From positions 4,960,001-5,024,000 of the forward strand of contig NZ_CP109199.1 of the NCBI RefSeq assembly GCF_036250065.1: a stretch of DNA of 64,000 nucleotides, in the 5' to 3' direction. The position numbers and the translations under genes were made by a program. The notes under the pieces are model-generated. The model did not search any database, was not told where the DNA came from, and was given only the letters and a program-made list of their open reading frames with translations. The DNA is from Micromonospora sp. NBC_01699. Lineage in GTDB: Bacteria; Actinomycetota; Actinomycetes; Mycobacteriales; Micromonosporaceae. Shown one piece after another: positions 1 through 64,000 of the stretch (the stretch's first letter is position 1; each line of letters opens with the position of its first letter).

Positions 1-2467
1 CCGCGGTCCGCTCCGGGTCCCTCCAGTAGCCGGATGCCACGCCGACGCCCCCGATGTACAGGTCGCCGGGCACGCCGACCGGCACGTCGCACATCCCGCG
101 ATCGAGTACGTGGAACTGCTGGTTGGTCATCGGGCGGCCGTACGGGATCGAAGACCACGACGGGTCGACGTATCCGATCGGGTAGCAGATCGACCAGATC
201 GACCCCTCGGTCGCCCCGCCGAGGCTGATGATCTCGGCGTTCGGGGCGAGCGCGCGGATGCGGTCGGGCAGCCTCGGCGGAATCCAGTCGCCGGACATCA
301 TCACCAGCCGCAGCGAGCTGATGTCGGTCCCTTCCAGCTCGGCGTGCTCGACCAGCAGTTCCATCAGCGCGGGCACCGAGTTCCACACGGTGATCCGCTG
401 CTCCGTGACGACCCGCGCCCACGCGGCCGGGTCCTTGTCCTCCTCGGGCCGTCCCATGACCAGCGTGGCGCCGGCGGCCAGCGTGCCGTAGACGTCGTAG
501 ACCGACAGGTCGAAGCTCAGGGCGGACAGCGCGAAGACCCGGTCCTCGGGTCCCACCCGGAACCGCGCGGTGACGTCACGGACGGTGTTCAACGCGGCCC
601 TGTGCTCGATCACCACGCCTTTCGGCGTGCCGGTCGAGCCCGACGTGAAGATCACGTAGGCGAGGTCGCCGGGCTCGGCGGGACAGGGCGGCGCCGAGCC
701 ACCCGACTCCTCGGTGACGGGCAGCACCAGCAGCCCGTCCGGCCAGTCCAGCCGCGTACGCAGCGCCGCCTGGGTGAGTGCCACGGTGCAGCCGCCGCGC
801 GCGATGAGTTCGTCGCGGCGGCGCTCGGGCAGGTCGGCGTCGACGGGCAGGTAGGCGGCGCCGGCCTTGTTGATCGCCAGCACCGCGACGATCTGCTCCC
901 ACCCCCGTCCCATCACGACGGCCACCAGGTCGCCCCTCGTCACCCCGGAGGCGGTCAGCCGCGCCGCGAGGTGATCGGCCCTCCGGTCGACCTCGGCGTG
1001 CGAGAGCCGGCCACCGGGGTGGATCACCGCCGGGTGGTCGGGCGTGCGGCGCGCCTGCGCTTCGACCGGCTCGTGCAGGAGCTGGTCGGCGCCGAGGTCG
1101 GCGCTCGTGTCGTTCCAGCGTGCGCGCTGTGCGCGTTCGTCGGCCGTGAGCAGCTCGTGGTTCGAGATCGGGACGTACGGGTCGGCGGCGATGCCCTCCA
1201 GGAGGACGCGGAAGTGCGCGCCCAGGCGCTCGATCGAGTCCGCGGTGAACAACGCGGTGTTGTAGGTCATCAGGAAGTCGCCGTCGCCGGCGGTGTGGAG
1301 CTCAAGGTCGAACCGGGTCACGCGGTACGAGATGTCGACGTCCGCGGTGACCGTGATCGACGGGTTGCTCCGCTGCGCCGCCTCGTAGCTCTGCATGGAG
1401 AAGACCACCTGGAACAGCGGTGAACGGGACACCTCCCGCGGCACGTTCAGCTCGGTGACCAGACGCTCGAACGGCAGCTCCTGGTGGGCGAAGGCGTGCA
1501 CGGCCGTGGCGCGGACCCGCTGGAGCAGTTCGACGAACGTCGGGTCACCCGAGCAGTCGACCCGCATCGTCACCATGTTGATGAAGCAGCCGACGAGGTC
1601 GTCGAGTTCGGGTACCGGCCGGCCGGCCGTCGGCGACCCGATAGTGACGTCGTCCTGCTGCGCCCGGCGGCCCAGCAGGATCACGAACACCGCGAGCAGC
1701 ACCATGTACGGCGTGGCCCGCTGCTTGCGTCCGAGCCGGAACAACTCGGCGAGCACACTCGGCGCGACCGAGAACTCGTGCGCGGCGCCGGCGTGGGTCG
1801 GTACCGGTGGCCGCTGCCGGTCGGTCGGCAGTTCGAGCGGCGCGATGCCGGCAAGCTGCTCGCGCCAGTACGCCACATCCTGCTCGGTATCGGGCAGAGC
1901 GCGTTGCCACGCGGCGAAGTCTCGGTAGCGGACCGGCAGGTCCGGCGGCGGGTCGCCGGCCAGGCAGGCCAGCACCTCGTCGAGGATGAGCTCGGTGGAC
2001 CATCCATCGGCGGCGATGTGATGTACCGCGAGGGCGAAAACGTGCTCGTCGGGGGCGATCGTGATCAGCATCCCCCGCGCCACGGGGCCGGCGGCGAGGT
2101 CGAACGGTTCGGCCATGAAGGCGTCGACGAGCACGCTCACGGCGTCGTCGGACCCGGCCTCCGCGGTGGTGAGCGGGATCGCGCCGACATCGTCGACGAG
2201 CACGACGGGCCGGCCGTCCACGGTCGCGGGAAAACGGGTCCGCAACGGCTCGTGCCGGGCCACGACCCGGTTCAGCGCCTCGGCGAGCGCCGCCGGATCG
2301 ACCGGGCCGCGCAGCCGCCAGGCCTCGGGGATCGTGTACGCCGTCGTGCCGGGCGCGTACGCGTCCATGAACCAGAGGCGTTCCTGGGCGAACGACATCA
2401 CCGGTTCTCCGTCGGGCAGCACGGGGATCGTCGTCGGCGTCGGAGGTGGCTCGTTCAGGTCGCTCAT
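1..2467 (-). CDS. NRPS, condensation plus adenylation (Cys-like code), runs off left edge
   Basis: The 3' end lies outside the window; 822 residues are visible. ATG at 2467 has GGAGGA about 7 nt upstream in the short gap after the PKS gene. Residues ~20-440 form a condensation domain with an intact HHxxxDG motif (HHIAADGWS, ~residue 150). An adenylation domain follows with core A3 FTSGSTGTPKG (~605). Reading the pocket residues by eye from FDLSVYD, VWNSVPAL, LVMMSGDW and SLGGATEGSIW gives D-L-Y-N-M-S-L-I-W, one residue from the known cysteine code DLYNLSLIW. The condensation domain is not a Cy type (no DxxxxDxxS), so simple peptide-bond formation rather than thiazoline formation is expected. 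It is the most downstream visible gene of the minus operon and probably receives the chain from the KS/ACP protein immediately upstream. Confidence 0.93.
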   Translation of the reverse strand, partial: MSDLNEPPPTPTTIPVLPDGEPVMSFAQERLWFMDAYAPGTTAYTIPEAWRLRGPVDPAALAEALNRVVARHEPLRTRFPATVDGRPVVLVDDVGAIPLTTAEAGSDDAVSVLVDAFMAEPFDLAAGPVARGMLITIAPDEHVFALAVHHIAADGWSTELILDEVLACLAGDPPPDLPVRYRDFAAWQRALPDTEQDVAYWREQLAGIAPLELPTDRQRPPVPTHAGAAHEFSVAPSVLAELFRLGRKQRATPYMVLLAVFVILLGRRAQQDDVTIGSPTAGRPVPELDDLVGCFINMVTMRVDCSGDPTFVELLQRVRATAVHAFAHQELPFERLVTELNVPREVSRSPLFQVVFSMQSYEAAQRSNPSITVTADVDISYRVTRFDLELHTAGDGDFLMTYNTALFTADSIERLGAHFRVLLEGIAADPYVPISNHELLTADERAQRARWNDTSADLGADQLLHEPVEAQARRTPDHPAVIHPGGRLSHAEVDRRADHLAARLTASGVTRGDLVAVVMGRGWEQIVAVLAINKAGAAYLPVDADLPERRRDELIARGGCTVALTQAALRTRLDWPDGLLVLPVTEESGGSAPPCPAEPGDLAYVIFTSGSTGTPKGVVIEHRAALNTVRDVTARFRVGPEDRVFALSALSFDLSVYDVYGTLAAGATLVMGRPEEDKDPAAWARVVTEQRITVWNSVPALMELLVEHAELEGTDISSLRLVMMSGDWIPPRLPDRIRALAPNAEIISLGGATEGSIWSICYPIGYVDPSWSSIPYGRPMTNQQFHVLDRGMCDVPVGVPGDLYIGGVGVASGYWRDPERTA

Positions 2468-2484
2468 GGAACGTCCTCCGGAGG

Positions 2485-5217
2485 TCATCGGGGCTCTCCA
2501 TTCACGAGCGCGGCGAGTTCGCGGATCGTGGAGTTGTCGAAGAAATCCATGATCGTGAGCCGAGGGGCGTCCGGGCCCAGCGCGGGACCCAGCCCGGCCA
2601 GTACGCGCGTGGCTTGCAGAGAGTGACCGCCGAGCTCGAAGAAGTCGTCGTCGATGCCCACGTGCGACACTCGGAGCACCTCGCGCCACACCTCGGCGAT
2701 CGCCTTCTCGACCTCGGTGGACGGCTCGGTCGTCGTCCGGTCCGCCGCGTCCGGTGATGCGAGCGCCGCCACGGGAATGGGGTCGTCCACCGTGAACCGC
2801 TCGCGTTGGAACGGGTACGTGGGCAGCGGGACACGCCGGGGCGACCGGCCGTCGTACAGCGCGGACCAGCGTACGGGCAGCCCGGCCTGCCACAACTTGC
2901 CGGTGGCGTGGAGCGACTCGACGGCGCCCCCGGCTCCTTCCGGCAGACTCGCGACGATCGTGCGGCCGGGGTGCTGCCGGGCCAGGCCGCCGAGCAGCTC
3001 CCCCGGGCCGACCTCCAGCAGGATCCCGGCGGAGCTGGCGAGCAGGGTCTCCAACGCATCGGAGACGCGGACGGTGTCCCGCAGGTGACCGGTCCAGAAG
3101 GCCGGGTCGCACGCCTCGCGCGCGGTGACCGGCGCGCCGGTCCGGTCGGAGATCCACGGGAGCCGCGGTGGGCTCGGTCGCACCGATGCCACCGCGTCGG
3201 CGTACTCATCGGACCTGTCGTCGACAAGGGCCGGGTGGTCCAGGAGCCGACCCCGGGTGAGCACCAGCGACAGCGCATCGGCCCGGCTGAGCACCCCGGC
3301 CGAGACGGCGGCAACGAATCCGCCCAGGTCGTGCCCGAGGACGGCGTTCGGGCTGATCCCACGGGATGCCCACAGTTGCGCCAGGGCGTGCTGGACGGCG
3401 AAGAGCGCGGGCTGACCAACGGCCATCGTGGACATCCGCGCCTGCGCCTGCGCCTCGGCGCCGGGCTCCGGGTACAGCACCCGTCGCAGGTCCAGGCCGA
3501 GGTCAGCGCCGGCCTGAGCCGCGCAGTCATCGATCGCCGCGCGAAAGACCGGCTCCTGCTGATACAACTCGCGCGCCATGCCCACCTGCCGGCCCTCCTG
3601 ACCGGGAAAGAGGAACGCGACGTGCGGCGTGTGCGCGGAAGAGTCCACCGGGGATGCCCGGAGGTGCGCGTGTCCACCAGCCGCACCGGGTGGCCCCGGA
3701 TGTTCGGCCAGGTCCGTCAGGGCCCGGATCGCCTCGTCGCGGTCGCGGCACACCACGAAGGCGCGGTGGGCGAACGCCGCGCGGCCGGTTTGCAGGGTCC
3801 ATGCCGCGTCGGCGACGGCGACCTGGTCCCGTTGGAGCCGGTCGCGCAGCCGTGCCGCCGCCTCGGCGAGTGCCGCAACGGTGCGCGCCGACAGTGGCAA
3901 CAGGTGGTGGCGGCCGTCGTCGGGGGATCCGGGTGCGCTGGGCGCCTCCTGCACGACGAGGTGGGCGTTGGTCCCGCCGATCCCGGTGGAGTTGACCCCG
4001 GCTCGGCGGGGGCCGCCACCCGGCGGCCACGGCGTCGCCTCGCTCGTCACCACGAACGGGCCGGCCGAGAGATCGAGGAGTGGGTTGGGGCGGCGGAAGT
4101 GCGCTGTGCCCGGAATGAGGCCGTGCCGCAGCGACAGCACCACCTTGATCAAGCTGATCACGCCTGCCGCCGCGTCGGTGTGGCCGATGTTCGACTTGAC
4201 GGAGCCGAGCAGACAACTGCCCGGCGATCCCGGCCCGTACGCCTCCGACAGTGCGCGGACCTCGATCGTGTCGCCGATTCTGGTGCCGGTTCCGTGTGCC
4301 TCGACGTACCCGATCGTGTCGGGGGCGACACCGGCGACGAGGTGCGCGGTCCGGGTCGCGGTCACCTGTCCGGTCACGCTCGGCGCGGTGAAGCCCACCT
4401 TGTCGGAACCGTCGTTGCTCAGCGCCGACCCGATGAGTACGGCGTCGATGTGATCCCGGTCGGCAAGCGCGTCGGACAGCCGCTTGAGTACGACGATTCC
4501 CGCCCCGTCGGCGCCGACCATCCCGTCGGCGTCCGCGTCGAACGGCCGGCAGTAGCCCTCCGGTGAGAGCAGGTCGTCACCGTCCTGCGCGCCGGTCGCG
4601 CCACGCAGCGCGACTCCACCCGCCACGGCCATGTCGCATTCGCCGGCGAGCAGGGCCTGGCATGCCAGATGGACGGCGACGGCCGAGGTGGAGCAGGCGG
4701 TCTGCACGGTGACGGCCGGGCCGCGCAGGTTCAGCTTGTACGCCACCCGGCCGGTGAGGAAGTCCCGGCTGCCGGCGAGCCGGAGCTGCTCGTCGGTCGT
4801 CTCCGGGAACCGGTGCCGCTGCGAACGCAGCTCGGCGAAATGGTCCGTTTCGCTGCTCCCCGCGTACACACCGATGGCGCCCGGGTAGGTGCCGGGGTCG
4901 TAGCCGGCGTGCTCCAGGGCCTCCCAGGCGCACTCGATGAACACCCGATCCTGCGGGTCGAGCAGCTGCGCATCGCGCGGTGCCATCCCGAAGAACGCGG
5001 CGTCGAACCGATCGGCGTCGGCGACCACGCCGTACCTGACTCGGGAGTCGAGGCGAGTGGTCAGATCGCGGCCCTCGGCGAGGGCGGCCCAGAAGTCGTC
5101 GAGGTCAGCGGCGCCGGGTATCCGGGCAGCCAAACCGATGACGGCCACGGCGGTCTGCATGTCCTCGTCGGCAGAGTCCTCGTACATCTTCCGCCAATCA
5201 CTCGGTTCACTTGGCAA
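2485..5217 (-). CDS. PKS: KS, degenerate AT, ACP
   Basis: About 910 residues. The ketosynthase (~20-445) has Cys in VQTACSTSA (~173), His in EAHGTGT and the KSNIGHTDAAAG loop, so it looks active. The acyltransferase region (~530-745) keeps the first motif FLFPGQEG, but the nucleophile elbow GHSxG reads GHDLGG (Ser to Asp, ~626). Most of the domain after it, including the HAFHS-type specificity motif, is deleted. The post-AT linker ([11 protein letters not shown]) and one carrier domain (ELGGHSLQA, ~862) remain. There are no reductive domains. The AT cannot load malonate itself, so the ACP must be served in trans or the KS merely transfers chains. The start may be TTG at 5217 or ATG at 5187. 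The gene lies between a free PCP and the Cys-type NRPS in the operon. Confidence 0.93.
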   Translation of the reverse strand: MPSEPSDWRKMYEDSADEDMQTAVAVIGLAARIPGAADLDDFWAALAEGRDLTTRLDSRVRYGVVADADRFDAAFFGMAPRDAQLLDPQDRVFIECAWEALEHAGYDPGTYPGAIGVYAGSSETDHFAELRSQRHRFPETTDEQLRLAGSRDFLTGRVAYKLNLRGPAVTVQTACSTSAVAVHLACQALLAGECDMAVAGGVALRGATGAQDGDDLLSPEGYCRPFDADADGMVGADGAGIVVLKRLSDALADRDHIDAVLIGSALSNDGSDKVGFTAPSVTGQVTATRTAHLVAGVAPDTIGYVEAHGTGTRIGDTIEVRALSEAYGPGSPGSCLLGSVKSNIGHTDAAAGVISLIKVVLSLRHGLIPGTAHFRRPNPLLDLSAGPFVVTSEATPWPPGGGPRRAGVNSTGIGGTNAHLVVQEAPSAPGSPDDGRHHLLPLSARTVAALAEAAARLRDRLQRDQVAVADAAWTLQTGRAAFAHRAFVVCRDRDEAIRALTDLAEHPGPPGAAGGHAHLRASPVDSSAHTPHVAFLFPGQEGRQVGMARELYQQEPVFRAAIDDCAAQAGADLGLDLRRVLYPEPGAEAQAQARMSTMAVGQPALFAVQHALAQLWASRGISPNAVLGHDLGGFVAAVSAGVLSRADALSLVLTRGRLLDHPALVDDRSDEYADAVASVRPSPPRLPWISDRTGAPVTAREACDPAFWTGHLRDTVRVSDALETLLASSAGILLEVGPGELLGGLARQHPGRTIVASLPEGAGGAVESLHATGKLWQAGLPVRWSALYDGRSPRRVPLPTYPFQRERFTVDDPIPVAALASPDAADRTTTEPSTEVEKAIAEVWREVLRVSHVGIDDDFFELGGHSLQATRVLAGLGPALGPDAPRLTIMDFFDNSTIRELAALVNGEPR

Positions 5218-5233
5218 CAGTCATCCGTAAGGT

Positions 5234-5485
5234 TCAGCCGCCGGCTTCGTCCAGCAGCCGGGAGAGACCGGCCACCGTCGGGTTCTCCAGGATCGTGCGC
5301 ACCGGTACGCGCAGCCCCAGCTCGGTCCGCAACCGGGACGCCATCTGGATCGCGAGCATCGAGTGCCCGCCCAGCGCGTAGAAGTCGTCGTCGGCTTCGA
5401 CCTGCTGCACCCCGAAGAGCTCACACCAGACCGCGGCGACGACGGCGGCCGTCCCGTTCCCGGCCCCCTCGACGTTCGCGCTCAT
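5234..5485 (-). CDS. Free peptidyl/acyl carrier protein
   Basis: A discrete 83-residue carrier protein. The phosphopantetheine site is the Ser of LGGHSMLAIQ, followed by the usual helix II/III pattern. ATG at 5485 overlaps the stop of the upstream C-T gene (ATGA), so translation is coupled. GGHS-type carriers are normally NRPS PCPs. It could accept the amino acid activated by the stand-alone A domain three genes upstream, but nothing in the sequence fixes that pairing. Confidence 0.9.
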   Translation of the reverse strand: MSANVEGAGNGTAAVVAAVWCELFGVQQVEADDDFYALGGHSMLAIQMASRLRTELGLRVPVRTILENPTVAGLSRLLDEAGG

Positions 5486-7254
5486 TCGCCGGCCCCCCGT
5501 CCGGACCGTCGTTGCAGCAGCCGGTTCCGGCGGTCGCGCAGCCCGGCGGCACGCGCCGGACCGGCCGGCTCCGCGACCGCGGGTCCGGTCCGGGGGCCGT
5601 CGCCCAGGTGCCGGGCGAGCGCGGCGATCGTCGGGAACTCCAGCAGCGACACCAGCGAGGTCTTCGCCCCGGTACGAGCACCGATCAGGGTGTGTACGGC
5701 GGTGAGGGCGAAGGACGTACCCCCGAGGTCGAAGAAGTTGTCGTCGAAGCCGACGTCGTCGCGGCCGAGCACCTCCCGCCAGATCTGGACGAGGCTCTGT
5801 TCCATGCCGGCGTGGGCCGACGTCGTGAGATCGAGGCGGGGCGCCGCCGCAACCGCCGCGCGACGAGGGAGCGGAAAGACGTCCTCGACCGAGCCGGGCA
5901 ACGACCGGATCGGGGCGGCCGGATCCGTGACGGCCGCGACGAGCAGCCGTTCGAAGTGTTCGGCCATCCGCGCGATCGTGGCCGCCTCGAACAGATCGGT
6001 CCGGTAGGTGAGCGTCAGGTCGAAGTCGTCCCCGCCGGTGGCCGAGCGGAAGACCAGCATGTCGAGGTCGACCTTCGCCCCGCTCGGCGGGAGGTCGATG
6101 GCCGTGGTGCGCAGGCCCGCCAGACGCGGGCTCACGATCGGCTCCTGTTCGAAGGAGAAGAACGCCTGGACCAGCGGGGCGTGCCCGGGGTCGCGAACGG
6201 GCGCGAGCTCCTGCACGAGCTGCTCCATGGTCACCTCGCGGTAGGTCAGGACGTCGAGCAGCTCCGCCTGCACCGACCGGCACAGGTCGGCGAAGCCCCG
6301 TTCGGCGTGCGCCTCGACGAGCACCGGGAGGGTGGTGGCGAAGAACCCGATCATGCTCTCCAGCTCGGCGCGGTCGCGGGCGCTCACCGGGACGCCGACC
6401 AGCACGTCGCGGCTTTCGGCGAGGCGGGAGAGGAAGGCGGCGTACGCGGTCAGCACCAGTACGAACGGCGTGACACGCAGTTGCCGGGCCAGCCGCAGCG
6501 CCGGGGTCATCACCGCGGCGCGCAGCAGGTGACGGTGGTTCCCCCCGTGGGTTCCGACGACCGGCGGGCGGGGCTTGTCGGTCGGCAGCCGCAGCACCAT
6601 CGGGGCCCCGGCGAGGTGCTCGCGCCACCAGCCGAGCTGCACGGCGTCGACCGGGCGGGCCCGCTGCCAGGCCGCGAAGTCGGCGAACCGGAGGGCCGGC
6701 GCGGCGCGTTCGGGCTCACCGTCGTACCCCTGCGCGAGCTCGTCGAAGAACACTTGCAGCGACGGACCGTCCGAGACCAGTTGGTGCATCGTGACGACGA
6801 GCAGGTGCCTACCGGGCCCCGTCAGGAGCAGTCGCGTACGCAGCAGCGGTCCACGCCGGAGGTCGAACGGCTCGTCGGCCCATGCCTGGGCCAGCCGGAG
6901 CGCCGCCGCCTCCGCGCTCTCGGTCCCGTCGACGTCCAGTTCGACGACAGGCAGTTCCACGGCCGGGTCGCCGATCCGCAGCACGGGTTCGAACGACGGC
7001 GCGGTGCCGGGAACGAAGGTCGAACGCAGCGACTCGTGCCGTGCGACGACACGCGCGACGGCGCTCCGGAGCCGCGGCACGTCGAGTGGGCCCGCCAACC
7101 GGACCGCCACCGTGATGTTGTACATCGGCGTACCCGGGTGGAGCAGTTCGACCAGGTACAGCGCCCGCTGGGCGCCCGACAGCGGAAGCGGTCCCGCCGC
7201 CCGGTCCAGCGCCGGAATGTGGTCCGGCGCCGCCACGGTGACCCTCTCGATCAT
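5482..7254 (-). CDS. NRPS condensation-like domain plus carrier, His-motif altered
   Basis: 590 residues. Residues ~15-440 form a condensation-fold domain, and a carrier domain (DLGGTSFALT, ~508) follows; there is no A domain. The HHxxxDG motif reads HQLVSDG (~156). The second, catalytic His is Gln, while the first His and the DG are kept, so normal amide-forming catalysis is doubtful. The domain may be structural or may catalyse a different transfer. ATG at 7254 overlaps the stop of the upstream A-domain gene (ATGA). The neighbours are a free A domain upstream and a free PCP downstream, so the module appears split into single-function proteins. Confidence 0.9.
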   Translation of the reverse strand: MIERVTVAAPDHIPALDRAAGPLPLSGAQRALYLVELLHPGTPMYNITVAVRLAGPLDVPRLRSAVARVVARHESLRSTFVPGTAPSFEPVLRIGDPAVELPVVELDVDGTESAEAAALRLAQAWADEPFDLRRGPLLRTRLLLTGPGRHLLVVTMHQLVSDGPSLQVFFDELAQGYDGEPERAAPALRFADFAAWQRARPVDAVQLGWWREHLAGAPMVLRLPTDKPRPPVVGTHGGNHRHLLRAAVMTPALRLARQLRVTPFVLVLTAYAAFLSRLAESRDVLVGVPVSARDRAELESMIGFFATTLPVLVEAHAERGFADLCRSVQAELLDVLTYREVTMEQLVQELAPVRDPGHAPLVQAFFSFEQEPIVSPRLAGLRTTAIDLPPSGAKVDLDMLVFRSATGGDDFDLTLTYRTDLFEAATIARMAEHFERLLVAAVTDPAAPIRSLPGSVEDVFPLPRRAAVAAAPRLDLTTSAHAGMEQSLVQIWREVLGRDDVGFDDNFFDLGGTSFALTAVHTLIGARTGAKTSLVSLLEFPTIAALARHLGDGPRTGPAVAEPAGPARAAGLRDRRNRLLQRRSGRGAGE

Positions 7255-8807
7255 GCTGTTTTCCCGCTCGCCGTCGGTTTGGTATCCCGGGCGGCCAGGG
7301 CGAGCCGGTCGACCTTTCCGCTGGGGGTGCGCGGCAACGACTCGACGACCTCGGCCTTGACCGGCACCATGTAGGCCGGCAACCGGTCGCGCAGGGCCGT
7401 GAGCAGGCCAGCCGTCCAGGCCGAGGGGTCCTCGGGAACCGATTTCGGCACGAGGAAGGCACGCAGGTTCCGCTCCTGCGCCGCGGAGCCCGCGACCACC
7501 ACCACCGCCTGTCCGACGGACGGGTCCGCGGCCAGCACGCTCTCGATCTCGCCGAGCTCGATCCGGAAACCGCGCACCTTGACCTGCGTGTCCTGGCGGC
7601 CGAGGAATTCCAGGAGGCCGTCCGGGGTGACCCGGCCGAGGTCCCCGCTGCGGTAGGCGGGTACGGCCGCGTCCAGCGGGTCGGTGCGGTAGCTCCGTGC
7701 GGTGCGCTCGGGCAGGTTCAGGTAGCCGGGTCCCACGGCGGCACCGGTGATCCACAGCTCACCCACTTCGCCGTCCGGCACCGGCCGGCCGTCCGGATCG
7801 CAGACCCGCACGGCGGTGCCGGTGATCGGCCTGCCGATCGAGGGCAGGTCGACCCAGTCCGCCACGTCCGTGGGCAGCCGGTACCAGGTGGCGACGTGGG
7901 TCTCGGTCGTGCCCCACTGGTTCACCAGCCGGCAGTCCGGCAGCCGGGTGAACATCGCCCGGATCGCCGCCGTGCACTGCACCTGCTCCCCCGACGTGAG
8001 GATCTCGCGCAGCGGGTGCGTCTGCGGGGTGGCCTCGGCGGCAAACAGGGCGAGCGACTGGATCATCACGAAGGGTACGAAGAGTCGGTTGATCCGTTCC
8101 CGCTCGATGAGGTCCCAGAGCAGTTGCGGGTCCAGGCGGTCGTCCTCGTCGCAACAGACGACGGTGCCGCCCTCGCCGAGGGTGGGAAGCACCTCCTGGT
8201 AGATCACGTCGAACGACGACGGGGCGAACTGGAGAGTCCGATCCCCGGCACCGCACTCGCTGGCCTCGGCCTGCCAGGCCACCAGATTGGCAAGGTTGTG
8301 GTGGCCGTAGCGCACGCCCTTCGGGCGGCCGGTGGACCCGGAGGTGTAGACGATGTAGGCGATGTCGTGGCCGGCGGGTTCCGGCACCGGGCGGGCCGGG
8401 CCCGCCGCGTAGTGGACCTCGCCATCGGTCACGACGGTGGTGAAGCCGCCCAGCCGGTCGAGGGGACCCCGGTGGCCGACGATCAGCTCCACGCCGGCGT
8501 CGGCGCACATGAACCGCAGCCGCTCGGGCGGATAACCGACGTCCAGCGGCACCGCGACGCAGCCGGAGCGCAGCAGCCCGACCAGCGTCACCACAAGATC
8601 AACGGACCGTTCCAGGTGTACGCCGACCGCCGCACCGGGGACGGCGCCGAGCTGCCCGACCCGCGCCGCTACCTGCGCCGATCGCTCCCACAGGCCGTGG
8701 TAGTCGATGGACTCGTGGGCCGAGCGAACCGCCTCGACGTGCGGTGTCAGCCGTACGCGCTCGGCGACCGCACGCAGCGCCGGGACCGTGATCGTCGCGG
8801 GACTCAT
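7251..8807 (-). CDS. Stand-alone NRPS adenylation domain
   Basis: 518 residues, a complete A domain from A1 to A10 with no carrier attached. Core A3 is YTSGSTGRPKG and the A10 lysine is in PSGKVDRLAL. Pocket residues read by eye (SFDVIYQE, LFVPFV, ILTSGEQ, NQWGTTETHV) give D-V-Q-F-L-S-Q-V-A; I do not recognise this code and assign no substrate. It should form an aminoacyl adenylate and load a carrier in trans, most simply the T domain of the next gene or the free PCP after it. ATG at 8807 overlaps the stop of the AMP-ligase gene. Confidence 0.92.
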   Translation of the reverse strand: MSPATITVPALRAVAERVRLTPHVEAVRSAHESIDYHGLWERSAQVAARVGQLGAVPGAAVGVHLERSVDLVVTLVGLLRSGCVAVPLDVGYPPERLRFMCADAGVELIVGHRGPLDRLGGFTTVVTDGEVHYAAGPARPVPEPAGHDIAYIVYTSGSTGRPKGVRYGHHNLANLVAWQAEASECGAGDRTLQFAPSSFDVIYQEVLPTLGEGGTVVCCDEDDRLDPQLLWDLIERERINRLFVPFVMIQSLALFAAEATPQTHPLREILTSGEQVQCTAAIRAMFTRLPDCRLVNQWGTTETHVATWYRLPTDVADWVDLPSIGRPITGTAVRVCDPDGRPVPDGEVGELWITGAAVGPGYLNLPERTARSYRTDPLDAAVPAYRSGDLGRVTPDGLLEFLGRQDTQVKVRGFRIELGEIESVLAADPSVGQAVVVVAGSAAQERNLRAFLVPKSVPEDPSAWTAGLLTALRDRLPAYMVPVKAEVVESLPRTPSGKVDRLALAARDTKPTASGKTA

Positions 8808-10192
8808 TTACGCCACTCCTCCGTCGTTGCCTTGCCCAGGGTGATCCGATGTGGTCGCTCGGCGCGCAGTAGGACGCGGTTGAGGGCGCGCTCGATCTCG
8901 GCCGCCTGACGCGGCCCGGGGTCGTCCACCGTGACGTCGAGGCGGTAGCGCAACTCGTTGTGGTCGTCGCGGTAGACGGTGGTGGCGGCGTGCCGGACAC
9001 CGGGCAGCTCGGCGGCGATCCGGCGCACCGAGGGCAGCCAGATCTTCTCCCCGGCGACGATGACCGAGTCGCCGGATCGTCCGCGGAAGAAGTGGTAGCC
9101 GTCGGCGTCGATGTCGAACCGGTCGCCGGTGGCGACGGAGCCCGTGACGGTCGGGGCGCCGCCGGGGACCCGTCGGCGCAGCACCGTGTCGGACTCGACG
9201 ACGAGCTCCGCACCGGGCCCTTCGCCCGGTGCGTCGCGCAGGTAGGTCCGCACCTCCGGCAGCGCGACGCCGACCGAGCCCCAGCGGTGCTCGGGCTCCC
9301 GGTGCGCGGCGAGCGTGGTGACCCGCGGGCCGGCCTCGGTGAGGCCGTAGGTGAGGTAGAGCTCCTGTTGCGGCCCGTTGGCCAGCAGCGAGCCGACCTG
9401 CGCCGGGTCGAGTGCGTCGCCGCCGACGGTGAGCACCCGCAGGGCGGGTGGCCCGGCCGGCGGGTCCACGGCCAGCCGGGCCGCCGCGCTGGGCGTCAGC
9501 GAGGACACCGTGACGTCGTGGGCGCGGATGATGTCGGTGAAGGACCGGGGGGTGAACGGCGGTCCGGAGACGACCAGCCGCGCCCCCCGCACGAACGCGG
9601 CCAACGCCTGCGCGACCAGGCCGTAGGAGTAGTACAGGGGCAGCGACACCAGGACCGTGTCGTCCGCGCGCTGGCCGATGGCGGTGGCGTGGCGGTCGGC
9701 GTTGCGCATCAGCGCGTCGACGCCGTGCAGGCAACCGCTGGTGATTCCGGAGGTGCCCGACGTCATCAGCACCACCTCGCCCGGCTGGTACCGCGGGTGC
9801 GGCCGGTCGGCCAGCAGCGCCGCCTCGCATCGGTCGCCGAGCGGGTGCACCTCCGTCGCCCCGTACCGCGCCGGGTCGATCCGGGGCGCGATCAGCGCCG
9901 CGCCACCCAGCTGCCGGCTGATCTCGTTGATCCGCGCCGCTCCCGCCGCCGGTGGTAGCAGTACCGGAACCGCCCCGGCGAGCAATACCCCGAAGAACGC
10001 GGCGAGCGCGACCCGGCCGTTCGGCATCGCGATCAGCACCAGGGAACCGGGCGGCAGGTCCAAGCCGGCGACCGCGTCGACGACGACCTCGGGCTCGTCG
10101 GACCTGCCGGGACCTGATTCTGCGTCCACGGACGCGGCCAGGAAGGCCAGCACCGCGGCACGGTCCGGGACGCCGGTGATGCTCGCGCTCAC
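8804..10192 (-). CDS. AMP-dependent acyl ligase
   Basis: About 462 residues from a GTG start that overlaps the upstream stop (GTGA). It belongs to the ANL superfamily: MTSGTSG phosphate loop, LTYGLTEAGP (A5) and a GDRFDIDADGYHFFRGR (A7/A8) region. The phosphate loop continues as ITSG, without the usual Pro-Lys. The final Lys region is short (LGKATTEEWRK). It resembles acyl- or aryl-AMP ligases rather than NRPS A domains and probably activates a carboxylic acid for a carrier protein. It is grouped with the FabF-like KS, half-KS and dehydratase, which suggests it primes or re-activates the chain made by that set. The substrate is unknown. Confidence 0.85.
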   Translation of the reverse strand: MSASITGVPDRAAVLAFLAASVDAESGPGRSDEPEVVVDAVAGLDLPPGSLVLIAMPNGRVALAAFFGVLLAGAVPVLLPPAAGAARINEISRQLGGAALIAPRIDPARYGATEVHPLGDRCEAALLADRPHPRYQPGEVVLMTSGTSGITSGCLHGVDALMRNADRHATAIGQRADDTVLVSLPLYYSYGLVAQALAAFVRGARLVVSGPPFTPRSFTDIIRAHDVTVSSLTPSAAARLAVDPPAGPPALRVLTVGGDALDPAQVGSLLANGPQQELYLTYGLTEAGPRVTTLAAHREPEHRWGSVGVALPEVRTYLRDAPGEGPGAELVVESDTVLRRRVPGGAPTVTGSVATGDRFDIDADGYHFFRGRSGDSVIVAGEKIWLPSVRRIAAELPGVRHAATTVYRDDHNELRYRLDVTVDDPGPRQAAEIERALNRVLLRAERPHRITLGKATTEEWRK

Positions 10193-10743
10193 CGCGGTCC
10201 TCCCGACGGATGCCGGCCCGGTGCGGCACCGACCACCACGCACCGCACCTCGTGGCCACGTAGCGAATCGTGGTCGTGCACGGCGACCACGACGTGGCTC
10301 GCCGCACCGGTTCGCAGCCAGTGCCGGGCCATCGTCCACGCTGCCGGGCACCCGTCCTCCGGGGCGCTGGTGATGACGAGGGTCGGCCCGCGGAAACCGT
10401 GCACCTGGCAGACGAGGCTGACCGGGCCACCGGCGCTGGCCCCGGCGAAGCGCAGCGGTGAGAGCCGTCCGCCGGGTACGGCACGGGCGATCGCCGACAT
10501 CGTGTCGATGGTGCTGTAGGTGCTGACCAGGACCATCGCGGTGGTCTCGGGGGCCGCCCGCACGGCGTCCGGGCATCCGGCCCACAGCTCGTCGACGGCT
10601 TCGAGAACCAACCACGATGCCGGGTCGGCGTACAGGGAGGGGATCTGTCGGTGTGGTGCGGCGTTCGGGGCGCGGCCGGCCCGGGCCGTGGCCAGCGGGA
10701 CCAGCCCGGCTCCGGCGAGCACCGCGATGTCCTCGACCGTCAT
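10189..10743 (-). CDS. Half-length ketosynthase-like protein lacking active Cys
   Basis: 184 residues, about half a ketosynthase. It resembles the N-terminal thiolase half around DTMSAIARAVPGG and FAGASAGGPVSLV. The position where a KS has its Cys reads VITSAPEDG, so there is no nucleophile. Small KS-like proteins of this kind occur beside FabF-type enzymes in type II polyketide, aryl-polyene and polyene systems, where they are thought to act as chain-length or partner subunits. ATG at 10743 overlaps the stop of the FabF-like gene, consistent with a 1:1 partnership. Confidence 0.75.
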   Translation of the reverse strand: MTVEDIAVLAGAGLVPLATARAGRAPNAAPHRQIPSLYADPASWLVLEAVDELWAGCPDAVRAAPETTAMVLVSTYSTIDTMSAIARAVPGGRLSPLRFAGASAGGPVSLVCQVHGFRGPTLVITSAPEDGCPAAWTMARHWLRTGAASHVVVAVHDHDSLRGHEVRCVVVGAAPGRHPSGGPR

Positions 10744-11891
10744 GCGGGGGCCTCCAGCGCGAGGCACGTGGTGAACCCGCCGAACCCGATGGTGACGCTG
10801 AGTCCGACGTCGCCGGTGAACGGCAGTGGCACGCCACCGCTCGGCAGGGGCAGTGGGAAACCAGCCATCACCGTACGTAGCCCGGGCACCGGCGGCACCC
10901 TGCCGTCACCCAGGGCCAGCAACACCGCTACGGCCTCCAGCGCTCCGGTGGCCCCCAGCGTGTGCCCGAAGGCGCCCTTGGTCGCGAACACGACGGGCGC
11001 CACTGCGCCCGCTGCCTCTCCGTTCGCGAAGGCGGTTGCGAAGGCACGGCTCTCGGCGTCGTCGTTGACGGGGGTGCCGGAGCCGTGCGCGTTGAGCACC
11101 CCGACCTCGACGGTGCCGCGACCGGCCGCGGCCAGGGCGGCGTGCACCGCCCGCACGACGGTGTCACCGCTCGGGTCGGGAGCGGTCGGGCCGGTGGCGT
11201 CGTTCGCCGAGCCGACGCCGGCCAGCCGACCCCGCTGGCGGGCCCCGCGTGCCCGCGCCGAACTGCCTTCCTCAAGTACGAGGAACGCCGCGCCCTCGCC
11301 GAGGATCGTGCCGTCGTGGCTCGCGTCGAAGGCCCGCAGCGCGGTGGGCGACATGGTGCCGAGTGCCGAGTGCCCGAGCCGTTTGGCCGGGGTCAGCACG
11401 TCGACTCCGCCGACGAGGCAGATCTCCTCCTCGCCCGCGCCGATCAGCGCGGCCCCGACCGAGATGGCGTCCGAGCCCGCCGAGCAGGCGGTGCTGACCA
11501 CCAGCGGCCGGCGGGCCAGGCCCAGTTCCGTCGCGAGCGCGTCGCCCCACACGTTCAGCCCGTCGGGCGGAACGTCCAGGTGCGACCCATAGCTCGTGCC
11601 CACCACCAGGCGTAGCCGCGGGTCCGTGATATCGAGCCCCGCGTCCGACACCGCGGCCCGTACGGTCCGCGAGCCGGCCTCAAGTTGGCGCCGTACCGGA
11701 TCGAGGTCCACCGGCAAGTCCGGCAGGACCGCCGCCCGGTCATTGCGCAGCGGGTGGGCGCTCGGCACCGGTGTCATCCCGGTCGCCCCCGACAGCAACG
11801 CCTGCCACACGTCGTCCAGATCCGAGCCCAGCGCCGTGGACCAGGCCATCCCGGTGATCAGCACGTCGCTGTCGCCGCGCGGGCCGCTCAC
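10740..11891 (-). CDS. FabF-type beta-ketoacyl-ACP synthase
   Basis: About 383 residues with the full KAS II triad: Cys in STACSAG (~136), His in NAHGSGTPVND, and Lys/His in TKGAFGHTLGATG. The start is taken as GTG 11891, which overlaps the dehydratase stop (GTGA); GTG 11897 is possible. It should perform decarboxylative Claisen condensation on an ACP-bound chain. Together with the half-KS next door, the FabZ-like dehydratase, the hot-dog thioesterase and the free ACP, it forms a type II acyl-chain builder inside the NRPS/PKS operon. Confidence 0.92.
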   Translation of the reverse strand: MSGPRGDSDVLITGMAWSTALGSDLDDVWQALLSGATGMTPVPSAHPLRNDRAAVLPDLPVDLDPVRRQLEAGSRTVRAAVSDAGLDITDPRLRLVVGTSYGSHLDVPPDGLNVWGDALATELGLARRPLVVSTACSAGSDAISVGAALIGAGEEEICLVGGVDVLTPAKRLGHSALGTMSPTALRAFDASHDGTILGEGAAFLVLEEGSSARARGARQRGRLAGVGSANDATGPTAPDPSGDTVVRAVHAALAAAGRGTVEVGVLNAHGSGTPVNDDAESRAFATAFANGEAAGAVAPVVFATKGAFGHTLGATGALEAVAVLLALGDGRVPPVPGLRTVMAGFPLPLPSGGVPLPFTGDVGLSVTIGFGGFTTCLALEAPA

Positions 11892-12385
11892 CACCACTGG
11901 TGCCCCATGTCGGCGACGTTCCGCCGGACGAGGTTGGCACGGAACGCGGCAACCGTCGTCGAGTCCACGACGGCCCGGCCGGAGAAGAAGAACGTGTTGT
12001 TCAGCTGGCGGTCGACGGAGACGGTGATCGTCACCGTGTCACCGGGGGCGACGATCCGGAAGAACCGGGAGTTCATCGCTCCGACGAGGGTCAGCTCGTC
12101 GTCGGCGAGGCGCGAGGTGCTGACCTGGAGCAGGATGATCCCGGATTGCGCGAAGGCCTGGCTCAGGTGGCTGGCCGGGTAGATCGCGCGGTCCGGAAAG
12201 TGCCCGGCGATCGCGTCTGTCTGCGCCGACACCGAGAGCCTGCTGACCAGCCGCACGCCCGGTTCGAAGTCGAGTACGCGATCGAGGTAGAGCATCGGGT
12301 GCCGGTGGCGTAGCCAGGTCTTGATCTCGGCGAAACCCATCGTGCGGCCGGGGTCGGCCACGGCTTCTGGTTCAACGGAGGGCAT
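11888..12385 (-). CDS. FabZ-like hot-dog dehydratase, active-site Glu replaced
   Basis: 165 residues with a 3-hydroxyacyl-ACP dehydratase fold: the HRHPMLYLDRV strand with its His, then GHFPDRAIYP. In FabZ the next helix carries the second catalytic residue (Glu in LxEAMAQ); here the aligned stretch is HLSQAFAQ, with Gln at that place. Activity may be weak or changed. ATG at 12385 is preferred over an upstream in-frame start because GGAGACC precedes it; it overlaps the thioesterase gene by 14 nt. It likely works on the chain made by the FabF-like enzyme next to it. Confidence 0.85.
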   Translation of the reverse strand: MPSVEPEAVADPGRTMGFAEIKTWLRHRHPMLYLDRVLDFEPGVRLVSRLSVSAQTDAIAGHFPDRAIYPASHLSQAFAQSGIILLQVSTSRLADDELTLVGAMNSRFFRIVAPGDTVTITVSVDRQLNNTFFFSGRAVVDSTTVAAFRANLVRRNVADMGHQWW

Positions 12386-12797
12386 CGGAGCAGGTCTCCT
12401 CAAGAACGGCGTGCAGGGCGGGGAACAGCGCGCACGGCGCGCCGGTCGTGCGGTCGGTGAGTGCGACGACGAGGGAGCCGGTGGCGAGTTCGACGCCGTC
12501 CGCGATCCGCCGGATCGTCGTGTCGATCCGGGCGCGCGCGGCGCCGAGGTGCCCGACGACGGGTTCGAGGCTGAGCTCGTCGGGATAGCGAGCGGGCGAA
12601 CGGTATTTCGTCGTCGCCTCCGTGACGACGAGGTCGAACCCGGCAGCGGCGAGGACGTCGAGGCCGACGCCGAGCCGTTCGAGGTTCTGGAGCAGCGCTG
12701 TCTCCTGCAATGCCGGATACCGGGCGAAGTGCACGACGCCGGACGCGTCGGTGTCGGCGTGCTCGACGCGGCGGCGGACCGGCAGCAGCCGCGTCAC
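12372..12797 (-). CDS. Hot-dog acyl thioesterase (YbgC/4HBT type)
   Basis: 141 residues of the 4-hydroxybenzoyl-CoA thioesterase family, recognised by the N-terminal signature with catalytic Asp, HADTDASGVVHFARYPAL. GTG at 12797 overlaps the aminotransferase stop (GTGA). It could release a free acid from the ACP for re-activation by the AMP ligase, or edit stalled carriers. The sequence does not decide which. Confidence 0.87.
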   Translation of the reverse strand: MTRLLPVRRRVEHADTDASGVVHFARYPALQETALLQNLERLGVGLDVLAAAGFDLVVTEATTKYRSPARYPDELSLEPVVGHLGAARARIDTTIRRIADGVELATGSLVVALTDRTTGAPCALFPALHAVLEETCSDALR

Positions 12798-14185
12798 GCC
12801 GCGGCCTCCCTTACGGCACGCGACCCGGCCGCCAGCCGGGTGGCGATCGACTCGATGTCGTCCGCGGTCGCCACGAGTGGCGGTGCCACCCGCATCGTCG
12901 CGTTCAGGTATCGCAGGCCGTGGGAACGGCGTCCGGCCCCGGACATGAACTCCACGTACACGCCGTTGCGGATCATGGCGGTACGCAGGTCACCGAGACG
13001 GGCGGCGGCGTGGTCGGTGAGCTCGATCCCGTGGATCAGACCCACGCCGCGGGCCTCGCGGTACAGGTCGGGGAACTCGGCCACCACCCGGTCACGCAGC
13101 AGCCGGCCCAGCTGGGCGCCGACCACCGCGGATCGCTCCAGCAGCCCTTCGGCGACTATGTGATCGAGCCCGGCCCGGATCACCGCGCAGGTGAGGGGTC
13201 GCAGGTCGGACGTGGCCACGGCGCCGGTCGGGCGAATTCCGAGTTCGCGGCGCGCGATGACCATCGACGTGGACAGCGCGCCCATGCCGAGGCTCTTGCC
13301 GATCACGGTGACATCGGTGGGGATCGGGCCCGCGTCGTCGGTCATCGCGAAGAACCGGCCGGTCTTGGCGAAGGTCAGGACCTCGTCGGCCACCAGCAGC
13401 GCGCCGCTGCGCTCAGCCAGCGTGGCCAGCTCGCGCAGGTAGCCCTGCTCGGGCACCAGAATCCCGGCGTCGCCCTGGATCGGTTCGACCACGACCGCCA
13501 GGACCCGGTCCCCGTTGCGTTCGAACCACCTCCGGGCCGCGTCGAGGTCGCCGAACGGGAGGTGGTCGGTGCGGAAACCGAACCGCTCCGGGGCGATCGT
13601 CGGCAGGCCGATCCGGTAGTGGCGGCGGTTGAGCAGCGGGAGCAGCCCCCCGGACCAGCCGTGCCACGCCCCCTCGAACCCGAGCACGATGTCGCGCTGC
13701 TCGGCCCCGGGCACGGCCCGTAACCGGCGGCGGTCGAAGCGCGACTCCAGGACGAGGCGCAGCGCGAGTTCCACGCCCTCGGAGCCGGAGTTGCGCCCGC
13801 TGACCCGGTAGTCCACCGCCGGGAACCGGTCGGCGAACAGCCCGCCGGGGGCGAACAGCCGTTCCAGGAGCAGGGAGCGCTCCGCCGAGGCGACCTCGTC
13901 GGTCACGTAGCCTGCGTTCCGGACGGCGGCCGCCATGGCCGCGGCGATTACCTCCGACCCCGCGCCCAGGCAGGCGGACCCGTAGCCGCCGCTGGCGTCC
14001 AGCACGTCGAAGGAGCGCCCCGCCGCGCCGCCGGTCAGCTCGACGAAGTGCTGGACGATCCCGCTCGCTCCGGTGCACCCGAACGGCAGCGGCTCGGCTC
14101 CGTAGTGGTCGAACTGGACGTCGCGGTCGAACCAGGGCCGGGTCGATGCGTGCCCGGGCAACCCGATCACGTCGGCGGCTGTCAT
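12794..14185 (-). CDS. Class III PLP aminotransferase (glutamate-1-semialdehyde aminomutase-like)
   Basis: 463 residues. Fold-type I class III signatures: SGRNSGSEGVELALRL substrate/PLP loop, EGAWHGWSGG, the aspartate motif LLVADEVLTF, and the Schiff-base Lys in VIGKSLGMG. ATG at 14185 has AAAGGAAA about 7 nt upstream; a longer in-frame extension is ignored. In PKS/NRPS clusters such enzymes put an amino group on a carrier-bound keto or aldehyde chain. Lying directly after the free ACP gene, it probably aminates the acyl chain of this pathway. A free small-molecule substrate is also possible. Confidence 0.9.
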   Translation of the reverse strand: MTAADVIGLPGHASTRPWFDRDVQFDHYGAEPLPFGCTGASGIVQHFVELTGGAAGRSFDVLDASGGYGSACLGAGSEVIAAAMAAAVRNAGYVTDEVASAERSLLLERLFAPGGLFADRFPAVDYRVSGRNSGSEGVELALRLVLESRFDRRRLRAVPGAEQRDIVLGFEGAWHGWSGGLLPLLNRRHYRIGLPTIAPERFGFRTDHLPFGDLDAARRWFERNGDRVLAVVVEPIQGDAGILVPEQGYLRELATLAERSGALLVADEVLTFAKTGRFFAMTDDAGPIPTDVTVIGKSLGMGALSTSMVIARRELGIRPTGAVATSDLRPLTCAVIRAGLDHIVAEGLLERSAVVGAQLGRLLRDRVVAEFPDLYREARGVGLIHGIELTDHAAARLGDLRTAMIRNGVYVEFMSGAGRRSHGLRYLNATMRVAPPLVATADDIESIATRLAAGSRAVREAAA

Positions 14186-14237
14186 GAGTGTTTCCTTTCG
14201 GCGGTGCTGTGCAGAGGGGCCGTAGACGTACGGGTGT

Positions 14238-14507
14238 TCAGTCGCCGGCGGCCGGGGACCTGGCCTGGAGGCTGCGGACGAGTTCGGCGACGGTACGGAT
14301 GCTGGTGAAGTTCTCCGGGGTGGCCTCGGCATCGGTGATGGTGATGCCGAACGTGTTCTCGCACTGAACCCGCAACTCGACGAAGCCGAGGGAGTCCAGC
14401 CCGAAGTCGGTACGCAGCCGGTCGTCAGGGGTCATCCGGTCGGCCGGAATCTCGACGAACAGGTCAGTGACCAGCATGGATTGGATGGTTCGCTCGATGT
14501 CGTTCAC
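14238..14507 (-). CDS. Free acyl carrier protein
   Basis: 89 residues. The phosphopantetheine Ser lies in FGLDSLGFVEL, a type II fatty-acid/polyketide ACP motif, unlike the GGHS of the NRPS carriers nearby. The GTG start overlaps the stop of the KS/dead-AT gene (GTGA); that KS protein has no carrier of its own, so this ACP is its natural partner. A 52-nt gap separates it from the aminotransferase. Confidence 0.92.
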   Translation of the reverse strand: MNDIERTIQSMLVTDLFVEIPADRMTPDDRLRTDFGLDSLGFVELRVQCENTFGITITDAEATPENFTSIRTVAELVRSLQARSPAAGD

Positions 14508-16759
14508 GGAAGTCGTTCTCCTAGGTCGGGGGAAATCGAGTGGGCCACCAGGTAGGGGCGTCGCTCGAACGGATAGGTGGGCAGGTGCAGGCGGCGCCGT
14601 CGTTCGCCGGTGTGCAGGGCCGCGAAGTCGACGGTCACCCCGACCGTCCAGAGCCGGCCGATCGCGGCGAGCGCCGACCGTAGGCCGGTCGGTGACCGCC
14701 CGGGCTCGTCCAGCACGTCGACGGACACCGACTCGACGCCGCCGGCGGCGGGCGCTGCCGGCCGCCCCGCTCCGATGTGCACGACGAACTGCCCCGGTGT
14801 GCCGTCCAGCGCTGCCGGAACGTCGCAGAGCAGTGGCCCCCCGGCGGCCGCGGCCGCGCCGGCCTCGGCTTCGGTCCCGGCGACGATCAGGCGGCCGGTG
14901 TCGGCGGGGTTCAGCTGCCCGGCGACGGCCGCCGCGCAGCGGGCGCCGAGCCCCTGCCCGGCCACGGCGTCGGGACGCAGACCCCAGGACATCAGCAGCC
15001 TCGCCGTCGCGTACTGCACGGCGAGGTGCGCTGCGGGCGTGCTCTCCGTACCCGCGAGCAGCGCTTGGCGGAGGTCGTGGCCGAGAAGCGGGTGTACGGC
15101 TTCGGTGATCTCGTCCAGGTGGGCGCGGAACACTTCCTCCGCGCGCTGGATCGCAGCGACGGAGCCGGTGCGGTCACCGCCGGGCTCGGCGAAGAGGAAC
15201 ACGATGCGCGGTCGCCGTGCAGGGCCGGGACCGTGCCCGCCCGTCGGGCTCCCGCGCAGGGCCGCGACAGCCCCGGGTACGTCCGCCGCGACCACGAAGT
15301 GGCGTTCGGGATGCATCGACCGGCCCGTTTGCAGGGTCCAGGCGACGTCGGCGAGATCGGCGTCCGGATGCTGTTCGAGGTGGTCGGCCAGCCTGCGGGC
15401 GGCGTCCTGGAGCGCGGACCCGGTCCGAGCCGAGAGGATCAGCAGGTGGTCCGGTCGTCCCGGGGTCGTCGGGAGCGGGGCCGGCGGCTCGGCGACCACA
15501 GCGTGGGCGTTGGTACCGCCGACCGCGATCACGTTCGTGGCGCCGATCCGGGCCCGCCCTCCGGACTCCCAAGGGACCGTCCGGTCGTTGACGACGAACG
15601 GGGAGGACGCGAAGTCGATCGCCGGGTTCGGCTCGCTGAAGTTCAGGCTGGCGGGGAGCACACCGTGCTCCACGCAGAGCACTGTTTTGATCAATCCAAC
15701 TATGCCGGCGGCCGCGTCGGCGTGGCCGACGTTGGCCTTGACCGATCCGATCCGGCAGTATCCCGTCTGGTCCGTGCTCTGGCGGAACGCCCTGGTCAAC
15801 CCGGCGACCTCGACCGGATCACCGAGCGCGGTGCCGGTGCCGTGCGCCTCGACGTAGCCGATCTCGTCGGCGTCGACACCGGCCACCAACTGAGCGGTAC
15901 GGGCGGCTCCGGCCGGCCCGGCCACGCTCGGTACGTGGAAACCCATCTTGCGCCGGCCGTCGTTGTTCACCGCGGTACCGCGGATGACCGCGTGCACATG
16001 GTCACCGTCGCTCAGCGCCTCGGCGAGCGGACGGAGCACCACCAGGCCCACCGCGCTCGCCCGCACGGTGCCGCGGCCCTGCGCGTCGAACGGACGACAG
16101 CGCCCGTCGTCGGCGAAGATGTCGTCCGGGTCGTGATGCAGCGTCGGGATAGCGGCCAGCACCGAGGCGCCGCCGGCGATCGCCATCTCGCAGTCACCCG
16201 CGAGCAGTGAGCCGATGGCGACGTGCACCGCCACCAAGGACGAGGAACAGGCTGACTGGACCGCCATGGCGGGCCCGGTCAGGCCCAGTTTGTAGGCGAT
16301 CCGGGTGGCGAGGAAGTCCAGGTCGTTCCCCTGCTGGACTCGGGAGTCCGGCAGCGGGACGCCCCGAGCCCGTCCCCATGCCCGGACCAGGGCGCCGTGG
16401 TCGGTGATGGACCCCCCGACGAACACGCCGGTCGACCGGCGTTCCGGGCCGCCGTGCCCGGCCCGATCGAGAGACTCGTGTGCGCACTCCAGCAGCAGCC
16501 GGTGCTGCGGATCCATGATCAGGGCGTCTTCGGGCGAGTAGTCGAAGTAGTCGGCGTCGAAGAGCTCCGGATCGGTCAGCAGACCGTAGGCCGGCACGTG
16601 CCCGTCCGCCGCCGGCAGTTGGTCGGACAGCACCGACACCGATTCCCGGCCGTTGCAGAGGTTGTCCCAGAAGGTCTCGACGTCCGAAGCTCCCGGGAAA
16701 CGACCCGCCATGGCCGTGACGGCGACGAATCCGCCGTCGTCAACGTCCTCAGTACTCAT
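14504..16759 (-). CDS. PKS: KS with degenerate AT, no ACP
   Basis: 751 residues from ATG 16759 (GGAG about 12 nt upstream); an in-frame extension to 16906 is less likely. The ketosynthase (~10-430) has Cys in VQSACSSSL (~170), EAHGTGT and KANVGHADAAAG. The AT region (~530-700) is a remnant: the first motif reads FLFAEPGG, and the nucleophile elbow reads GQGLGA instead of GHSxGE (~601), with no HAFHS-type motif later. The post-AT linker LPTYPFERRPY ends the protein. It is the first gene of the minus operon and is coupled to a discrete ACP, so extension units must come from another malonyltransferase. Confidence 0.93.
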   Translation of the reverse strand: MSTEDVDDGGFVAVTAMAGRFPGASDVETFWDNLCNGRESVSVLSDQLPAADGHVPAYGLLTDPELFDADYFDYSPEDALIMDPQHRLLLECAHESLDRAGHGGPERRSTGVFVGGSITDHGALVRAWGRARGVPLPDSRVQQGNDLDFLATRIAYKLGLTGPAMAVQSACSSSLVAVHVAIGSLLAGDCEMAIAGGASVLAAIPTLHHDPDDIFADDGRCRPFDAQGRGTVRASAVGLVVLRPLAEALSDGDHVHAVIRGTAVNNDGRRKMGFHVPSVAGPAGAARTAQLVAGVDADEIGYVEAHGTGTALGDPVEVAGLTRAFRQSTDQTGYCRIGSVKANVGHADAAAGIVGLIKTVLCVEHGVLPASLNFSEPNPAIDFASSPFVVNDRTVPWESGGRARIGATNVIAVGGTNAHAVVAEPPAPLPTTPGRPDHLLILSARTGSALQDAARRLADHLEQHPDADLADVAWTLQTGRSMHPERHFVVAADVPGAVAALRGSPTGGHGPGPARRPRIVFLFAEPGGDRTGSVAAIQRAEEVFRAHLDEITEAVHPLLGHDLRQALLAGTESTPAAHLAVQYATARLLMSWGLRPDAVAGQGLGARCAAAVAGQLNPADTGRLIVAGTEAEAGAAAAAGGPLLCDVPAALDGTPGQFVVHIGAGRPAAPAAGGVESVSVDVLDEPGRSPTGLRSALAAIGRLWTVGVTVDFAALHTGERRRRLHLPTYPFERRPYLVAHSISPDLGERLP

Positions 16760-17114
16760 ATCTCGGTCTCCGGGCGGTATCGATCGGGACGCCGACGCGA
16801 CGGAAGTGACGTCGAATAGGCAATCACCCGCGAAAATGTCTGGCGCGGTGCCGGTTGGAGCGTAACCATCCGTCCGCGCGTTCACAGGAGAAAGACGGGT
16901 TAACATCAGGCAGACATTTCGTGATGTCGATGAGCTGCGCCGTACACATTGGTCGTCGACTTATTCGGCGATACCGCTTGACAAGACGGGCATCCACTGG
17001 GTCTAGTGAGAATGGATCGCTCACCCGGTCGCCATTTGGTCACAATGTGTAGTCGGACAGCCCGGACCGGCAATCTGTTTCGAATTCCCGTATCACCCAC
17101 CACAAAGGAAGAGC
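16760..17114. other. Divergent intergenic region
   Basis: 355 bases between the minus-strand biosynthetic operon and the plus-strand MFS gene. It must carry promoters for both directions. One plausible plus-strand promoter is listed separately. I see no convincing operator repeat. Confidence 0.6.
16978..17007 (+). promoter_or_regulatory. Candidate promoter for the MFS exporter
   Basis: TTGACA, an 18-nt spacer, then TCTAGT (4 of 6 to TATAAT), about 108 nt upstream of the exporter ATG. This is pattern matching only. Confidence 0.4.
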
Positions 17115-18440
17115 ATGCCCAAGACGACCGTGTGGCGATCGAGTCTGCGCCGCAGCCTCTGGGCCGTCGGGGACTACCGCAACCTCTGGCTGTCCCAGAC
17201 CACCAGCCTGTTCGGCACCGGCATCACCCTGCTGGCCCTGCCGCTGGTGGCACTGCTCGCCCTCGACGCGACGCCGTTCGAGATCGGCTTGCTCTGGGCC
17301 GTCGAGTACCTGCCGATCCTGCTGATCGGTCTCCCCGCCGGCGTCTGGGTGGAACGGCTGCCGACGCGTGCCGTGATGGTGGGGGCCGACCTGATCCGGG
17401 CGATGGCACTGCTCGCCGTGCCGATCGCGCTGGCCATGGGCTTTCTCAGCATGCCGCTGCTGTACGTCGTGACCTTCATCATCGGCCTGGGCGCGCTGTT
17501 CTACGACGTCGCGCAGCTGTCGGTCCTGCCCACCCTGGTCGCCCAGGACCGCCTCGTCGACGCCAACGGGAAGCTGGAACTGTCCCGCTCGGTCTCCCAG
17601 ATCGGCGGCCCGGCCGTCGGCGGCCTGATGGTGCAGCTGCTCACCGCCCCACTCGCGGTGCTCGCCGACGCGGTCACATACCTGTCGTCGGCGTACTACG
17701 TCCTCCGCATCCGCAAGCCGGCGCCGGTGGACCGACCGCCCGAGAAGAACAGCCTCCGCCAGGACATCCGCGAGGGCATGCGCTTCGTGTTCGGCCACCC
17801 GCTCATGCGCCCGCTGTTGTTGTGCGCCACGCTCGCCGAGCTCGCGTCCGCGATCATCCTTGCCCTGCAAGTGGTCTTCGCGACCGAGGAGCTGTCCCTG
17901 AGCCCCGCGGTGATCGGTGTCGCGTTGGCGGTTGGCAACGGCGGCGGTGTGGTCGGGGCGCTCGTGGCGGAGCCGCTCGCACGCCGTTTCGGCACCGGAA
18001 TCACCTTCATGGCCTCGATCGTGCTGTTCACCGCCGGATCGGCCATCCTGCCGATTTCCACCGGGCCGGTGACATTCGCATCGGGAATGTTCGTCGCCTA
18101 CCTCGGCGCATTCATCTTCAACGTCCTTCAGGTCAGCCTGTGCCAGGCCGTGACGCCACCGCACCTCTTGGGACGAATGAATTCGGTATTCCGGTTCGCC
18201 ACCTGGGGCGTCATTCCTCTGGGTGCGGCCGGCGGCGGACTGCTGGTCGATGTGATCGGGCTACCGGGCGTTTTCTGGTTGGCCGCCGGACTCAACGCCC
18301 TGTCTGTCCTGCCGCCGTTGCTTTCCAGAATCCCCAAGCTGCGTGACGTCGTCCACCACGATTCGGAGATTCCGGCGGCGGAAACCGCGGCCGATGAGAG
18401 ACACGCCTATCCGGAAGAGCCCGCGGCGGGCCTGCGGTAA
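17115..18440 (+). CDS. MFS efflux transporter
   Basis: 441 residues with about twelve hydrophobic segments from residue ~20 to ~405 and a hydrophilic, acidic tail. It resembles the enterobactin-exporter-like branch of MFS often found with NRPS products (N-terminal YRNLWLSQTTSLFGTGITLL; PAGVWVERLPTRAVM between helices 2 and 3). AAAGGAAG precedes the ATG. It is divergent from the minus operon and converges on the NRPS at 18.4-22.3 kb with only 8 bases between stops. Role: probably export of, or self-resistance to, the region A product. Confidence 0.9.
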   Translation: MPKTTVWRSSLRRSLWAVGDYRNLWLSQTTSLFGTGITLLALPLVALLALDATPFEIGLLWAVEYLPILLIGLPAGVWVERLPTRAVMVGADLIRAMALLAVPIALAMGFLSMPLLYVVTFIIGLGALFYDVAQLSVLPTLVAQDRLVDANGKLELSRSVSQIGGPAVGGLMVQLLTAPLAVLADAVTYLSSAYYVLRIRKPAPVDRPPEKNSLRQDIREGMRFVFGHPLMRPLLLCATLAELASAIILALQVVFATEELSLSPAVIGVALAVGNGGGVVGALVAEPLARRFGTGITFMASIVLFTAGSAILPISTGPVTFASGMFVAYLGAFIFNVLQVSLCQAVTPPHLLGRMNSVFRFATWGVIPLGAAGGGLLVDVIGLPGVFWLAAGLNALSVLPPLLSRIPKLRDVVHHDSEIPAAETAADERHAYPEEPAAGLR

Positions 18441-18448
18441 CTCGTCGG

Positions 18449-21400
18449 TCACGTGGTCTCCTCGGGGTCGCCGGAGGCGTTCGTCAGCTCGGCCGATCGC
18501 AGGGCTGCCCTGCGCCGGTCCAGGCGAACGCGCCCGGCGCCCCGTCGTGCCGCTCGATCGGACTCGCCGGCATCCTTACCGGAGTCCAGGTCACGTTCAT
18601 CCAGGTACGTCGCCAGGTGGTGGATCGTCGTGTGCTCGAAGAACGTCACGATCGACAGCTTGTGACCCCGTCCCGCGAGCGCCCGCTGCACCTCGAACAG
18701 AAGCAGCGAGTGCCCACCGATCTCGAAGAAGTTGTCGTCGAGGCCGACTCGTTCCAGCCGCAGTACGGCGCACCAGGTCTCGGCGAGCCACCGCTCCGTA
18801 CCGGTGTGGGGCGCCCGGAAATCGGGGTCGGGCTCGGCCGGCCCCAGAGCCGGCAGAGCCTGCTCGTCCACCTTCCCGTTCCGGTTGAGCGGTAACGAGT
18901 CCAGCAGCACAAGATCGGTGGGAATCATGTAGCGCGGCACCCTGCCGGCAAGATGCTCACGCAGCTGCTGCCGCAGCGCCGGCCGGTCCTCCGCTTCGAG
19001 GTAGGCGACGAGACGCTTCTCCCCCGTCCCGTTCTCGCTGGTCCTGGCCAGTACCACCGCGTCGGTGACCGCGGGGTGTGCGCGCAGTGCCTCGACGATC
19101 TCGACCGGTTCGATCCGGTAGCCACGCAGCTTGATCTGGCGATCGCGACGGCCGATGAAGTCGATCTGACCGCCCGGGAGGTGCCGGGCGAGGTCGCCGG
19201 TGCGGTACATCCGGCTCCCGGGGACGTCCGAGAACGGGTCGGGGACGAAGCGGTCCGCGGTGAGCCGGGCCGAACCGTGGTAGCCGCGGGCGACTCCGAT
19301 GCCGCCGATCCAGAGCTCTCCGGGCACTCCGGGCGCGACCAGCTGCTGCCACGCGTCCAAGATGTAGACGCTGGTTCCGGCGATCGGACGGCCGATGTCC
19401 GGCGGTCCGTGCGGGGTTTCGGCGGGTTCGATGTGCCCGGCCGTCGCGGTCGCCGTGGTCTCCGTCGGGCCGTACTCGTTGAGCACCCGGAACGGCAGGT
19501 CGCCGGACGGCCGGACCCGGAGCCGGTCGCCCCCGATGATCAGCTTCCGCAGGGCCGACCCGGCCGGCCAGTTCAGCGCCAGCACGCGCTCGGCCAGCGC
19601 CGTCGGCAACTCGGTGACGGTGATCCCCTCGTCGACCAGCCACGAGCGCAGGCGCCCGGGATCGAGCTTGGTGTCCTGGTCGGGCACGTACAGGGTCGCG
19701 CCGGAGGTCAGGGTCGGCCAGATGTCGGTCACGGACGGATCGAACCCGGGCGAGGCGATCTGGGCGACCCGGTCGGACGGACCGAGGTCGCAGCGCCGAC
19801 GACGCCAGGCGACGACATTGGACAGCGACCGGTGCTCGACCATCACGATCTTCGGCTGGCCGGTCGAGCCGGATGTCGCGATGAGGTAGGCGAGGTCGTT
19901 GTACGCCGCCTGGTCCGACGGACCGGCGTCGACCGCATCGGGAACATCCGGCAGCCGGTCCATCGGCAGCCGTGCGAGATCACCCGGAAGGCGGTTCGCG
20001 ATCACGCTGTCGGTGATGACGAGGACGACGCCGGCGGCGGCGTACTGGCCGGCCAGGCGTGCCGGCGGATTCTCCGGGTCCAGGGGAAGGTAGGCCGCCC
20101 CGACGCACAACACGGCAAGCTCGGCGATCACCAGGTCCGCGCCACGGGGCAGACACAGACCCACGAACGTACGGGGCAGGACACCGTTGGCGCGGAGGAT
20201 GCCGGCCAGCGAGTCCGCCCGACGGATCAGCTCGGCGTAGCTGACCTCGCGGGCCCCGTCGCGGATGGCCGGTGCGTCCGGTGTGTTCCGGGCCCGCGCC
20301 CGGACCGCCTGGTGAACGAGCGGGCCGCCGTCGGCAGGGTGATGGCGCTCGGGATTCCAGTCGGTCAGCATCCTGACGCGGTCGGCCGGGCCGAGCACCG
20401 CCAGCTTGAACAGCGGTGCCGCCGGCCCGGCAATCGCATCAGCCAGCAGCCGCAGGTAGCTCTCGGCCATCCGGGTGACGGTCGCGCGGTCGAACAGATC
20501 GACGCCGTACTCCCAGAGCATGGTGATCCGGCCGTCGGTGTGATCGGCGTCGGGGCCCTGCCTCTGCGCGCGCGGGATCACCACGACGTTCAGATCCAGC
20601 TTCGCCGCGCCATTCCCGTGCTCGAAGATCGTCCCGGTCGCTCCGGCAAGGTCTAGGTTCGGGATCGGGGAGTCATCGATGCTGAAGAGGACGTCGGTCA
20701 GCGGGTTACGGCCCGGCTCCCGAGCGGGGTTGAGCACCCGGACCAGCTCCGAGAACGGCAACAGCTCGTTCGCCGTCGCGTCCAGCACGACGCTGTGTAC
20801 CTTTCCGACCAGGTCTTCGAAGCCCAGCGTGGCGTCGACCTCGCACCGCAACAGCACCGTGTTGACGAACATGCCGACCAGGTCCTCGGTCCGGGGCACC
20901 TGTCGACTGGCGAACGAAGACCCGACGCAGATGTCCCGCTGTCCGGTGTAGCGGTACAGGTATGCGTAGAAGGCCGCGAGCATGGTGCTGAACAACGTCA
21001 CCCGGTGAGCGCGGCAGAATGAGCGCAGCGCCGCCGCGAGCCCGGCTGGCAGGTCCACCCGCAGGGTCTGCCCGCGGAAACTCTGGATCCCGGGTCTGGC
21101 GCGGTCCGCCGGCAGCTCCAGCCGGGGTGGAAGGTCGCTGAGCTGGTTCTGCCAGTAAGCGAGCTGCGCCCGCATGGGCGGGGTCTCCAGCGCCGAGCGT
21201 TGCCAGCGCGCAAAGTCCCGGTATTGGATGGGCAGCTCGGCCGTCGATGGCTCGACGCCTTGGGCGAACGCGTTGTACAGCGACTTGAAGTCGCGCATCA
21301 GCAGCGAGAAGGACCACCCGTCGTGCAGCAGGTGGTTCTGCACGACGATGATTTCGTATACCTCGTCCGACAGCCGCACCACGGTCCAGCGAATCAGCGG

Positions 21401-22348
21401 CAGATGTTCCATGGCGAACGGCCTGCGCATTTCGCCGGATACGATCTCGTCCAGCAGTTTCTGCTGTCCTTCGCGAATGTTACTGATGTCGAGTCGTGCG
21501 GCCTGGACCGGTTGTGGCGGATGCACCACCTGCCACGGTCTACCACCGACCTCCGAGTACGTGGTGCGCAGGATCTCGTGCCGTCGATGAATTTCCGTGA
21601 TCACACGGTCGAGCCGGTCGAGATCGAAGGGGCCGGCAACGCGGATCGTCGTCTGCGCATGGTGGGCAATGGTGTCCGGAGCGAATCGATGAAGGAACCA
21701 AATCTGTTCCTGTTGAAATGACAGGGGGATCCCGGTGTCGGTGTCCAGCTCGGAAACCGGAGGCAGGATCGAGAGGGCCGGATCGGGCTGCGCGGACTCC
21801 AGCCAGTCGGCGAGTTCGGCGATGGTACGGTGCTGGAACAGCCCTCGGAGCGGAAGGTCGATGCCGAACTCCGACCTGATCCGGGCGATCACGCGGAGCG
21901 CGGTCAACGAGTGTCCACCGAGGTCGAACGGGTCGTCCCGAATCCCGACGCGATCGATGCCGACCGCCGCACCCCAGATCTTGACGACCCCCCGTTCCGT
22001 AGCGGTCCGGGGCGCGACATACGGTACGCGCTCCCGCCGTTTCCAGTGGTTGGCCTGCGGCAGCGCGGCCAGGTTCACCTCCCCGTCGTCGGTCATCGGC
22101 AGCGCGTCGAGGACCACGTACGCCTGTGGTGCCGTTGGCACGGGCAGCCGGTCCCGCAGATGGGCGGTCAGCTCAGCCGCCCGGGGAACCCGTCGTCGAT
22201 CGCGGGGCACGACATACGCGATGAGGTGGGTCTCGTTCCGGCCGGCCAGCACATGGGCGTGTGCGACCGTCTGGTGCCCGGCGAGTACGCCGGCGACGTC
22301 GGCAGGTTCGGCCGGGTACCCGCGGGTCTTGGTCTGGTCGTCAGTCAT
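18449..22348 (-). CDS. NRPS: vestigial A fragment, T, C, A, T
   Basis: 1299 residues. The first ~110 resemble only the small C-terminal subdomain of an A domain, and the A10 motif NGKVD reads DGEVNLAAL, with the catalytic Lys replaced by Glu. Then come a carrier (DLGGHSLTAL), a condensation domain with NHLLHDGWS (~339; first His is Asn, catalytic second His kept), a full A domain (ATSGSTGQPK; RNGKVDE) and a last carrier (EIGGHSLLLF). Pocket residues by eye: D-P-T-E-I-G-E-A-T, not recognised. There is no thioesterase. The protein ends in a basic tail. The N-terminal stub looks like a product of gene fission or recombination; no coding continues upstream of 22348. Confidence 0.92.
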   Translation of the reverse strand: MTDDQTKTRGYPAEPADVAGVLAGHQTVAHAHVLAGRNETHLIAYVVPRDRRRVPRAAELTAHLRDRLPVPTAPQAYVVLDALPMTDDGEVNLAALPQANHWKRRERVPYVAPRTATERGVVKIWGAAVGIDRVGIRDDPFDLGGHSLTALRVIARIRSEFGIDLPLRGLFQHRTIAELADWLESAQPDPALSILPPVSELDTDTGIPLSFQQEQIWFLHRFAPDTIAHHAQTTIRVAGPFDLDRLDRVITEIHRRHEILRTTYSEVGGRPWQVVHPPQPVQAARLDISNIREGQQKLLDEIVSGEMRRPFAMEHLPLIRWTVVRLSDEVYEIIVVQNHLLHDGWSFSLLMRDFKSLYNAFAQGVEPSTAELPIQYRDFARWQRSALETPPMRAQLAYWQNQLSDLPPRLELPADRARPGIQSFRGQTLRVDLPAGLAAALRSFCRAHRVTLFSTMLAAFYAYLYRYTGQRDICVGSSFASRQVPRTEDLVGMFVNTVLLRCEVDATLGFEDLVGKVHSVVLDATANELLPFSELVRVLNPAREPGRNPLTDVLFSIDDSPIPNLDLAGATGTIFEHGNGAAKLDLNVVVIPRAQRQGPDADHTDGRITMLWEYGVDLFDRATVTRMAESYLRLLADAIAGPAAPLFKLAVLGPADRVRMLTDWNPERHHPADGGPLVHQAVRARARNTPDAPAIRDGAREVSYAELIRRADSLAGILRANGVLPRTFVGLCLPRGADLVIAELAVLCVGAAYLPLDPENPPARLAGQYAAAGVVLVITDSVIANRLPGDLARLPMDRLPDVPDAVDAGPSDQAAYNDLAYLIATSGSTGQPKIVMVEHRSLSNVVAWRRRRCDLGPSDRVAQIASPGFDPSVTDIWPTLTSGATLYVPDQDTKLDPGRLRSWLVDEGITVTELPTALAERVLALNWPAGSALRKLIIGGDRLRVRPSGDLPFRVLNEYGPTETTATATAGHIEPAETPHGPPDIGRPIAGTSVYILDAWQQLVAPGVPGELWIGGIGVARGYHGSARLTADRFVPDPFSDVPGSRMYRTGDLARHLPGGQIDFIGRRDRQIKLRGYRIEPVEIVEALRAHPAVTDAVVLARTSENGTGEKRLVAYLEAEDRPALRQQLREHLAGRVPRYMIPTDLVLLDSLPLNRNGKVDEQALPALGPAEPDPDFRAPHTGTERWLAETWCAVLRLERVGLDDNFFEIGGHSLLLFEVQRALAGRGHKLSIVTFFEHTTIHHLATYLDERDLDSGKDAGESDRAARRGAGRVRLDRRRAALRSAELTNASGDPEETT

Positions 22349-22662
22349 CGGACCCCGTTGAGCAATTGAATACTGCCACCCATGACGGTTGTCGCGTCTA
22401 TTCTTGAAATGATGCGACGACCGGTTCCACGATTCATGACGACCCGAGTCCCATGAGCGTCGACTCGCCTCATGTCCTGCACTCCATCTGTGTAAACGTC
22501 AGAATCTCGCTGTCGCAACGTGCATTTTCTCCTGGCCTTGCGATATCCGCCGCGCTCTTGTCGGGTGAGGCATAGCGAGAAACCTGCCCTGACGTCAAGG
22601 AGTTACTTTTCAGTTGCATGCCAGCTCGCAGGCCAATTCACCCGCAATCCATTCCGGTCCTG

Positions 22663-22691
22663 ATTAGTTCAGATAGGCACGTCTATGTCAA
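22663..22691 (-). promoter_or_regulatory. Candidate promoter for the 1299-aa NRPS
   Basis: On the minus strand TTGACA, 17 nt, ACTAAT; it lies about 315 nt before the NRPS start, implying a long leader. Supported by consensus match only. Confidence 0.4.
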
Positions 22692-22772
22692 GAGACGGAG
22701 GGTATTCCAATCTGAACGATAGGAGACTCGCACGTGAACGGCGCCGGATATGCGCTGGTCACCACCGTACCC

Positions 22773-22801
22773 TTGACAGGGCCCGGATCGAGTGATCAAA
22801 T
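22773..22801 (+). promoter_or_regulatory. Candidate promoter for the mbtH remnant
   Basis: TTGACA, 17 nt, TCAAAT, with the -10 end 45 nt before the ATG at 22847. Perfect -35 and ideal spacing; consensus match only. Confidence 0.45.
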
Positions 22802-22846
22802 ATTGCCCAGCATTCCGACGGCCGCCACAGTGAGGCGAGTTGCGTG

Positions 22847-23035
22847 ATGAGCGGAAACCCGTTCGATGACAAAACGCTGACTTACGTCGTGATGGTGAAT
22901 GGCGAGAACCAGCACGCGCTGTGGCCGGAGCTTGTCGACATTCCCGACGGATGGTCACCCGTCTGGCGGACCCAACCCGGCGGCGGTTACGGGCTTCGCT
23001 ATCCCGACATCATCGATGGACCGCCGCGCTCACCG
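22847..23035 (+). pseudogene. MbtH-like protein, C-terminal half degraded or frameshifted
   Basis: ATG at 22847 after GAGGCGAG. The first ~40 residues are a clear MbtH: SGNPFDD start, then QHALWPELVDIPDGW. MbtH normally continues with CLxYVxxxWTDxRPxSL and stops near 65-70 residues. Here the frame reads GLRYPDII and continues without a WTD motif for about 160 codons in all. A TGG-ACC (WT) occurs two bases out of frame at the right distance, so a small frameshift near 23017 is the simplest explanation. MbtH helps A domains fold or act. A second, intact MbtH is encoded in region B and might serve both clusters. Confidence 0.65.
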
Positions 23036-23347
23036 TGCCACGACCACGTGCCCGCCAGAAACCGGTACGACTCCGACCGGTGGCTCCCCTGGTTGACTTA
23101 CAGGCCTCGGACCTTGCACACCTGCCGACCTTCGTCCACTTCGGACGGATTGCCGGTGACACCCGCTGGTAGGATCGCCGCCACGATGTGCCCTGCAACG
23201 GGAGGGCATGCCTGTGGAGCCTTGGCCGGCTGGACAACGGCAGTCGGAGACTGCCAGGGAAGGATTCGTCCGACGATCCCCGGGCCGAGGAGACGGGCCA
23301 CTTGGCCCCGTGGTGCAGATTACAGAGGGTGAGAACGCAAGGAGCAA
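23036..23347. other. Stretch without recognisable gene
   Basis: About 310 bases covering the out-of-frame continuation after the mbtH remnant and the leader of the next gene. AAGGAG at ~23340 is the ribosome site for the gene starting at 23348. Nothing else is recognised. Confidence 0.5.
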
Positions 23348-24370
23348 GTGGTGGCGGGCGACCTTCCGAACGCTTCGGTAGACGAGACGGACAACGAAGA
23401 CGGGAGCCGTCGGGGCAGGAAGGCGACGCCGCCGAACCCGGACAGCGGTCCCGTCGCGGCGTTCGCCCGTGAACTCTGGGATCTCAAGCGCCGCGCTGGC
23501 GACCCGTCGTACGCCGCGATGCGCACCAGGCTCGGCGCGGCGGTGTCGCGGTCGTCGCTGTCGGCGGCGACCCGTGGGACCGCACTCCCGAGTTGGGAGA
23601 CGACCTGGGAGTTCGTCCGGGTCCTGGCGGTCGACACCCTTGGTGCCGACGCGGCGGACACCAGACGCGATTGGTGGGCTCGTTGGAAGGCCGCCGGTGC
23701 CGCCGAACCAGGAGGTGCCAGCGCACCGCCCCGGGCACCTGCGCCGCCCCGGGCACCTGCACCGCCCGAGGCACCTGCGCCGCCCGAGGCGCCTGCACCG
23801 CCCGAGGCGCCTGCACCGCCTCAGCCGCCTACACCGCCCGAGGCGGATCCCGTACCCCAGGGAGCGGGAGCCTTTCCCGGGCCCGTTGTCCGTCTGACCG
23901 TGACCCAGCTGACCGCGGCCGTTGTCGCGGCCCTGTTCGCGGTCGTCGCCGTCGGGCTGCTGGTCGGCTGGTCCTTCGCGCCGTCCGGCGAGCCCGCACC
24001 GGAGTCCACTGTCGACAACGCCCAGCTCGATGATGCCGCGTTCGAGGGCGACATCACCATCCCGGACGGCACCGTGGTGGCTCCTTCCCAGGTGTTCACG
24101 AAGGTGTGGCAGCTTCGCAACACCGGGCAGGTCCGCTGGGAAGGCCGCTATCTGACCCGGATGAACACCACCGACTGTTCGGCGCCCGACATGGTGCCCA
24201 TTCCAACCACCGAGCCCGGCGAGTCGGTGCGGATCACGGTGCAGGTCACCGCAAGCCCCACGCCCGCCCGCTGCAAAATCTACTGGAAGGCAACCGATGC
24301 CTCGCGGCGTCTGCTCCTCCCCGACAAGAATCCGATCTTCTTGGACGTGATCGTGCAGGAGGAAAAGTAG
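23348..24370 (+). CDS. HTH/Pro-rich/transmembrane protein with NBR1-Ig-like domain
   Basis: 340 residues. Residues ~35-105 resemble the short actinobacterial HTH-like module (FARELWDLKRRAG ... SRSSLSAATRGTALPSW). Residues ~119-165 are a Pro/Ala hexapeptide repeat, ~178-208 one membrane helix, and ~230-335 an NBR1-Ig-like beta domain (FTKVWQLRNTGQVRWEG). The layout suggests an inside-facing DNA-binding-like head and an outside Ig-like tail joined through the membrane. GTG 23348 or the next GTG may be used; AAGGAG lies just upstream. It does not look biosynthetic and its role is unknown. Confidence 0.82.
   Translation: MVAGDLPNASVDETDNEDGSRRGRKATPPNPDSGPVAAFARELWDLKRRAGDPSYAAMRTRLGAAVSRSSLSAATRGTALPSWETTWEFVRVLAVDTLGADAADTRRDWWARWKAAGAAEPGGASAPPRAPAPPRAPAPPEAPAPPEAPAPPEAPAPPQPPTPPEADPVPQGAGAFPGPVVRLTVTQLTAAVVAALFAVVAVGLLVGWSFAPSGEPAPESTVDNAQLDDAAFEGDITIPDGTVVAPSQVFTKVWQLRNTGQVRWEGRYLTRMNTTDCSAPDMVPIPTTEPGESVRITVQVTASPTPARCKIYWKATDASRRLLLPDKNPIFLDVIVQEEK
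23726..23845 (+). repeat. 18-bp coding tandem repeat
   Basis: Six full units plus a partial one of an 18-bp sequence beginning CCGCCC, encoding the hexapeptides APPRAP/APPEAP/APPQPP between the HTH-like head and the membrane helix. Units 4 and 5 are identical and the outer ones diverge, so copy number may vary between strains. Confidence 0.85.
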
Positions 24371-24434
24371 CCGCTACCGGGAGACCACCGCGAACCCGGC
24401 CGACGAGGGTTCCCGTCCGGCCGACCAAGCGGTA

Positions 24435-24500
24435 GGCAGCGAAGCCCCGGTGCCGAGAAGTCCTTGGACGGACTCCTTCGACCAGCGGAGCTTCGCTGCC
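24435..24500. terminator. Inverted repeat between convergent genes
   Basis: An 11-bp perfect inverted repeat (GGCAGCGAAGC ... GCTTCGCTGCC) around a ~44-bp centre that itself contains a partial GAAGTCC/GGACTCC pairing. It sits between the stops of two convergent genes, so a bidirectional terminator is likely. Confidence 0.5.
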
Positions 24501-24571
24501 CTTCATGCCGCCCCCGATCGGGTCACCTCAACCCGCGGACGAAACAGTCCGGCGTCTGGCTGCCGTAGCAA

Positions 24572-25783
24572 TCAGTCGCCGTGGGGATTCTGCATCGAGA
24601 CGTGGACGTGGTCATAGTGACCGCCGGTCACACCGGATCCGGCGGTGTACGTGCGCCAGCCCTCGGACGCGCGCTCGACGCTCCAGATCATGCCGTCCCA
24701 GATCACGTAGCGGACATCCAGCTCGCTGGCGTACTTCTGTAGCCACCGGGCCAGCTTCCAGCCCTGCGCTTCCTGGGCCGCGTTCGGGTAGGAGCCGATC
24801 GCGTTCGAGATCGTGCAGTCCAGGGCGTTGCCGGTGTTGTGGTTGCTCGTCGCGGGCTCGTAGCTGCGGTAGTCGCCCACCCAGCAGTGGGTCTCGCCGG
24901 TCAGGTCGGCGATCTGGGTGTCGACGAACTGGGTGCGGGCAGTGGCGTTAGGCGCCTGGCTGGCCGCTGACGGGTGCGGGTTGCTCGGCGGAGCCGAGTA
25001 GGGACCCGAGTCGTCGCCACCGCCGCCACCACCGCCACCGCCACCGGTTCCGCCGATCCGGTGGGAGGCGTTCTCGTTCTTGATGCCCGCGTTGAGGTTG
25101 ACCTTGCCGCCCGCCGGGATCGTCTGGCTGGTGCCGGCGTACCCGCTGTTGAAGAACACGGTCACCGACTGGCTGGTGCGGTTCCACGCTGCCGCGGCGT
25201 TGTTCTTCACGCACACGCCCTGACCGCTGCCCGCGCTCTTGAACTCGTAACAGGTCGGCTGGCTGTCGCCGTAGTTCGAAACCGACGTCGCGAAATCGGA
25301 CACCGAGCCCTGGTGGTCGCTGTTGTAGTACAGGCAGAACTCGTCGTCCTGACACACGCCGTCACGATCCGCCGACGGCGAGCCGAACCGGTGGGAGGCG
25401 TTCTCGTTCTTGAGGCTTGAGTTGAGGTTGACCTTGCCGCCCGCCCCGATCGTCTGGCTGGTGCCGCCGTACCCGCTGTTGAAGAACACGGTCACCGACC
25501 TGTCGGTGCGATTCCACACTGACGCGGCATTGTTCTTCACGCACACCTGCTGACCGGTGCCCGCGCTCCTGAAGTCGTAGCAGGTCGGCTGGCTGTCACC
25601 GTAGTCGGAGATCGACGTCGCGAAATCGGACACCGAGCCCTGGTGGTCACTGTTGAAGTACAGGCAGAACTCGCCCGTCTCACAAACCCCGTCACGAGCC
25701 GTCGCCGCGTAGGCGGGGACCGTGCCGAAGAACACGCTGATCAACGCGCCGATCAGCGCCACGAAAGCGAACCTCTTTACCAC
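24572..25783 (-). CDS. Secreted tandem I36-inhibitor domains fused to a wall-hydrolase-like domain
   Basis: 403 residues from GTG 25783 (GAAGGG upstream). The signal peptide runs to about AYA-ATA (~32). Two near-identical peptidase-inhibitor-I36/beta-gamma-crystallin-like domains follow (~35-130 and ~140-240), each beginning DGVCxxxEFCLY and holding four Cys. A ten-Gly linker leads to a C-terminal domain (~265-403) with HNTGNALDC and GGHYDHVHVSM, resembling the ARB-07466/VanY-like hydrolase domain of actinobacteria. It is probably exported and may act on peptidoglycan or on rival proteases. The two I36 copies are very similar at DNA level too, so the duplication looks recent. Confidence 0.87.
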   Translation of the reverse strand: MVKRFAFVALIGALISVFFGTVPAYAATARDGVCETGEFCLYFNSDHQGSVSDFATSISDYGDSQPTCYDFRSAGTGQQVCVKNNAASVWNRTDRSVTVFFNSGYGGTSQTIGAGGKVNLNSSLKNENASHRFGSPSADRDGVCQDDEFCLYYNSDHQGSVSDFATSVSNYGDSQPTCYEFKSAGSGQGVCVKNNAAAAWNRTSQSVTVFFNSGYAGTSQTIPAGGKVNLNAGIKNENASHRIGGTGGGGGGGGGGDDSGPYSAPPSNPHPSAASQAPNATARTQFVDTQIADLTGETHCWVGDYRSYEPATSNHNTGNALDCTISNAIGSYPNAAQEAQGWKLARWLQKYASELDVRYVIWDGMIWSVERASEGWRTYTAGSGVTGGHYDHVHVSMQNPHGD

Positions 25784-26357
25784 TGCACGCCCTTCTTGAT
25801 CCCTGCAAAATCCCATGATGGAGGCACCGAACCGCGCCACCCCCGCCTCCTTCCGAATTGTCGGAATCTCCCTGTCAGGGAAGCTCAGTTTCGGCAGGAG
25901 GGACGTTAGCGGCGAATTTTGGCCAATGCGACGGCACAATGACCAAACAATGGCTCTGGTCATTTGGCCGAACCCGTACCCCGCCGCCGGGCCACGTCGG
26001 TCCGTGCCGGCAGCCGGGCTGGACCTGGTGCATCGGGGGCGGTCGCCGACGGCCTTGTCCTGCTCAGGATGGGTGCGGTGGTCGGTGCCGACGAGAGCGA
26101 AGTACCGGACCGAGGCGAACTTGGCCTCGATCCGGTACCGGCCGGGTCACGTCCGCCTGTTCAACCGCCGCTCCGACACCAACCGGTACGGAATGGAATT
26201 GGCCAGCACCTACACCTGGATCAAACACCGGATCCATTGTTCGGAGTTGATTGATCCGCAGCTCGCAGGCTGTCGGTCAATCATCGTGGCCACTATCAAT
26301 GTTGGTAGCGGGGCGTTCACCAAGCCGATCCGCCCCGGGAGAAGGAGTTGAGTTTCC
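25784..26357. other. Divergent intergenic region
   Basis: 574 bases between the minus-strand I36/hydrolase gene and the plus-strand sapA-like gene. An open frame across it has no recognisable domain and is judged spurious. The last bases carry GGGAGAAGGAG, the ribosome site for the next gene. Confidence 0.55.
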
Positions 26358-26768
26358 ATGTCCAGCAAACTGAAGAAGATCGCCGTCGGTGCGGCTGCGG
26401 CGGCCGCGATGGCCACGGGTCTGACCGCGCTCACCCCCGGAGCCGCGCAGGCCGCTGCCTACAACGGCAGCTGCGGCTCCGGCTACGGCGTGATCGACGC
26501 CATGAGCCTGGTCGGCCGCGGCACGGTCTACCTGACCTACAGCGGCGGCACCGGAAAGAACTGTGTCGTGACCGTTCGCGACAACCCGGGCAGCCGGCTG
26601 CCGATGACCGCCAGCGTCTCGCTGGCCGGTGCTCCGTGGATCACTGACAGCGGCAGCTACACCACGTACGCCGGACCGGTCTACGTGACCGCCCGGGACC
26701 GCTGCATCGACTGGGGAGGCAGCATCAACGGGCTCGGCAGCTACCAGTACAACGTGCACTGCGGCTGA
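26358..26768 (+). CDS. sapA: Spore-associated protein A-like secreted protein
   Basis: 136 residues: a KLKK basic start, an Ala-rich signal peptide cleaved near AQA-AAYNG (~32), then a ~103-residue domain. YNGSCGSGYGVID, TGKNCVVTVR and YAGPVYV match the SapA family known from Streptomyces spores and mycelium. Four Cys could form two disulfides. AAGGAG lies 11 nt before the ATG. A strong hairpin follows the stop. The molecular role of SapA is not established. Confidence 0.85.
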   Translation: MSSKLKKIAVGAAAAAAMATGLTALTPGAAQAAAYNGSCGSGYGVIDAMSLVGRGTVYLTYSGGTGKNCVVTVRDNPGSRLPMTASVSLAGAPWITDSGSYTTYAGPVYVTARDRCIDWGGSINGLGSYQYNVHCG

Positions 26769-26782
26769 CCCTTGCTCCACGG

Positions 26783-26816
26783 GTGGCGACGCGACCGGGT
26801 CCGGTCGCGTCGCCAC
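26783..26816. terminator. Bidirectional hairpin terminator
   Basis: Perfect palindromic stem GTGGCGACGCGACC/GGTCGCGTCGCCAC with a short loop, 15 bases after the sapA-like stop and just before the stop of the convergent gene at 26824. Confidence 0.8.
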
Positions 26817-26823
26817 GGCGCCC

Positions 26824-27762
26824 TCAGTCCGCCCGGGGGTACGCACAGGCGGTACTGGCCAACCGCTCGCTCTCGCCACTGTCCGGCGGGCGCACGACCG
26901 GCCGGTTCACCCCGTCCATTCGGGCCACCCGGACATCCAACACATCGGTCGGCCCCTGCCCGCCGAGGCAGGCCACGGCGGCCACCATGACGTCCTCGGT
27001 GGGGGCGGGCCGCCGGCGCAGCTGGTCCGCCCGCCGGACCGCCTCGAAGGCGGGCGTGGTGGCATCGGTCAGCGCGACCTGATGCCACCGGTGTTCCGCC
27101 GGCAGAGCCGGATCGTCCGCGTACCGGACGGCGAAGCCGACGATCTCAACATGGGTGCCCTGCGCGGAGAGCCGGAGGCCGGCGGGGTGAGCCACCGCGC
27201 CGACCGTGATCGAAGCGGGTGCCGGACGGTCGTCCGGGCAGCCGGACGGACGCAGATCGGCCGGTGCATTGCCGTGGATGACGGCGGAGGCGACGACCCC
27301 ACCGCCGGCGACGAGAAACCACCGTACGTCCGGCGTACCGGCGGTCGCGTCGGTGATGTTCTGTCCCGGGCAGTACCCGGTCAGGCCGAGGACGCATCCG
27401 GGCGGGAAGGAGTAGAGGATGTCCGCACCCAGCGCTGGTCCCCGGCGGACATTCGCCCCACTGCCGTACGTCGTACCGGTGAACAGGGCGTCCGCCTGTG
27501 CCGGCGGACAACTCGGGCCGACGACGGGTGCCGGTGCGTTGTCCTCCCGGAACCAACCGACATAGACCAGGATCAGGGCCAGCACCAGCACCCCACCGGG
27601 CATCGCGACCCAGCGGAACCGACGGCGGGAATGAGCTGCACCGGCCACCGGTAGCGCGACGGGTTGCGCCGGCATCCGCGCCGGATCGGGTCCTGCCGAC
27701 CGGGCAGGACCGGGCTGTTCCCCCGGCCGAGCCGGGTCGCGTTCCTCGGTCGCCGACGTCAC
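26824..27762 (-). CDS. Single-pass membrane protein with SH3-like domain
   Basis: 312 residues. A Pro-rich cytoplasmic segment (~1-48), one membrane helix (~53-70), then an extracytoplasmic part. A bacterial SH3-like stretch is seen at TYGSGANVRRGPALGADI (~95-115), typical of wall-binding or sensor proteins. The remainder has Cys residues (GYCPGQ, SGCPDD, VACLGG) that may form disulfides. It converges on the sapA-like gene across a shared hairpin. No enzyme motif is seen and function is unknown. Confidence 0.78.
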   Translation of the reverse strand: MTSATEERDPARPGEQPGPARSAGPDPARMPAQPVALPVAGAAHSRRRFRWVAMPGGVLVLALILVYVGWFREDNAPAPVVGPSCPPAQADALFTGTTYGSGANVRRGPALGADILYSFPPGCVLGLTGYCPGQNITDATAGTPDVRWFLVAGGGVVASAVIHGNAPADLRPSGCPDDRPAPASITVGAVAHPAGLRLSAQGTHVEIVGFAVRYADDPALPAEHRWHQVALTDATTPAFEAVRRADQLRRRPAPTEDVMVAAVACLGGQGPTDVLDVRVARMDGVNRPVVRPPDSGESERLASTACAYPRAD

Positions 27763-28480
27763 GGCGGACGGCTACTCAGGCGCGGCTTCCTCCCCCGGCT
27801 CGCCCACCCGTGCCGAGGAGCGGGTCAACTCGCGGTCCAGTCGATTCCACCGTGCACGCCAGGCCTCGACATCACCCCCGCACGCACCCACGTACGCGAG
27901 CACGTCGGGTCACGCTCGACGGCTCCGCCGGACACGGGCCGGTGGGCCGGGTCGAGAAACCTTCACCGTACGGGGCTCGTGCACATCGACATCCTCTGCC
28001 AACTCACCTGACGCGCTGAAGTCGTCGACCTCGCGCGGGTGTTCAGCGAACGTCGTCCGCGACGGGCGGCTTCGGCTTGAGCCGAAAGCAGTTGGCAACC
28101 TGAGCAGCCGTTGCTGTAACCGCTGACCTTCTTGATCACTCAGTCGGCGTACTCGAATGGGTTCTGCCTGCCACCCGCAGCGCCGCGACCCCATCGAAGC
28201 TCGCCCATGGACCCGGTCCGGCGGGTCGCCGAACCCGGCCAACGTCCTCGGGCACAGCACCAGCCGTCCGGACGCTGATCCCTGGCGCTCGGGACGCCGG
28301 TCCCTGTTGCTCGGGACGTCGTCCCTGGTTGCCTCACTCCCGTTCGTACCACTGAGGGGGGAAGCGTGCGGCACAGACCGAACGCCCGGCACGGGATGCT
28401 CCGAGATACTCGCGTCACGCCCATGGACGCGCTCCTGCCGTCACCACGAGACCCGCAGGATGGCAACGGGGGGGCGTCCG
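27763..28480. other. Intergenic region before cluster B
   Basis: 718 bases between a minus-strand gene and the first gene of the plus-strand cluster, so it should contain both promoters. It also holds a short IS630-type transposase fragment (listed separately). No further gene is recognised and no clear -35/-10 pair stood out. Confidence 0.5.
28020..28170 (-). pseudogene. IS630-type transposase N-terminal fragment
   Basis: On the minus strand the reading PIRVRRLSDQEGQRLQQ matches the usual first residues of IS630-family transposases (VRRLSDxEGQxL). Similarity fades within ~50 residues and the helix-turn-helix and DDE parts are absent. It is a short relic and not functional. Confidence 0.5.
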
Positions 28481-28612
28481 ATGACCGGCCGGGAACAGGC
28501 CGCGGAGGCGCAACGGGCCAACCAGGCACTGCGACAGACGCAGCTCGCCGCCGAGATCACCGAAGAAGCCGTCAAGGGACTGTCCCGCGCATCCGGGGAG
28601 GGACGACGGTGA
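28481..28612 (+). CDS. Small 43-aa protein coupled to the first NRPS gene
   Basis: ATG at 28481 follows a G-rich ribosome-site-like run (GGGGGGG, 8 nt). The product is a hydrophilic, predicted all-helical peptide rich in Ala, Gln, Glu and Arg (REQAAEAQRANQALRQTQLA). Its stop overlaps the GTG start of the NRPS by GTGA, so it is translationally coupled. There are no Cys and no signal peptide. I do not recognise it. It could be a helical docking partner or simply a leader ORF that sets translation of the NRPS. Confidence 0.55.
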   Translation: MTGREQAAEAQRANQALRQTQLAAEITEEAVKGLSRASGEGRR

Positions 28613-30489
28613 GCATGAGGCCAGATGAGCGGCAGCCCGGACGGGCCGCGGTCAGCGCTTCGCCGTTCCCGGGCGAGCGCACCGTGCACGGCCTCGTCGA
28701 GGAGTGGGCCGACCGTATGCCGGACGCACCGGCGCTGCGCTTCGGGCAGGTGGCGCTGACCTACCGGGAACTGGACGAGCGGGCCAACCGCCTGGCCCAC
28801 CACCTGCTGGCGTACGGGGTCGGCCCCGAGGCGCGCGTCGGGCTGTGCAGCCGGGACGAGAACTGGATCGTGGGGGCGCTGGCGGCGCTGAAGGCCGGTG
28901 CGTGCTTTGTGCCGTTGGACCCGTCCTACCCGGCCGAACGCCTGGAGTCCATGTGCCGCGACGCCGGCGTGGAGGTCGTGCTGCGCGCAGGCGGCCACGG
29001 TGCCGAGATGCCGGGCCGGCACGTGGACCTGGACGTGCTGGACCTGGCCGGGCAGCCGGCCACGCGCCCGGCGGTGCGGGTGGGGCCGCAGTCGCTGGCA
29101 TACGTCATGTACACCTCCGGCTCGACCGGCGGCCCGAAGGGCGTCGCGGTCACGCACCGCAACATCGTGCGGCTGGCGCGCAGCGCCGACTCGATCGACG
29201 TGCGGCCGGGCGACACGGTCGTGCAGGCGGCCAACATCTCCTTCGACGCGGCGACGCTGGAGACGTGGGGCGCGCTGCTCAACGGCGCCCGCCTGGTGGG
29301 GCTGGGCAAGGACGAGCTGCTGGTCGCCGAGCGGCTGAGCGACGCGCTGACCGCCCACGGCGTCGACGTGCTGTTCCTGCCCACGTCGCTGCTGAGGCAG
29401 GTGGCGGCGGAGGATCCGGCGGTGTTCCGTACCGTGCGGAACCTGTCCTTCGGCGGGGAACAGGCCGACGCGCGCACGGTGGCGAGCCTCGCCGCGCACT
29501 GCCCGGACACCGAGCTGATCAATTTGTACGGCCCGACCGAGATCACCGTGTACGCCACGGCCCACCGCTGCACCGCGCAGACCGGCGCGGACCGGATCGT
29601 GCCGATCGGCCGCCCGGCCGCCAACAGCGCCGTGTACCTGCTCGACGAGCGGTTGCGACCGGTGCCGGAGGGCACGGCGGGCGAGATGTTCCTGGGCGGG
29701 GCGGGCGTGGCCCGCGGCTATCTGGGCCGGGCCGCGCTGACGGCGCAGCGGTTCCTGCCGGACCCGTTCTCCGGGGAGCCGGGCGCGCGTCTGTACCGTA
29801 CCGGTGACCTGGCCCGCCGCCGCGACGATGGCGCCCTGGAGTTCCTGGGCCGCGTCGACCGGCAGGTCAAGGTGCGCGGCCACCGCGTGGAACCCGCCGA
29901 GATCGAGGACGCGCTGCGGGCCCTGGCCGGCGTGGTCGAGGTCGCGGTCGTGGCCGACCGGGCCGCGCACGGCGACACCCGCCTGCTGGCCTACGTCGTG
30001 CTCGACGGCACCGACACCGCCACCGTGCGCGCGGAGCTGACCGGCCGGTTGCCCGCCTACCTGGTGCCGACGGTGTTCATGGACCTGCCGCGGCTGCCGC
30101 TGAACCCCAACGGCAAGGTCGACCCGGCCGCCCTGCCACTGCCCGCGGCCGAACCCGCCGCACCGGCGACGGAGCTGACGGCCGCGCAGCGGACAGTGCT
30201 CGACGTCTGGCAGGAGGCGCTCGGCCGAGCCGTCGACGGCGGTGCCGAGGCGAACTTCTTCGAGGCGGGCGGCAACTCCATCGACGCGGCCCGGGTGCGC
30301 TCGCGGCTGTCGGCCGCCTACGGGGTCGACGTCGCACTGCAAACGCTGTTCGACCACCCGACGGTCGCCGCGCTGGCGACGGCGCTGGCGAGGCTCGCGG
30401 CGACACCGGTCATTGCGGCCGCGGCCGTACCGGTCGCGGTTGGGGCCGGACGTGACGTGGCCGACCTGCTGGCCGAGTTCGAGCGCTGA
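28609..30489 (+). CDS. NRPS loading protein A-T
   Basis: 626 residues. A complete A domain (~25-510; A3 [12 protein letters not shown]8 region [17 protein letters not shown]10 NPNGKVD) and one carrier ([10 protein letters not shown]). There is no condensation domain, so it is the probable starter module of region B. Pocket residues by eye ([31 protein letters not shown]) give D-A-L-F-S-G-L-V-Y; a hydrophobic amino acid is plausible but not assigned. GTG 28609 overlaps the small ORF stop; ATG 28615 is an alternative. A 12-nt gap with GAGGAG leads to the next NRPS. Confidence 0.93.
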
Positions 30490-30501
30490 GGAGGACTCCC
30501 G

Positions 30502-33500
30502 ATGACCGCGCCAGATCTGCTCGATCGCCTGCACGTGCTGCCCGCCGACCGCAGGCGGGCGTTCCTGCGCAGCCTGCGCGACGCCGCCGACCAGTACGAC
30601 CTGCACCCGCTCACCGCGGCGCAGCGTCGTATGTGGCTGCACGACCGGCTGTGGCCGGGCAGCCCGATGTGCCACGAGCACTTCCGGTTCACGCTGGCCG
30701 GGGCGCTGGACGTACCGAACCTGGCCGAGGCTTTCGACCGGGTGCTGGCCCGGCACCAGGCGCTGCGTACGGTGTTCGTCGAGATCGACGGCGAGCCGTG
30801 GCAGTGGGTGCTTCCGCAGGCCCCGGCGGGCACCCGGCTGCGCGTCGCCGACACCTTCGAGCCGGGCCTGTTCGACCTGGCGGCCGCGCCGCCGGTACGG
30901 GCGACGCTGGTGCCCGGCGACCCGGACCGGTGGACGCTGCACCTGGAGCTGCACCACATCGTCTGCGACGGCTGGAGCATGGGCCTGCTGGTCGACGACC
31001 TGTCGCAGGCGTACACCGGTGCGCAGCTCGCCGCCGCGCCCCGGCACGTCGAGACCGCCGTCGAGTCCGACGCCGACGAACTGGTCGAGTACTGGCGCGA
31101 GCACCTCGACGGCGCTCCGGCGACCGTGGACCTACCCACCGACCTGCCCCGGCCGCTGGTGCTGGACGAGTCCGGCGCGGAACTGACCTTCGCCTGGCCC
31201 GTGGCGCTGGCCGAGCAGGTGTCGGCGCTGGCCGCCTCGGTCGCGGGCACGCCGTACATGGTGCTGCTGGCGGCCTGGCAGGCGGTGCTGTCGCGGTACG
31301 GCGGCCCGGACTTCGTCGTGGCCACGCCGGTGTCGGGCCGCACCACGCTCGCCGCCGAGCAGGCCATCGGCCTGTTCGTCAACACCGTCGCCGTACGGGC
31401 CCACGTACCCGCCGGCGCCACGTTCCGGCAGCTGCTGCACCGGGTCCGTGACACGAGCCTGGCTGCCCTGGCGCACCAGCAGCTGCCGTTCGACACGCTC
31501 GTGGACCGGCTGCACGCCGCCCGTGACCCGGGCAGCACCCCGCTGGCGCAGGTGATGTTCACGATGGAGAGCGACTGGGCCGCCCGCCTGCGGCTGCCCG
31601 GCGTCGACGTGTCCGGCGTCGAGCTGCCCACCGGCACCGCGATGTTCGACCTGACCCTGACGCTGACCCCGGGCCCGGACGGGATCGCGGGCAGGCTGGA
31701 GTACCGCACGACGCTGTTCAGCCCGGACACCGCGTACCGGATCGCCGGGCATGTCCGCAACCTGCTGGCGGCCGCGCTGGCCGACGCCGACCGCCCGATC
31801 GCCGACCTGCCACTGCTGGACGAGCGGGAGCGGCAGGCGATCGAGGGCTGGACGGCGACCCGGCCACCGGCACCGTGGCGCCCGGTGCTCGACCGGATCG
31901 CCGCGATCGACCCGGACCGGACCGCCGTGGCCTGCGACGGCCGGCAGGTCACCTATGGCCAGCTGCACGACATGGCCGCGAACGTGGCCGCGGCGGTGCA
32001 CGGGGCCGGTGGCGTCGCCGAAACGCCGGTCGCGGTGTGGACCCGACCCGGCCCGCAGGCGGTCGCGGCGTTCCTCGGCGTGCTGGCCGCCGGGGCGGTA
32101 TACGTCCCGATCGACCCCGACCTGCCCGCCGAACGCATCCGCTACCTGCTCGCCGACTCCGGCGCCGCGCTGGTGCTCGCCGACGCGGCGACCGCGTCGG
32201 CGGTGCCCTCGGGACCGGTGGTGCTGCGGGTCGAGGACCTGCCGGCCGCGCCGCGCCCGCCGGTCACGGTGCGCCCCGACCAGGCCGCGTATCTGATCTA
32301 CACCTCCGGCTCCACCGGACGGCCCAAGGGCGTGCTGAGCACCCACCGCGGCCTGAGCAACCTCGCCGACGCGATCGACGACCTGCTCGCCATCACACCG
32401 GACGACCGGGTGCTCCAGTTCCACGGACCCGGTTTCGACGCGGCCGTGTCGGACCTGCTCACCGCGCTGTGTGCCGGCGCCGAGCTGCACATCGTGGCCC
32501 GCCACGACCGGATGCCCGGCCCCGATCTGGCCCGCACCCTGGCGCAGCGGCGGATCACGATGCTCGACGTGCCGCCGGTCGCGCTACCGGCGATGGATCC
32601 GGCGCGGGTGCCCGAGCTGCGGGTGCTGACCGTCGGCGGGGAGACCTGCCCGGTGGACGTCGCCGCGGCGTGGCAGCACGGGCGCGAGTTCTACAACACG
32701 TACGGCCCGACCGAGACGTCGGTGATGGTCACCGGCGGGCGGTACGAGACCGGCCCGGTCGTCCCGATCGGGCGCCCGATGACCGGCGCGAGCATCCACG
32801 TGCTCGACGCCCGGCTGCGGCCGGTGCCGATCGGGGTGGCCGGGGAGCTGTTCATCGGTGGGGCGGCCGTGGGCCGCGGCTACCTGGGCAGGCCGGCGCT
32901 GACCGCGGCGGCGTTCATGCCGGACCCGTTCGCGGCCGAGCCCGGCGCGCGGATGTACCGCACCGGCGACCTGGCGCGCTGGCGGGCCGACGGCAGCCTG
33001 GACATCCTGGGCCGCCGCGACGGGCAGGTGAAGATCCGGGGCAACCGGGTCGAGCCCGGCGAGGTCGAGGCCCGGTTGCGCGACTGCGCCGGCGTGGCCC
33101 GCTGCGCGGTCGTCGTACGCGAGGACCAGCCCGGACACCGGCGGCTCGTCGGCTACGTGGTGGCCGAGCCGCCCGGCGGGCTCAGCACCGACGCGCTGCG
33201 CGAAGAGCTGCTGCGCGACCTGCCCGACTTCATGGTCCCGGTCGCGTTCGTCGAGGTCGCCGACCTGCCGACCACCCCGAACGGCAAGCTCGACCAGCGG
33301 GCGCTGCCCGCGCCGTCGGCCGCCCGGCCCCAGCTGGGCACGCCCTACCGGGCGCCGCGCGGCACGACCGAGCGGGCGGTCGCCGACGTGTGGCGGGCCG
33401 TACTCGGCCTGGACCGGATCGGCGCCGACGACAACTTCTTCGACCTGGGCGGCAACTCGATGCTGCTGGTCCGGGTCCACACCGGGCTGCGCGACGCGCT

Positions 33501-33678
33501 CGGCGTGCAGATCGCCGCGGTCGACCTGTTCCGGTACCCGACCGTGGCGCGGCTGGCGCGGTTCCTCGACGAGGACACCGCCGACCCGGTCCCGGTACGG
33601 CCGAGCGCCGCGGTCGACGGGCGCAGAGCACTGGCGGCCCGTACCCGGCGGGTGCGGGCGGAAATGGGGGAACGATGA
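30502..33678 (+). CDS. NRPS module C-A-T
   Basis: 1058 residues. Condensation domain (~15-430) with intact HHIVCDGWS (~151), A domain (~450-950; A3 YTSGSTGRPKG ~600, A10 TPNGKLDQ) and carrier (DLGGNSMLLV ~983). Pocket residues by eye (FDAAVSD, LDVPPV, LTVGGET, NTYGPTETSVM) give D-A-S-D-T-G-T-V-M; not recognised. The short basic tail may be a docking element to the following PKS, whose ATG overlaps this stop. It adds the second residue of the chain. Confidence 0.93.
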   Translation: MTAPDLLDRLHVLPADRRRAFLRSLRDAADQYDLHPLTAAQRRMWLHDRLWPGSPMCHEHFRFTLAGALDVPNLAEAFDRVLARHQALRTVFVEIDGEPWQWVLPQAPAGTRLRVADTFEPGLFDLAAAPPVRATLVPGDPDRWTLHLELHHIVCDGWSMGLLVDDLSQAYTGAQLAAAPRHVETAVESDADELVEYWREHLDGAPATVDLPTDLPRPLVLDESGAELTFAWPVALAEQVSALAASVAGTPYMVLLAAWQAVLSRYGGPDFVVATPVSGRTTLAAEQAIGLFVNTVAVRAHVPAGATFRQLLHRVRDTSLAALAHQQLPFDTLVDRLHAARDPGSTPLAQVMFTMESDWAARLRLPGVDVSGVELPTGTAMFDLTLTLTPGPDGIAGRLEYRTTLFSPDTAYRIAGHVRNLLAAALADADRPIADLPLLDERERQAIEGWTATRPPAPWRPVLDRIAAIDPDRTAVACDGRQVTYGQLHDMAANVAAAVHGAGGVAETPVAVWTRPGPQAVAAFLGVLAAGAVYVPIDPDLPAERIRYLLADSGAALVLADAATASAVPSGPVVLRVEDLPAAPRPPVTVRPDQAAYLIYTSGSTGRPKGVLSTHRGLSNLADAIDDLLAITPDDRVLQFHGPGFDAAVSDLLTALCAGAELHIVARHDRMPGPDLARTLAQRRITMLDVPPVALPAMDPARVPELRVLTVGGETCPVDVAAAWQHGREFYNTYGPTETSVMVTGGRYETGPVVPIGRPMTGASIHVLDARLRPVPIGVAGELFIGGAAVGRGYLGRPALTAAAFMPDPFAAEPGARMYRTGDLARWRADGSLDILGRRDGQVKIRGNRVEPGEVEARLRDCAGVARCAVVVREDQPGHRRLVGYVVAEPPGGLSTDALREELLRDLPDFMVPVAFVEVADLPTTPNGKLDQRALPAPSAARPQLGTPYRAPRGTTERAVADVWRAVLGLDRIGADDNFFDLGGNSMLLVRVHTGLRDALGVQIAAVDLFRYPTVARLARFLDEDTADPVPVRPSAAVDGRRALAARTRRVRAEMGER

Positions 33679-36656
33679 ACGAGGACAGTGGACTTGATCT
33701 CGCGGTCGTCGGGCTGGCCGGGCGGTTCCCCGGCGCGGGCGACGTGGCCGGACTGTGGCGCGACGTGCTGGGCGGCCGTCCGGTGACGACCCGGTTCACG
33801 CCCGAGGAACTGGCCGGGTCGGTCCCCGCCGCCGAGTACACGCGCCCGGACTACGTGCCGGTGTTCGGCGTACTGGACGGCGCCGACCGGTTCGACGCCG
33901 GGTTCTTCGGCTACTCTCCGCGCGACGCTCGGGTGATCGACCCGCAGCAGCGGCAGTTCCTGGAGTGCGCGTGGGAGGCGCTGGAGTCGGCCGGGCACGT
34001 CGCCGACGTCGACGAGCTGTCGGTGGGCGTGTACGCCGCTACCGCGATGAGCGGCTACCTGCTGCACCACCTGCTTCCGGCGGGCGAGGCCGCCGGGTCG
34101 GAGTACGAGTTGTCGGTGGCCAACGACAAGGACGCCGTGGCCACCCGCGTCGCGTACCACCTGGGGCTGCGCGGCCCGGCCGTGGCCGTGCAGACGGCGT
34201 GCTCGTCGTCGCTGGTCGCCGTGCACCTGGCCGGGCAGGCGCTGCTGGCGGGGGAATGCGACGTCGCGCTGGCCGGGGCGGCCCACCTGCGGCTGCCGCT
34301 GGCGGCCGGCTACCGCTACGAGCCCGGCGGGATCATGTCCCGCGACGGGCTGTGCCGGCCGTTCGACGCCACCGCCACCGGCACCGTCGGCGGCAGCGGT
34401 GTCGCCGTCGTCGCGTTGCGGCGGCTCGCCGACGCGCTCGCCGACGGCGACACCATCCACGCCGTGATCAAAGGCTCGGCGGTGAACAACGACGGCCGGG
34501 CCAAGGTCGGCTACACCGCGCCGAGCGTCGACGGGCAGGCCGACGTCATCCGGACGGCACTGCGGGCCGCCGACGTGGACCCGGCGACCATCGGCTACCT
34601 GGAGGCGCACGGTACCGGCACCGCGCTGGGCGACCAGGTCGAGCTCGCCGCGCTACAGGAGGTGTTCGGCACCGGACGGCGCGCGCTCGGGTCGGTCAAG
34701 GCCGTCACCGGGCACCTCGACGTCGCGGCCGGTGTCACCGGCCTGATCAAGGCCTGCCTGGCGGTACGCGACGGCGTCGTGCCGCCCAGCCCGTACTTCA
34801 CCGAGCCCCACCCCGCCCTGGCGGCGGGCGGGACGCTGTTCGTCAACACCGAGCCCGAGCCGTGGCCGGTGGCGGGTGTGCCGCGCCGGGCCGGGGTGAG
34901 CTCGTTCGGGATCGGTGGCACCAACGCCCACGTCGTCGTGGAGCAGCCGCCGGCCGTGGACGGCCCGCCCCCGGCGCGCACCGAGCAGGTGCTCGTGCTG
35001 TCGGCGCGCACGCCGCAGGCGCTGGACACCGCCCGCGTACGGCTGCGTGGCCACCTGGCCGGGACGGACGCCGACCTGGGCGATGTGGCGTACACGCTGC
35101 GCGCCACCCGGCGCCGGTTCGAGCACCGGCTGGCCGTGGCGTGCCGCACCGTCGAGGAGGCCGTTGCCGCGCTGGGCAGTCCGGCCACACTGGACACCGC
35201 CGCCGGTGACCTCACCGACGGAACCGTGGCGTTCCTGTTCCCCGGGCAGGGCGCGCAGTACGCCGGCATGGCCGAGCAGCTGTACCGGACCGAGCCGGAG
35301 CTGGCCCGGCACCTGGACGAGTGCACCGACATCCTCGTGCCGCTGCTGGGCCTTGACCTGCGGCAGGTGATCTTCCGCGACCGCGACGACGAGCTGCTGC
35401 GCCAGACGCGGGTCACCCAGCCCGCGCTGTTCGCGGTGGAGTACGCGCTGGCGCGGTTGTGGATGCACCGCGGCGTACGGCCCGCCGCCGCTGCCGGCCA
35501 CAGCGTCGGCGAATACGTCGCGGCGTGCCTGGCCGGGGTGTTCACCCTGCCGGACGCGCTGGCGATCGTGGCCGAGCGCGGCAGGCTGATGCAGTCGCTG
35601 CCGCCGGGCGCGATGCTGTCGGTGCCGCTGCCGGCCGTCCGGCTGGCCGAGCGGCTACCGCGCGGCGTGGAACTGGCCGCGGCCAACGCGCCGTCGCTGT
35701 CGGTCGTGTCCGGCCCCGTCGACGCGGTCGAGGCGTTCGCGGCCGCGTTGCGCGCCGAGGGCGTCACGACCCGGCTACTGCACACCTCGCACGCGTTCCA
35801 CTCGGCGATGATGGAGCCGGTCCTGGCCGAGTTCGCCGAGCACGTCGCCCGGTTCCCGGCGCGGGCGCCGCAGCTGCCGATCGTGTCGAACGTGACCGGG
35901 GACTGGCTGTCCGACCACGACGCCGCCGACCCGAAGTACTGGGCGCGGCAGCTGCGCGAGCCGGTGCGCTTCGACGACTGCGTACGGCGGCTGCTGGCCG
36001 GGCCGTACCTGTTGCTGGAGGTCGGCCCCGGTGCGGCGCTGACCACCCTGGCCCGCCAGCACCCCGGCGCGGAGCAGCGCAGCACCCCGTCGCTGCCCGG
36101 CCCGAAGGCGCCGGGCGATGACCGCATCGCGATGGCCGCCGCCGAGGGCCGGATGTGGCTGGCCGGGGTCGACGTCGACCTGGGCGACGCGCCGCAGCGG
36201 CGCCGCCGGGTGCCGCTGCCGACCTACCCGTTCCAGCGCGACCGGCACTGGGTCGAGGCCGACGGCACCCTCACCACCGAAACGTCCCCGGCCGCCACCG
36301 CGCCGCCGGTGCCACGGGGCACCCCACACCAGGTCGTCCACCAGATCTGGGCCGACCTGCTCGGCATCGCCGAGATCGACGCGGACCGGGACTTCTTCAG
36401 TCTCGGCGGGCACTCGCTGCTGGGCACGAAGATCGTCGCGCGGATCCGTGAGGCGTTCGACGTGGACCTGCCCATCAGCGCGCTGTTCGAGACGCCCACG
36501 ATCGCCGGCCTCGCGGCCACCGTCACCGACCTGCTGGCCGCCCGCCGGCAGCAGACCCCGGACGACCTCGCCGACCTGCTCGCCGAGATCGCGGCGATGT
36601 CGCCGGAGCAGGTCGCCAACGAACTGAGCCAGACGCAACTGGAGGACCTGTCGTGA
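33675..36656 (+). CDS. PKS module KS-AT-ACP, malonyl type
   Basis: 993 residues from ATG 33675, overlapping the NRPS stop (ATGA). KS (~8-430): Cys in VQTACSSSL (~174), EAHGTGT, and [10 protein letters not shown] in place of the usual NIGH loop. AT (~520-810): intact nucleophile GHSVGE (~609) and HAFHS (~705), the signature of malonyl-CoA selection. [13 protein letters not shown] (~911). No KR, DH or ER, so the added C2 unit stays a beta-ketone. Such a 3-keto intermediate fits cyclisation to a tetramate or tetronate type ring. Unlike the two PKSs of region A, every catalytic residue is present. Confidence 0.94.
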
Positions 36657-36832
36657 CCGAGCAGTCGCTTTTCCGGGTGGTCGTCAACCACGAGGAGCAG
36701 TACTCGATCTGGCCCGCCGACCGGGACGACGCTCCCGGTTGGCGCGACGCCGGATTCCGGGGCACCCAGCCGGAGTGCCTCGACCACATCGACCGCGTGT
36801 GGACCGACCTGCGTCCGCTCAGCGTCCGCTGA
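36653..36832 (+). CDS. MbtH-like protein
   Basis: 59 residues from GTG 36653, which overlaps the PKS stop (GTGA). Recognised by [23 protein letters not shown] and [14 protein letters not shown], the MbtH signature with its conserved Trp residues. It is short because the usual NPFDD start is missing; the sequence begins directly in strand 1. MbtH proteins bind and activate A domains, so the A-T and C-A-T proteins of this cluster are the likely clients. Confidence 0.92.
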
Positions 36833-36848
36833 ACCGGGGGAACCACCG

Positions 36849-39800
36849 ATGACACAGGACATGTCGGCGCAGCTGACCGACCTCACCGCCGAGCAGCGTG
36901 AGCTGCTACGGGTACGCCTGGCGGCGCGCCAGACGCGCCCGCAACGGCTGCCGCTGTCGTTCACGCAGGAGCAGCTGTGGTTCCTCGACCGGATGGACCC
37001 GGGGACCGCCGTCTACAACGTGCCGTTCGCGCTGGACATCGGCGGCCCGCTGGACACCGGGGCGCTGCGGGCGGCGCTGAATGCCGTCGTGGCCCGGCAG
37101 CAGTCGCTGCGGCTGGTGTTCGCCGAGGACGAGCAGGGCCCCTACCAGCGGGTGCTGTCCGAGGTCGACGTCGAGCTGCCGATGGTGGACCTGCGCGGGC
37201 TGCCGGGCGAGCAGCAGCTGGCGCGGGCCGAGCAGACCGCGGTGGAGCACGGGCTGGTCTCGTTCGACCTGACCGCCGGGCCGCAGCTCGCCGCGTGCCT
37301 GGTGGCGCTGGCCGAGGACCGGCACCGGCTGCTGGTCACCGTGCACCACATCGTGTACGACGCCTGGTCCGGTGACGTGTTCGCCACCGAGCTGGTGGAG
37401 TTCTACCGCCAGTTCGCCGAGGGCGTCCCGGCCGAACTGCCGCGGCTGCGTACCGACTTCGCCGGTTACGTCCGGGCGCAGCGGGAGCCCGGCGCGCTGG
37501 CCGCGCTGGACGGTCAGTTGGCGTACTGGCGCGACCGGCTGGCCGGTGCGCCGCTGACCAGCACGCCGCGCCCGGACCGGCGGCGTCCGCCGGTGCAGAC
37601 CCACCGCGGCGGCCGGCACGTGCTGGCGCTGCCGTCCACGCTGTCCTCGGCGATGTCGGCACTGGCCCAGCAGTCCGAGGTGGCGTTCAACGCCGTCGCG
37701 CTGGCCGGGTTCACCGCCGCCCTGTCGCAGACCACCGGCCAGGAAGACCTGGTGGTGGGTACGCCCGGCGCCGGTCGGCCGCGTACGGAGCTGGAACCGC
37801 TGATCGGCTCGTTCGCGAACATGCTGGTGCTGCGCCTGGACCTGTCCGGGCAGCCGACGGTGCGGGAGGCCGTGCGCCGCACGCACCAGAGCACCGGTGA
37901 GGCGTACCGGCACCAGGACACACCCTATGCGCGGGTCGTCGAGGAGGTCGCCCCACCGCGCGACCCCGGGATCAACCCGCTGTTCCAGGTGATGTTCACC
38001 GTCACCGACGCCGGTGCGCAGGGTCGCACCGCGGCGGGGGTGCGGTTCACGCCGGTCCCGGTGGACAACCAGCTCACCGACTTCGACCTGTTCGTCACGC
38101 TGTCGCGGCGGGCCGGCGGCGACGAGCTGGTCGTGGACTACAACGCCGACCTGTACCTGCCCGGAACCGTGGCCCGGCTAGCCGAGCGGACAGCGGCGGT
38201 GCTGTCGGAGATGGTCGGTGCGGCCGACACGCCGCTGCGGCTGCTGCCGTCGATGGCCCGGCCGTCGGTCGTGGTCGGTGCCACCTTCACCGCCGACCTG
38301 CTGGCCGACGCGCTGCGGTTCTGGCTGGACTTCGGCCAGGCCCCGACCACGGTGCGGCTGGCCCCGTACGGGCAGCTCGTACAGCACCTGCTCGCCCCCG
38401 GTGACGCGGCCGCGACGGTGGGGCTGCTGCGCTGGGAGGACTGGCTGCGCCGGGCCGGCGCCAACGCCGACCCGGCCGTGGTGGCCGACGCGGCGATGCG
38501 TGACTTCGAGGCCGCCGTGGCCGGCTACCGACGCCGTACGGCCGCGCCGCTGGTCCTGCTGCGCTGCCCCGCCTCCCCGGAGGCGGCCGAGCGGTCCGGG
38601 CTGTTCGCGCGGCTGGACGACCGGCTGGCCGCGCTCGCGCACACCGTGCCGGGCGTGACGGTCGACTGGGCCGAGGAGCACCCGTACGACGTGCGGCACG
38701 ACGCGGTCACCGACAACCTCGGGCACATCCCGTACCCGCCGGTGTACTTCGCCGCGCTGGCCGCGATCGCGGTGCGCCGGCTGCCGGCGCCCGAGGCCGA
38801 GCCGGAGCGGGCCGCGTACGCCGCCGAGCAGTTGGCCGACCCCGCCGAGGTCGCCGACCGGGTCGCGCCGCGGGCGACCGTGGTCGCGGCCGAGCAGCTC
38901 GTCGAGCCGGAGACGGCGACGGAGCAGCGGCTGGCCGCCATCTGGCGCGAGGTCCTGCGGGTGGAGCGGGTCGGCGCGAACTGCGACTTCTTCGCCCTGG
39001 GCGGGCACTCGCTGCTGGCCACGCAGCTGCTGTCCCGGCTGCGCCGCGAGTTCGGCCGCGAGGTGTCGCTGTACGCCCTGTTCACCAACCCGACCCTGGC
39101 CGCGCTGGCCGGGGTGATCGACGCCGCCGAGGGGCAGGCGGCCGAGGTGCTGCGGCCCGCGCCGGCGGACGCGGTGCCGGTGGCGTCGTCGATCCAGCAG
39201 CGGCTCTGGGCGACCAGCCAGCTCGACAGTGCGGACGCCCGGCACAACACGATGTTCGCCGCCACGCTGCGCGGCGAGCTGGACGTCGAGGCGCTGCGCC
39301 GGGCCGTCGCCGAGATCGTCCGCCGCCACGAGGTGCTGCGGACCACCTTCACCGAGCACCGGGGGCTGCCCCGGCCGGTGGTACACGCCGAGCTGACCGC
39401 CTGGTGCGAACCGGTCGACATCTCGCGGGCCGCCGACCGGCAGCGGGCCGTCGACGAGTACGTGGAGGCGCACGCCGGCTTCGCGTACTCGCTGGCCGAC
39501 GGGCCGCTGGTGCGGGTCCAGGTGCTGCGCGCCGGCCCGGACGAGCACCAGCTGCTGATCGGGATGCACCACATCATCTGCGATACCACGTCCTGGGGCA
39601 TCTTCCTCGACGAGCTGGCGGCGCTGTACGACGCCTACACCGCGGGCCTGCCCTCGCCGCTGCCGGAGGTGGCGGTGCAGTTCGGCGACTTCGCCTACGA
39701 CCAGCAACAGTGGCTGTCCAGCCCGCAGGTCGACACGCACGTGGCGTACTGGCGCGACCGGCTGCGCGACGCGGCCTCGCCGGTGGAACTGCCCGGTGAC

Positions 39801-42800
39801 TCGCCGTCGGGTGTGGCCGGCGACGCGGCGGGCCGGGCCGGTCGGGTGTTCCCGGCCGAGGTCGGTGTCGCGGTCCGGGAGCTGGCCAGGGCCGAGGGGG
39901 TGACCCCGTACAGCGTGCTGCTGACCGTGTTCGCGGTGCTGCTCCAGGAGGAGTCCGGCCAATCCGACCTGGTGGTCGGCATGCCGACCAGCGGCCGGGA
40001 CCGCGCCGAGCTGAGCAACGTCATCGGCTGCTTCGCCGATCTGCTGCCGCTGCGCCTGGACCTGTCGGGCGGGCTGACGTTCCGGCGGCTGGTGCGCCGC
40101 CTACACGCGACGGTCAAGGACGCCCAGGCACACCAGCGCCTGCCCTTCCCGAAGATCATGGAGGCGCTGCGGCTGCCCCGCGACTCCTCGCGGCACTCCC
40201 TGCGGTGCGTGCTGAACTACGCCGACGCCGCCGAGGAGCCGCCGACCCTGTCGGGCCTGGCCGTCGAGCCGCTGCCGGTCGGGGCCGCCGGTGCCGACTT
40301 CGACGTGCTGTTCACCCTGGACTGGCTCGGTGAGCTGCTGGAGGCCGATTTCACGTACTCGACCGAGCTGTTCAGCGCGCAGCGCGCCGAAGCGGTCGTC
40401 GCCCGGTTCGGGCAGCTGCTGGCCGAGCTGGTGGCCGCACCGGACGCGGTGCTCGCGGTCGCCGAGGCAGCCGCCGACCGGGACCTCGACGTCGTCGGGC
40501 TGGCGTCGTCGTTCCCGATGCGGACGGTGGAGCCGACGCTGCGGTTCTGGTCGCAGGTGCTGGACGAGCCGGGCCTGTCGGTACGTGGCGCGCCGGCCGG
40601 GCAGGTGCGCCGGCCGCTGCTGGATGCCGACGGCCCGTTCCGGGACACGGCCCTGGACGTGGTGCTACTGCGCTGGGAGGACCTGCTGCCGGGCCCGGTC
40701 GCGCTGCCCGCGGCGGTGGTGGCCTGGGAGCGGGCGCTGTCCGACCTGGCCGTGGCGGTCGCCGCCCACCAGTCACGGACGGACACCGAGCTGGTCATCG
40801 GCGTGTGCCCCGCCTCGGCGGACTACGTCGGCCAGCGGTGGGCCGGGGTGCTGGGCGGGCTGAGCGATCGACTGGCGTCGTTCGCCGCGACCCAACCCGC
40901 CGTACGGGTGATCGCGATGGACACGTGGGCGCGCCGCTACGACGTCACCGACCCGTACCCGGGTCACGACGGCGCGGCGTACACCGAGCTGTTCGAGACC
41001 GTGCTGGCCACGGCCGTGGCGCGGCTGGCGCGCCGCCGCCACCACCCGCAGGTGACGGCCGTGGCCGCCGACCCCGGCGCGTTCGGCCCCGAACTGGTCG
41101 CCGTGCTGCGCGAGCAGCTCGGCCACAGCCGCGAGGTCGTGCTGAGCGCGCCACCGGCCCTGCCGGAGCTCGCGGCACTGGTCACCGTCGGCGCGGTACG
41201 CGTGGGCAGCCCGCCGCCGGGCGCGGTCACCCTCGACCCGGCGAGACGCGCGGCGCACCTGTGGCAGCTGGACGCACCGGCCACGCACCCGGCCGAACCC
41301 GCGCCCCTGGCCGCCGACCTGCTCGCCGAACTCGCCGAGGACCTGTCCACGGCGGACAGTGTCGCCGAGGCGGTGCGGACCGGGCGCAGGCGTTCGGCAC
41401 GCGGGCCGGTCGCCGCCCCGCGCACCGACCGGGAACGGGCGCTCGCCGCGATCTGGGCCGAGGTCCTGCACACCGCCGACGTCGGCATCCACGACGACTT
41501 CTACGAGCTGGGCGGCGACTCGCTGCTGGCCATCACGGTCGCGTTCCACGCCGCCGAGGCGGGCATCGCGCTGTCGGCGCGGCAGCTGACCGAGCGGCGC
41601 ACCATCGCCGAGCTGGACCTCGACCGCGACACCGGCGCGCCCGCGCAGGTGTGCACGGACCTGGTCGCGGGGCAGGTGCCGCTGGCCCCGGCGCAGCTGT
41701 GGTGGTTCGAGGAGGTCGCCACCACGATGGACAACCCGTCGTGGTTCAACCACCCGTACTACCTCGACGTGCTCCGGCCGATCACGGTCGGCGACCTGGG
41801 CGAGGCGGTGCGGCTGCTGGCCGAGCACCATGCGTCGCTGCGGCTGCGGTTCGTCCGTGGCGAGGACGGCACCCTGCGCCAGCACCACGCCGAAGGCCCC
41901 GACGCGGTGCCCTTCGTCAGCCACGACCTGTCCGGCCTGACCGTGGCCGAGCAGGATGAGGCGATGGCGGAGCTGGCCGCCACCGCCCAGCGCACCCTGG
42001 ACACGGCCGCCGGGCCGATGTGCCGGGTGCTGCACTTCGCACCCGGCCCGGACCGCCCGGACCGGGTGCTGATCATCGCCCATCACCTGGTGGTCGACGC
42101 GATCTCCCGCGACCTGCTGCTGGGTGACCTGCGCACGCTGTGTACGCAGCTCGGCCGCGGCCAGCAGCCGAGCCTGCCGGCCCGGACCAGCGCCTACAGC
42201 GCCTGGGCGCAGCGGCTGTCCACCCACGACCTGACCGCCCAGCTGCCCTACTGGCTGGGACAGACCGCGGCGGAGACCACGATGGTGCCGCCGGACCACC
42301 CGGACGGGGTCACCACCCTGGCCGCCGGGGCGATGCTCAGCACCACGCTGACCACCGCGCAGACCGACGGCCTGCACGACGTGGTGCGGCGGCTGCGCGT
42401 TGGCGTCCGTGACCTGATCATGTGGGGCGTCACCGAGGCCGTCGCGGCCCGCGTCGGCGGCCGGGAGTGCCTGCTGGCCACCACCGGCCACGGGCGCGAG
42501 GACCTGTTCGCCGACATCGACCTCAGCCGCACCACCGGCTGGTTCCAGGTCATGTACCCGGTGCTGCTGCGGCTGCCCGACGGCGGCGACGCCGCGTCCC
42601 GCGCGGCGCACGTGGCCGCGCAGCTGGCCGAGGTTCCCGACAACGGCATCGGCTACGGCGTGCTGCGCTACGCGACCACCGACGCCGCGGTCCGGGCGCA
42701 GCTGGGCAAGCTCGTGCAGCCCCGCATCGCGCTGAACTACATGGGCAACTTCGGCTTCGACGAGGTGTCGCAGGCCGATGACCTGTTCGACGTGTGCGAC

Positions 42801-43001
42801 GCCCCGTACGGCGACACCGACGACGGGGTCGGCCGGTGGCCCTACGACCTGGACATCGGCGGCGTGATCGTCGGCGGCCGGCTCCGGCTCGACGTCGGCT
42901 ACAGCACCACCGTCTACACCGCCGAGACCGCGCAGGCGTTCCTCGACGAACTCTGCGCACGGCTGACCGGTCTCATCGGCCCGGCCACGGCCTCCCTCTA
43001 G
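36849..43001 (+). CDS. NRPS without A domains: C-X-T-C-X-T-E, X resembling FkbH N-terminal domain
   Basis: 2050 residues. C1 (~30-460, HHIVYDAWS ~165); X1 (~472-665); carrier (ALGGHSLLAT ~718); C2 (~775-1195, HHIICDTTS ~907); X2 (~1210-1440); carrier (ELGGDSLLAI ~1555); and a terminal epimerase-like domain (~1605-2040) with HHLVVDAIS (~1744), TGWFQVMYP and NYMGN. No A-domain core motif occurs anywhere. X1 opens VVVGATFTADLLADALRF and has APYGQLVQHLLAPG; X2 opens VVGLASSFPMRTVEPTLRF. Both resemble the first (SGNH-like) part of FkbH proteins, which two genes downstream also carry, but lack the HAD phosphatase part. The carriers must be charged in trans, and the FkbH proteins are obvious candidates. 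The short linker before C1 follows the MbtH gene by 16 nt. Confidence 0.88.
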   Translation: MTQDMSAQLTDLTAEQRELLRVRLAARQTRPQRLPLSFTQEQLWFLDRMDPGTAVYNVPFALDIGGPLDTGALRAALNAVVARQQSLRLVFAEDEQGPYQRVLSEVDVELPMVDLRGLPGEQQLARAEQTAVEHGLVSFDLTAGPQLAACLVALAEDRHRLLVTVHHIVYDAWSGDVFATELVEFYRQFAEGVPAELPRLRTDFAGYVRAQREPGALAALDGQLAYWRDRLAGAPLTSTPRPDRRRPPVQTHRGGRHVLALPSTLSSAMSALAQQSEVAFNAVALAGFTAALSQTTGQEDLVVGTPGAGRPRTELEPLIGSFANMLVLRLDLSGQPTVREAVRRTHQSTGEAYRHQDTPYARVVEEVAPPRDPGINPLFQVMFTVTDAGAQGRTAAGVRFTPVPVDNQLTDFDLFVTLSRRAGGDELVVDYNADLYLPGTVARLAERTAAVLSEMVGAADTPLRLLPSMARPSVVVGATFTADLLADALRFWLDFGQAPTTVRLAPYGQLVQHLLAPGDAAATVGLLRWEDWLRRAGANADPAVVADAAMRDFEAAVAGYRRRTAAPLVLLRCPASPEAAERSGLFARLDDRLAALAHTVPGVTVDWAEEHPYDVRHDAVTDNLGHIPYPPVYFAALAAIAVRRLPAPEAEPERAAYAAEQLADPAEVADRVAPRATVVAAEQLVEPETATEQRLAAIWREVLRVERVGANCDFFALGGHSLLATQLLSRLRREFGREVSLYALFTNPTLAALAGVIDAAEGQAAEVLRPAPADAVPVASSIQQRLWATSQLDSADARHNTMFAATLRGELDVEALRRAVAEIVRRHEVLRTTFTEHRGLPRPVVHAELTAWCEPVDISRAADRQRAVDEYVEAHAGFAYSLADGPLVRVQVLRAGPDEHQLLIGMHHIICDTTSWGIFLDELAALYDAYTAGLPSPLPEVAVQFGDFAYDQQQWLSSPQVDTHVAYWRDRLRDAASPVELPGDSPSGVAGDAAGRAGRVFPAEVGVAVRELARAEGVTPYSVLLTVFAVLLQEESGQSDLVVGMPTSGRDRAELSNVIGCFADLLPLRLDLSGGLTFRRLVRRLHATVKDAQAHQRLPFPKIMEALRLPRDSSRHSLRCVLNYADAAEEPPTLSGLAVEPLPVGAAGADFDVLFTLDWLGELLEADFTYSTELFSAQRAEAVVARFGQLLAELVAAPDAVLAVAEAAADRDLDVVGLASSFPMRTVEPTLRFWSQVLDEPGLSVRGAPAGQVRRPLLDADGPFRDTALDVVLLRWEDLLPGPVALPAAVVAWERALSDLAVAVAAHQSRTDTELVIGVCPASADYVGQRWAGVLGGLSDRLASFAATQPAVRVIAMDTWARRYDVTDPYPGHDGAAYTELFETVLATAVARLARRRHHPQVTAVAADPGAFGPELVAVLREQLGHSREVVLSAPPALPELAALVTVGAVRVGSPPPGAVTLDPARRAAHLWQLDAPATHPAEPAPLAADLLAELAEDLSTADSVAEAVRTGRRRSARGPVAAPRTDRERALAAIWAEVLHTADVGIHDDFYELGGDSLLAITVAFHAAEAGIALSARQLTERRTIAELDLDRDTGAPAQVCTDLVAGQVPLAPAQLWWFEEVATTMDNPSWFNHPYYLDVLRPITVGDLGEAVRLLAEHHASLRLRFVRGEDGTLRQHHAEGPDAVPFVSHDLSGLTVAEQDEAMAELAATAQRTLDTAAGPMCRVLHFAPGPDRPDRVLIIAHHLVVDAISRDLLLGDLRTLCTQLGRGQQPSLPARTSAYSAWAQRLSTHDLTAQLPYWLGQTAAETTMVPPDHPDGVTTLAAGAMLSTTLTTAQTDGLHDVVRRLRVGVRDLIMWGVTEAVAARVGGRECLLATTGHGREDLFADIDLSRTTGWFQVMYPVLLRLPDGGDAASRAAHVAAQLAEVPDNGIGYGVLRYATTDAAVRAQLGKLVQPRIALNYMGNFGFDEVSQADDLFDVCDAPYGDTDDGVGRWPYDLDIGGVIVGGRLRLDVGYSTTVYTAETAQAFLDELCARLTGLIGPATASL

Positions 43002-43018
43002 GAAGGAACCTCACCATC

Positions 43019-44413
43019 ATGCGACGCCCCTCCGGATTCGCAGCTTTCTCAGTGCTGTGGGCCGGACAGTTCCTGTCCGTGCTCGGCACCCGGATGACCA
43101 ACTTCGCGGTCAGCGTCTGGGTGTGGGACCAGACCGGCAGCACCACCCAGTTCACCCTCACCCTGTTCTTCGCGTTCGCCGCGACGGTGGTCTTCAGCCC
43201 CGTCGCCGGCGCGATCATCGACCGCTGGAACCGCCGCACCACCCTCATGCTCGCCGAGATCGGCACCGCGCTGGCCACGGTGGTGCTGCTCACGCTGTTC
43301 CTCACCGACACGGCCACCCTGTGGCAGCTGTACGTGCTCAACTTCGTCACCGGCGCGTTCGTCGCGTTCCAGGTGCCGGTGTTCCAGGCCACGATCACGC
43401 TGATGATGGAGCGCGGCAACTACCCGCGCGCCAACGCCATGATGTTCGCGGTCCGTACCACCCCGGAGCTGTTCGCGCCGCTGCTGGCCGCGCTGCTGCT
43501 GGCCACCACCAGCATCGAGCTGGTCCTTGCCGTGGACAGCCTGTCCTACCTGTTCGCGATCGCATCGATGCTGCTGATCGCGCTGCCATCGACCCCGCCA
43601 CGACCGAAGGACACCGCCCCGTCGACGTTCTGGCAGGACTGCCGGCTCGGCTTCACCTACATCGCGCGCAGCCGCCCGCTGCTCAACCTTGAGATCTTCC
43701 TGATCGTCATCAACATCCTCGCCGCCGTGGGCTGGCTGCTGCTGCGCCCGATGGTGCTGGAACGCACCGGCGACGACGCCGACGCGCTGGCACTGGTGCT
43801 GGCCACCGGTGCGATCGGCGGCATCGGCGGCACGATCCTGGTCGCGCTGCTCAAGACCCCCCGCGACAAGATGCGCTACGTGCTGTGGGGCACGGTGGCC
43901 TTCAGCGTCATCGGCCGGATCGTGTACGGCGTGTCCGACGTACTCCTGGTCCTGGGCTTCGCGCTGATCGTCGTGCACATGTGCATCCCCGTCATCGACG
44001 GCTACGCCACCTCGGTCTGGCAGGAGAAGGTCGAGCCGCACCTACAGGGCCGCGTCTTCGCCGCCCGGCAGTTCGTGGAGGAGCTGTCCGTGCCGATCGC
44101 GACCCTCATCGCCGGACCGCTGCTGGAGTTCGTCATCGTCCCGTGGATGGCACAGGGCCAGCCGGGCGCAAGCCTGTTCGGCGGCCTGGTCGGCACCGGG
44201 CCCGCGGGCGGCATCGGCCTGGTGTACGTCGCGATCGGCGTGCTCGGCACCCTGCTGGCCGTGGTGTCGTTCCTCACGCCCAGCCTGCGGCGCATCGAGA
44301 CGATCCTGCCCGACGTCGCACCCGAGCCCATCCCCGACGAGCCGGACCCGGCCCCGGACATCCCGGCCACCGTCGGCGCCAAGCAGCCCGTCGAAGCGAC
44401 GGTGGCCCGATGA
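43019..44413 (+). CDS. MFS transporter
   Basis: 464 residues with about twelve membrane helices; the SPVAGAIIDRWNRRTTLM loop between helices 2 and 3 is typical of MFS drug-efflux proteins. The last ~50 residues are Pro-rich and cytoplasmic. AGGAAGGAACC precedes the ATG, 17 nt after the large NRPS. Its stop overlaps the ACP start (ATGA). It is probably the exporter of the region B product. Confidence 0.9.
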   Translation: MRRPSGFAAFSVLWAGQFLSVLGTRMTNFAVSVWVWDQTGSTTQFTLTLFFAFAATVVFSPVAGAIIDRWNRRTTLMLAEIGTALATVVLLTLFLTDTATLWQLYVLNFVTGAFVAFQVPVFQATITLMMERGNYPRANAMMFAVRTTPELFAPLLAALLLATTSIELVLAVDSLSYLFAIASMLLIALPSTPPRPKDTAPSTFWQDCRLGFTYIARSRPLLNLEIFLIVINILAAVGWLLLRPMVLERTGDDADALALVLATGAIGGIGGTILVALLKTPRDKMRYVLWGTVAFSVIGRIVYGVSDVLLVLGFALIVVHMCIPVIDGYATSVWQEKVEPHLQGRVFAARQFVEELSVPIATLIAGPLLEFVIVPWMAQGQPGASLFGGLVGTGPAGGIGLVYVAIGVLGTLLAVVSFLTPSLRRIETILPDVAPEPIPDEPDPAPDIPATVGAKQPVEATVAR

Positions 44414-44658
44414 CCGCCGTCGTCGAACCCGCCCGGCTGCGCGACCTCGTCGCCGACGTCCTGGAGCTGTCACCCGGGACCGTCACCGACGAGGACAGCC
44501 CCGCCACCCGGTCCGAGTGGACCAGCCTGCGCCACCTCCAGCTGATCGTGACGCTGGAGGAGGTCTACCAGGTGTCGTTCGCCTACGAGGAGGTCCGCGA
44601 CGTGCCGTCGGTCGGATTCCTGCGTGATGTCCTGCGCCGCAAGGGGGCCGCCGCATGA
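44410..44658 (+). CDS. Discrete ACP (FkbH-associated type)
   Basis: 82 residues. The carrier-protein fold has its attachment Ser in SEWTSLRHLQLIVTLE, the W-T/D-S-L motif common in ACPs that partner FkbH-type enzymes. ATG overlaps the MFS stop and its own stop overlaps the FkbH-KASIII start, so all three are coupled. It likely holds a glyceryl or derived C3 unit. Confidence 0.87.
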   Translation: MTAVVEPARLRDLVADVLELSPGTVTDEDSPATRSEWTSLRHLQLIVTLEEVYQVSFAYEEVRDVPSVGFLRDVLRRKGAAA

Positions 44659-47246
44659 TCACCCTCACCCCGTACCAGCAGCGTTCGGCGTGGAAGCAGG
44701 CCGTCCGCGCCGGCACTGCGGCCGTACTGCGGATCAGCCTGCTCGCCAGCTACACCGTCGACCAGTTGGTGCCGTACCTCGGCCTGCCGCTGCACCAGGC
44801 CGGGCTGCCCGCCCGGTTCCACGTCGGACCGTTCGACCAGATCGTCCGGCAGTGCCTCGACGACGACGGCGAGACCGCGGCTGCCGCACCGGACGTGCTG
44901 GTCACCGCACCGCGCTTCGAGGAGCTCGGCCCGGCCGGGCCCCGCTGGGCCCGGGACCTGACCGACATCGCCGACACCGCCCTCGCGGCCGCCGGCCGCT
45001 GGCAGGCGACCCTGGTGTTCGTCCTGCCCGCGCTGCCCGACGAACGCGATCTCGGCGTCGGCGACGCCGCCTCGCTCGCCGGGACCGCGGTCCTGGCCAC
45101 CCGGGCCCGGGAGGCCGCCCGCGCCCTGCTGGCCGGGCAGCCCGGCGTGCTGCTCGCCGACGCCGAGGACGCGATCCGCGACGTCGGCGCCGCCCGTGCC
45201 CACCACCCGGCGATGTTTCAACTCGCGAAGGTGCCCTACACCGAGGAGCTGTTCGCCCGCCTCGGCGGGCACCTCGCCCGGCTGCTGGCCAGCCGGTACG
45301 GGGCGGGCGTGCGGGCGGTCGTGCTCGACGGCGACAGCCTGTCGGATGCTCCGGCCGCCGCCCTGCGCGGACCGCTGCGCGCGCTGCACCGCTCCGGCAC
45401 CAGGATCGGACTGTGCGCCACCGACCCCGCCGTCTGGACCGGGCTGGCCACACACTGGCCCGAACTGGTCGTGCACGCCGGAGCGACCGCGATCAACCCC
45501 GGCCCGGCCGCCACGCGGCTGGCCGAGGTCGCCACGGCCCTCGACGTCCCGGCCGGATCGGCGGTCCTGGTGACCACCGACCCCGACCTCCTGCCCGGAC
45601 GGGCGGTCCTGCTCGGACCGCAGCCGGAGACCTGGCCGGCGACCCTGGCCGCCGCGGGACTGTTTGACCGGCCCCCACCCCTGACCACCGGCCCGCCCCC
45701 GACGGCAACTGCACCCGCCGAGGCCGCCCCGGCACCGCAGGTGTCGCTGGACGACTTCGTGGCCAGCCTCGACGTCGTCGTCGACGTCCACCCGGCAGCC
45801 GGCCGGCTGGACAAGGTCACCGAGGTCGTGGCCCGCGCCAAGGACTTCACCCTCGGCAACGACCAGGACGCCGCCGCCATCGCCGCCTACGACGGCGATG
45901 TGCTCGCGGTCTCGGTCCGCGACCGGTTCGGTGACTACGGCCTCAGCGGCGCGGTCGGGCTGCGCCGGGTCGACGGCGTATGCACCGTCGACCTGTTCTC
46001 GCTGTCCTGCCCGGTGCTGGGGCGGCAGGTCGAGGACGCGGTACTGGCCGAGATCGTGGCTCGCGCCGACGGCGCCGACGTGGTGTTCCGCTACCGCGAG
46101 ACCGAGCACAACGGCGCCGCGCTGACGTTCCTGCGCGCCCTGCCGGAGACCACCTCCGGGCAGGCCGGCAAGCTGCACGCGCTCACCTGGTCCGAGGCCG
46201 CGCCGGCCCGCGCCCCGCAGCGCGCCGGCGTGCCGTTCGGCATCGTCGCGATCGGCCAGGCCCTGCCCGAACCGTCGCAGGTCGCCGAACTCGCCCCGAC
46301 GTACACCGAGGAGCTGGACCGGATCCGCGGCTGGGGGTACCGCACGTTCCACCGCGCGCCCGACGGCGTGGGCCTGACCGACCTGGCCGCCGACGCCGGG
46401 CGCCAGGCGCTGGCCGAGGCGGGCGTCGCCGCCGAGGACGTCGACCTGGTCGTGTTGGCCATCGCCGACCTGGCCGAATACCTGTACTGGGACCCGGCCG
46501 CGGCCACCCAGGCCCGGCTGGGTGCGCACCGGGCCGAGGCGGTGCTGGTCAACCAGGCCTGCGGCGGCGGCGTCGCGGCGTTCGACCTGGTCGCCGGCAG
46601 GTTCGCCCTGCACCCCGGCTACCGGACCGCACTGCTGATCGGCGCCAACCGCGTCGCCGAACCGTACTGGAACCGGATGGCGATGAACACCAGCATCTAC
46701 TCCGACGGCGCCGCCGCCGCGGTGCTGCGCCGGGACCACGGCGGCTACCGGTGGCTGGTCACCGAAACCATCACCGACGGCACCTACGCCGACTTCATGC
46801 GCATGGACGTCGGCGGTGCCGCCGCACCGTTCCTGGCCGGACAGCCCGACCAGCCGCACGTACGAAACCCGCAGGACCGCCTCGACGCGTTCTTCAACGG
46901 CGACGTACGCGCCATGTACCGGTTTGTGTCGATGATCCGCGCCCGCAGCCGCGAGGTCGTCGACCGCGCCTGCGCCACGGCCGGCATCACCCGCCAGGAC
47001 ATCAGCCGGGTCATCCACTTCAACGACAACGGCCGGCAGCTCGCCGACCTCGCCAAGGACCTCGACATCGCGCTGCACCACACCAACGTCGAGGCGGCCC
47101 TGGACCACGGCCACATCGGCTGCGCCGACCAGCTCGTCACCCTGCGCCGCCTCCAGGCGGCCGGCGAGCTCAACCCCGGCGACGTGGTGGCACTGACCAG
47201 CACCAGCAGCGGCATGCACTGGATCTGCACGCTGCTCCAGGTGTGA
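44655..47246 (+). CDS. FkbH-like protein fused to KAS III
   Basis: 863 residues. Residues ~25-215 resemble the FkbH N-terminal domain (LASYTVDQLVPYL; GPFDQIVRQCL). Residues ~220-350 are a shortened HAD-like part whose first motif reads VVLDGDSLSD: it keeps D-x-D but lacks the DLDNTLW form and the following cap segment. Residues ~365-505 match the FkbH GNAT-like part (DRFGDYGLSGAVGL). Residues ~530-863 are a ketoacyl synthase III with nucleophile Cys in VNQACGGGVAAFD (~632), His in VIHFNDNGRQL, and GHIGCADQLVTL where FabH has its Asn loop. Fusion of these two activities fits joining a carrier-bound C3 unit to a beta-ketoacyl chain, as separate FkbH and KASIII-like proteins do in tetronate pathways. 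The HAD part may be inactive. Confidence 0.85.
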   Translation: MITLTPYQQRSAWKQAVRAGTAAVLRISLLASYTVDQLVPYLGLPLHQAGLPARFHVGPFDQIVRQCLDDDGETAAAAPDVLVTAPRFEELGPAGPRWARDLTDIADTALAAAGRWQATLVFVLPALPDERDLGVGDAASLAGTAVLATRAREAARALLAGQPGVLLADAEDAIRDVGAARAHHPAMFQLAKVPYTEELFARLGGHLARLLASRYGAGVRAVVLDGDSLSDAPAAALRGPLRALHRSGTRIGLCATDPAVWTGLATHWPELVVHAGATAINPGPAATRLAEVATALDVPAGSAVLVTTDPDLLPGRAVLLGPQPETWPATLAAAGLFDRPPPLTTGPPPTATAPAEAAPAPQVSLDDFVASLDVVVDVHPAAGRLDKVTEVVARAKDFTLGNDQDAAAIAAYDGDVLAVSVRDRFGDYGLSGAVGLRRVDGVCTVDLFSLSCPVLGRQVEDAVLAEIVARADGADVVFRYRETEHNGAALTFLRALPETTSGQAGKLHALTWSEAAPARAPQRAGVPFGIVAIGQALPEPSQVAELAPTYTEELDRIRGWGYRTFHRAPDGVGLTDLAADAGRQALAEAGVAAEDVDLVVLAIADLAEYLYWDPAAATQARLGAHRAEAVLVNQACGGGVAAFDLVAGRFALHPGYRTALLIGANRVAEPYWNRMAMNTSIYSDGAAAAVLRRDHGGYRWLVTETITDGTYADFMRMDVGGAAAPFLAGQPDQPHVRNPQDRLDAFFNGDVRAMYRFVSMIRARSREVVDRACATAGITRQDISRVIHFNDNGRQLADLAKDLDIALHHTNVEAALDHGHIGCADQLVTLRRLQAAGELNPGDVVALTSTSSGMHWICTLLQV

Positions 47247-47262
47247 GAGAGAAGGAGAAGAC

Positions 47263-49140
47263 ATGCTCACCGAAACCGACGTCCTGGCCCGCGTCCGCGC
47301 CCTGCACGACCCCGCCGCACCCGGCGACCCGGACCTGCTCACCGACCTCGCGGCCCTGAACGCGCCCAAAGCACTGCGCGAAGCCGGCCGCGGCCTGGCC
47401 GCCCTCGTACCGGCCCGGTTCACCCACGACGGGCAGACCCTGCGACCCCTGCGGATAGCGGTGGCCGCCACGTTCACCGCCGAGAACGTCGCACCGATCC
47501 TGCGCACCGAACTGCTGCGCGCCGGTATCGCGCCGGAGCTGCACGTGTGCGGATTCGACCAGATGCTCGTCGAGCTCAGCGACCCCGAGTCGGACCTGGC
47601 CGCGTTCGCCCCCGACATCACCCTGTGCCTGCTGCACGATGAGGCGCTGCTGCCCCGCGACTGGGACCCCACGGACCTCGCCACCCTCACCGACGCGGCC
47701 ACCCACCGCCTCGACCTGATCGAGCACGCCGTCGCGGGCTTCACCCAGCGCTCCACCGGCACGCTCGTGCTGCACACCGTGCCCCTGGCCCGCAATCAGC
47801 AGCGCCGCGTCATCAGCTTCGGCGGCCGGGCCGAACTCGGCCGGATCTGGCGCGGCGTCAACCAGCGGCTACTGGACCTGCCGGCCCGCCACCCCTCGGT
47901 CCACGTCCTGGACTTCGAGGCGCTGCTCACCGACCACCCCGGACCGGTACGCGACGACCGCCTGTACCGCTTCGCCAGCATGGCCTGGACCATCGGCGCC
48001 GAAGCCGCCTATGCCCACGAAGCCGCCGCGTTCTGCCGGGTCACCGCAGGCCTGTCCGCCAAACTCGTCATCGTCGACCTGGACAACACCCTCTGGGACG
48101 GCGTCCTGGGCGACGACGGCCCCGAAGGCATCCAGGTCGGCGGCGCCTACCCCGGCAACTGCTACACCGACCTCCAGCAGGGCCTGCTCGCCCTGCGCCG
48201 CCAGGGCGTCCTGCTGGCCGTGTGCAGCAAGAACGAGCAGGCCAACGTCGACGCCGTCCTGGCCACCCACCCCGAACTGACCCTGCGCCCCGACGACTTC
48301 GTGGCGACCGTCGCCAACTGGGGACGCAAGGACCACAACATCCGCCAGATCGTGCAGACCCTCAACATCGGCCTGGACAGCGTCGTGTTCGTCGACGACA
48401 GCCCGTTCGAATGCGAACTGGTCAGCCGGGAGATCCCCGAGGTCCGCGTCGTCAGGCTCAGCGGCGACCCCGCCGGACACGCCGCCGCGGTGCTGGAACC
48501 GCAGTTCTTCGGCGCACTCGCCACGACGGCCACCGACCGCGAGCGCACCGGCATGTACCGCGCCCGCGCCGAACGGGAGCAGTTCGCCGCGTCGTTCGTC
48601 TCCACCGGGGACTACCTGTCCGGGCTGGGACTCACTGTCACGGTCACCCCCGCCGACGCGTACACCCTGCCCCGGATCGTCCAGCTCGCCGCGCGCACCA
48701 ACCAGTTCAACCTCAACCCCCGCGCCCACGGCGAGAGCCGCACCAGGGAGATGGCCGGCTCGCCCGACCACCTCGTCCTCGGGGTCGAGGTGTCCGACCG
48801 GTTCGGCCGCGAAGGCCTGGTCGGCGCGGCCTGGGTCGCCAAGGGCCCCGACCACTGGCTCATCGAGAACTTCGTGCTCAGCTGCCGGGTGTTCTCCCGC
48901 GGCGTCGAGCAGGCCGTGCTCGCCCACCTCGCCGCACTCGCCCGAGGCTCGTCCGCCGGCACGCTGGCCGCCGGTTACCGGCGCGGGGACCGCAACAAGG
49001 CCGCCGCCTCCCTGGTCGACCCGTTCACCGTGGGCGGCGACACAGACGGCGTCACCCGGTACGCCCTCGATCTCACCACGGCGGACGTGGCCGTACCCGA
49101 ATGGATCAATCTGGAGTGGAAGGAATCTGCCCATGTCTGA
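47263..49140 (+). CDS. FkbH-family glyceryl-ACP synthase
   Basis: 625 residues, full length. An N-terminal domain (VAATFTAENVAPILRTEL), the HAD motif VDLDNTLWDGVLGDDG (~269) with both Asp residues, AVCSKNE, FVDDSPFE, and a C-terminal GNAT-like domain (DRFGREGLVGAAW). The family dephosphorylates 1,3-bisphosphoglycerate and loads D-glycerate on an ACP. The genes that would turn this into methoxymalonate (FkbG, FkbI, FkbK types) are absent nearby, so the C3 unit is probably used as glyceryl or a simple derivative. AAGGAG lies 6-11 nt upstream and the downstream ACP overlaps its stop. Confidence 0.93.
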   Translation: MLTETDVLARVRALHDPAAPGDPDLLTDLAALNAPKALREAGRGLAALVPARFTHDGQTLRPLRIAVAATFTAENVAPILRTELLRAGIAPELHVCGFDQMLVELSDPESDLAAFAPDITLCLLHDEALLPRDWDPTDLATLTDAATHRLDLIEHAVAGFTQRSTGTLVLHTVPLARNQQRRVISFGGRAELGRIWRGVNQRLLDLPARHPSVHVLDFEALLTDHPGPVRDDRLYRFASMAWTIGAEAAYAHEAAAFCRVTAGLSAKLVIVDLDNTLWDGVLGDDGPEGIQVGGAYPGNCYTDLQQGLLALRRQGVLLAVCSKNEQANVDAVLATHPELTLRPDDFVATVANWGRKDHNIRQIVQTLNIGLDSVVFVDDSPFECELVSREIPEVRVVRLSGDPAGHAAAVLEPQFFGALATTATDRERTGMYRARAEREQFAASFVSTGDYLSGLGLTVTVTPADAYTLPRIVQLAARTNQFNLNPRAHGESRTREMAGSPDHLVLGVEVSDRFGREGLVGAAWVAKGPDHWLIENFVLSCRVFSRGVEQAVLAHLAALARGSSAGTLAAGYRRGDRNKAAASLVDPFTVGGDTDGVTRYALDLTTADVAVPEWINLEWKESAHV

Positions 49141-49369
49141 TGTCACCGGCACCGTCGTCGGGCTCGTCGAGCGGGTCACCGAGTCGCCCGACATCTCCCC
49201 GGCGTCGAGTTTCCACAGCCTCGCCGACTGGACGAGCCTGGCCGCGCTGCGCCTGCTCACCGAAATCGAGGACGAGTTCGGGGTGCAGCTCGACCTGCGC
49301 ACCTACCTCGCCGTGAACGACGTCGGGCAGCTGTCCGACCTGGTGAGCACCGCGCTGGGGGACCGATGA
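49133..49369 (+). CDS. Second discrete ACP (FkbH-associated type)
   Basis: 78 residues; attachment Ser in LADWTSLAALRLLTEIE. It overlaps the FkbH stop by 8 nt and the VOC start by 4 nt. It is the best partner for the intact FkbH, while the ACP at 44.4 kb would partner the fusion protein; this pairing is inferred only from position. Confidence 0.87.
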   Translation: MSDVTGTVVGLVERVTESPDISPASSFHSLADWTSLAALRLLTEIEDEFGVQLDLRTYLAVNDVGQLSDLVSTALGDR

Positions 49370-49830
49370 TCCTGCGTATCGACCATGTCGGCATGGTGGC
49401 GGCGAATCTGAAGGCGGCCGCCGCCGGGCTGCGCATGCTGACCATGAGCCCCGACGAGCACGACATCGTCGCCACCTACGACGTGGAGTGCCAGTTCTGG
49501 CGCCGAGAGGGCGATCCGACCGCGATCGAGATCGTCACCCCGGCCGGACCGTCCAGCCAGGTCAGCGGGCATCTGCGCCGCAGTGGGCCCGGCCTGCACC
49601 ATGTGGCGTTCGAGGTCGACGACATCGTCGCTGAGCTGGCCGTCCTGCGCGCCCGGGGTGCCGTACTGGTCGACGACGAGCCGCGGCCGGGTGGGCAGCC
49701 GGGGTTGCGGATCGCATTCGTGCACCTCGGGCCCGCGACCGGGCTGCTGGTCGAGCTCGTCCAGTACGCCGAGCCTCGGGTTCGGCCGGTGGCCGAGGTG
49801 CCCCGGCAGCGCGAAGCCGTCGGCGGATGA
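49366..49830 (+). CDS. VOC/glyoxalase-fold protein, methylmalonyl-CoA epimerase-like
   Basis: 154 residues with two beta-alpha-beta-beta-beta halves. The metal-ligand pattern is visible: RIDHVGMV (His7), GPGLHHVAFEV and LVELVQYAEP. It resembles methylmalonyl-CoA epimerases and may epimerise or isomerise the C3 or acyl unit on the ACP. ATG overlaps the ACP stop (ATGA). It is the last gene before a strong terminator. Confidence 0.82.
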   Translation: MILRIDHVGMVAANLKAAAAGLRMLTMSPDEHDIVATYDVECQFWRREGDPTAIEIVTPAGPSSQVSGHLRRSGPGLHHVAFEVDDIVAELAVLRARGAVLVDDEPRPGGQPGLRIAFVHLGPATGLLVELVQYAEPRVRPVAEVPRQREAVGG

Positions 49831-49842
49831 GCTCGGACGTGC

Positions 49843-49885
49843 GGTGAACGCCGGGCACCGGCCGTATCGGTGCCCGGCGTTCACC
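49843..49885 (+). terminator. Strong hairpin terminator after the VOC gene
   Basis: Perfect 18-bp stem (arm GGTGAACGCCGGGCACCG) with a 7-base loop, 12 bases after the VOC stop. No T-run follows, as is common in actinomycetes. It separates the thioesterase gene from the main operon. Confidence 0.85.
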
Positions 49886-49929
49886 CAGCCTGCACGCCTT
49901 CTGTCGGCTCGATGACTTTGGGGAACCCG

Positions 49930-50652
49930 TTGATCGTGCGTGACATCGTCTCCCCGCGATGGCTGCCGTTCGGTGGCACCGGGCGCGGGGTGTCAGTGTT
50001 CTGCCTGCCGCATGCGGGGGGCACCGCCCGCTCCTACCGGAGCTGGGCCGACTCCACGGCCAATGCGGACGTGAACTTCGTTCCGGTGGAGCTTCCCGGC
50101 CACGGCAGCCGGATCGCCGAAGCGCCGGTCGCCGAGCTCGACGCGCTGACCGAGCAGCTGGTCGAGGTGGTGGACGCGTACGCCGCCGAGACCGGACGTC
50201 CGTACGCGCTGTTCGGACACAGCATGGGTGGCCTGTTGGCGTACCACCTGGCGGGCCGTCTCGCGGCGTCCGCCCGGCCCGGGCCGGTCTGCCTCGTCGT
50301 CTCCGGCTGCCGGCCGCCGCAGCAGCAGCCCGCTATCGATCTGCTCGGTCTCGACGACGACACGCTCGTGGCAACACTGGTGCGCGTCGGCGGCCTGACG
50401 GCGGAGATGGCGGCGGAGACCGAGCTGATGGCGGTGATTCTTCCCGCGCTGCGAGCTGACCTGGCTCTGTTCGCCGGCTACCGGCCGCCCGGGTCCCGGC
50501 TTTCGGCTCCGATCATCGCGCTGGCGGGGACCCAGGATCCGCTGGCAGAACCGCAGGATCAGCGGGGCTGGCGGTCGCACACCAGCCGGGGCCTGCTCCG
50601 GCGCGTGTTCCGCGGTGGTCACTTTTTTTACACGACACTCCGGACGAGGTGA
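49930..50652 (+). CDS. Type II thioesterase, C-terminus frameshifted
   Basis: About 240 residues. The alpha/beta-hydrolase editing thioesterase of NRPS/PKS systems: PHAGGTARSYR near the start, catalytic Ser in GHSMGG, Asp in AGTQDPL, His in RGGHFFY. TTG 49930, five bases after GGGGAA, is preferred; GTG 49936 and ATG 49912 are in frame. At 50627-50633 a run of seven T ends the usual frame soon after as TTLRTR. One extra T would give HFFLHDTPDEVMREIAQSI and on to 50741, the normal family ending. So the last ~30 residues are lost by a single-base indel, either real or a sequencing error. All three catalytic residues lie before the break. Confidence 0.85.
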   Translation: MIVRDIVSPRWLPFGGTGRGVSVFCLPHAGGTARSYRSWADSTANADVNFVPVELPGHGSRIAEAPVAELDALTEQLVEVVDAYAAETGRPYALFGHSMGGLLAYHLAGRLAASARPGPVCLVVSGCRPPQQQPAIDLLGLDDDTLVATLVRVGGLTAEMAAETELMAVILPALRADLALFAGYRPPGSRLSAPIIALAGTQDPLAEPQDQRGWRSHTSRGLLRRVFRGGHFFYTTLRTR

Positions 50653-50741
50653 TGCGGGAGATCGCCCAGAGCATCGGACAGCTGTGCCAACGCAGGCCCG
50701 TTTACCGAAGTGGCACGAGCGATCTGACCGGTGCCCGCTGA

Positions 50742-51005
50742 CACGGCTCGGCGTACCCGCCAATGCGACAGAGCCGCCGGTGGAGCATCCGCACCACCGG
50801 GCCGGTGGACCGGTCGCTGCTGACCGCACGGCCCAGTCCCCTACCGGTGACCGCTGCCGCCGATGCGGTCCTGGCACACATCCGTTCCGCTTTTCCCGCC
50901 GACTGCCTGATCGGACGGGACTGCGACCGGCCGCTCGTACTCCCGCCCGTGCTCGCCGGAGATGCCGCCTACCTCGCGTGGGTCCGCAATTCGGGCGGCA
51001 CTCGA
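50742..51005. other. Stretch without recognised gene
   Basis: About 264 bases after the thioesterase region. An open frame here has no recognisable motif and is not called. Confidence 0.45.
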
Positions 51006-51061
51006 CAATTGAGCGCCAGGCACGTGATGCGACGGGGGCATACGTGTCTGGCGCTCAATTG
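51006..51061 (-). terminator. Long inverted repeat downstream of a secreted-protein gene
   Basis: 20-bp arms with one mismatch (CAATTGAGCGCCAGGCACGT and its partner) around 16 bases. It lies 26 bases beyond the stop of the minus-strand secreted protein and is probably its terminator. Confidence 0.6.
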
Positions 51062-51087
51062 ACATGGTCGGAGTACAACCCGCCGGG

Positions 51088-51333
51088 TTACGAGACCCAG
51101 AGCTCGTAGTGGCCCGGTCCGCTCCATCTGGATGGAATGATCGTCGTGCAGTAGTAGTTGCTCCACAATTGGTTGGCCTGGCCGGTGTAGCCGACCCCGG
51201 CGCACTGGTCGGCCCAGCCGTACACGCCCTGCTTGACATAGCCGGGCGCGTTGGCTTGCGCGGGTGAAGCAAGACCGATCGCTGCCATGACGGCGGCTGC
51301 TGTCAATGCCAGTCCGTTGATAACAGGCTTCAT
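51088..51333 (-). CDS. Small secreted protein
   Basis: 81 residues. A clear signal peptide (MKPVINGLALTAAAVMAAIG, cleavage near AQA-NAPG ~28) leaves a ~53-residue product with two Cys (DQCAGVG, NYYCTT) and several Trp/Tyr. No family is recognised. It looks exported. Confidence 0.7.
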   Translation of the reverse strand: MKPVINGLALTAAAVMAAIGLASPAQANAPGYVKQGVYGWADQCAGVGYTGQANQLWSNYYCTTIIPSRWSGPGHYELWVS

Positions 51334-51644
51334 GTAAGAAAGTTAACTGATACGACCGGCCGGGAGCAACGGTAACTTTGCGTCAGTGGCGCCCCTCCGG
51401 GCGGTCGCGCCGGTCTACGTCGCCGAACGGCAGGGCGGAGCAGCCGCACCCCAGTAGTCCCGGTATTCGACCTTCGGAACGCGGACGGCCCACGGCCGGC
51501 GGGGGTGGTAAAGGTGGCGACTTGGGGCGTGTTACTCGGATTCGCGACATACGCCGAGGTGGTTCCGCAAATATTGGCGTGGGCCGACGTACCGAGGTTC
51601 CACCCGGGGACCAGACGCCGAGGTTTCATGCCGCGAGGGCGGGG
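51334..51644. other. Stretch without recognised gene
   Basis: About 310 bases between a secreted-protein gene and a transposase remnant; nothing recognisable apart from the presumed promoter of the minus-strand gene. Confidence 0.45.
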
Positions 51645-52010
51645 GGGGTTGAAGGAAACGGGTACGCGCTTCGTGGAGTGTGCGGTGGCCCAGTGTCGAG
51701 TGTCGGCGACGATTCTCGGCGGGCGAGTTCACGGTGTGCAGGTCGATCGTCGTGGCCAGGTGGAGCCAGCCCTCGGCGGTGGGTAGGTAGGTCATGTCAC
51801 CCACGAGACGGTGTCCGGGTGCATCGGCGGCGAAGTCCCGCCTGATCAGGTCCGGCGCCGGCGCGTCCGTCTGGTCCTGCTTGGTCAGGCGGCGGCGCCG
51901 CCGGGGGGATTCCGACGATGCCGCGTTCCCGCATGATCCGCTCGACCCGTTTACGGTTGACCCGGCGGCCACGGCGGCGCAGCTCAACGACCATTCGCGG
52001 GGACCGTAGG
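51645..52010 (-). pseudogene. IS3-family transposase remnant
   Basis: Minus-strand pieces of an IS3 OrfB in two frames. A helix-turn-helix part (SPRMVVELRRRGRRVNRKRV) is followed, after a frameshift, by the integrase core start (GHRLVGDMTYLPTAEGWLHL, TTIDLHTV). It then jumps directly to the C-terminal NRRRHSTLGHRTLHEAR. Roughly 100 residues of the catalytic core are deleted, so it cannot transpose. Confidence 0.75.
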
Positions 52011-52479
52011 CGCCCCGGTGTCCGCCCGTTGTCTGCGGATACTCCCCGACCCGAGTTGCGATCCTTGCCCGTTCCGGGAACCGGCGCAGCTACCTGGTCG
52101 CGCTGCCGCACGCCGCCACTTCCGGCGACGTGTACTGCGTGTCCCGAGATGTTGCGGCCACCCAATATGAGGTCCTCTCTCAGGACCGGACAATCTGAAT
52201 CCAGAAAGTGGCCCGGAAAAGAACCGCGCTGGCTCGTGCGATCTGACCGCGGACCCAAGCGGGCTCGGCATGTCCTTCGAATCCGTGACGCAACAGCACC
52301 CATCGAGCCGTCCGGCCAGGGCGACAAGCCTTCGTCCCCGACCGAAAGGTGGCACTTGCGGTCCCCTCCCCCGGCCACCGTCTGGTCCAATTCGTCTCAG
52401 TGGACAGCGAACGAAGTGATGCCGAACAGAACACCGTGACGGCACCCGGTCCGGACGTCGACCCGACGATCGCATCGAG
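52011..52479. other. Stretch without recognised gene
   Basis: About 470 bases of probably decayed sequence between the IS3 remnant and an HTH fragment; no conserved protein is recognised on either strand. Confidence 0.4.
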
Positions 52480-52744
52480 CGCCGCACAGTACGTCGCACT
52501 CCTGCGCCGGGTCCGTGACCAATCGGGCCTCACCTACCGCGCGATCGCACGACGAGCACAGGCCAACGGCGAAATCCTGCCGGCCAGCACCCTCGCCACC
52601 ATGTTCGGACGAACGACGCTACCCCGCGCCTGTTCCGAGCAATCCGGCACAGACGTAAACCCATGCCGACTACCCAGAGGTGAATCATGGTTGACGCATT
52701 GCCGCAGCGTCAACGGAAGCACCCACTCTCGGGCCTCGATCTAG
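52480..52744 (+). pseudogene. Truncated helix-turn-helix protein fragment
   Basis: The reading AQYVALLRRVRDQSGLTYRA followed by LPASTLATMFGRTTLPR matches the N-terminal HTH-like module of many actinobacterial proteins, related to the head of the NBR1-Ig protein at 23.3 kb. After TTLPRA the family sequence breaks off and the frame stops at 52744. Probably a relic. Confidence 0.55.
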
Positions 52745-52822
52745 TCCGGTGAATTCAGCCTCGCAGAATGAGTGGAAGCGCGCTACAAGGCTAGCCAAGA
52801 TGCATTTCCCGAGAGGAGACTG

Positions 52823-53911
52823 ATGGTGCTCGACCCAATTGTCGCGCTCAATTCGGCGCTTCCGGCGCGCCCACCGGCCGACGGTCCGGCGCGGAGGGCG
52901 GGCGTGGTGCAGGCACTTGAGATCCCTGCCGAGGGACTCAGGAATGTCCGCTTCGGCTGGTCGATGGTGACCGAGGCCACCCTGTCGTTGTGGGCGGCCG
53001 CCGGAGACGACCAGGCGCCTTGGGTCCGACGGTGGTGGAGCGATGTACGCGGACGGCTACCGCCGGGCAGACCGCGCCTGTTGCGCGAGATCATCGGGAC
53101 GGGCGGATACCCGCCGGACTTCCTCCTACCGGTGGTGGCCGGCGGCTCCACCTCCCTCGATGAGGAACTGCACGCGCTGGTGACCACATCGACGGGGTCG
53201 ATCCGAGATGACCTGACCTGCGCCATCGCTGATGCCAAGCGAACGGGGCGCACCGGGCCGGCGCTGCCGCTGGCCACACGCCTGCTGGACGCGCGCGGCG
53301 AGGGCGCCTACCTGGCCGCCTTGGCCGATGAGCTGAGAACCTACTGGGCGGCGGCTTTGGCCCCGTACTGGGACGGGCTGCGGGCCGACCTGGAGTTGGA
53401 ATTCGACCATCGGGCGCGAACACTCGCCGCCGATGGGGTCCAGACGGTCATCGCCGACATGAGCCGACACCTGGCCTGGAGCGGCGACACGCTACTCGTC
53501 GACATGCCGCCCCGCGCCCGACTAACCGCCAACGCGGGGCTGTGGTGTGTCGGTTCGGCGTTCATGGGCGATCGGATTCTCCTGACCAGCCGTCCCGACG
53601 ACACCGTAGCCATCTACTTCGCTGTCGGGGCGGCGGGCGCCACGTCGGGGAGGCAACCGATCAGACTAATTTCGCGGGACCTCACCGAACTTCTCGGCGC
53701 GACCCGTGCCGCGTTGTTGGCCACCCTGGACATCGTGCACACCACCGCCGACCTCGCCCGGCGCCACAACCTTTCGGCCGCTACCGTCTCTCATCATCTG
53801 GGCATCCTGCACAAGGCGGGCCTGCTCCATCGCCGGCGTGACGGCAAGCGCGTGCTGTATCGGCGCAGCCCTCTGGGTAACGCCCTCACCCGCCGAAAGA
53901 TATCTCAATGA
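52823..53911 (+). CDS. ArsR-type transcriptional regulator with long N-terminal domain
   Basis: 362 residues from ATG 52823 (GAGAGGAG upstream). The long N-terminal part (~1-260) has no enzyme motif and resembles the uncharacterised N-terminal region of actinobacterial ArsR-like regulators. The C-terminal ~80 residues form a winged helix: TTADLARRHNLSAATVSHHL then KAGLLHRRRDGKRVLYRR. Metal-binding Cys of classical ArsR are not seen. It is the only complete regulator near the knottin-like island 0.9 kb downstream, but a decayed IS element lies between them. Confidence 0.82.
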   Translation: MVLDPIVALNSALPARPPADGPARRAGVVQALEIPAEGLRNVRFGWSMVTEATLSLWAAAGDDQAPWVRRWWSDVRGRLPPGRPRLLREIIGTGGYPPDFLLPVVAGGSTSLDEELHALVTTSTGSIRDDLTCAIADAKRTGRTGPALPLATRLLDARGEGAYLAALADELRTYWAAALAPYWDGLRADLELEFDHRARTLAADGVQTVIADMSRHLAWSGDTLLVDMPPRARLTANAGLWCVGSAFMGDRILLTSRPDDTVAIYFAVGAAGATSGRQPIRLISRDLTELLGATRAALLATLDIVHTTADLARRHNLSAATVSHHLGILHKAGLLHRRRDGKRVLYRRSPLGNALTRRKISQ

Positions 53912-53929
53912 GTTTTGAGCGGGGTGTCA

Positions 53930-54600
53930 GGCTGATTGGAGATGGGGCGTCGTTGCCGGCGGGCCGGGCCTCCTCGGGTGAGTCGGCGGATCAGCCGATT
54001 GATCGCGCTCACCGGATCAGGGCCTCGGACACCGCCGGGTGACGTTTGTAGTCACGGGCCAGGCGCCGGTACGAGACGAGCCACACCAGGGTCGGCTCGG
54101 CCACCCGCCGCCTCGGATGGACCACGAAGCCTTCCTGTCCACCCGACTTCCGAACAATCGCAAATGAGCGCGGAGAACGTCCCGGCACCCACCGACCAGA
54201 TGGCCAGCGAAGCCCCGGTCGGCGAACACGAACCGGATCGGAGTGCCGGCGCAAACCGCCACTAGGGCGTCCTTTCCGCCGTCTCGGTCGGTCCTGCCAT
54301 GTCGCCACGAGGACCCACACGCAGACCAGCAGGCCGAGGGTGACGGTCACGACTGACCGCTTCCGACCGTTGGCCCTCGTCAAGGGTCGTAGCTGCGAGT
54401 GTCCCGGCCGACCGCGTCGGCCCCCTTCACCGACAGGTACACGACGACTACGTCCCGGCGCGAATGCCTCGGCACCCGCCCGGGTTCCTTTGTCGGCGGC
54501 GACAAGGGCTCGACGATCTCTCACTGCGCATCGGTCAGGTTCCGGTCGTACGTCCGTAGCCGCTCTACCGAGGAACTCTCTGACGGAGATCCACTCACCC
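53930..54600 (-). pseudogene. IS5-type transposase remnant
   Basis: The minus strand gives recognisable pieces in three frames: NLTDAQ at the start, KGADAVGRDTRSYDP, ANGRKRSVVTVTLGLLVCVW, PIRFVFADRGFAGHLV, and a C-terminal GFVVHPRRRVAEPTLVWL with RRLARDYKRHP. At least two frameshifts, in-frame stops and a large N-terminal deletion make it inactive. It lies just upstream of the knottin-like precursor. Confidence 0.75.
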
Positions 54601-54742
54601 GACGGACACACTGTGTGACGCCCTGCCAAACACTCACTCGGGCCGTTGAAAATACGCGGACCAGTTGACCTCGTCGTTTCGACTCCAGTCAAATCGACGA
54701 GCAGCCGCTCCTCGACAGGACGCAAGCATTCGTGTTGAGATC

Positions 54743-54772
54743 TTTACATAGGCTCACACTGGTGAATCTATT
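54743..54772 (+). promoter_or_regulatory. Candidate promoter of the knottin-like precursor operon
   Basis: TTTACA, 18 nt, TCTATT, ending 24 nt before the precursor ATG, in an AT-richer patch. Consensus match only; the position suits a short leader holding only the strong ribosome site GAGGAGGTG. Confidence 0.45.
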
Positions 54773-54796
54773 AACTCATCCGAGGAGGTGAAAAGT

Positions 54797-54991
54797 ATGA
54801 TCACAACGTCCATTGTTGACAGGCTGGCCAGCAACAGCCTTCAGCAGCACATGTTCGAGTCCCAGTCGACTGTGGCTCAGGAATGCATACCGAATGGCGG
54901 CAGGTGTCTCTTCACGTATACCTGCTGCGACGGCTACTACTGCCGCCTCTACGTCGGTTGGTCGGCGGACGGCCACTGCCGTCCAGGCTGA
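54797..54991 (+). CDS. Knottin-like six-cysteine precursor peptide
   Basis: 64 residues; ATG 54797 has GAGGAGGTG 7 nt upstream, a near-perfect ribosome site. Residues 1-28 or so are a leader without a hydrophobic signal segment (LASNSLQQHMFESQSTVAQ). The core from ~29 has Cys at 30, 37, 43, 44, 49 and 61, i.e. C-x6-C-x5-CC-x4-C-x11-C. This is the spacing of inhibitor cystine knots. The opening ECIPNGGRC matches plant Mj-AMP/PAFP antimicrobial knottins (CIxNGGRC). The next genes are lasso-type maturation and export genes, which implies a ribosomal peptide processed in the cytoplasm and exported by the ABC protein. The core has no Gly1 plus Asp/Glu7-9 arrangement, so it is not an ordinary lasso peptide. 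Confidence 0.85.
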   Translation: MITTSIVDRLASNSLQQHMFESQSTVAQECIPNGGRCLFTYTCCDGYYCRLYVGWSADGHCRPG

Positions 54992-55162
54992 GGCACTTCC
55001 GTCTCGGTCGTCGGCGCGTGCCCTTGTTGGGCTTCAGCGGCGGCTACGCAATTTCGTGCCGGGTCGGGCCGCTCACTGCGCGGCCCGCCCGGTGCGATCG
55101 ATGCGGGCAACCCACGCTGCGACGCCAGAACTGACATGAATGCAAGAAAGGGGGGTTGTGTG

Positions 55163-55531
55163 ATGGTGCGCACGGCGGCCATGGAAGCGCGTGAGTTTCT
55201 GGAGTCTGTACGGGGTGATGGGGGGACGTATCGGATCGAATCGTGGCCGCAGATGATACCGGTTCGCCGGGCGCAGCGAGTCGACGACGTCGTGGCATCG
55301 TTGCGGGTGGAGCAGCGCAACAGTGTCGGGTTTCTGGACCCGGTAGAGGATGCGCTGTATGTGACGGTGGGGCTGCGGGGTTTGGGTTTCCCAGCTTCGT
55401 TCCACCTGGGCAGGGAGACCGTGCCGGCGTTGCCACCGGCAGGTTTCTACGCGTGGGTGGAGTGTGACGGCGAAGTGGTGAGCACCTCCCTGCCCGTCAA
55501 GGAGACATATCTCGAGGTACATCGAGCATGA
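55163..55531 (+). CDS. Lasso B2-like protein lacking catalytic Cys and His
   Basis: About 122 residues from ATG 55163 (AAAGGGGGG upstream); an in-frame ATG at 55136 is less well placed. It aligns by eye with lasso-peptide B2 leader peptidases through RAQRVDDVVASLRV, VTVGLRGLGFPASFHLG and YAWVECDGEVV. B2 proteins have a catalytic Cys in GCLxRS and a His in AHAWV. Here these read GFLDPVE and FYAWV, so both are gone. It may be a pseudoenzyme that only binds the precursor. Its stop overlaps the AsnB-like gene start. Confidence 0.75.
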   Translation: MVRTAAMEAREFLESVRGDGGTYRIESWPQMIPVRRAQRVDDVVASLRVEQRNSVGFLDPVEDALYVTVGLRGLGFPASFHLGRETVPALPPAGFYAWVECDGEVVSTSLPVKETYLEVHRA

Positions 55532-56985
55532 ACAAGGTAGAGATAACCAAGCATGGGGTCCGGGCGACCGGTCCGGGGTCGACGTTTTCCGGCCTGCGAG
55601 TCGCTCAATCGAGGGATTCGTTCGATCTGGCGCTGGAGCTGCCGTCGACGCGATCGGTCTACTACCGGATCGACCCCTCAGGGTTGGAGTGGGGCGAGGA
55701 CCTGGCCGCTTTCGCAGGTAGCGCAGGGATTCCCGGCCCAGAGGCGTGGGATCTGCTCGCCATGGTGCACGGAACCGTGCCGGCGCCGGATGATGCGCTG
55801 GGTGTGCCCGGGGTCCAACGGCTGACGGTCGGATCGGTGGTGCGGGTGGACGCCGGCGGGGTCCGGGTAGGGCGACACGCGCCACAATTGCCCCGCCCCG
55901 GGGGAAGCCTGGTCGACGCGGTCGGTGCGGCGCTACCGGATGGTCAGTTCGGGATCGCCTACAGCGGTGGACTCTCTTCGGCGTTTCTGGCGGTGGCGGC
56001 ACGGCGGGCGGGCAAGCGGCCGGTGCTGGTACACGCGGATCTGGGCGCGGCCTTCACACACCTGCCGGTGCCTGGGATTCCTGGCCTGGAACTGCGACGG
56101 GTGCCCGTGGATGTTTCAGAGCTGCTCGACCATCATCCGATCGCCACCGAGCTACCACGACCGCCGACGCCGGAGGTGGAGGCGCGTCGCCGCCTCGTCG
56201 CGAAGTTGTCCGCGGCGGTGGACCTGCCGCTGGCAACCGGGGCGCTGCTGGAGGACCTGGTCTCGATCCGCCTACCCGAAGCCGACATCAGCGATGGAAA
56301 TCTGCTCGAATGCGAGCCGTTCCACGTGGCCGGAATCCTGCCGACACTGGCCGAGGCGCGCAGGCTCCTCGAAGAACAGACCGTGCATGCGCGCATGGCT
56401 GCTGCGGAAGGCCCATCGACGGAGCAGCAGCCCGGTTCTCAGCCACAACGGCCGGTGGAAAAGTACTTCGTGCCTGGTCTGACTGCAACAGGCCGAGAGG
56501 AGTACGACATCGCGCGACAGCTGCGCCTCCCACTTTGGCAGGAGCACATCACGTCCCTGCCACCGGCGCTGGGCAAGGCCGACGCCGCTCTGGCCGAGCG
56601 TGGGAAAGCCGGCGCACTGCTGCCGGCTCTTGCCCCGCAGGTCCTCGCCGCCGTGGTTGCCCTCTCAGCCGACGACATCGGCCGGATCGAGCGGGGGGTG
56701 TTCCGGAACAACCGGCCGCTGTGGCAGGCGATCGACGCGCACGGCGTGACCGGCGTACGACGAGCGGCACCGGGCTACTGGCTGCGCCTAGCCGCGGCCG
56801 AACACCTCAATGCACAGCGGGACAAGCTGGCGGCGGATGTCGCCGAGTCGCCCCTGGCGAAGGCCGGCCTGATTGACGCCACAGAGGTCGCCAAGGCACT
56901 GCGTGACCCTCGGCTGATGACCGAGAACGCCCTGGCCCTGCTCCGGCTGGTGTGGACCGATCACTGGATGGGACGTCAATCATGA
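55528..56985 (+). CDS. Asparagine-synthetase/lasso-cyclase-like protein with altered PP-loop
   Basis: 485 residues. An N-terminal beta-rich part (~1-115) without a Cys nucleophile, then an ATP-pyrophosphatase-type domain. The PP-loop SGGxDSS reads SGGLSSA (~145), losing the conserved Asp. Lasso cyclases (AsnB homologues) adenylate a side-chain carboxylate to close an isopeptide ring. With this change and a core lacking the lasso acceptor position, the reaction may differ or be lost. Start ATG 55528 overlaps the B2-like stop and the stop overlaps the PqqD-like start, so the three are coupled. Confidence 0.8.
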   Translation: MNKVEITKHGVRATGPGSTFSGLRVAQSRDSFDLALELPSTRSVYYRIDPSGLEWGEDLAAFAGSAGIPGPEAWDLLAMVHGTVPAPDDALGVPGVQRLTVGSVVRVDAGGVRVGRHAPQLPRPGGSLVDAVGAALPDGQFGIAYSGGLSSAFLAVAARRAGKRPVLVHADLGAAFTHLPVPGIPGLELRRVPVDVSELLDHHPIATELPRPPTPEVEARRRLVAKLSAAVDLPLATGALLEDLVSIRLPEADISDGNLLECEPFHVAGILPTLAEARRLLEEQTVHARMAAAEGPSTEQQPGSQPQRPVEKYFVPGLTATGREEYDIARQLRLPLWQEHITSLPPALGKADAALAERGKAGALLPALAPQVLAAVVALSADDIGRIERGVFRNNRPLWQAIDAHGVTGVRRAAPGYWLRLAAAEHLNAQRDKLAADVAESPLAKAGLIDATEVAKALRDPRLMTENALALLRLVWTDHWMGRQS

Positions 56986-57194
56986 ACACGGTGAAGCTTG
57001 CCCCCCAGGTGACCCTGACCCTCCTGCCGTACGGCGGCGCGGTTCTGGTGAATGGCGTGAGTCTGGCAATCGCCGAGTGCGATGAGCCACAGCGACTGGC
57101 GATCAACGAACTGCTGGCCGGCGGTGCACCGGAAGGGCAGTTGGCCCAGCTCCTGATTGCGGCCGGATGGGTGGTGCGCGGCGATGCTGGCTGA
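56982..57194 (+). CDS. PqqD-like RiPP recognition element
   Basis: 70 residues. The winged-helix PqqD pattern is visible: strands LAPQVTLTLLPYGGAVLVN, then ECDEPQRLAINELLAGG and a last helix QLAQLLIAAGW. These proteins bind the leader peptide and present the precursor to modifying enzymes (the lasso B1 role). It starts within the AsnB-like stop (ATGA) and overlaps the MauE-like gene by 11 nt. Confidence 0.85.
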   Translation: MNTVKLAPQVTLTLLPYGGAVLVNGVSLAIAECDEPQRLAINELLAGGAPEGQLAQLLIAAGWVVRGDAG

Positions 57195-57960
57195 TCTGCT
57201 GGTGGCGGTCCTGGCCGGTCCTCTCGTGGCTTCCGGTGTGGCGAAGCTGGCGGCGCCAACCGAGAAACTGTCCTGGCCGATTCGCCGCGGGCCGCTGGTG
57301 GCGCCGCACGGCCCGCGGCTGATCGGCGCCGCCGAGCTGATCGGCGCGGTGCTCCTCATTGTGGTGCCCGGGCGCCTTGCCGCGCTCTGCGGTCTGGTGG
57401 CGTACCTGGCGCTGACCATCGTGGCCCACGCACTCCGTGGCCAGAGGTGTGCCTGCTTCGGGCTGGCACGGCTGGCCTCGGTAGGTCACACCCATGTCCT
57501 CGGGAACGCCGCCGGCGCGTTGCTGGCAGCCGTCGCACTGCTGCTGGGCCCCGGCTCCCAAACGGCGTCGCGCGTCGTGTTCGCGGCAGCGGCAACCGCC
57601 CTGATCACCTGTGTGCTCCTCGTGTTGGACCACGGCGCCCGCACGCTCGACGCAGCGAAGGAAGAACAGATCGTGGAATCCATGCACGCGGTGTACGGCG
57701 TACGGCTCTACACCTCGGAGTCGTGTCCATCCTGCCGGGCACTGAAGAAGCTAGTGGCGGGGATGGAGCCGGCTCGCCGCGACGCGGTCGCCGAAACTGT
57801 GCTCGGACCCCATGATGCGCCACCGGCATCGATGGCGGAGATGGGGGTGCCTTGCGCGCAGGGCCTCGACGCCGCAGGACGACCCGTCGGCGAACCGGTC
57901 TCCGGAATCGGCTCGGTCAAGGGTCTGATCAACTCGATCGTCGTCACCGCACATGCTTGA
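57184..57960 (+). CDS. MauE/DoxX-family membrane protein with thioredoxin-like CxxC tail
   Basis: 258 residues from ATG 57184. About four membrane helices (~5-150) include the MauE motif CACFG after the second helix pair. Residues ~165-258 are a soluble domain with YTSESCPSCRALKK, a thioredoxin-type CPSC motif. MauE-like proteins are thought to take part in disulfide chemistry. Next to a six-Cys peptide this is a natural candidate for making or reshuffling its disulfides, or for supplying electrons. It overlaps the S9 peptidase gene by 8 nt. Confidence 0.82.
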   Translation: MLADLLVAVLAGPLVASGVAKLAAPTEKLSWPIRRGPLVAPHGPRLIGAAELIGAVLLIVVPGRLAALCGLVAYLALTIVAHALRGQRCACFGLARLASVGHTHVLGNAAGALLAAVALLLGPGSQTASRVVFAAAATALITCVLLVLDHGARTLDAAKEEQIVESMHAVYGVRLYTSESCPSCRALKKLVAGMEPARRDAVAETVLGPHDAPPASMAEMGVPCAQGLDAAGRPVGEPVSGIGSVKGLINSIVVTAHA

Positions 57961-59455
57961 CAGCTGGCGGGAAAGCTCAATGACCGGGCCGTGGGCGCGG
58001 CTGACCGCCCCGACCGAGCCCTCGATCTCGCAGGCGAACCCTGCCGCCGTGTGCTGGCGCGACCTGTGGGTGGACCCGGACCTGGCCGGGCTCGTCACGG
58101 ACCGGGCACGGCTGACCCGCATCGAGATCCACCCAGATGGCACGTCACCCGGATGGACGTTACCGATCACCGACGTGCTGCCCACACCACTCACGTGGCA
58201 CCCCGACCGGCCCCTCGTCGCCGGGCTGGTGGTCCGGGACCGACACGCCCATCCGTGGGTGGCCGACTACGCCGCCCAGACTGTCACACTGTTCGACCAA
58301 GTGCGGGCAGCGACCTCGCACGCACGGCCTCCCCATGTCTGGGTGGGTGACCGCCTCGTCGTGCTCCTGGCGTCGCCGGCAACGCCCGCCCCGGTCGCAC
58401 AAGGGAACCCGGTCGCACAAGGGAACCCGGTCGCGCTGGAGGCGACGGGTCCGGGATATGTGAAATTCCAGCCCACCCTGCCCGAACTCGCCGCTGTCGT
58501 CGCCGCCCGGCCCGCGGCGCTGGACCTGCTTACCGGCCAGACACTCGGACTGACCGACCCGCTGGTGGTCCGGCGTCTGGCCGCCCTGGACGGGGAACTC
58601 TATCTGGAGTACGCCGAGGACGATCCCGTCTCCGAGGAGGGCCTGTCCTGGTCCGGCCTCGCCGTGCCGGTGGACGGATCCGGCCCGCCCCGACGGGCCA
58701 CCGAAACTCCCCACGACCTGCCCCACGATGCGCTGCCAGAAGAGGCGGCACCAAACCCCCAACCCACCCCGCCGATGCCGATGCCGATGCCGATCAGCAT
58801 CGATACCGGGCATCACCAGGCCAGGCTCGCTCAGTACGGGGAAGAGCCGGCAGCAGTGTTGTGGCTACGCGATGCCCGCCCCGCAGGCAGGGTGACGGCG
58901 CCACCCCTGCTGGATACTGGATACGCGGTCGCGAACCTGGACCTGCCGTTGCACTGGCCGCCCGACGCCACGGTGGAATCCCTGCACCAGCAGATAGTCG
59001 AAACGGTCCACGCCGCGCTGGCCACCATTGACGGTCCGGTGCTGGTGGGCGGGCACAGCTTCAGCGCCACCCTCGCCCTTTACGCCCTCGCCCACATACC
59101 TGAGCTGCGTGGAGCGATCGCGCACAGCGGCTGCTACAACCGCACTCTCACTCCGACCGGTTGGCAACACGAAAAACGTCACCTGTGGCAGGCCCCGGAC
59201 ATCTACCGCGCCTTCAGCGCCCTGGAGTTCGCCCACCGGCTCGATCGGCCTGTGCTGTTGGCCCACGGCACCAAGGACAGCAACCCCGCCACCGCCCCCG
59301 GACAATCCGTCGAGCTCTACAAGGCCATCGTCGCCAACGGCGGCACCGCCCGTCTGCTCCTCCTTCCCGGCGCGGGCCACGCGTTCCATTACGCCGAACA
59401 CCTCGCGTTCCTACGCGCCGAGCACCACAGCTGGATCACACGGTGGACCCGGTGA
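57953..59455 (+). CDS. S9-type prolyl-oligopeptidase-like serine peptidase
   Basis: About 500 residues; ATG 57953 overlaps the previous stop, and ATG 57980 with GGGAAAG upstream is an alternative. The N-terminal ~270 residues are propeller-like. A Pro/Met-rich linker (PMPMPMPI, ~275) precedes the alpha/beta-hydrolase domain with Ser in GGHSFSA (~367), Asp in HGTKDSNP (~439) and His in GAGHAFHY (~475). The triad is complete and no signal peptide is seen. S9 enzymes act as isopeptidases in some lasso clusters. Here, where the B2-like protein is degenerate, it could instead be the leader protease. Confidence 0.85.
   Translation: MLDSWRESSMTGPWARLTAPTEPSISQANPAAVCWRDLWVDPDLAGLVTDRARLTRIEIHPDGTSPGWTLPITDVLPTPLTWHPDRPLVAGLVVRDRHAHPWVADYAAQTVTLFDQVRAATSHARPPHVWVGDRLVVLLASPATPAPVAQGNPVAQGNPVALEATGPGYVKFQPTLPELAAVVAARPAALDLLTGQTLGLTDPLVVRRLAALDGELYLEYAEDDPVSEEGLSWSGLAVPVDGSGPPRRATETPHDLPHDALPEEAAPNPQPTPPMPMPMPISIDTGHHQARLAQYGEEPAAVLWLRDARPAGRVTAPPLLDTGYAVANLDLPLHWPPDATVESLHQQIVETVHAALATIDGPVLVGGHSFSATLALYALAHIPELRGAIAHSGCYNRTLTPTGWQHEKRHLWQAPDIYRAFSALEFAHRLDRPVLLAHGTKDSNPATAPGQSVELYKAIVANGGTARLLLLPGAGHAFHYAEHLAFLRAEHHSWITRWTR
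58393..58428 (+). repeat. 18-bp direct repeat inside the peptidase gene
   Basis: Two identical tandem copies of GGTCGCACAAGGGAACCC, encoding PVAQGNPVAQGN in the propeller-like part; an apparently recent slippage duplication that keeps the frame. Confidence 0.85.
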
Positions 59456-61260
59456 CGCCCAGACTCACGCTCCGCGACATGTGCCGGGCGGCGACACGGG
59501 CCGTACGCATGTCCTGGGCGGCGGACCGGCGGGGTGTCCTCACCGTGGTCGGGCTTCAGCTGACCACCGCAGTCGGCCTGGCCGGTGCGTTGCTGCTGTT
59601 GCGGGGCATGGTCGACGACGTGATGCCCCTGGCCGGCAGGGGAGGTGCCGAAGCGGACCCCTCAACGCTAGCCTCCGGGCTGGTGGCGCTGATCGCCCTC
59701 GGCGCGGCGGGTGGCATCCTGCAAACGCTCAGTAAGATGCGACAGCAGATACTCACCGATCGGGTAGACCGGCACGTCATCTCACTGGTGTTACGCACCG
59801 CCGCTCATACCGAGCTGTGGGAATTCGAAGACCCCGACTTCCATGACAGGTTGCAGCGCGCCGTACACGCCGCGCGACACAAGCCGGCCATGGTGATCAT
59901 AATGCTGGTCACGATGATGCAGGCGGCGCTGACCGTGCTGGCCGTGGCGGGCGTCTTCATTACCATCGCCTGGTGGCTGCTCCCACTGGCGACTCTCACC
60001 GCGTTGCCGCTGTTCAAGGCCGCCAAGGACGAACGCGACGCCATATACACAATGCACCACTCCCTAGCCGAGAACCACCGCCGCCGCCAATACTTCGAGC
60101 AGTTACTCACCGGCAGAGACGAGGCCAAGGAAATCCGCGCTTTGGACCTCGGCGCCACCCTCCACACCCGCTGGGACAACGAATACGCTCAGGAACTGAC
60201 CGGCATGGTCCGCCTGATCCGCACCCATGCGGGACGCGAAATCCTCGCCAGACTCGTATCCAGTGCTCTGATCGTCGGCGTCATCACCACCGTCTGGGCC
60301 CTGGTGGACGCCGGCGCGGTGTCCCTGGCCGGCGCCTCCACCGGCCTGGTCGGACTCTGGTTGCTGTCGACTCGGATGGCGATGGCCAGTCACATGCTCA
60401 ACGACATGGGCCAGTCCCTGTACTTCCTCAAGGACCTGCACGACTTCGCGGCCCCGGCCACCGCGCCACCACCTAGGCCCGCTGAACCCGTGCGCCCGTT
60501 CCGGACGCTGCGTGCGCGCGATCTGACCTTCGCCTACCCCGGCACCGATCAACGCACCCTCCACGGCATCGACATCTCACTGCATGAAGGCGAAATCATC
60601 GCCCTCGTCGGGGTCAACGGCTCCGGAAAAACCACCCTCGCGAAGATCCTCGCCGGCCTGTACGCGCCCACCGGCGGAAGCCTGGACCACGACGGTCGCC
60701 CGGCCACCGACCTGCATCAACTGCGCCATGGCTGCGCCGTGGTGTTCCAGGACTTCGTCCGCTACAAGGTGACCGCTTACGACAACATCGCGTTCGGACG
60801 CGTCGAGGACCAACCCCACGACAGCCGCACCAGATGCGCCGCCGAATCCGCCGGTGTCGCGGCCCTCGTGGAGGGCCTTCCCGACGGCTACGACACCGTC
60901 CTCGGGCGCGAGTTCACCAACGGCACGGACCTCTCGGGTGGCCAGTGGCAGAAACTCGCCATCGCCCGCGCCTTCTACCGCGATTCCCCCTTTATCATCC
61001 TCGACGAGCCCACCGCCGCCCTGGATCCTCAGGCCGAAGCAGACCTCTTCGCCCGCATCCGCCAGCTCTTCGCCGGCCGCACGGTCCTGCTCATCTCGCA
61101 CCGATTCTCCAGCGTCCGCAGCGCCGACCGCATCTACGTCCTGGACGCCGGCCGCATCATCGAACACGGCACCCACACCCAACTCATGCGCGCCCAGGGC
61201 CGCTACGCCGACCTCTTCCTCACTCAGGCAGCGGGGTACCTCGACGCGACGCCGGCCTGA
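59452..61260 (+). CDS. ABC exporter, fused membrane and ATPase domains
   Basis: 602 residues from GTG 59452, overlapping the peptidase stop (GTGA). Membrane domain with about six helices (~25-345), then the ATPase: Walker A GVNGSGKTT (~387), signature LSGGQWQ (~494), Walker B IILDEPTAALD and switch His in LISHRFS. No N-terminal C39 peptidase is present. It is the lasso-D type half transporter and should export the matured Cys-rich peptide and give immunity. Two TTA leucine codons (59791, 60103) stand out in this GC-rich DNA. The peptide genes end here. Confidence 0.92.
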   Translation: MTPRLTLRDMCRAATRAVRMSWAADRRGVLTVVGLQLTTAVGLAGALLLLRGMVDDVMPLAGRGGAEADPSTLASGLVALIALGAAGGILQTLSKMRQQILTDRVDRHVISLVLRTAAHTELWEFEDPDFHDRLQRAVHAARHKPAMVIIMLVTMMQAALTVLAVAGVFITIAWWLLPLATLTALPLFKAAKDERDAIYTMHHSLAENHRRRQYFEQLLTGRDEAKEIRALDLGATLHTRWDNEYAQELTGMVRLIRTHAGREILARLVSSALIVGVITTVWALVDAGAVSLAGASTGLVGLWLLSTRMAMASHMLNDMGQSLYFLKDLHDFAAPATAPPPRPAEPVRPFRTLRARDLTFAYPGTDQRTLHGIDISLHEGEIIALVGVNGSGKTTLAKILAGLYAPTGGSLDHDGRPATDLHQLRHGCAVVFQDFVRYKVTAYDNIAFGRVEDQPHDSRTRCAAESAGVAALVEGLPDGYDTVLGREFTNGTDLSGGQWQKLAIARAFYRDSPFIILDEPTAALDPQAEADLFARIRQLFAGRTVLLISHRFSSVRSADRIYVLDAGRIIEHGTHTQLMRAQGRYADLFLTQAAGYLDATPA

Positions 61261-61266
61261 GCTCGG

Positions 61267-61560
61267 GTGAGAGACAGCTGGTCGGCGCGACTGCTCGCCG
61301 ATCACCTGAGCGGGACGGGGATGCCGGTCAGCTTGGCCGAGGTGGCCCGGATCGGGCGGGCGTGGGACCTGCAACCGCATCGGGTCGAGACGGTCAAGTT
61401 CTCCACTGATCCACAGTTGGAGGCGAAGGTTGTAATGTGGTCGGCCTGTACCTCGACCCGCCCGCGAACGCCGTCGTGGTCTGCGTCGATGAGAAGTCAC
61501 AGATCCAGGCCCTGGACCGGACCGCGCCACTACCACCGATGCGGATCGACCAGGCCGAAC
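61267..61560 (+). pseudogene. IS630-type transposase fragment
   Basis: A middle segment of an IS630 transposase in two frames: WSARLLADHLSG, VARIGRAWDLQPHRVETVKF and [10 protein letters not shown]. After a frameshift it continues [20 protein letters not shown] and [13 protein letters not shown], where it ends abruptly. The N-terminus and the rest of the DDE core are missing. It marks the right border of the peptide island. Confidence 0.75.
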
Positions 61561-61664
61561 GGCGCCAGCTTCAGCCCTTGAACCGAATTTCCCGTACGCC
61601 GATGGTGGGCGCCCGGGCGATAAAGCGCGGGCCGCCGCGCGGACTTTCCGCAATACTGGCCCGT

Positions 61665-62405
61665 GTGGACGAGGTTCAGGTCGTGGTTGCTCACTCCGAG
61701 CGGGTGACGCTCCGCATCGGCGACGTCTTCCTCAAGGTGGACGCCGACCCGGCGCGCCTGGACGCCGAGGCCGAGGCGATGGCCGCGGCGCCGATCCCGA
61801 CGGCCCCGATCCTGTGGCGCAAACCGTCGGTGATAGCGCTCGGCGCCCTCCCCGGCGAGGCCCTCGGCCGCCTCGGCGAGCCGTCGCTCGCCTCGCCCGC
61901 GGCCTGGGCCGCCGCGGGTGCCGCCGCCCGCACCCTGCACGACGCGCCGCTACCCGCACGCCCCGGCCGCAGCGCCGACTCGCTGGTCTGGGCGGAGCTG
62001 GAATCCGAGTGCGAACTGCTCGTCGCGAACGGCGTCCTCCCCGCCGGCCTGGTCGCCCGCAATCGTGAGGTCGCCGAGACCGCCTTCCGCCCGTTCAACC
62101 CGGTGTTCGCCCACGGCGACCTCCAGATCACCCACGTCTTCACCGACGGCGATCGGGTCACCGGCGTGCTCGACTGGTCCGAGGCCGGCCATGGCGACCC
62201 GATGTTCGACCTCGCCACGCTGACGCTGGGCCACGAGGACCGCCTCGCCGACGTCCTCGCCGGCTACGGCCCCGCCGCCGACCCGGCCGCCATCCGCGCC
62301 TGGTGGTCCCTCCGCAGCCTCCTCAACGTCCGCTGGCTCGCCGGACACGGCTTCGACCCGTTCGCCCCGGGCTGCGAGGTCGACGTCCTCAAATCTCGCA
62401 TGTGA
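61665..62405 (+). CDS. Aminoglycoside-phosphotransferase-fold (APH) protein
   Basis: 246 residues from GTG 61665. Kinase-like fold of the APH/choline kinase family: phosphate-transfer loop [12 protein letters not shown] with its catalytic Asp, and metal site [20 protein letters not shown]. The N-terminal lobe [16 protein letters not shown] holds the ATP Lys. The substrate is unknown: antibiotic, sugar or other small molecule. It follows a transposase fragment and is not linked to the peptide genes by overlap. Confidence 0.85.
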
Positions 62406-62771
62406 CGGATCGATCCCGGTGATGCCGGGCCGTGAATCGTCGACGCCCCGCGCCTGGCACGCCGGCACCGCCGGAGTGGTCGTGTATTGAGTGGAGGATG
62501 AAGGTGGCTGCTTCCGCAGCGGCGGAGACAATCCGACGGTCCGGCCAGTCGGCTGACGACTCTGCCGTGGCCATCACCGCCGCTGCCATCGCCTGTACGT
62601 CCGAGCTGCTGCCGAAGGCAGTGCTGGTCACCCCGCTCGTGGGCAATCCGCAGGGCATTTGCGGTGGCCGCCCGTCGGCGCACCGGCTGCGATCGGTGAC
62701 CTCGGTGGCGGCAGGCGGGACGCGCGAGCCCGGCGCACGCTGCCGCCACCTGATCCGGTCACCCGGCGGTC
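62406..62771. other. Stretch without recognised gene
   Basis: 366 bases between the APH gene and a minus-strand secreted-protein gene; several open frames but none with codon use or motifs that convince. No hairpin noted. Confidence 0.45.
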
Positions 62772-63032
62772 CTACCCCGGCAGCCAGGCCCGGAAGTACC
62801 AGCCGTTGTACTCGCTGTTGGGCAGGGTGCGGTATTCACAGTTGCTGCTCACCTCACCCCAGTAGCTGGCATCGATACGGTAGAGCTCGCACTCGTCGTA
62901 GGTGACGAAATAGCCGTTCCAATCGAATTGCACGGCGGCGGCCGGGGCCGGCTGGACGGTGAAGCCGACGGCTGCCGCGGCGGCGGCGACAACCGCGAGG
63001 CGGGTGAGCCGGCGGCGGAGCGGCTGGGGCAT
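62772..63032 (-). CDS. Small secreted protein
   Basis: 86 residues with a basic start (QPLRRRLTRL), an Ala-rich signal segment and a likely cleavage near PAAA-VQFDW (~34). The mature ~52 residues are rich in Tyr/Trp and hold two Cys (DECELY, SSNCEY), suggesting one disulfide. No family is recognised. Confidence 0.7.
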   Translation of the reverse strand: MPQPLRRRLTRLAVVAAAAAAVGFTVQPAPAAAVQFDWNGYFVTYDECELYRIDASYWGEVSSNCEYRTLPNSEYNGWYFRAWLPG

Positions 63033-63390
63033 GGCGAGTCCTTCCGGAGTGGTGACGAACCTGCCCGACCATCATAAATCCACGATCACCGATTGATGAT
63101 CCACCATCCGGACAGCCCGGACCCGCGAATATCGGCGGATTTCACCGTCACTGCCAGCCTGTCGCGCAGCCCTAGCACTCCAGCAGGAGGTCCGTTCGGA
63201 CCTGTGGTGACGTGTGGTTTTGTCCGTGGACAGCAAGCGGCCGCCGTCGAGTCTCAGTGGTTGCATAGACCTCAGGAGATGCGGCGGTGGCTGCCGCTCA
63301 CGGCCGGAACCCCGGCGCCGGCACAGCACCGCCCGGGCGTCGAATTTGAGCCTGGGATCGCTGTCCACCTCTCACCCAGCCGTCCGGGGT
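63033..63390. other. Stretch without recognised gene
   Basis: 358 bases between two minus-strand genes; it should contain the promoter of the small secreted protein. Nothing else is recognised. Confidence 0.45.
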
Positions 63391-64000
63391 TCACGGCAGG
63401 AAACGCATCTCCGGGTAGCGAGCCGACGGACCGGCCAGCAGGCGGCCATCGCGGTGGCGCAGGTGCTTGTCGAAGAACGCCCGCACGTACGGCCGCTGGA
63501 CGGCGATTGATCGCTCACCGTCGATGCTACCGATCAACGGCTCGCTGTCCTCGGCCGGAGTTCCGAGCTGCGGTAGCAGGACCTGGAAGTCGGTGAACGA
63601 CAGATGCCCGGCGTTCTCCAGCTGGATCCAGTACCGCGGGCCGCGCAGCCGGGACCACATTTGGTCCCAGGTCTCGTCGGTGTTCCCCGGGTCCTCGGTG
63701 TCGGCGCTCATCATCAGGAACGGCCGGTCCAGGCCGGCGGTGAGCACCCGGCCGAAGAAGGTGCCGTCAAGGTTGAGCCCGGCCCGCACCCGCCGGTCCA
63801 CCAGCATCGTCTCGGCCGATCCGGCACCGCCGAGCGACGAGCCGAACATCCCGACCCGGGACAGGTCGAGCGCCTGCGCGAGTCCTCGCGGCAACGCCCG
63901 GCCCGAAGCATCGGGGTTGCGCCCGCGACTGATCGCGGTCAGCTTGTCGAGCACGAAGCGGGTGTCGGCCACCCGGACGTCGAGCACCCTGCCCAGCAAC
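63391..64000 (-). CDS. PAF-acetylhydrolase-like alpha/beta hydrolase, partial
   Basis: The 5' end lies beyond the right edge; at least 202 C-terminal residues are visible. Nucleophile elbow GMFGSSLGGAGSAE, followed by DRRVRAGLNLDGTFFG, as in actinobacterial hydrolases related to platelet-activating-factor acetylhydrolase, where GHSLGG is usual; here the His is Ser. The His is in NAGHLSFTDF, and the acid is probably one of the acidic residues in MSADTEDPGN. The true start cannot be seen. Confidence 0.82.
   Translation of the reverse strand, partial: LLGRVLDVRVADTRFVLDKLTAISRGRNPDASGRALPRGLAQALDLSRVGMFGSSLGGAGSAETMLVDRRVRAGLNLDGTFFGRVLTAGLDRPFLMMSADTEDPGNTDETWDQMWSRLRGPRYWIQLENAGHLSFTDFQVLLPQLGTPAEDSEPLIGSIDGERSIAVQRPYVRAFFDKHLRHRDGRLLAGPSARYPEMRFLP

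What the first reader, a model, noticed from the sequence alone, without database searches (positions are those of the whole stretch)
54743..61260. A bacterial knottin-like peptide encoded with a lasso-type maturation cassette
The 64-aa precursor has the cysteine spacing C-x6-C-x5-CC-x4-C-x11-C of inhibitor cystine knots, and its ECIPNGGRC opening matches plant Mj-AMP/PAFP knottins. It has a non-hydrophobic leader and is followed, with overlapping stops and starts, by B2-like, AsnB-like, PqqD-like, MauE-thioredoxin-like, S9 peptidase and ABC exporter genes. Lasso machinery normally serves Cys-poor peptides with a Gly1/Asp-Glu7-9 ring, which is absent here. A ribosomal peptide class joining a cystine knot to lasso-type genes would be new to me. 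Reports of actinobacterial defensin-like peptides may describe relatives, but I cannot check that here.
Basis: partly seen in the sequence, partly recalled or inferred. Interest (0 to 1): 0.95.

Follow-up and report, generated by a model that had tools for sequence, protein, structure and literature searches.

The report
Bacterial knottin with defensin-type maturation cassette
A soil-type actinobacterium carries a gene for a small, six-cysteine "knottin-like" peptide, a pattern best known from plants and animal venoms, together with a dedicated set of helper genes related to those that serve bacterial defensins, pointing to a shared bacterial production line for disulfide-locked peptides.

Summary
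A 64-aa ORF (54797-54991) with six Cys in knottin spacing precedes six overlapping genes to 61260. Twelve precursors in all (window and 11 relatives) keep the leader (64% mean identity) and six Cys as C-x6-C-x5-CC-x(3-8)-C-x(4-12)-C; the core varies (32% outside shared Cys). "Lasso-type" is only partly right: the PqqD-like protein is actinodefensin-associated protein B (NF038044, above cut-off), the AsnB-like protein lacks the SGGxDS Asp in 17 of 17 clusters compared, the B2-like protein lacks the lasso Cys/His motifs, and the window core has no Asp/Glu at ring positions. The closest known system is the actinodefensin/actifensin cluster; homologous cassettes carry a defensin (3), a 12-Cys (1) or an 8-Cys peptide (1). 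New clue: the S9 enzyme is closest to S9D glutamyl endopeptidase (8.5e-54), and each of 17 precursors has Glu 0-2 residues before Cys1; actifensin begins right after such a Glu. Proposal: PqqD-like binds the leader, degenerate AsnB/B2 proteins scaffold, MauE-thioredoxin makes disulfides, S9D cuts after Glu29, ABC exports. New variant of a known kind; topology, cleavage and activity untested.

The parts
54797..54991 (+). Precursor: leader residues 1-29 (MITTSIVDRLASNSLQQHMFESQSTVAQE) and six-Cys core residues 30-64
   Evidence: related precursors with six Cys in 12 of 12 clusters; dN/dS 0.10-0.19 in three pairs; Pfam Conotoxin 0.0018 and Toxin_35 0.01, both below cut-off
54881..54883 (+). Glu29 codon: predicted leader cleavage between Glu29 and Cys30
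   Evidence: Glu directly before Cys1 in 11 of 12 knottin precursors and one residue earlier in L030; cleavage itself is inference from S9D specificity (PMC12871690 passages) and the actifensin N-terminus (PMC6989792 passages)
54992..55162 (+). Gap between precursor and B2-like gene with a strong predicted hairpin, possible attenuator
   Evidence: RNA fold z -3.18; no terminator-like site by the consensus scan
55163..55531 (+). B2-like protein (degenerate transglutaminase-like), 122 aa
   Evidence: Pfam Transglut_core3 4.3e-4 and NCBIfam lasso B2 0.04, both below cut-off; lasso CLxRS motif and AHAWV His absent; dN/dS 0.19-0.25 in three pairs
55528..56985 (+). AsnB-like protein, related to actinodefensin-associated protein A, 485 aa; SGGLSS in place of SGGxDS
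   Evidence: NF038043 1.8e-4, below cut-off; hhalign of 7 knottin-cluster against 3 defensin-cluster sequences: prob 99.4, E 2.5e-21, 433 columns; motif aligned
56982..57194 (+). PqqD-like protein, actinodefensin-associated protein B, 70 aa
   Evidence: NF038044 8.3e-20, 71.1 bits, cut-off 45
57184..57960 (+). MauE-type membrane protein with a C-terminal thioredoxin-like CPSC motif, 258 aa
   Evidence: Pfam MauE 5.4e-5, below cut-off; CxCFG and a CxxC in 17 of 17 clusters
57953..59455 (+). S9 peptidase of S9D (glutamyl endopeptidase) type, 500 aa, Ser-Asp-His present
   Evidence: Pfam Peptidase_S9 1.5e-10; PDB CGEP 10eq 3.4e-27, profile 8.5e-54; triad in 10 of 10 aligned
59443..61260 (+). ABC exporter, 605 aa
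   Evidence: Pfam ABC_tran 6.8e-30; no peptidase among the 20 Pfam families at E<=1
52772..53911 (+). ArsR-like winged-helix protein, possible cluster regulator (true start may lie further in)
   Evidence: Pfam HTH_5 8.2e-6; conserved beside the cassette in L028 (85%) and L029 (80%); no hit at 1e-6 in L008, L009, L030, L031

Best explanation
The locus makes and exports a knottin-type (inhibitor cystine knot) peptide through a cassette of the actinodefensin kind. Shown by sequence: a conserved leader plus a six-Cys core; conserved linkage to the same genes; homology of the cassette to actinodefensin clusters; absence of the lasso catalytic motifs. Inferred: the PqqD-like protein binds the leader; the AsnB-like and B2-like proteins, descended from lasso-type enzymes but probably without catalysis, act as scaffold or chaperone; MauE-thioredoxin drives disulfide formation; the S9D-type peptidase cuts after Glu29 and frees a 35-residue peptide beginning with Cys30; the ABC protein exports it. 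The product is most likely a secreted antimicrobial or signalling peptide, as actifensin is antimicrobial.
For: All six Cys in 12 of 12 precursors; mean pairwise identity 0.64 in the leader against 0.32 in the core outside shared Cys. PqqD-like = NF038044 over cut-off in the window, L030 and L031. AsnB-like homologous to the defensin-cluster A proteins over 433 columns. Seventeen clusters (chosen for their AsnB-like or NF038044 match) each have AsnB-like, MauE-Trx, S9 and B2-like genes, three of the S9 cut off by the end of the sequence; they hold 12 knottin, 3 defensin, one 12-Cys and one 8-Cys precursor. S9 is nearest to glutamyl endopeptidase CGEP, 8.5e-54 against 1.6e-9 for the next protein. 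CGEP cuts strictly after Glu (PMC12871690, passages). Glu lies 0-2 residues before Cys1 in 17 of 17 precursors. Actifensin has Glu at -1 and a sequenced N-terminal Gly (PMC6989792, passages). Most actinobacterial defensins are said to be excised at Glu or Asp (PMC8819291, passages).
Against: No product, disulfide map or activity is known here. AlphaFold confidence is low (precursor mean pLDDT 56; core 70 for the best of five models, 42 for the worst); the only fold match, a spider ICK toxin analogue, has E 7. The hinge loop proposed to favour Glu in CGEP (W689, Y691, P692) is not clearly kept: the window reads LWLRD, and the PDB match covers the catalytic core. Four near-group S9 read GHSFS and L085 reads GHSFA where the others with that motif read GHSFG; L091 reads GASFG. 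The passage seen lists S9D in plants, algae, cyanobacteria and Gram-negative bacteria, not actinobacteria. Core net charge is only -3 to +1, unlike many antimicrobial peptides. By eye, the positive-inside rule would put the thioredoxin domain in the cytoplasm, so the side of oxidation is unsettled. B2 homology by profile comparison is weak (hhalign prob 25, E 7.8e-4). The 17 Glu cases are not independent.
Confidence: 0.62

Rival explanations
1. True lasso-type RiPP: B2 removes the leader and the AsnB-like enzyme closes a macrolactam on the Cys-rich core, giving a disulfide-braced lasso.
For: PqqD-like, B2-like and AsnB-like genes in one operon; Transglut_core3 matches below cut-off.
Against: SGGxDS Asp absent in 17 of 17 AsnB-like proteins aligned. 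Lasso B2 Cys motif and His absent in the B2-like proteins but present in the 4 lasso B2 used as controls; the ORFs of L030, L032 and L015 hold no Cys at all. No Asp or Glu at core positions 7-9 of the window precursor. No lasso B2 match in the window's genome (0).
Confidence: 0.05
2. The cassette only exports and oxidises the peptide; the leader is removed by an unlinked protease, and the S9 enzyme serves immunity or degradation.
For: Actifensin clusters also hold a subtilisin-like protease (afnC) beside an alpha/beta hydrolase (afnE) (PMC6989792, passages); the Glu-favouring hinge of CGEP is not clearly kept.
Against: S9 gene in 17 of 17 clusters, Glu 0-2 residues before Cys1 in 17 of 17 precursors, S9D the closest solved relative.
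Confidence: 0.22
3. The six-Cys peptide is not a knottin but another three-disulfide fold.
For: Low-confidence models; a C5-C6 loop of 11-12 residues in the five near-group precursors; cassette relatives carry other Cys-rich scaffolds.
Against: CC pair and spacing fit ICK in 12 of 12, two of them with C-x6-C-x5-CC-x4-C-x4-C (L086, L087); PDB profile hits are mostly named toxins, best 0.0012.
Confidence: 0.2

Closest known systems
Actinodefensin / actifensin gene clusters (NCBIfam NF038042, NF038043, NF038044; actifensin of Actinomyces ruminicola)
   Same: Associated protein B above cut-off; homologous A protein; ABC and alpha/beta-hydrolase genes; leader ending in Glu before a Cys-rich core
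   Different: Precursor has a six-Cys ICK pattern, not the CS-alpha-beta defensin pattern; no NF038042 match; A protein far below the family cut-off; no actifensin genes were available here for direct comparison, only Micromonosporaceae defensin clusters
Lasso peptide systems (B1/B2/C)
   Same: PqqD-like, B2-like and AsnB-like gene set, probably of shared ancestry
   Different: Catalytic motifs absent, no ring residues in the window core, Cys-rich core, leader removal probably by an S9D enzyme
Inhibitor cystine knot peptides (spider, cone snail, plant knottins)
   Same: Cys framework C-C-CC-C-C
   Different: Bacterial, leader-guided, with a dedicated cassette; sequence similarity weak and probably convergent (inference)
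S9D glutamyl endopeptidases (chloroplast CGEP)
   Same: Catalytic core with GGHS and the YNRTLTP-GFQ-E-R-LW block
   Different: Window protein is 500 aa against a 907-residue CGEP chain; hinge loop diverged; cleavage after Glu untested

Membership tests
Actinodefensin system | Precursor matches NF038042 (actinodefensin) | tested here: not met
   No NCBIfam match at E<=1 for the window precursor
Actinodefensin system | Associated protein B, NF038044 | tested here: met
   71.1 bits, cut-off 45; but L089, whose AsnB and B2 look like intact lasso proteins, also passes it
Actinodefensin system | Associated protein A, NF038043 | tested here: not met
   20.9 bits, cut-off 250; the three defensin clusters here also fall below it (64.7, 36.5, 44.1 bits); homology shown by hhalign
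Lasso peptide | B2 Cys and His motifs | tested here: not met
   Alignment with 4 lasso B2 controls and 14 B2-like sequences
Lasso peptide | Cyclase with SGGxDS | tested here: not met
   SGGLSS in the window; Asp absent in 17 of 17
Lasso peptide | Asp/Glu at core position 7-9 (recalled definition) | tested here: not met
   Window core CIPNGGRCL has R, C, L there, counting from Cys30
Inhibitor cystine knot | Six Cys with C-C-CC-C-C spacing | tested here: met
   12 of 12 precursors
Inhibitor cystine knot | Bonds 1-4, 2-5, 3-6 with the third threaded | not testable with these tools
   Models of low confidence
S9D glutamyl endopeptidase | Catalytic triad and S9D block | tested here: met
S9D glutamyl endopeptidase | Glu-selective hinge loop / Glu specificity | tested here: inconclusive
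   Hinge residues of CGEP not clearly kept; no assay

The most novel reading that the evidence does not exclude
Actinobacteria hold a general production line for disulfide-rich peptides in which a lasso-type modification complex has lost its chemistry and been kept as a leader-binding scaffold, a MauE-thioredoxin protein makes the disulfides and an S9D glutamyl endopeptidase frees the core; the same line, in separate lineages, serves knottins, defensins and at least two other Cys-rich scaffolds.
Probability: 0.45. Interest if true: 0.82.

Novelty: new variant of a known kind. Interest (0 to 1): 0.68.

Why it matters
Knottins are valued as stable drug scaffolds but have been studied mainly from eukaryotes (recalled). 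Twelve bacterial clusters with a shared leader and a dedicated cassette would give a genetic route to such peptides, offer a candidate enzyme for the unexplained cut after Glu in actifensin-type leaders, and show a RiPP enzyme set apparently turned into a non-catalytic assembly. A leader swap between knottin and defensin precursors would be a direct test.

Tried and rejected
Lasso macrolactam: rejected on missing catalytic motifs and ring residues. Plant Mj-AMP resemblance: set aside, since relatives do not keep the motif. Plasmid-borne relatives: no match of the AsnB-like protein in the plasmid collection. Defence-system link: no PADLOC match at E<=0.01 for P0002, P0004 or P0005; weak HTH-type matches only for the ArsR-like protein. 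Structure models: too weak to settle topology. The dN/dS for the AsnB-like gene (0.69) is invalid, because the two genes were compared without aligning their indels; it is not used. The stretch 53896-54648 between regulator and cassette did not align to relatives; I first noted it as a transposase remnant, but Pfam gave no match for its ORF, so that is unproven. A first reading of the L091 AsnB-like motif from a pattern search was wrong; the alignment gives GGGLGA there.

Rows not examined or dropped: one search listed 10 of 354 genomes at E<=0.001; the 5 with E of 5e-6 or worse were not counted as knottin clusters (one of them, G763, is the defensin cluster L032; the other four were not opened). 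One search's two weak matches (2e-4, 4e-4) were not opened. Of 5 matches, only the window's own was above the cut-off; the rest were not opened. In one search, of 8 NF038044 matches below the cut-off I opened G036:C3 (L015), G482 (L048: no cassette) and G033 (L017: no cassette); G688, G757, G760 and G033 have lasso B2 matches beside the site, as has G042; G766 and G626 were not opened. In one search, of 16 matches below the cut-off I opened G1132 (L091) and G1209 (L092, lasso B2 with Cys and His). Two of its 9 above-cut-off genomes (G1415 = L089, G1334 = L090) showed no MauE or S9 homologue and are not counted; L089's contig ends about 0.5 kb past the PqqD-like gene, so its lack of those genes says little.
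Full report
What is there. The precursor ORF (54797-54991, +) encodes MITTSIVDRLASNSLQQHMFESQSTVAQE followed by CIPNGGRCLFTYTCCDGYYCRLYVGWSADGHCRPG. Six genes follow, to 61260, overlapping each other. The precursor is separated from them by 171 bp with a strong predicted hairpin. An ArsR-like gene upstream (52772-53911) is conserved beside the cassette in L028 and L029 but gave no hit in L008, L009, L030 or L031.

Conservation. The one scan of genome contigs with the AsnB-like protein returned three relatives, in Streptosporangium, Nonomuraea and Micromonospora. Among 354 genomes of the window's family 10 had a match at E<=0.001, of which 5 strong (E 7e-99 or better), the window's own included. 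In a sample of 394 genomes of the class 3 matched, two of them weakly and the third the window's own. With NF038044, above its cut-off: 2 of 61 relatives, 1 of 396 in a phylum sample, the window's own, 8 of 354 in the window's family and 9 of 341 in the family of the Nonomuraea genome; these searches overlap in genomes and score a limited number of candidates each. Of the 8, 5 carry a knottin and 3 a defensin precursor. Of the 9, 7 carry a knottin precursor and 2 (L089, L090) showed no MauE or S9 homologue. In all, 12 knottin precursors were read; for Streptosporangium the precursor lies near the end of another contig, so adjacency is not shown there. All 12 have exactly six Cys with first gaps 6, 5, 0; the fourth gap is 3-8 and the fifth 4-12. 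Mean pairwise identity is 0.64 in the leader, 0.46 in the core and 0.32 in the core without shared Cys. dN/dS of the precursor is 0.14, 0.10 and 0.19 in the three near-group pairs. Cassette DNA is 85% identical between the window and Streptosporangium over 6.1 kb, which suggests transfer between families (inference).

What family the cassette belongs to. The PqqD-like protein matches actinodefensin-associated protein B above cut-off. The AsnB-like protein matches protein A only weakly (1.8e-4), yet a profile of 7 knottin-cluster sequences aligns with one of 3 defensin-cluster sequences over 433 columns, prob 99.4. The precursors of those defensin clusters (L014, L032, L047) match NF038042 at 9.6e-11, 9.5e-9 and 1.1e-11, below its cut-off. 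Two further clusters carry other Cys-rich peptides: 12 Cys in L015 and 8 Cys in L091. In trees of MauE-Trx (17 rows) and of the S9 catalytic part (14 rows) each scaffold type is one group, with the least possible number of changes (support of the defensin group in the first tree 87/89, the knottin group 99/99 and 97/97). So each scaffold goes with its own cassette lineage and no recent swapping is seen in these rows.

Lasso machinery is present in outline only. At the SGGxDS position an alignment of all 17 AsnB-like proteins reads SGGLSS, SGGLGS, SGGVSS, SGGMAS, SGGLAS, SGGVAS, SGGAGS, AGTASR (L032) or GGGLGA (L091); none has the Asp. For contrast, L089 reads SGGTDS. The B2-like proteins have no CLxRS motif and no His before the AWV block, where the 4 lasso B2 controls have both (L028, L009 and L008 are). 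The B2-like ORFs of L030, L032 and L015 hold no Cys at all; L014, L047 and L091 have a Cys upstream of the aligned site, so for these three a displaced Cys is not excluded. Homology of the B2-like protein to lasso B2 rests on Transglut_core3 matches below cut-off (2.2e-5 in L015, 2.3e-5 in L088, 4.3e-4 in the window, 7.4e-3 in L091, none for L014 and L047) and a weak profile match. Its dN/dS of 0.19-0.25 says that it is kept, probably as a pseudoenzyme (inference).

Leader removal. The nearest solved relative of the S9 protein is chloroplast glutamyl endopeptidase: 3.4e-27 with the single sequence, 8.5e-54 with a ten-sequence profile, against 1.6e-9 for the next protein. Ser, Asp and His are kept in 10 of 10 aligned sequences; L091 also keeps them, with GASFG in place of GHSFG; L009, L084 and L087 are cut off before or within the catalytic part. 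CGEP cuts strictly after Glu (PMC12871690, abstract and passages). Glu lies directly before Cys1 in 11 of 12 knottin precursors and one residue earlier in L030; directly before it in the 3 defensins; one residue earlier in L091 and two in L015. The knottin leaders are related, so these are not 17 independent cases. Actifensin has Glu at -1, a Gly N-terminus by sequencing and a conserved G-X-E motif; its authors proposed an exopeptidase (PMC6989792, abstract and passages). [quoted passage not shown] Linking these cuts to the S9D-type enzyme is my inference. Against it: the hinge residues that CGEP is proposed to use for Glu are not clearly kept, and the passage seen does not name actinobacteria among S9D carriers.

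Fold of the core. The core profile finds 13 PDB sequences at E<=10, 10 of them named toxins or venom peptides, best 0.0012. Pfam matches of the precursors are mostly Cys-rich toxin families below cut-off, besides Dickkopf_N and others; L087 passes UPF0506, L030 has none. AlphaFold on the core gives strands at 14-16, 21-27 and 33-35 with mean pLDDT 70 in the best of five models; the only Foldseek match is a spider ICK toxin analogue at E 7. The similarity to animal toxins is one of framework; nothing here shows any activity, and the net charge of the core is -3 to +1.

Literature. In the held PMC library: actinodefensin, 0 papers; actifensin with gene cluster, 20 papers, the defensin relatives; knottin with RiPP, 7; cystine knot with lasso, 4; inhibitor cystine knot with actinobacteria, 1; disulfide-rich genome mining, 0; bacterial knottin phrases, 0; cystine knot with bacteriocin, 93 of which 15 were listed; the gene set, 1. 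By title and start of abstract, none of the listed papers describes a knottin with this cassette. Most subscription journals are not held, so it may be in print elsewhere.

Scores. Interest 0.68: a bacterial knottin with a dedicated cassette and a testable leader protease would surprise specialists, but it sits inside the known actinodefensin kind and no product is known.

Noticed in passing
window 42794-50652: A neighbouring biosynthetic-looking region: MFS transporter (8e-31), a protein with ketosynthase-III-type domains (9.4e-13), a weak HAD-type match (5e-4, below cut-off) and a thioesterase (1.6e-38).
   Followed up: partly
L015:11126-11356 (-): Twelve-Cys peptide precursor in a cassette of this kind, with a weak Pfam match to the fungal defensin copsin family (0.004, below cut-off).
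   Followed up: partly
L091:7498-7752 (-): Eight-Cys peptide precursor beside S9, MauE, B2-like and ABC genes; no NCBIfam or Pfam match at E<=0.1.
   Followed up: partly
L014:5758-5994 and L047:4713-4913: Two defensin precursors with identical cores but partly different leaders.
   Followed up: no
window 54985-55165: Strong hairpin between precursor and downstream genes (z -3.18), possibly setting the precursor-to-enzyme ratio.
   Followed up: no
window 62772-63032 (-): ORF of 86 aa with a signal-peptide-like start (by eye) and two Cys; no family match above cut-off.
   Followed up: no
L089:537-3150 (-): Lasso-like pair, AsnB-like with SGGTDS and B2-like with Cys and His, whose PqqD-like protein nevertheless passes NF038044 (63.7 bits); that model alone does not separate the two kinds.
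   Followed up: partly
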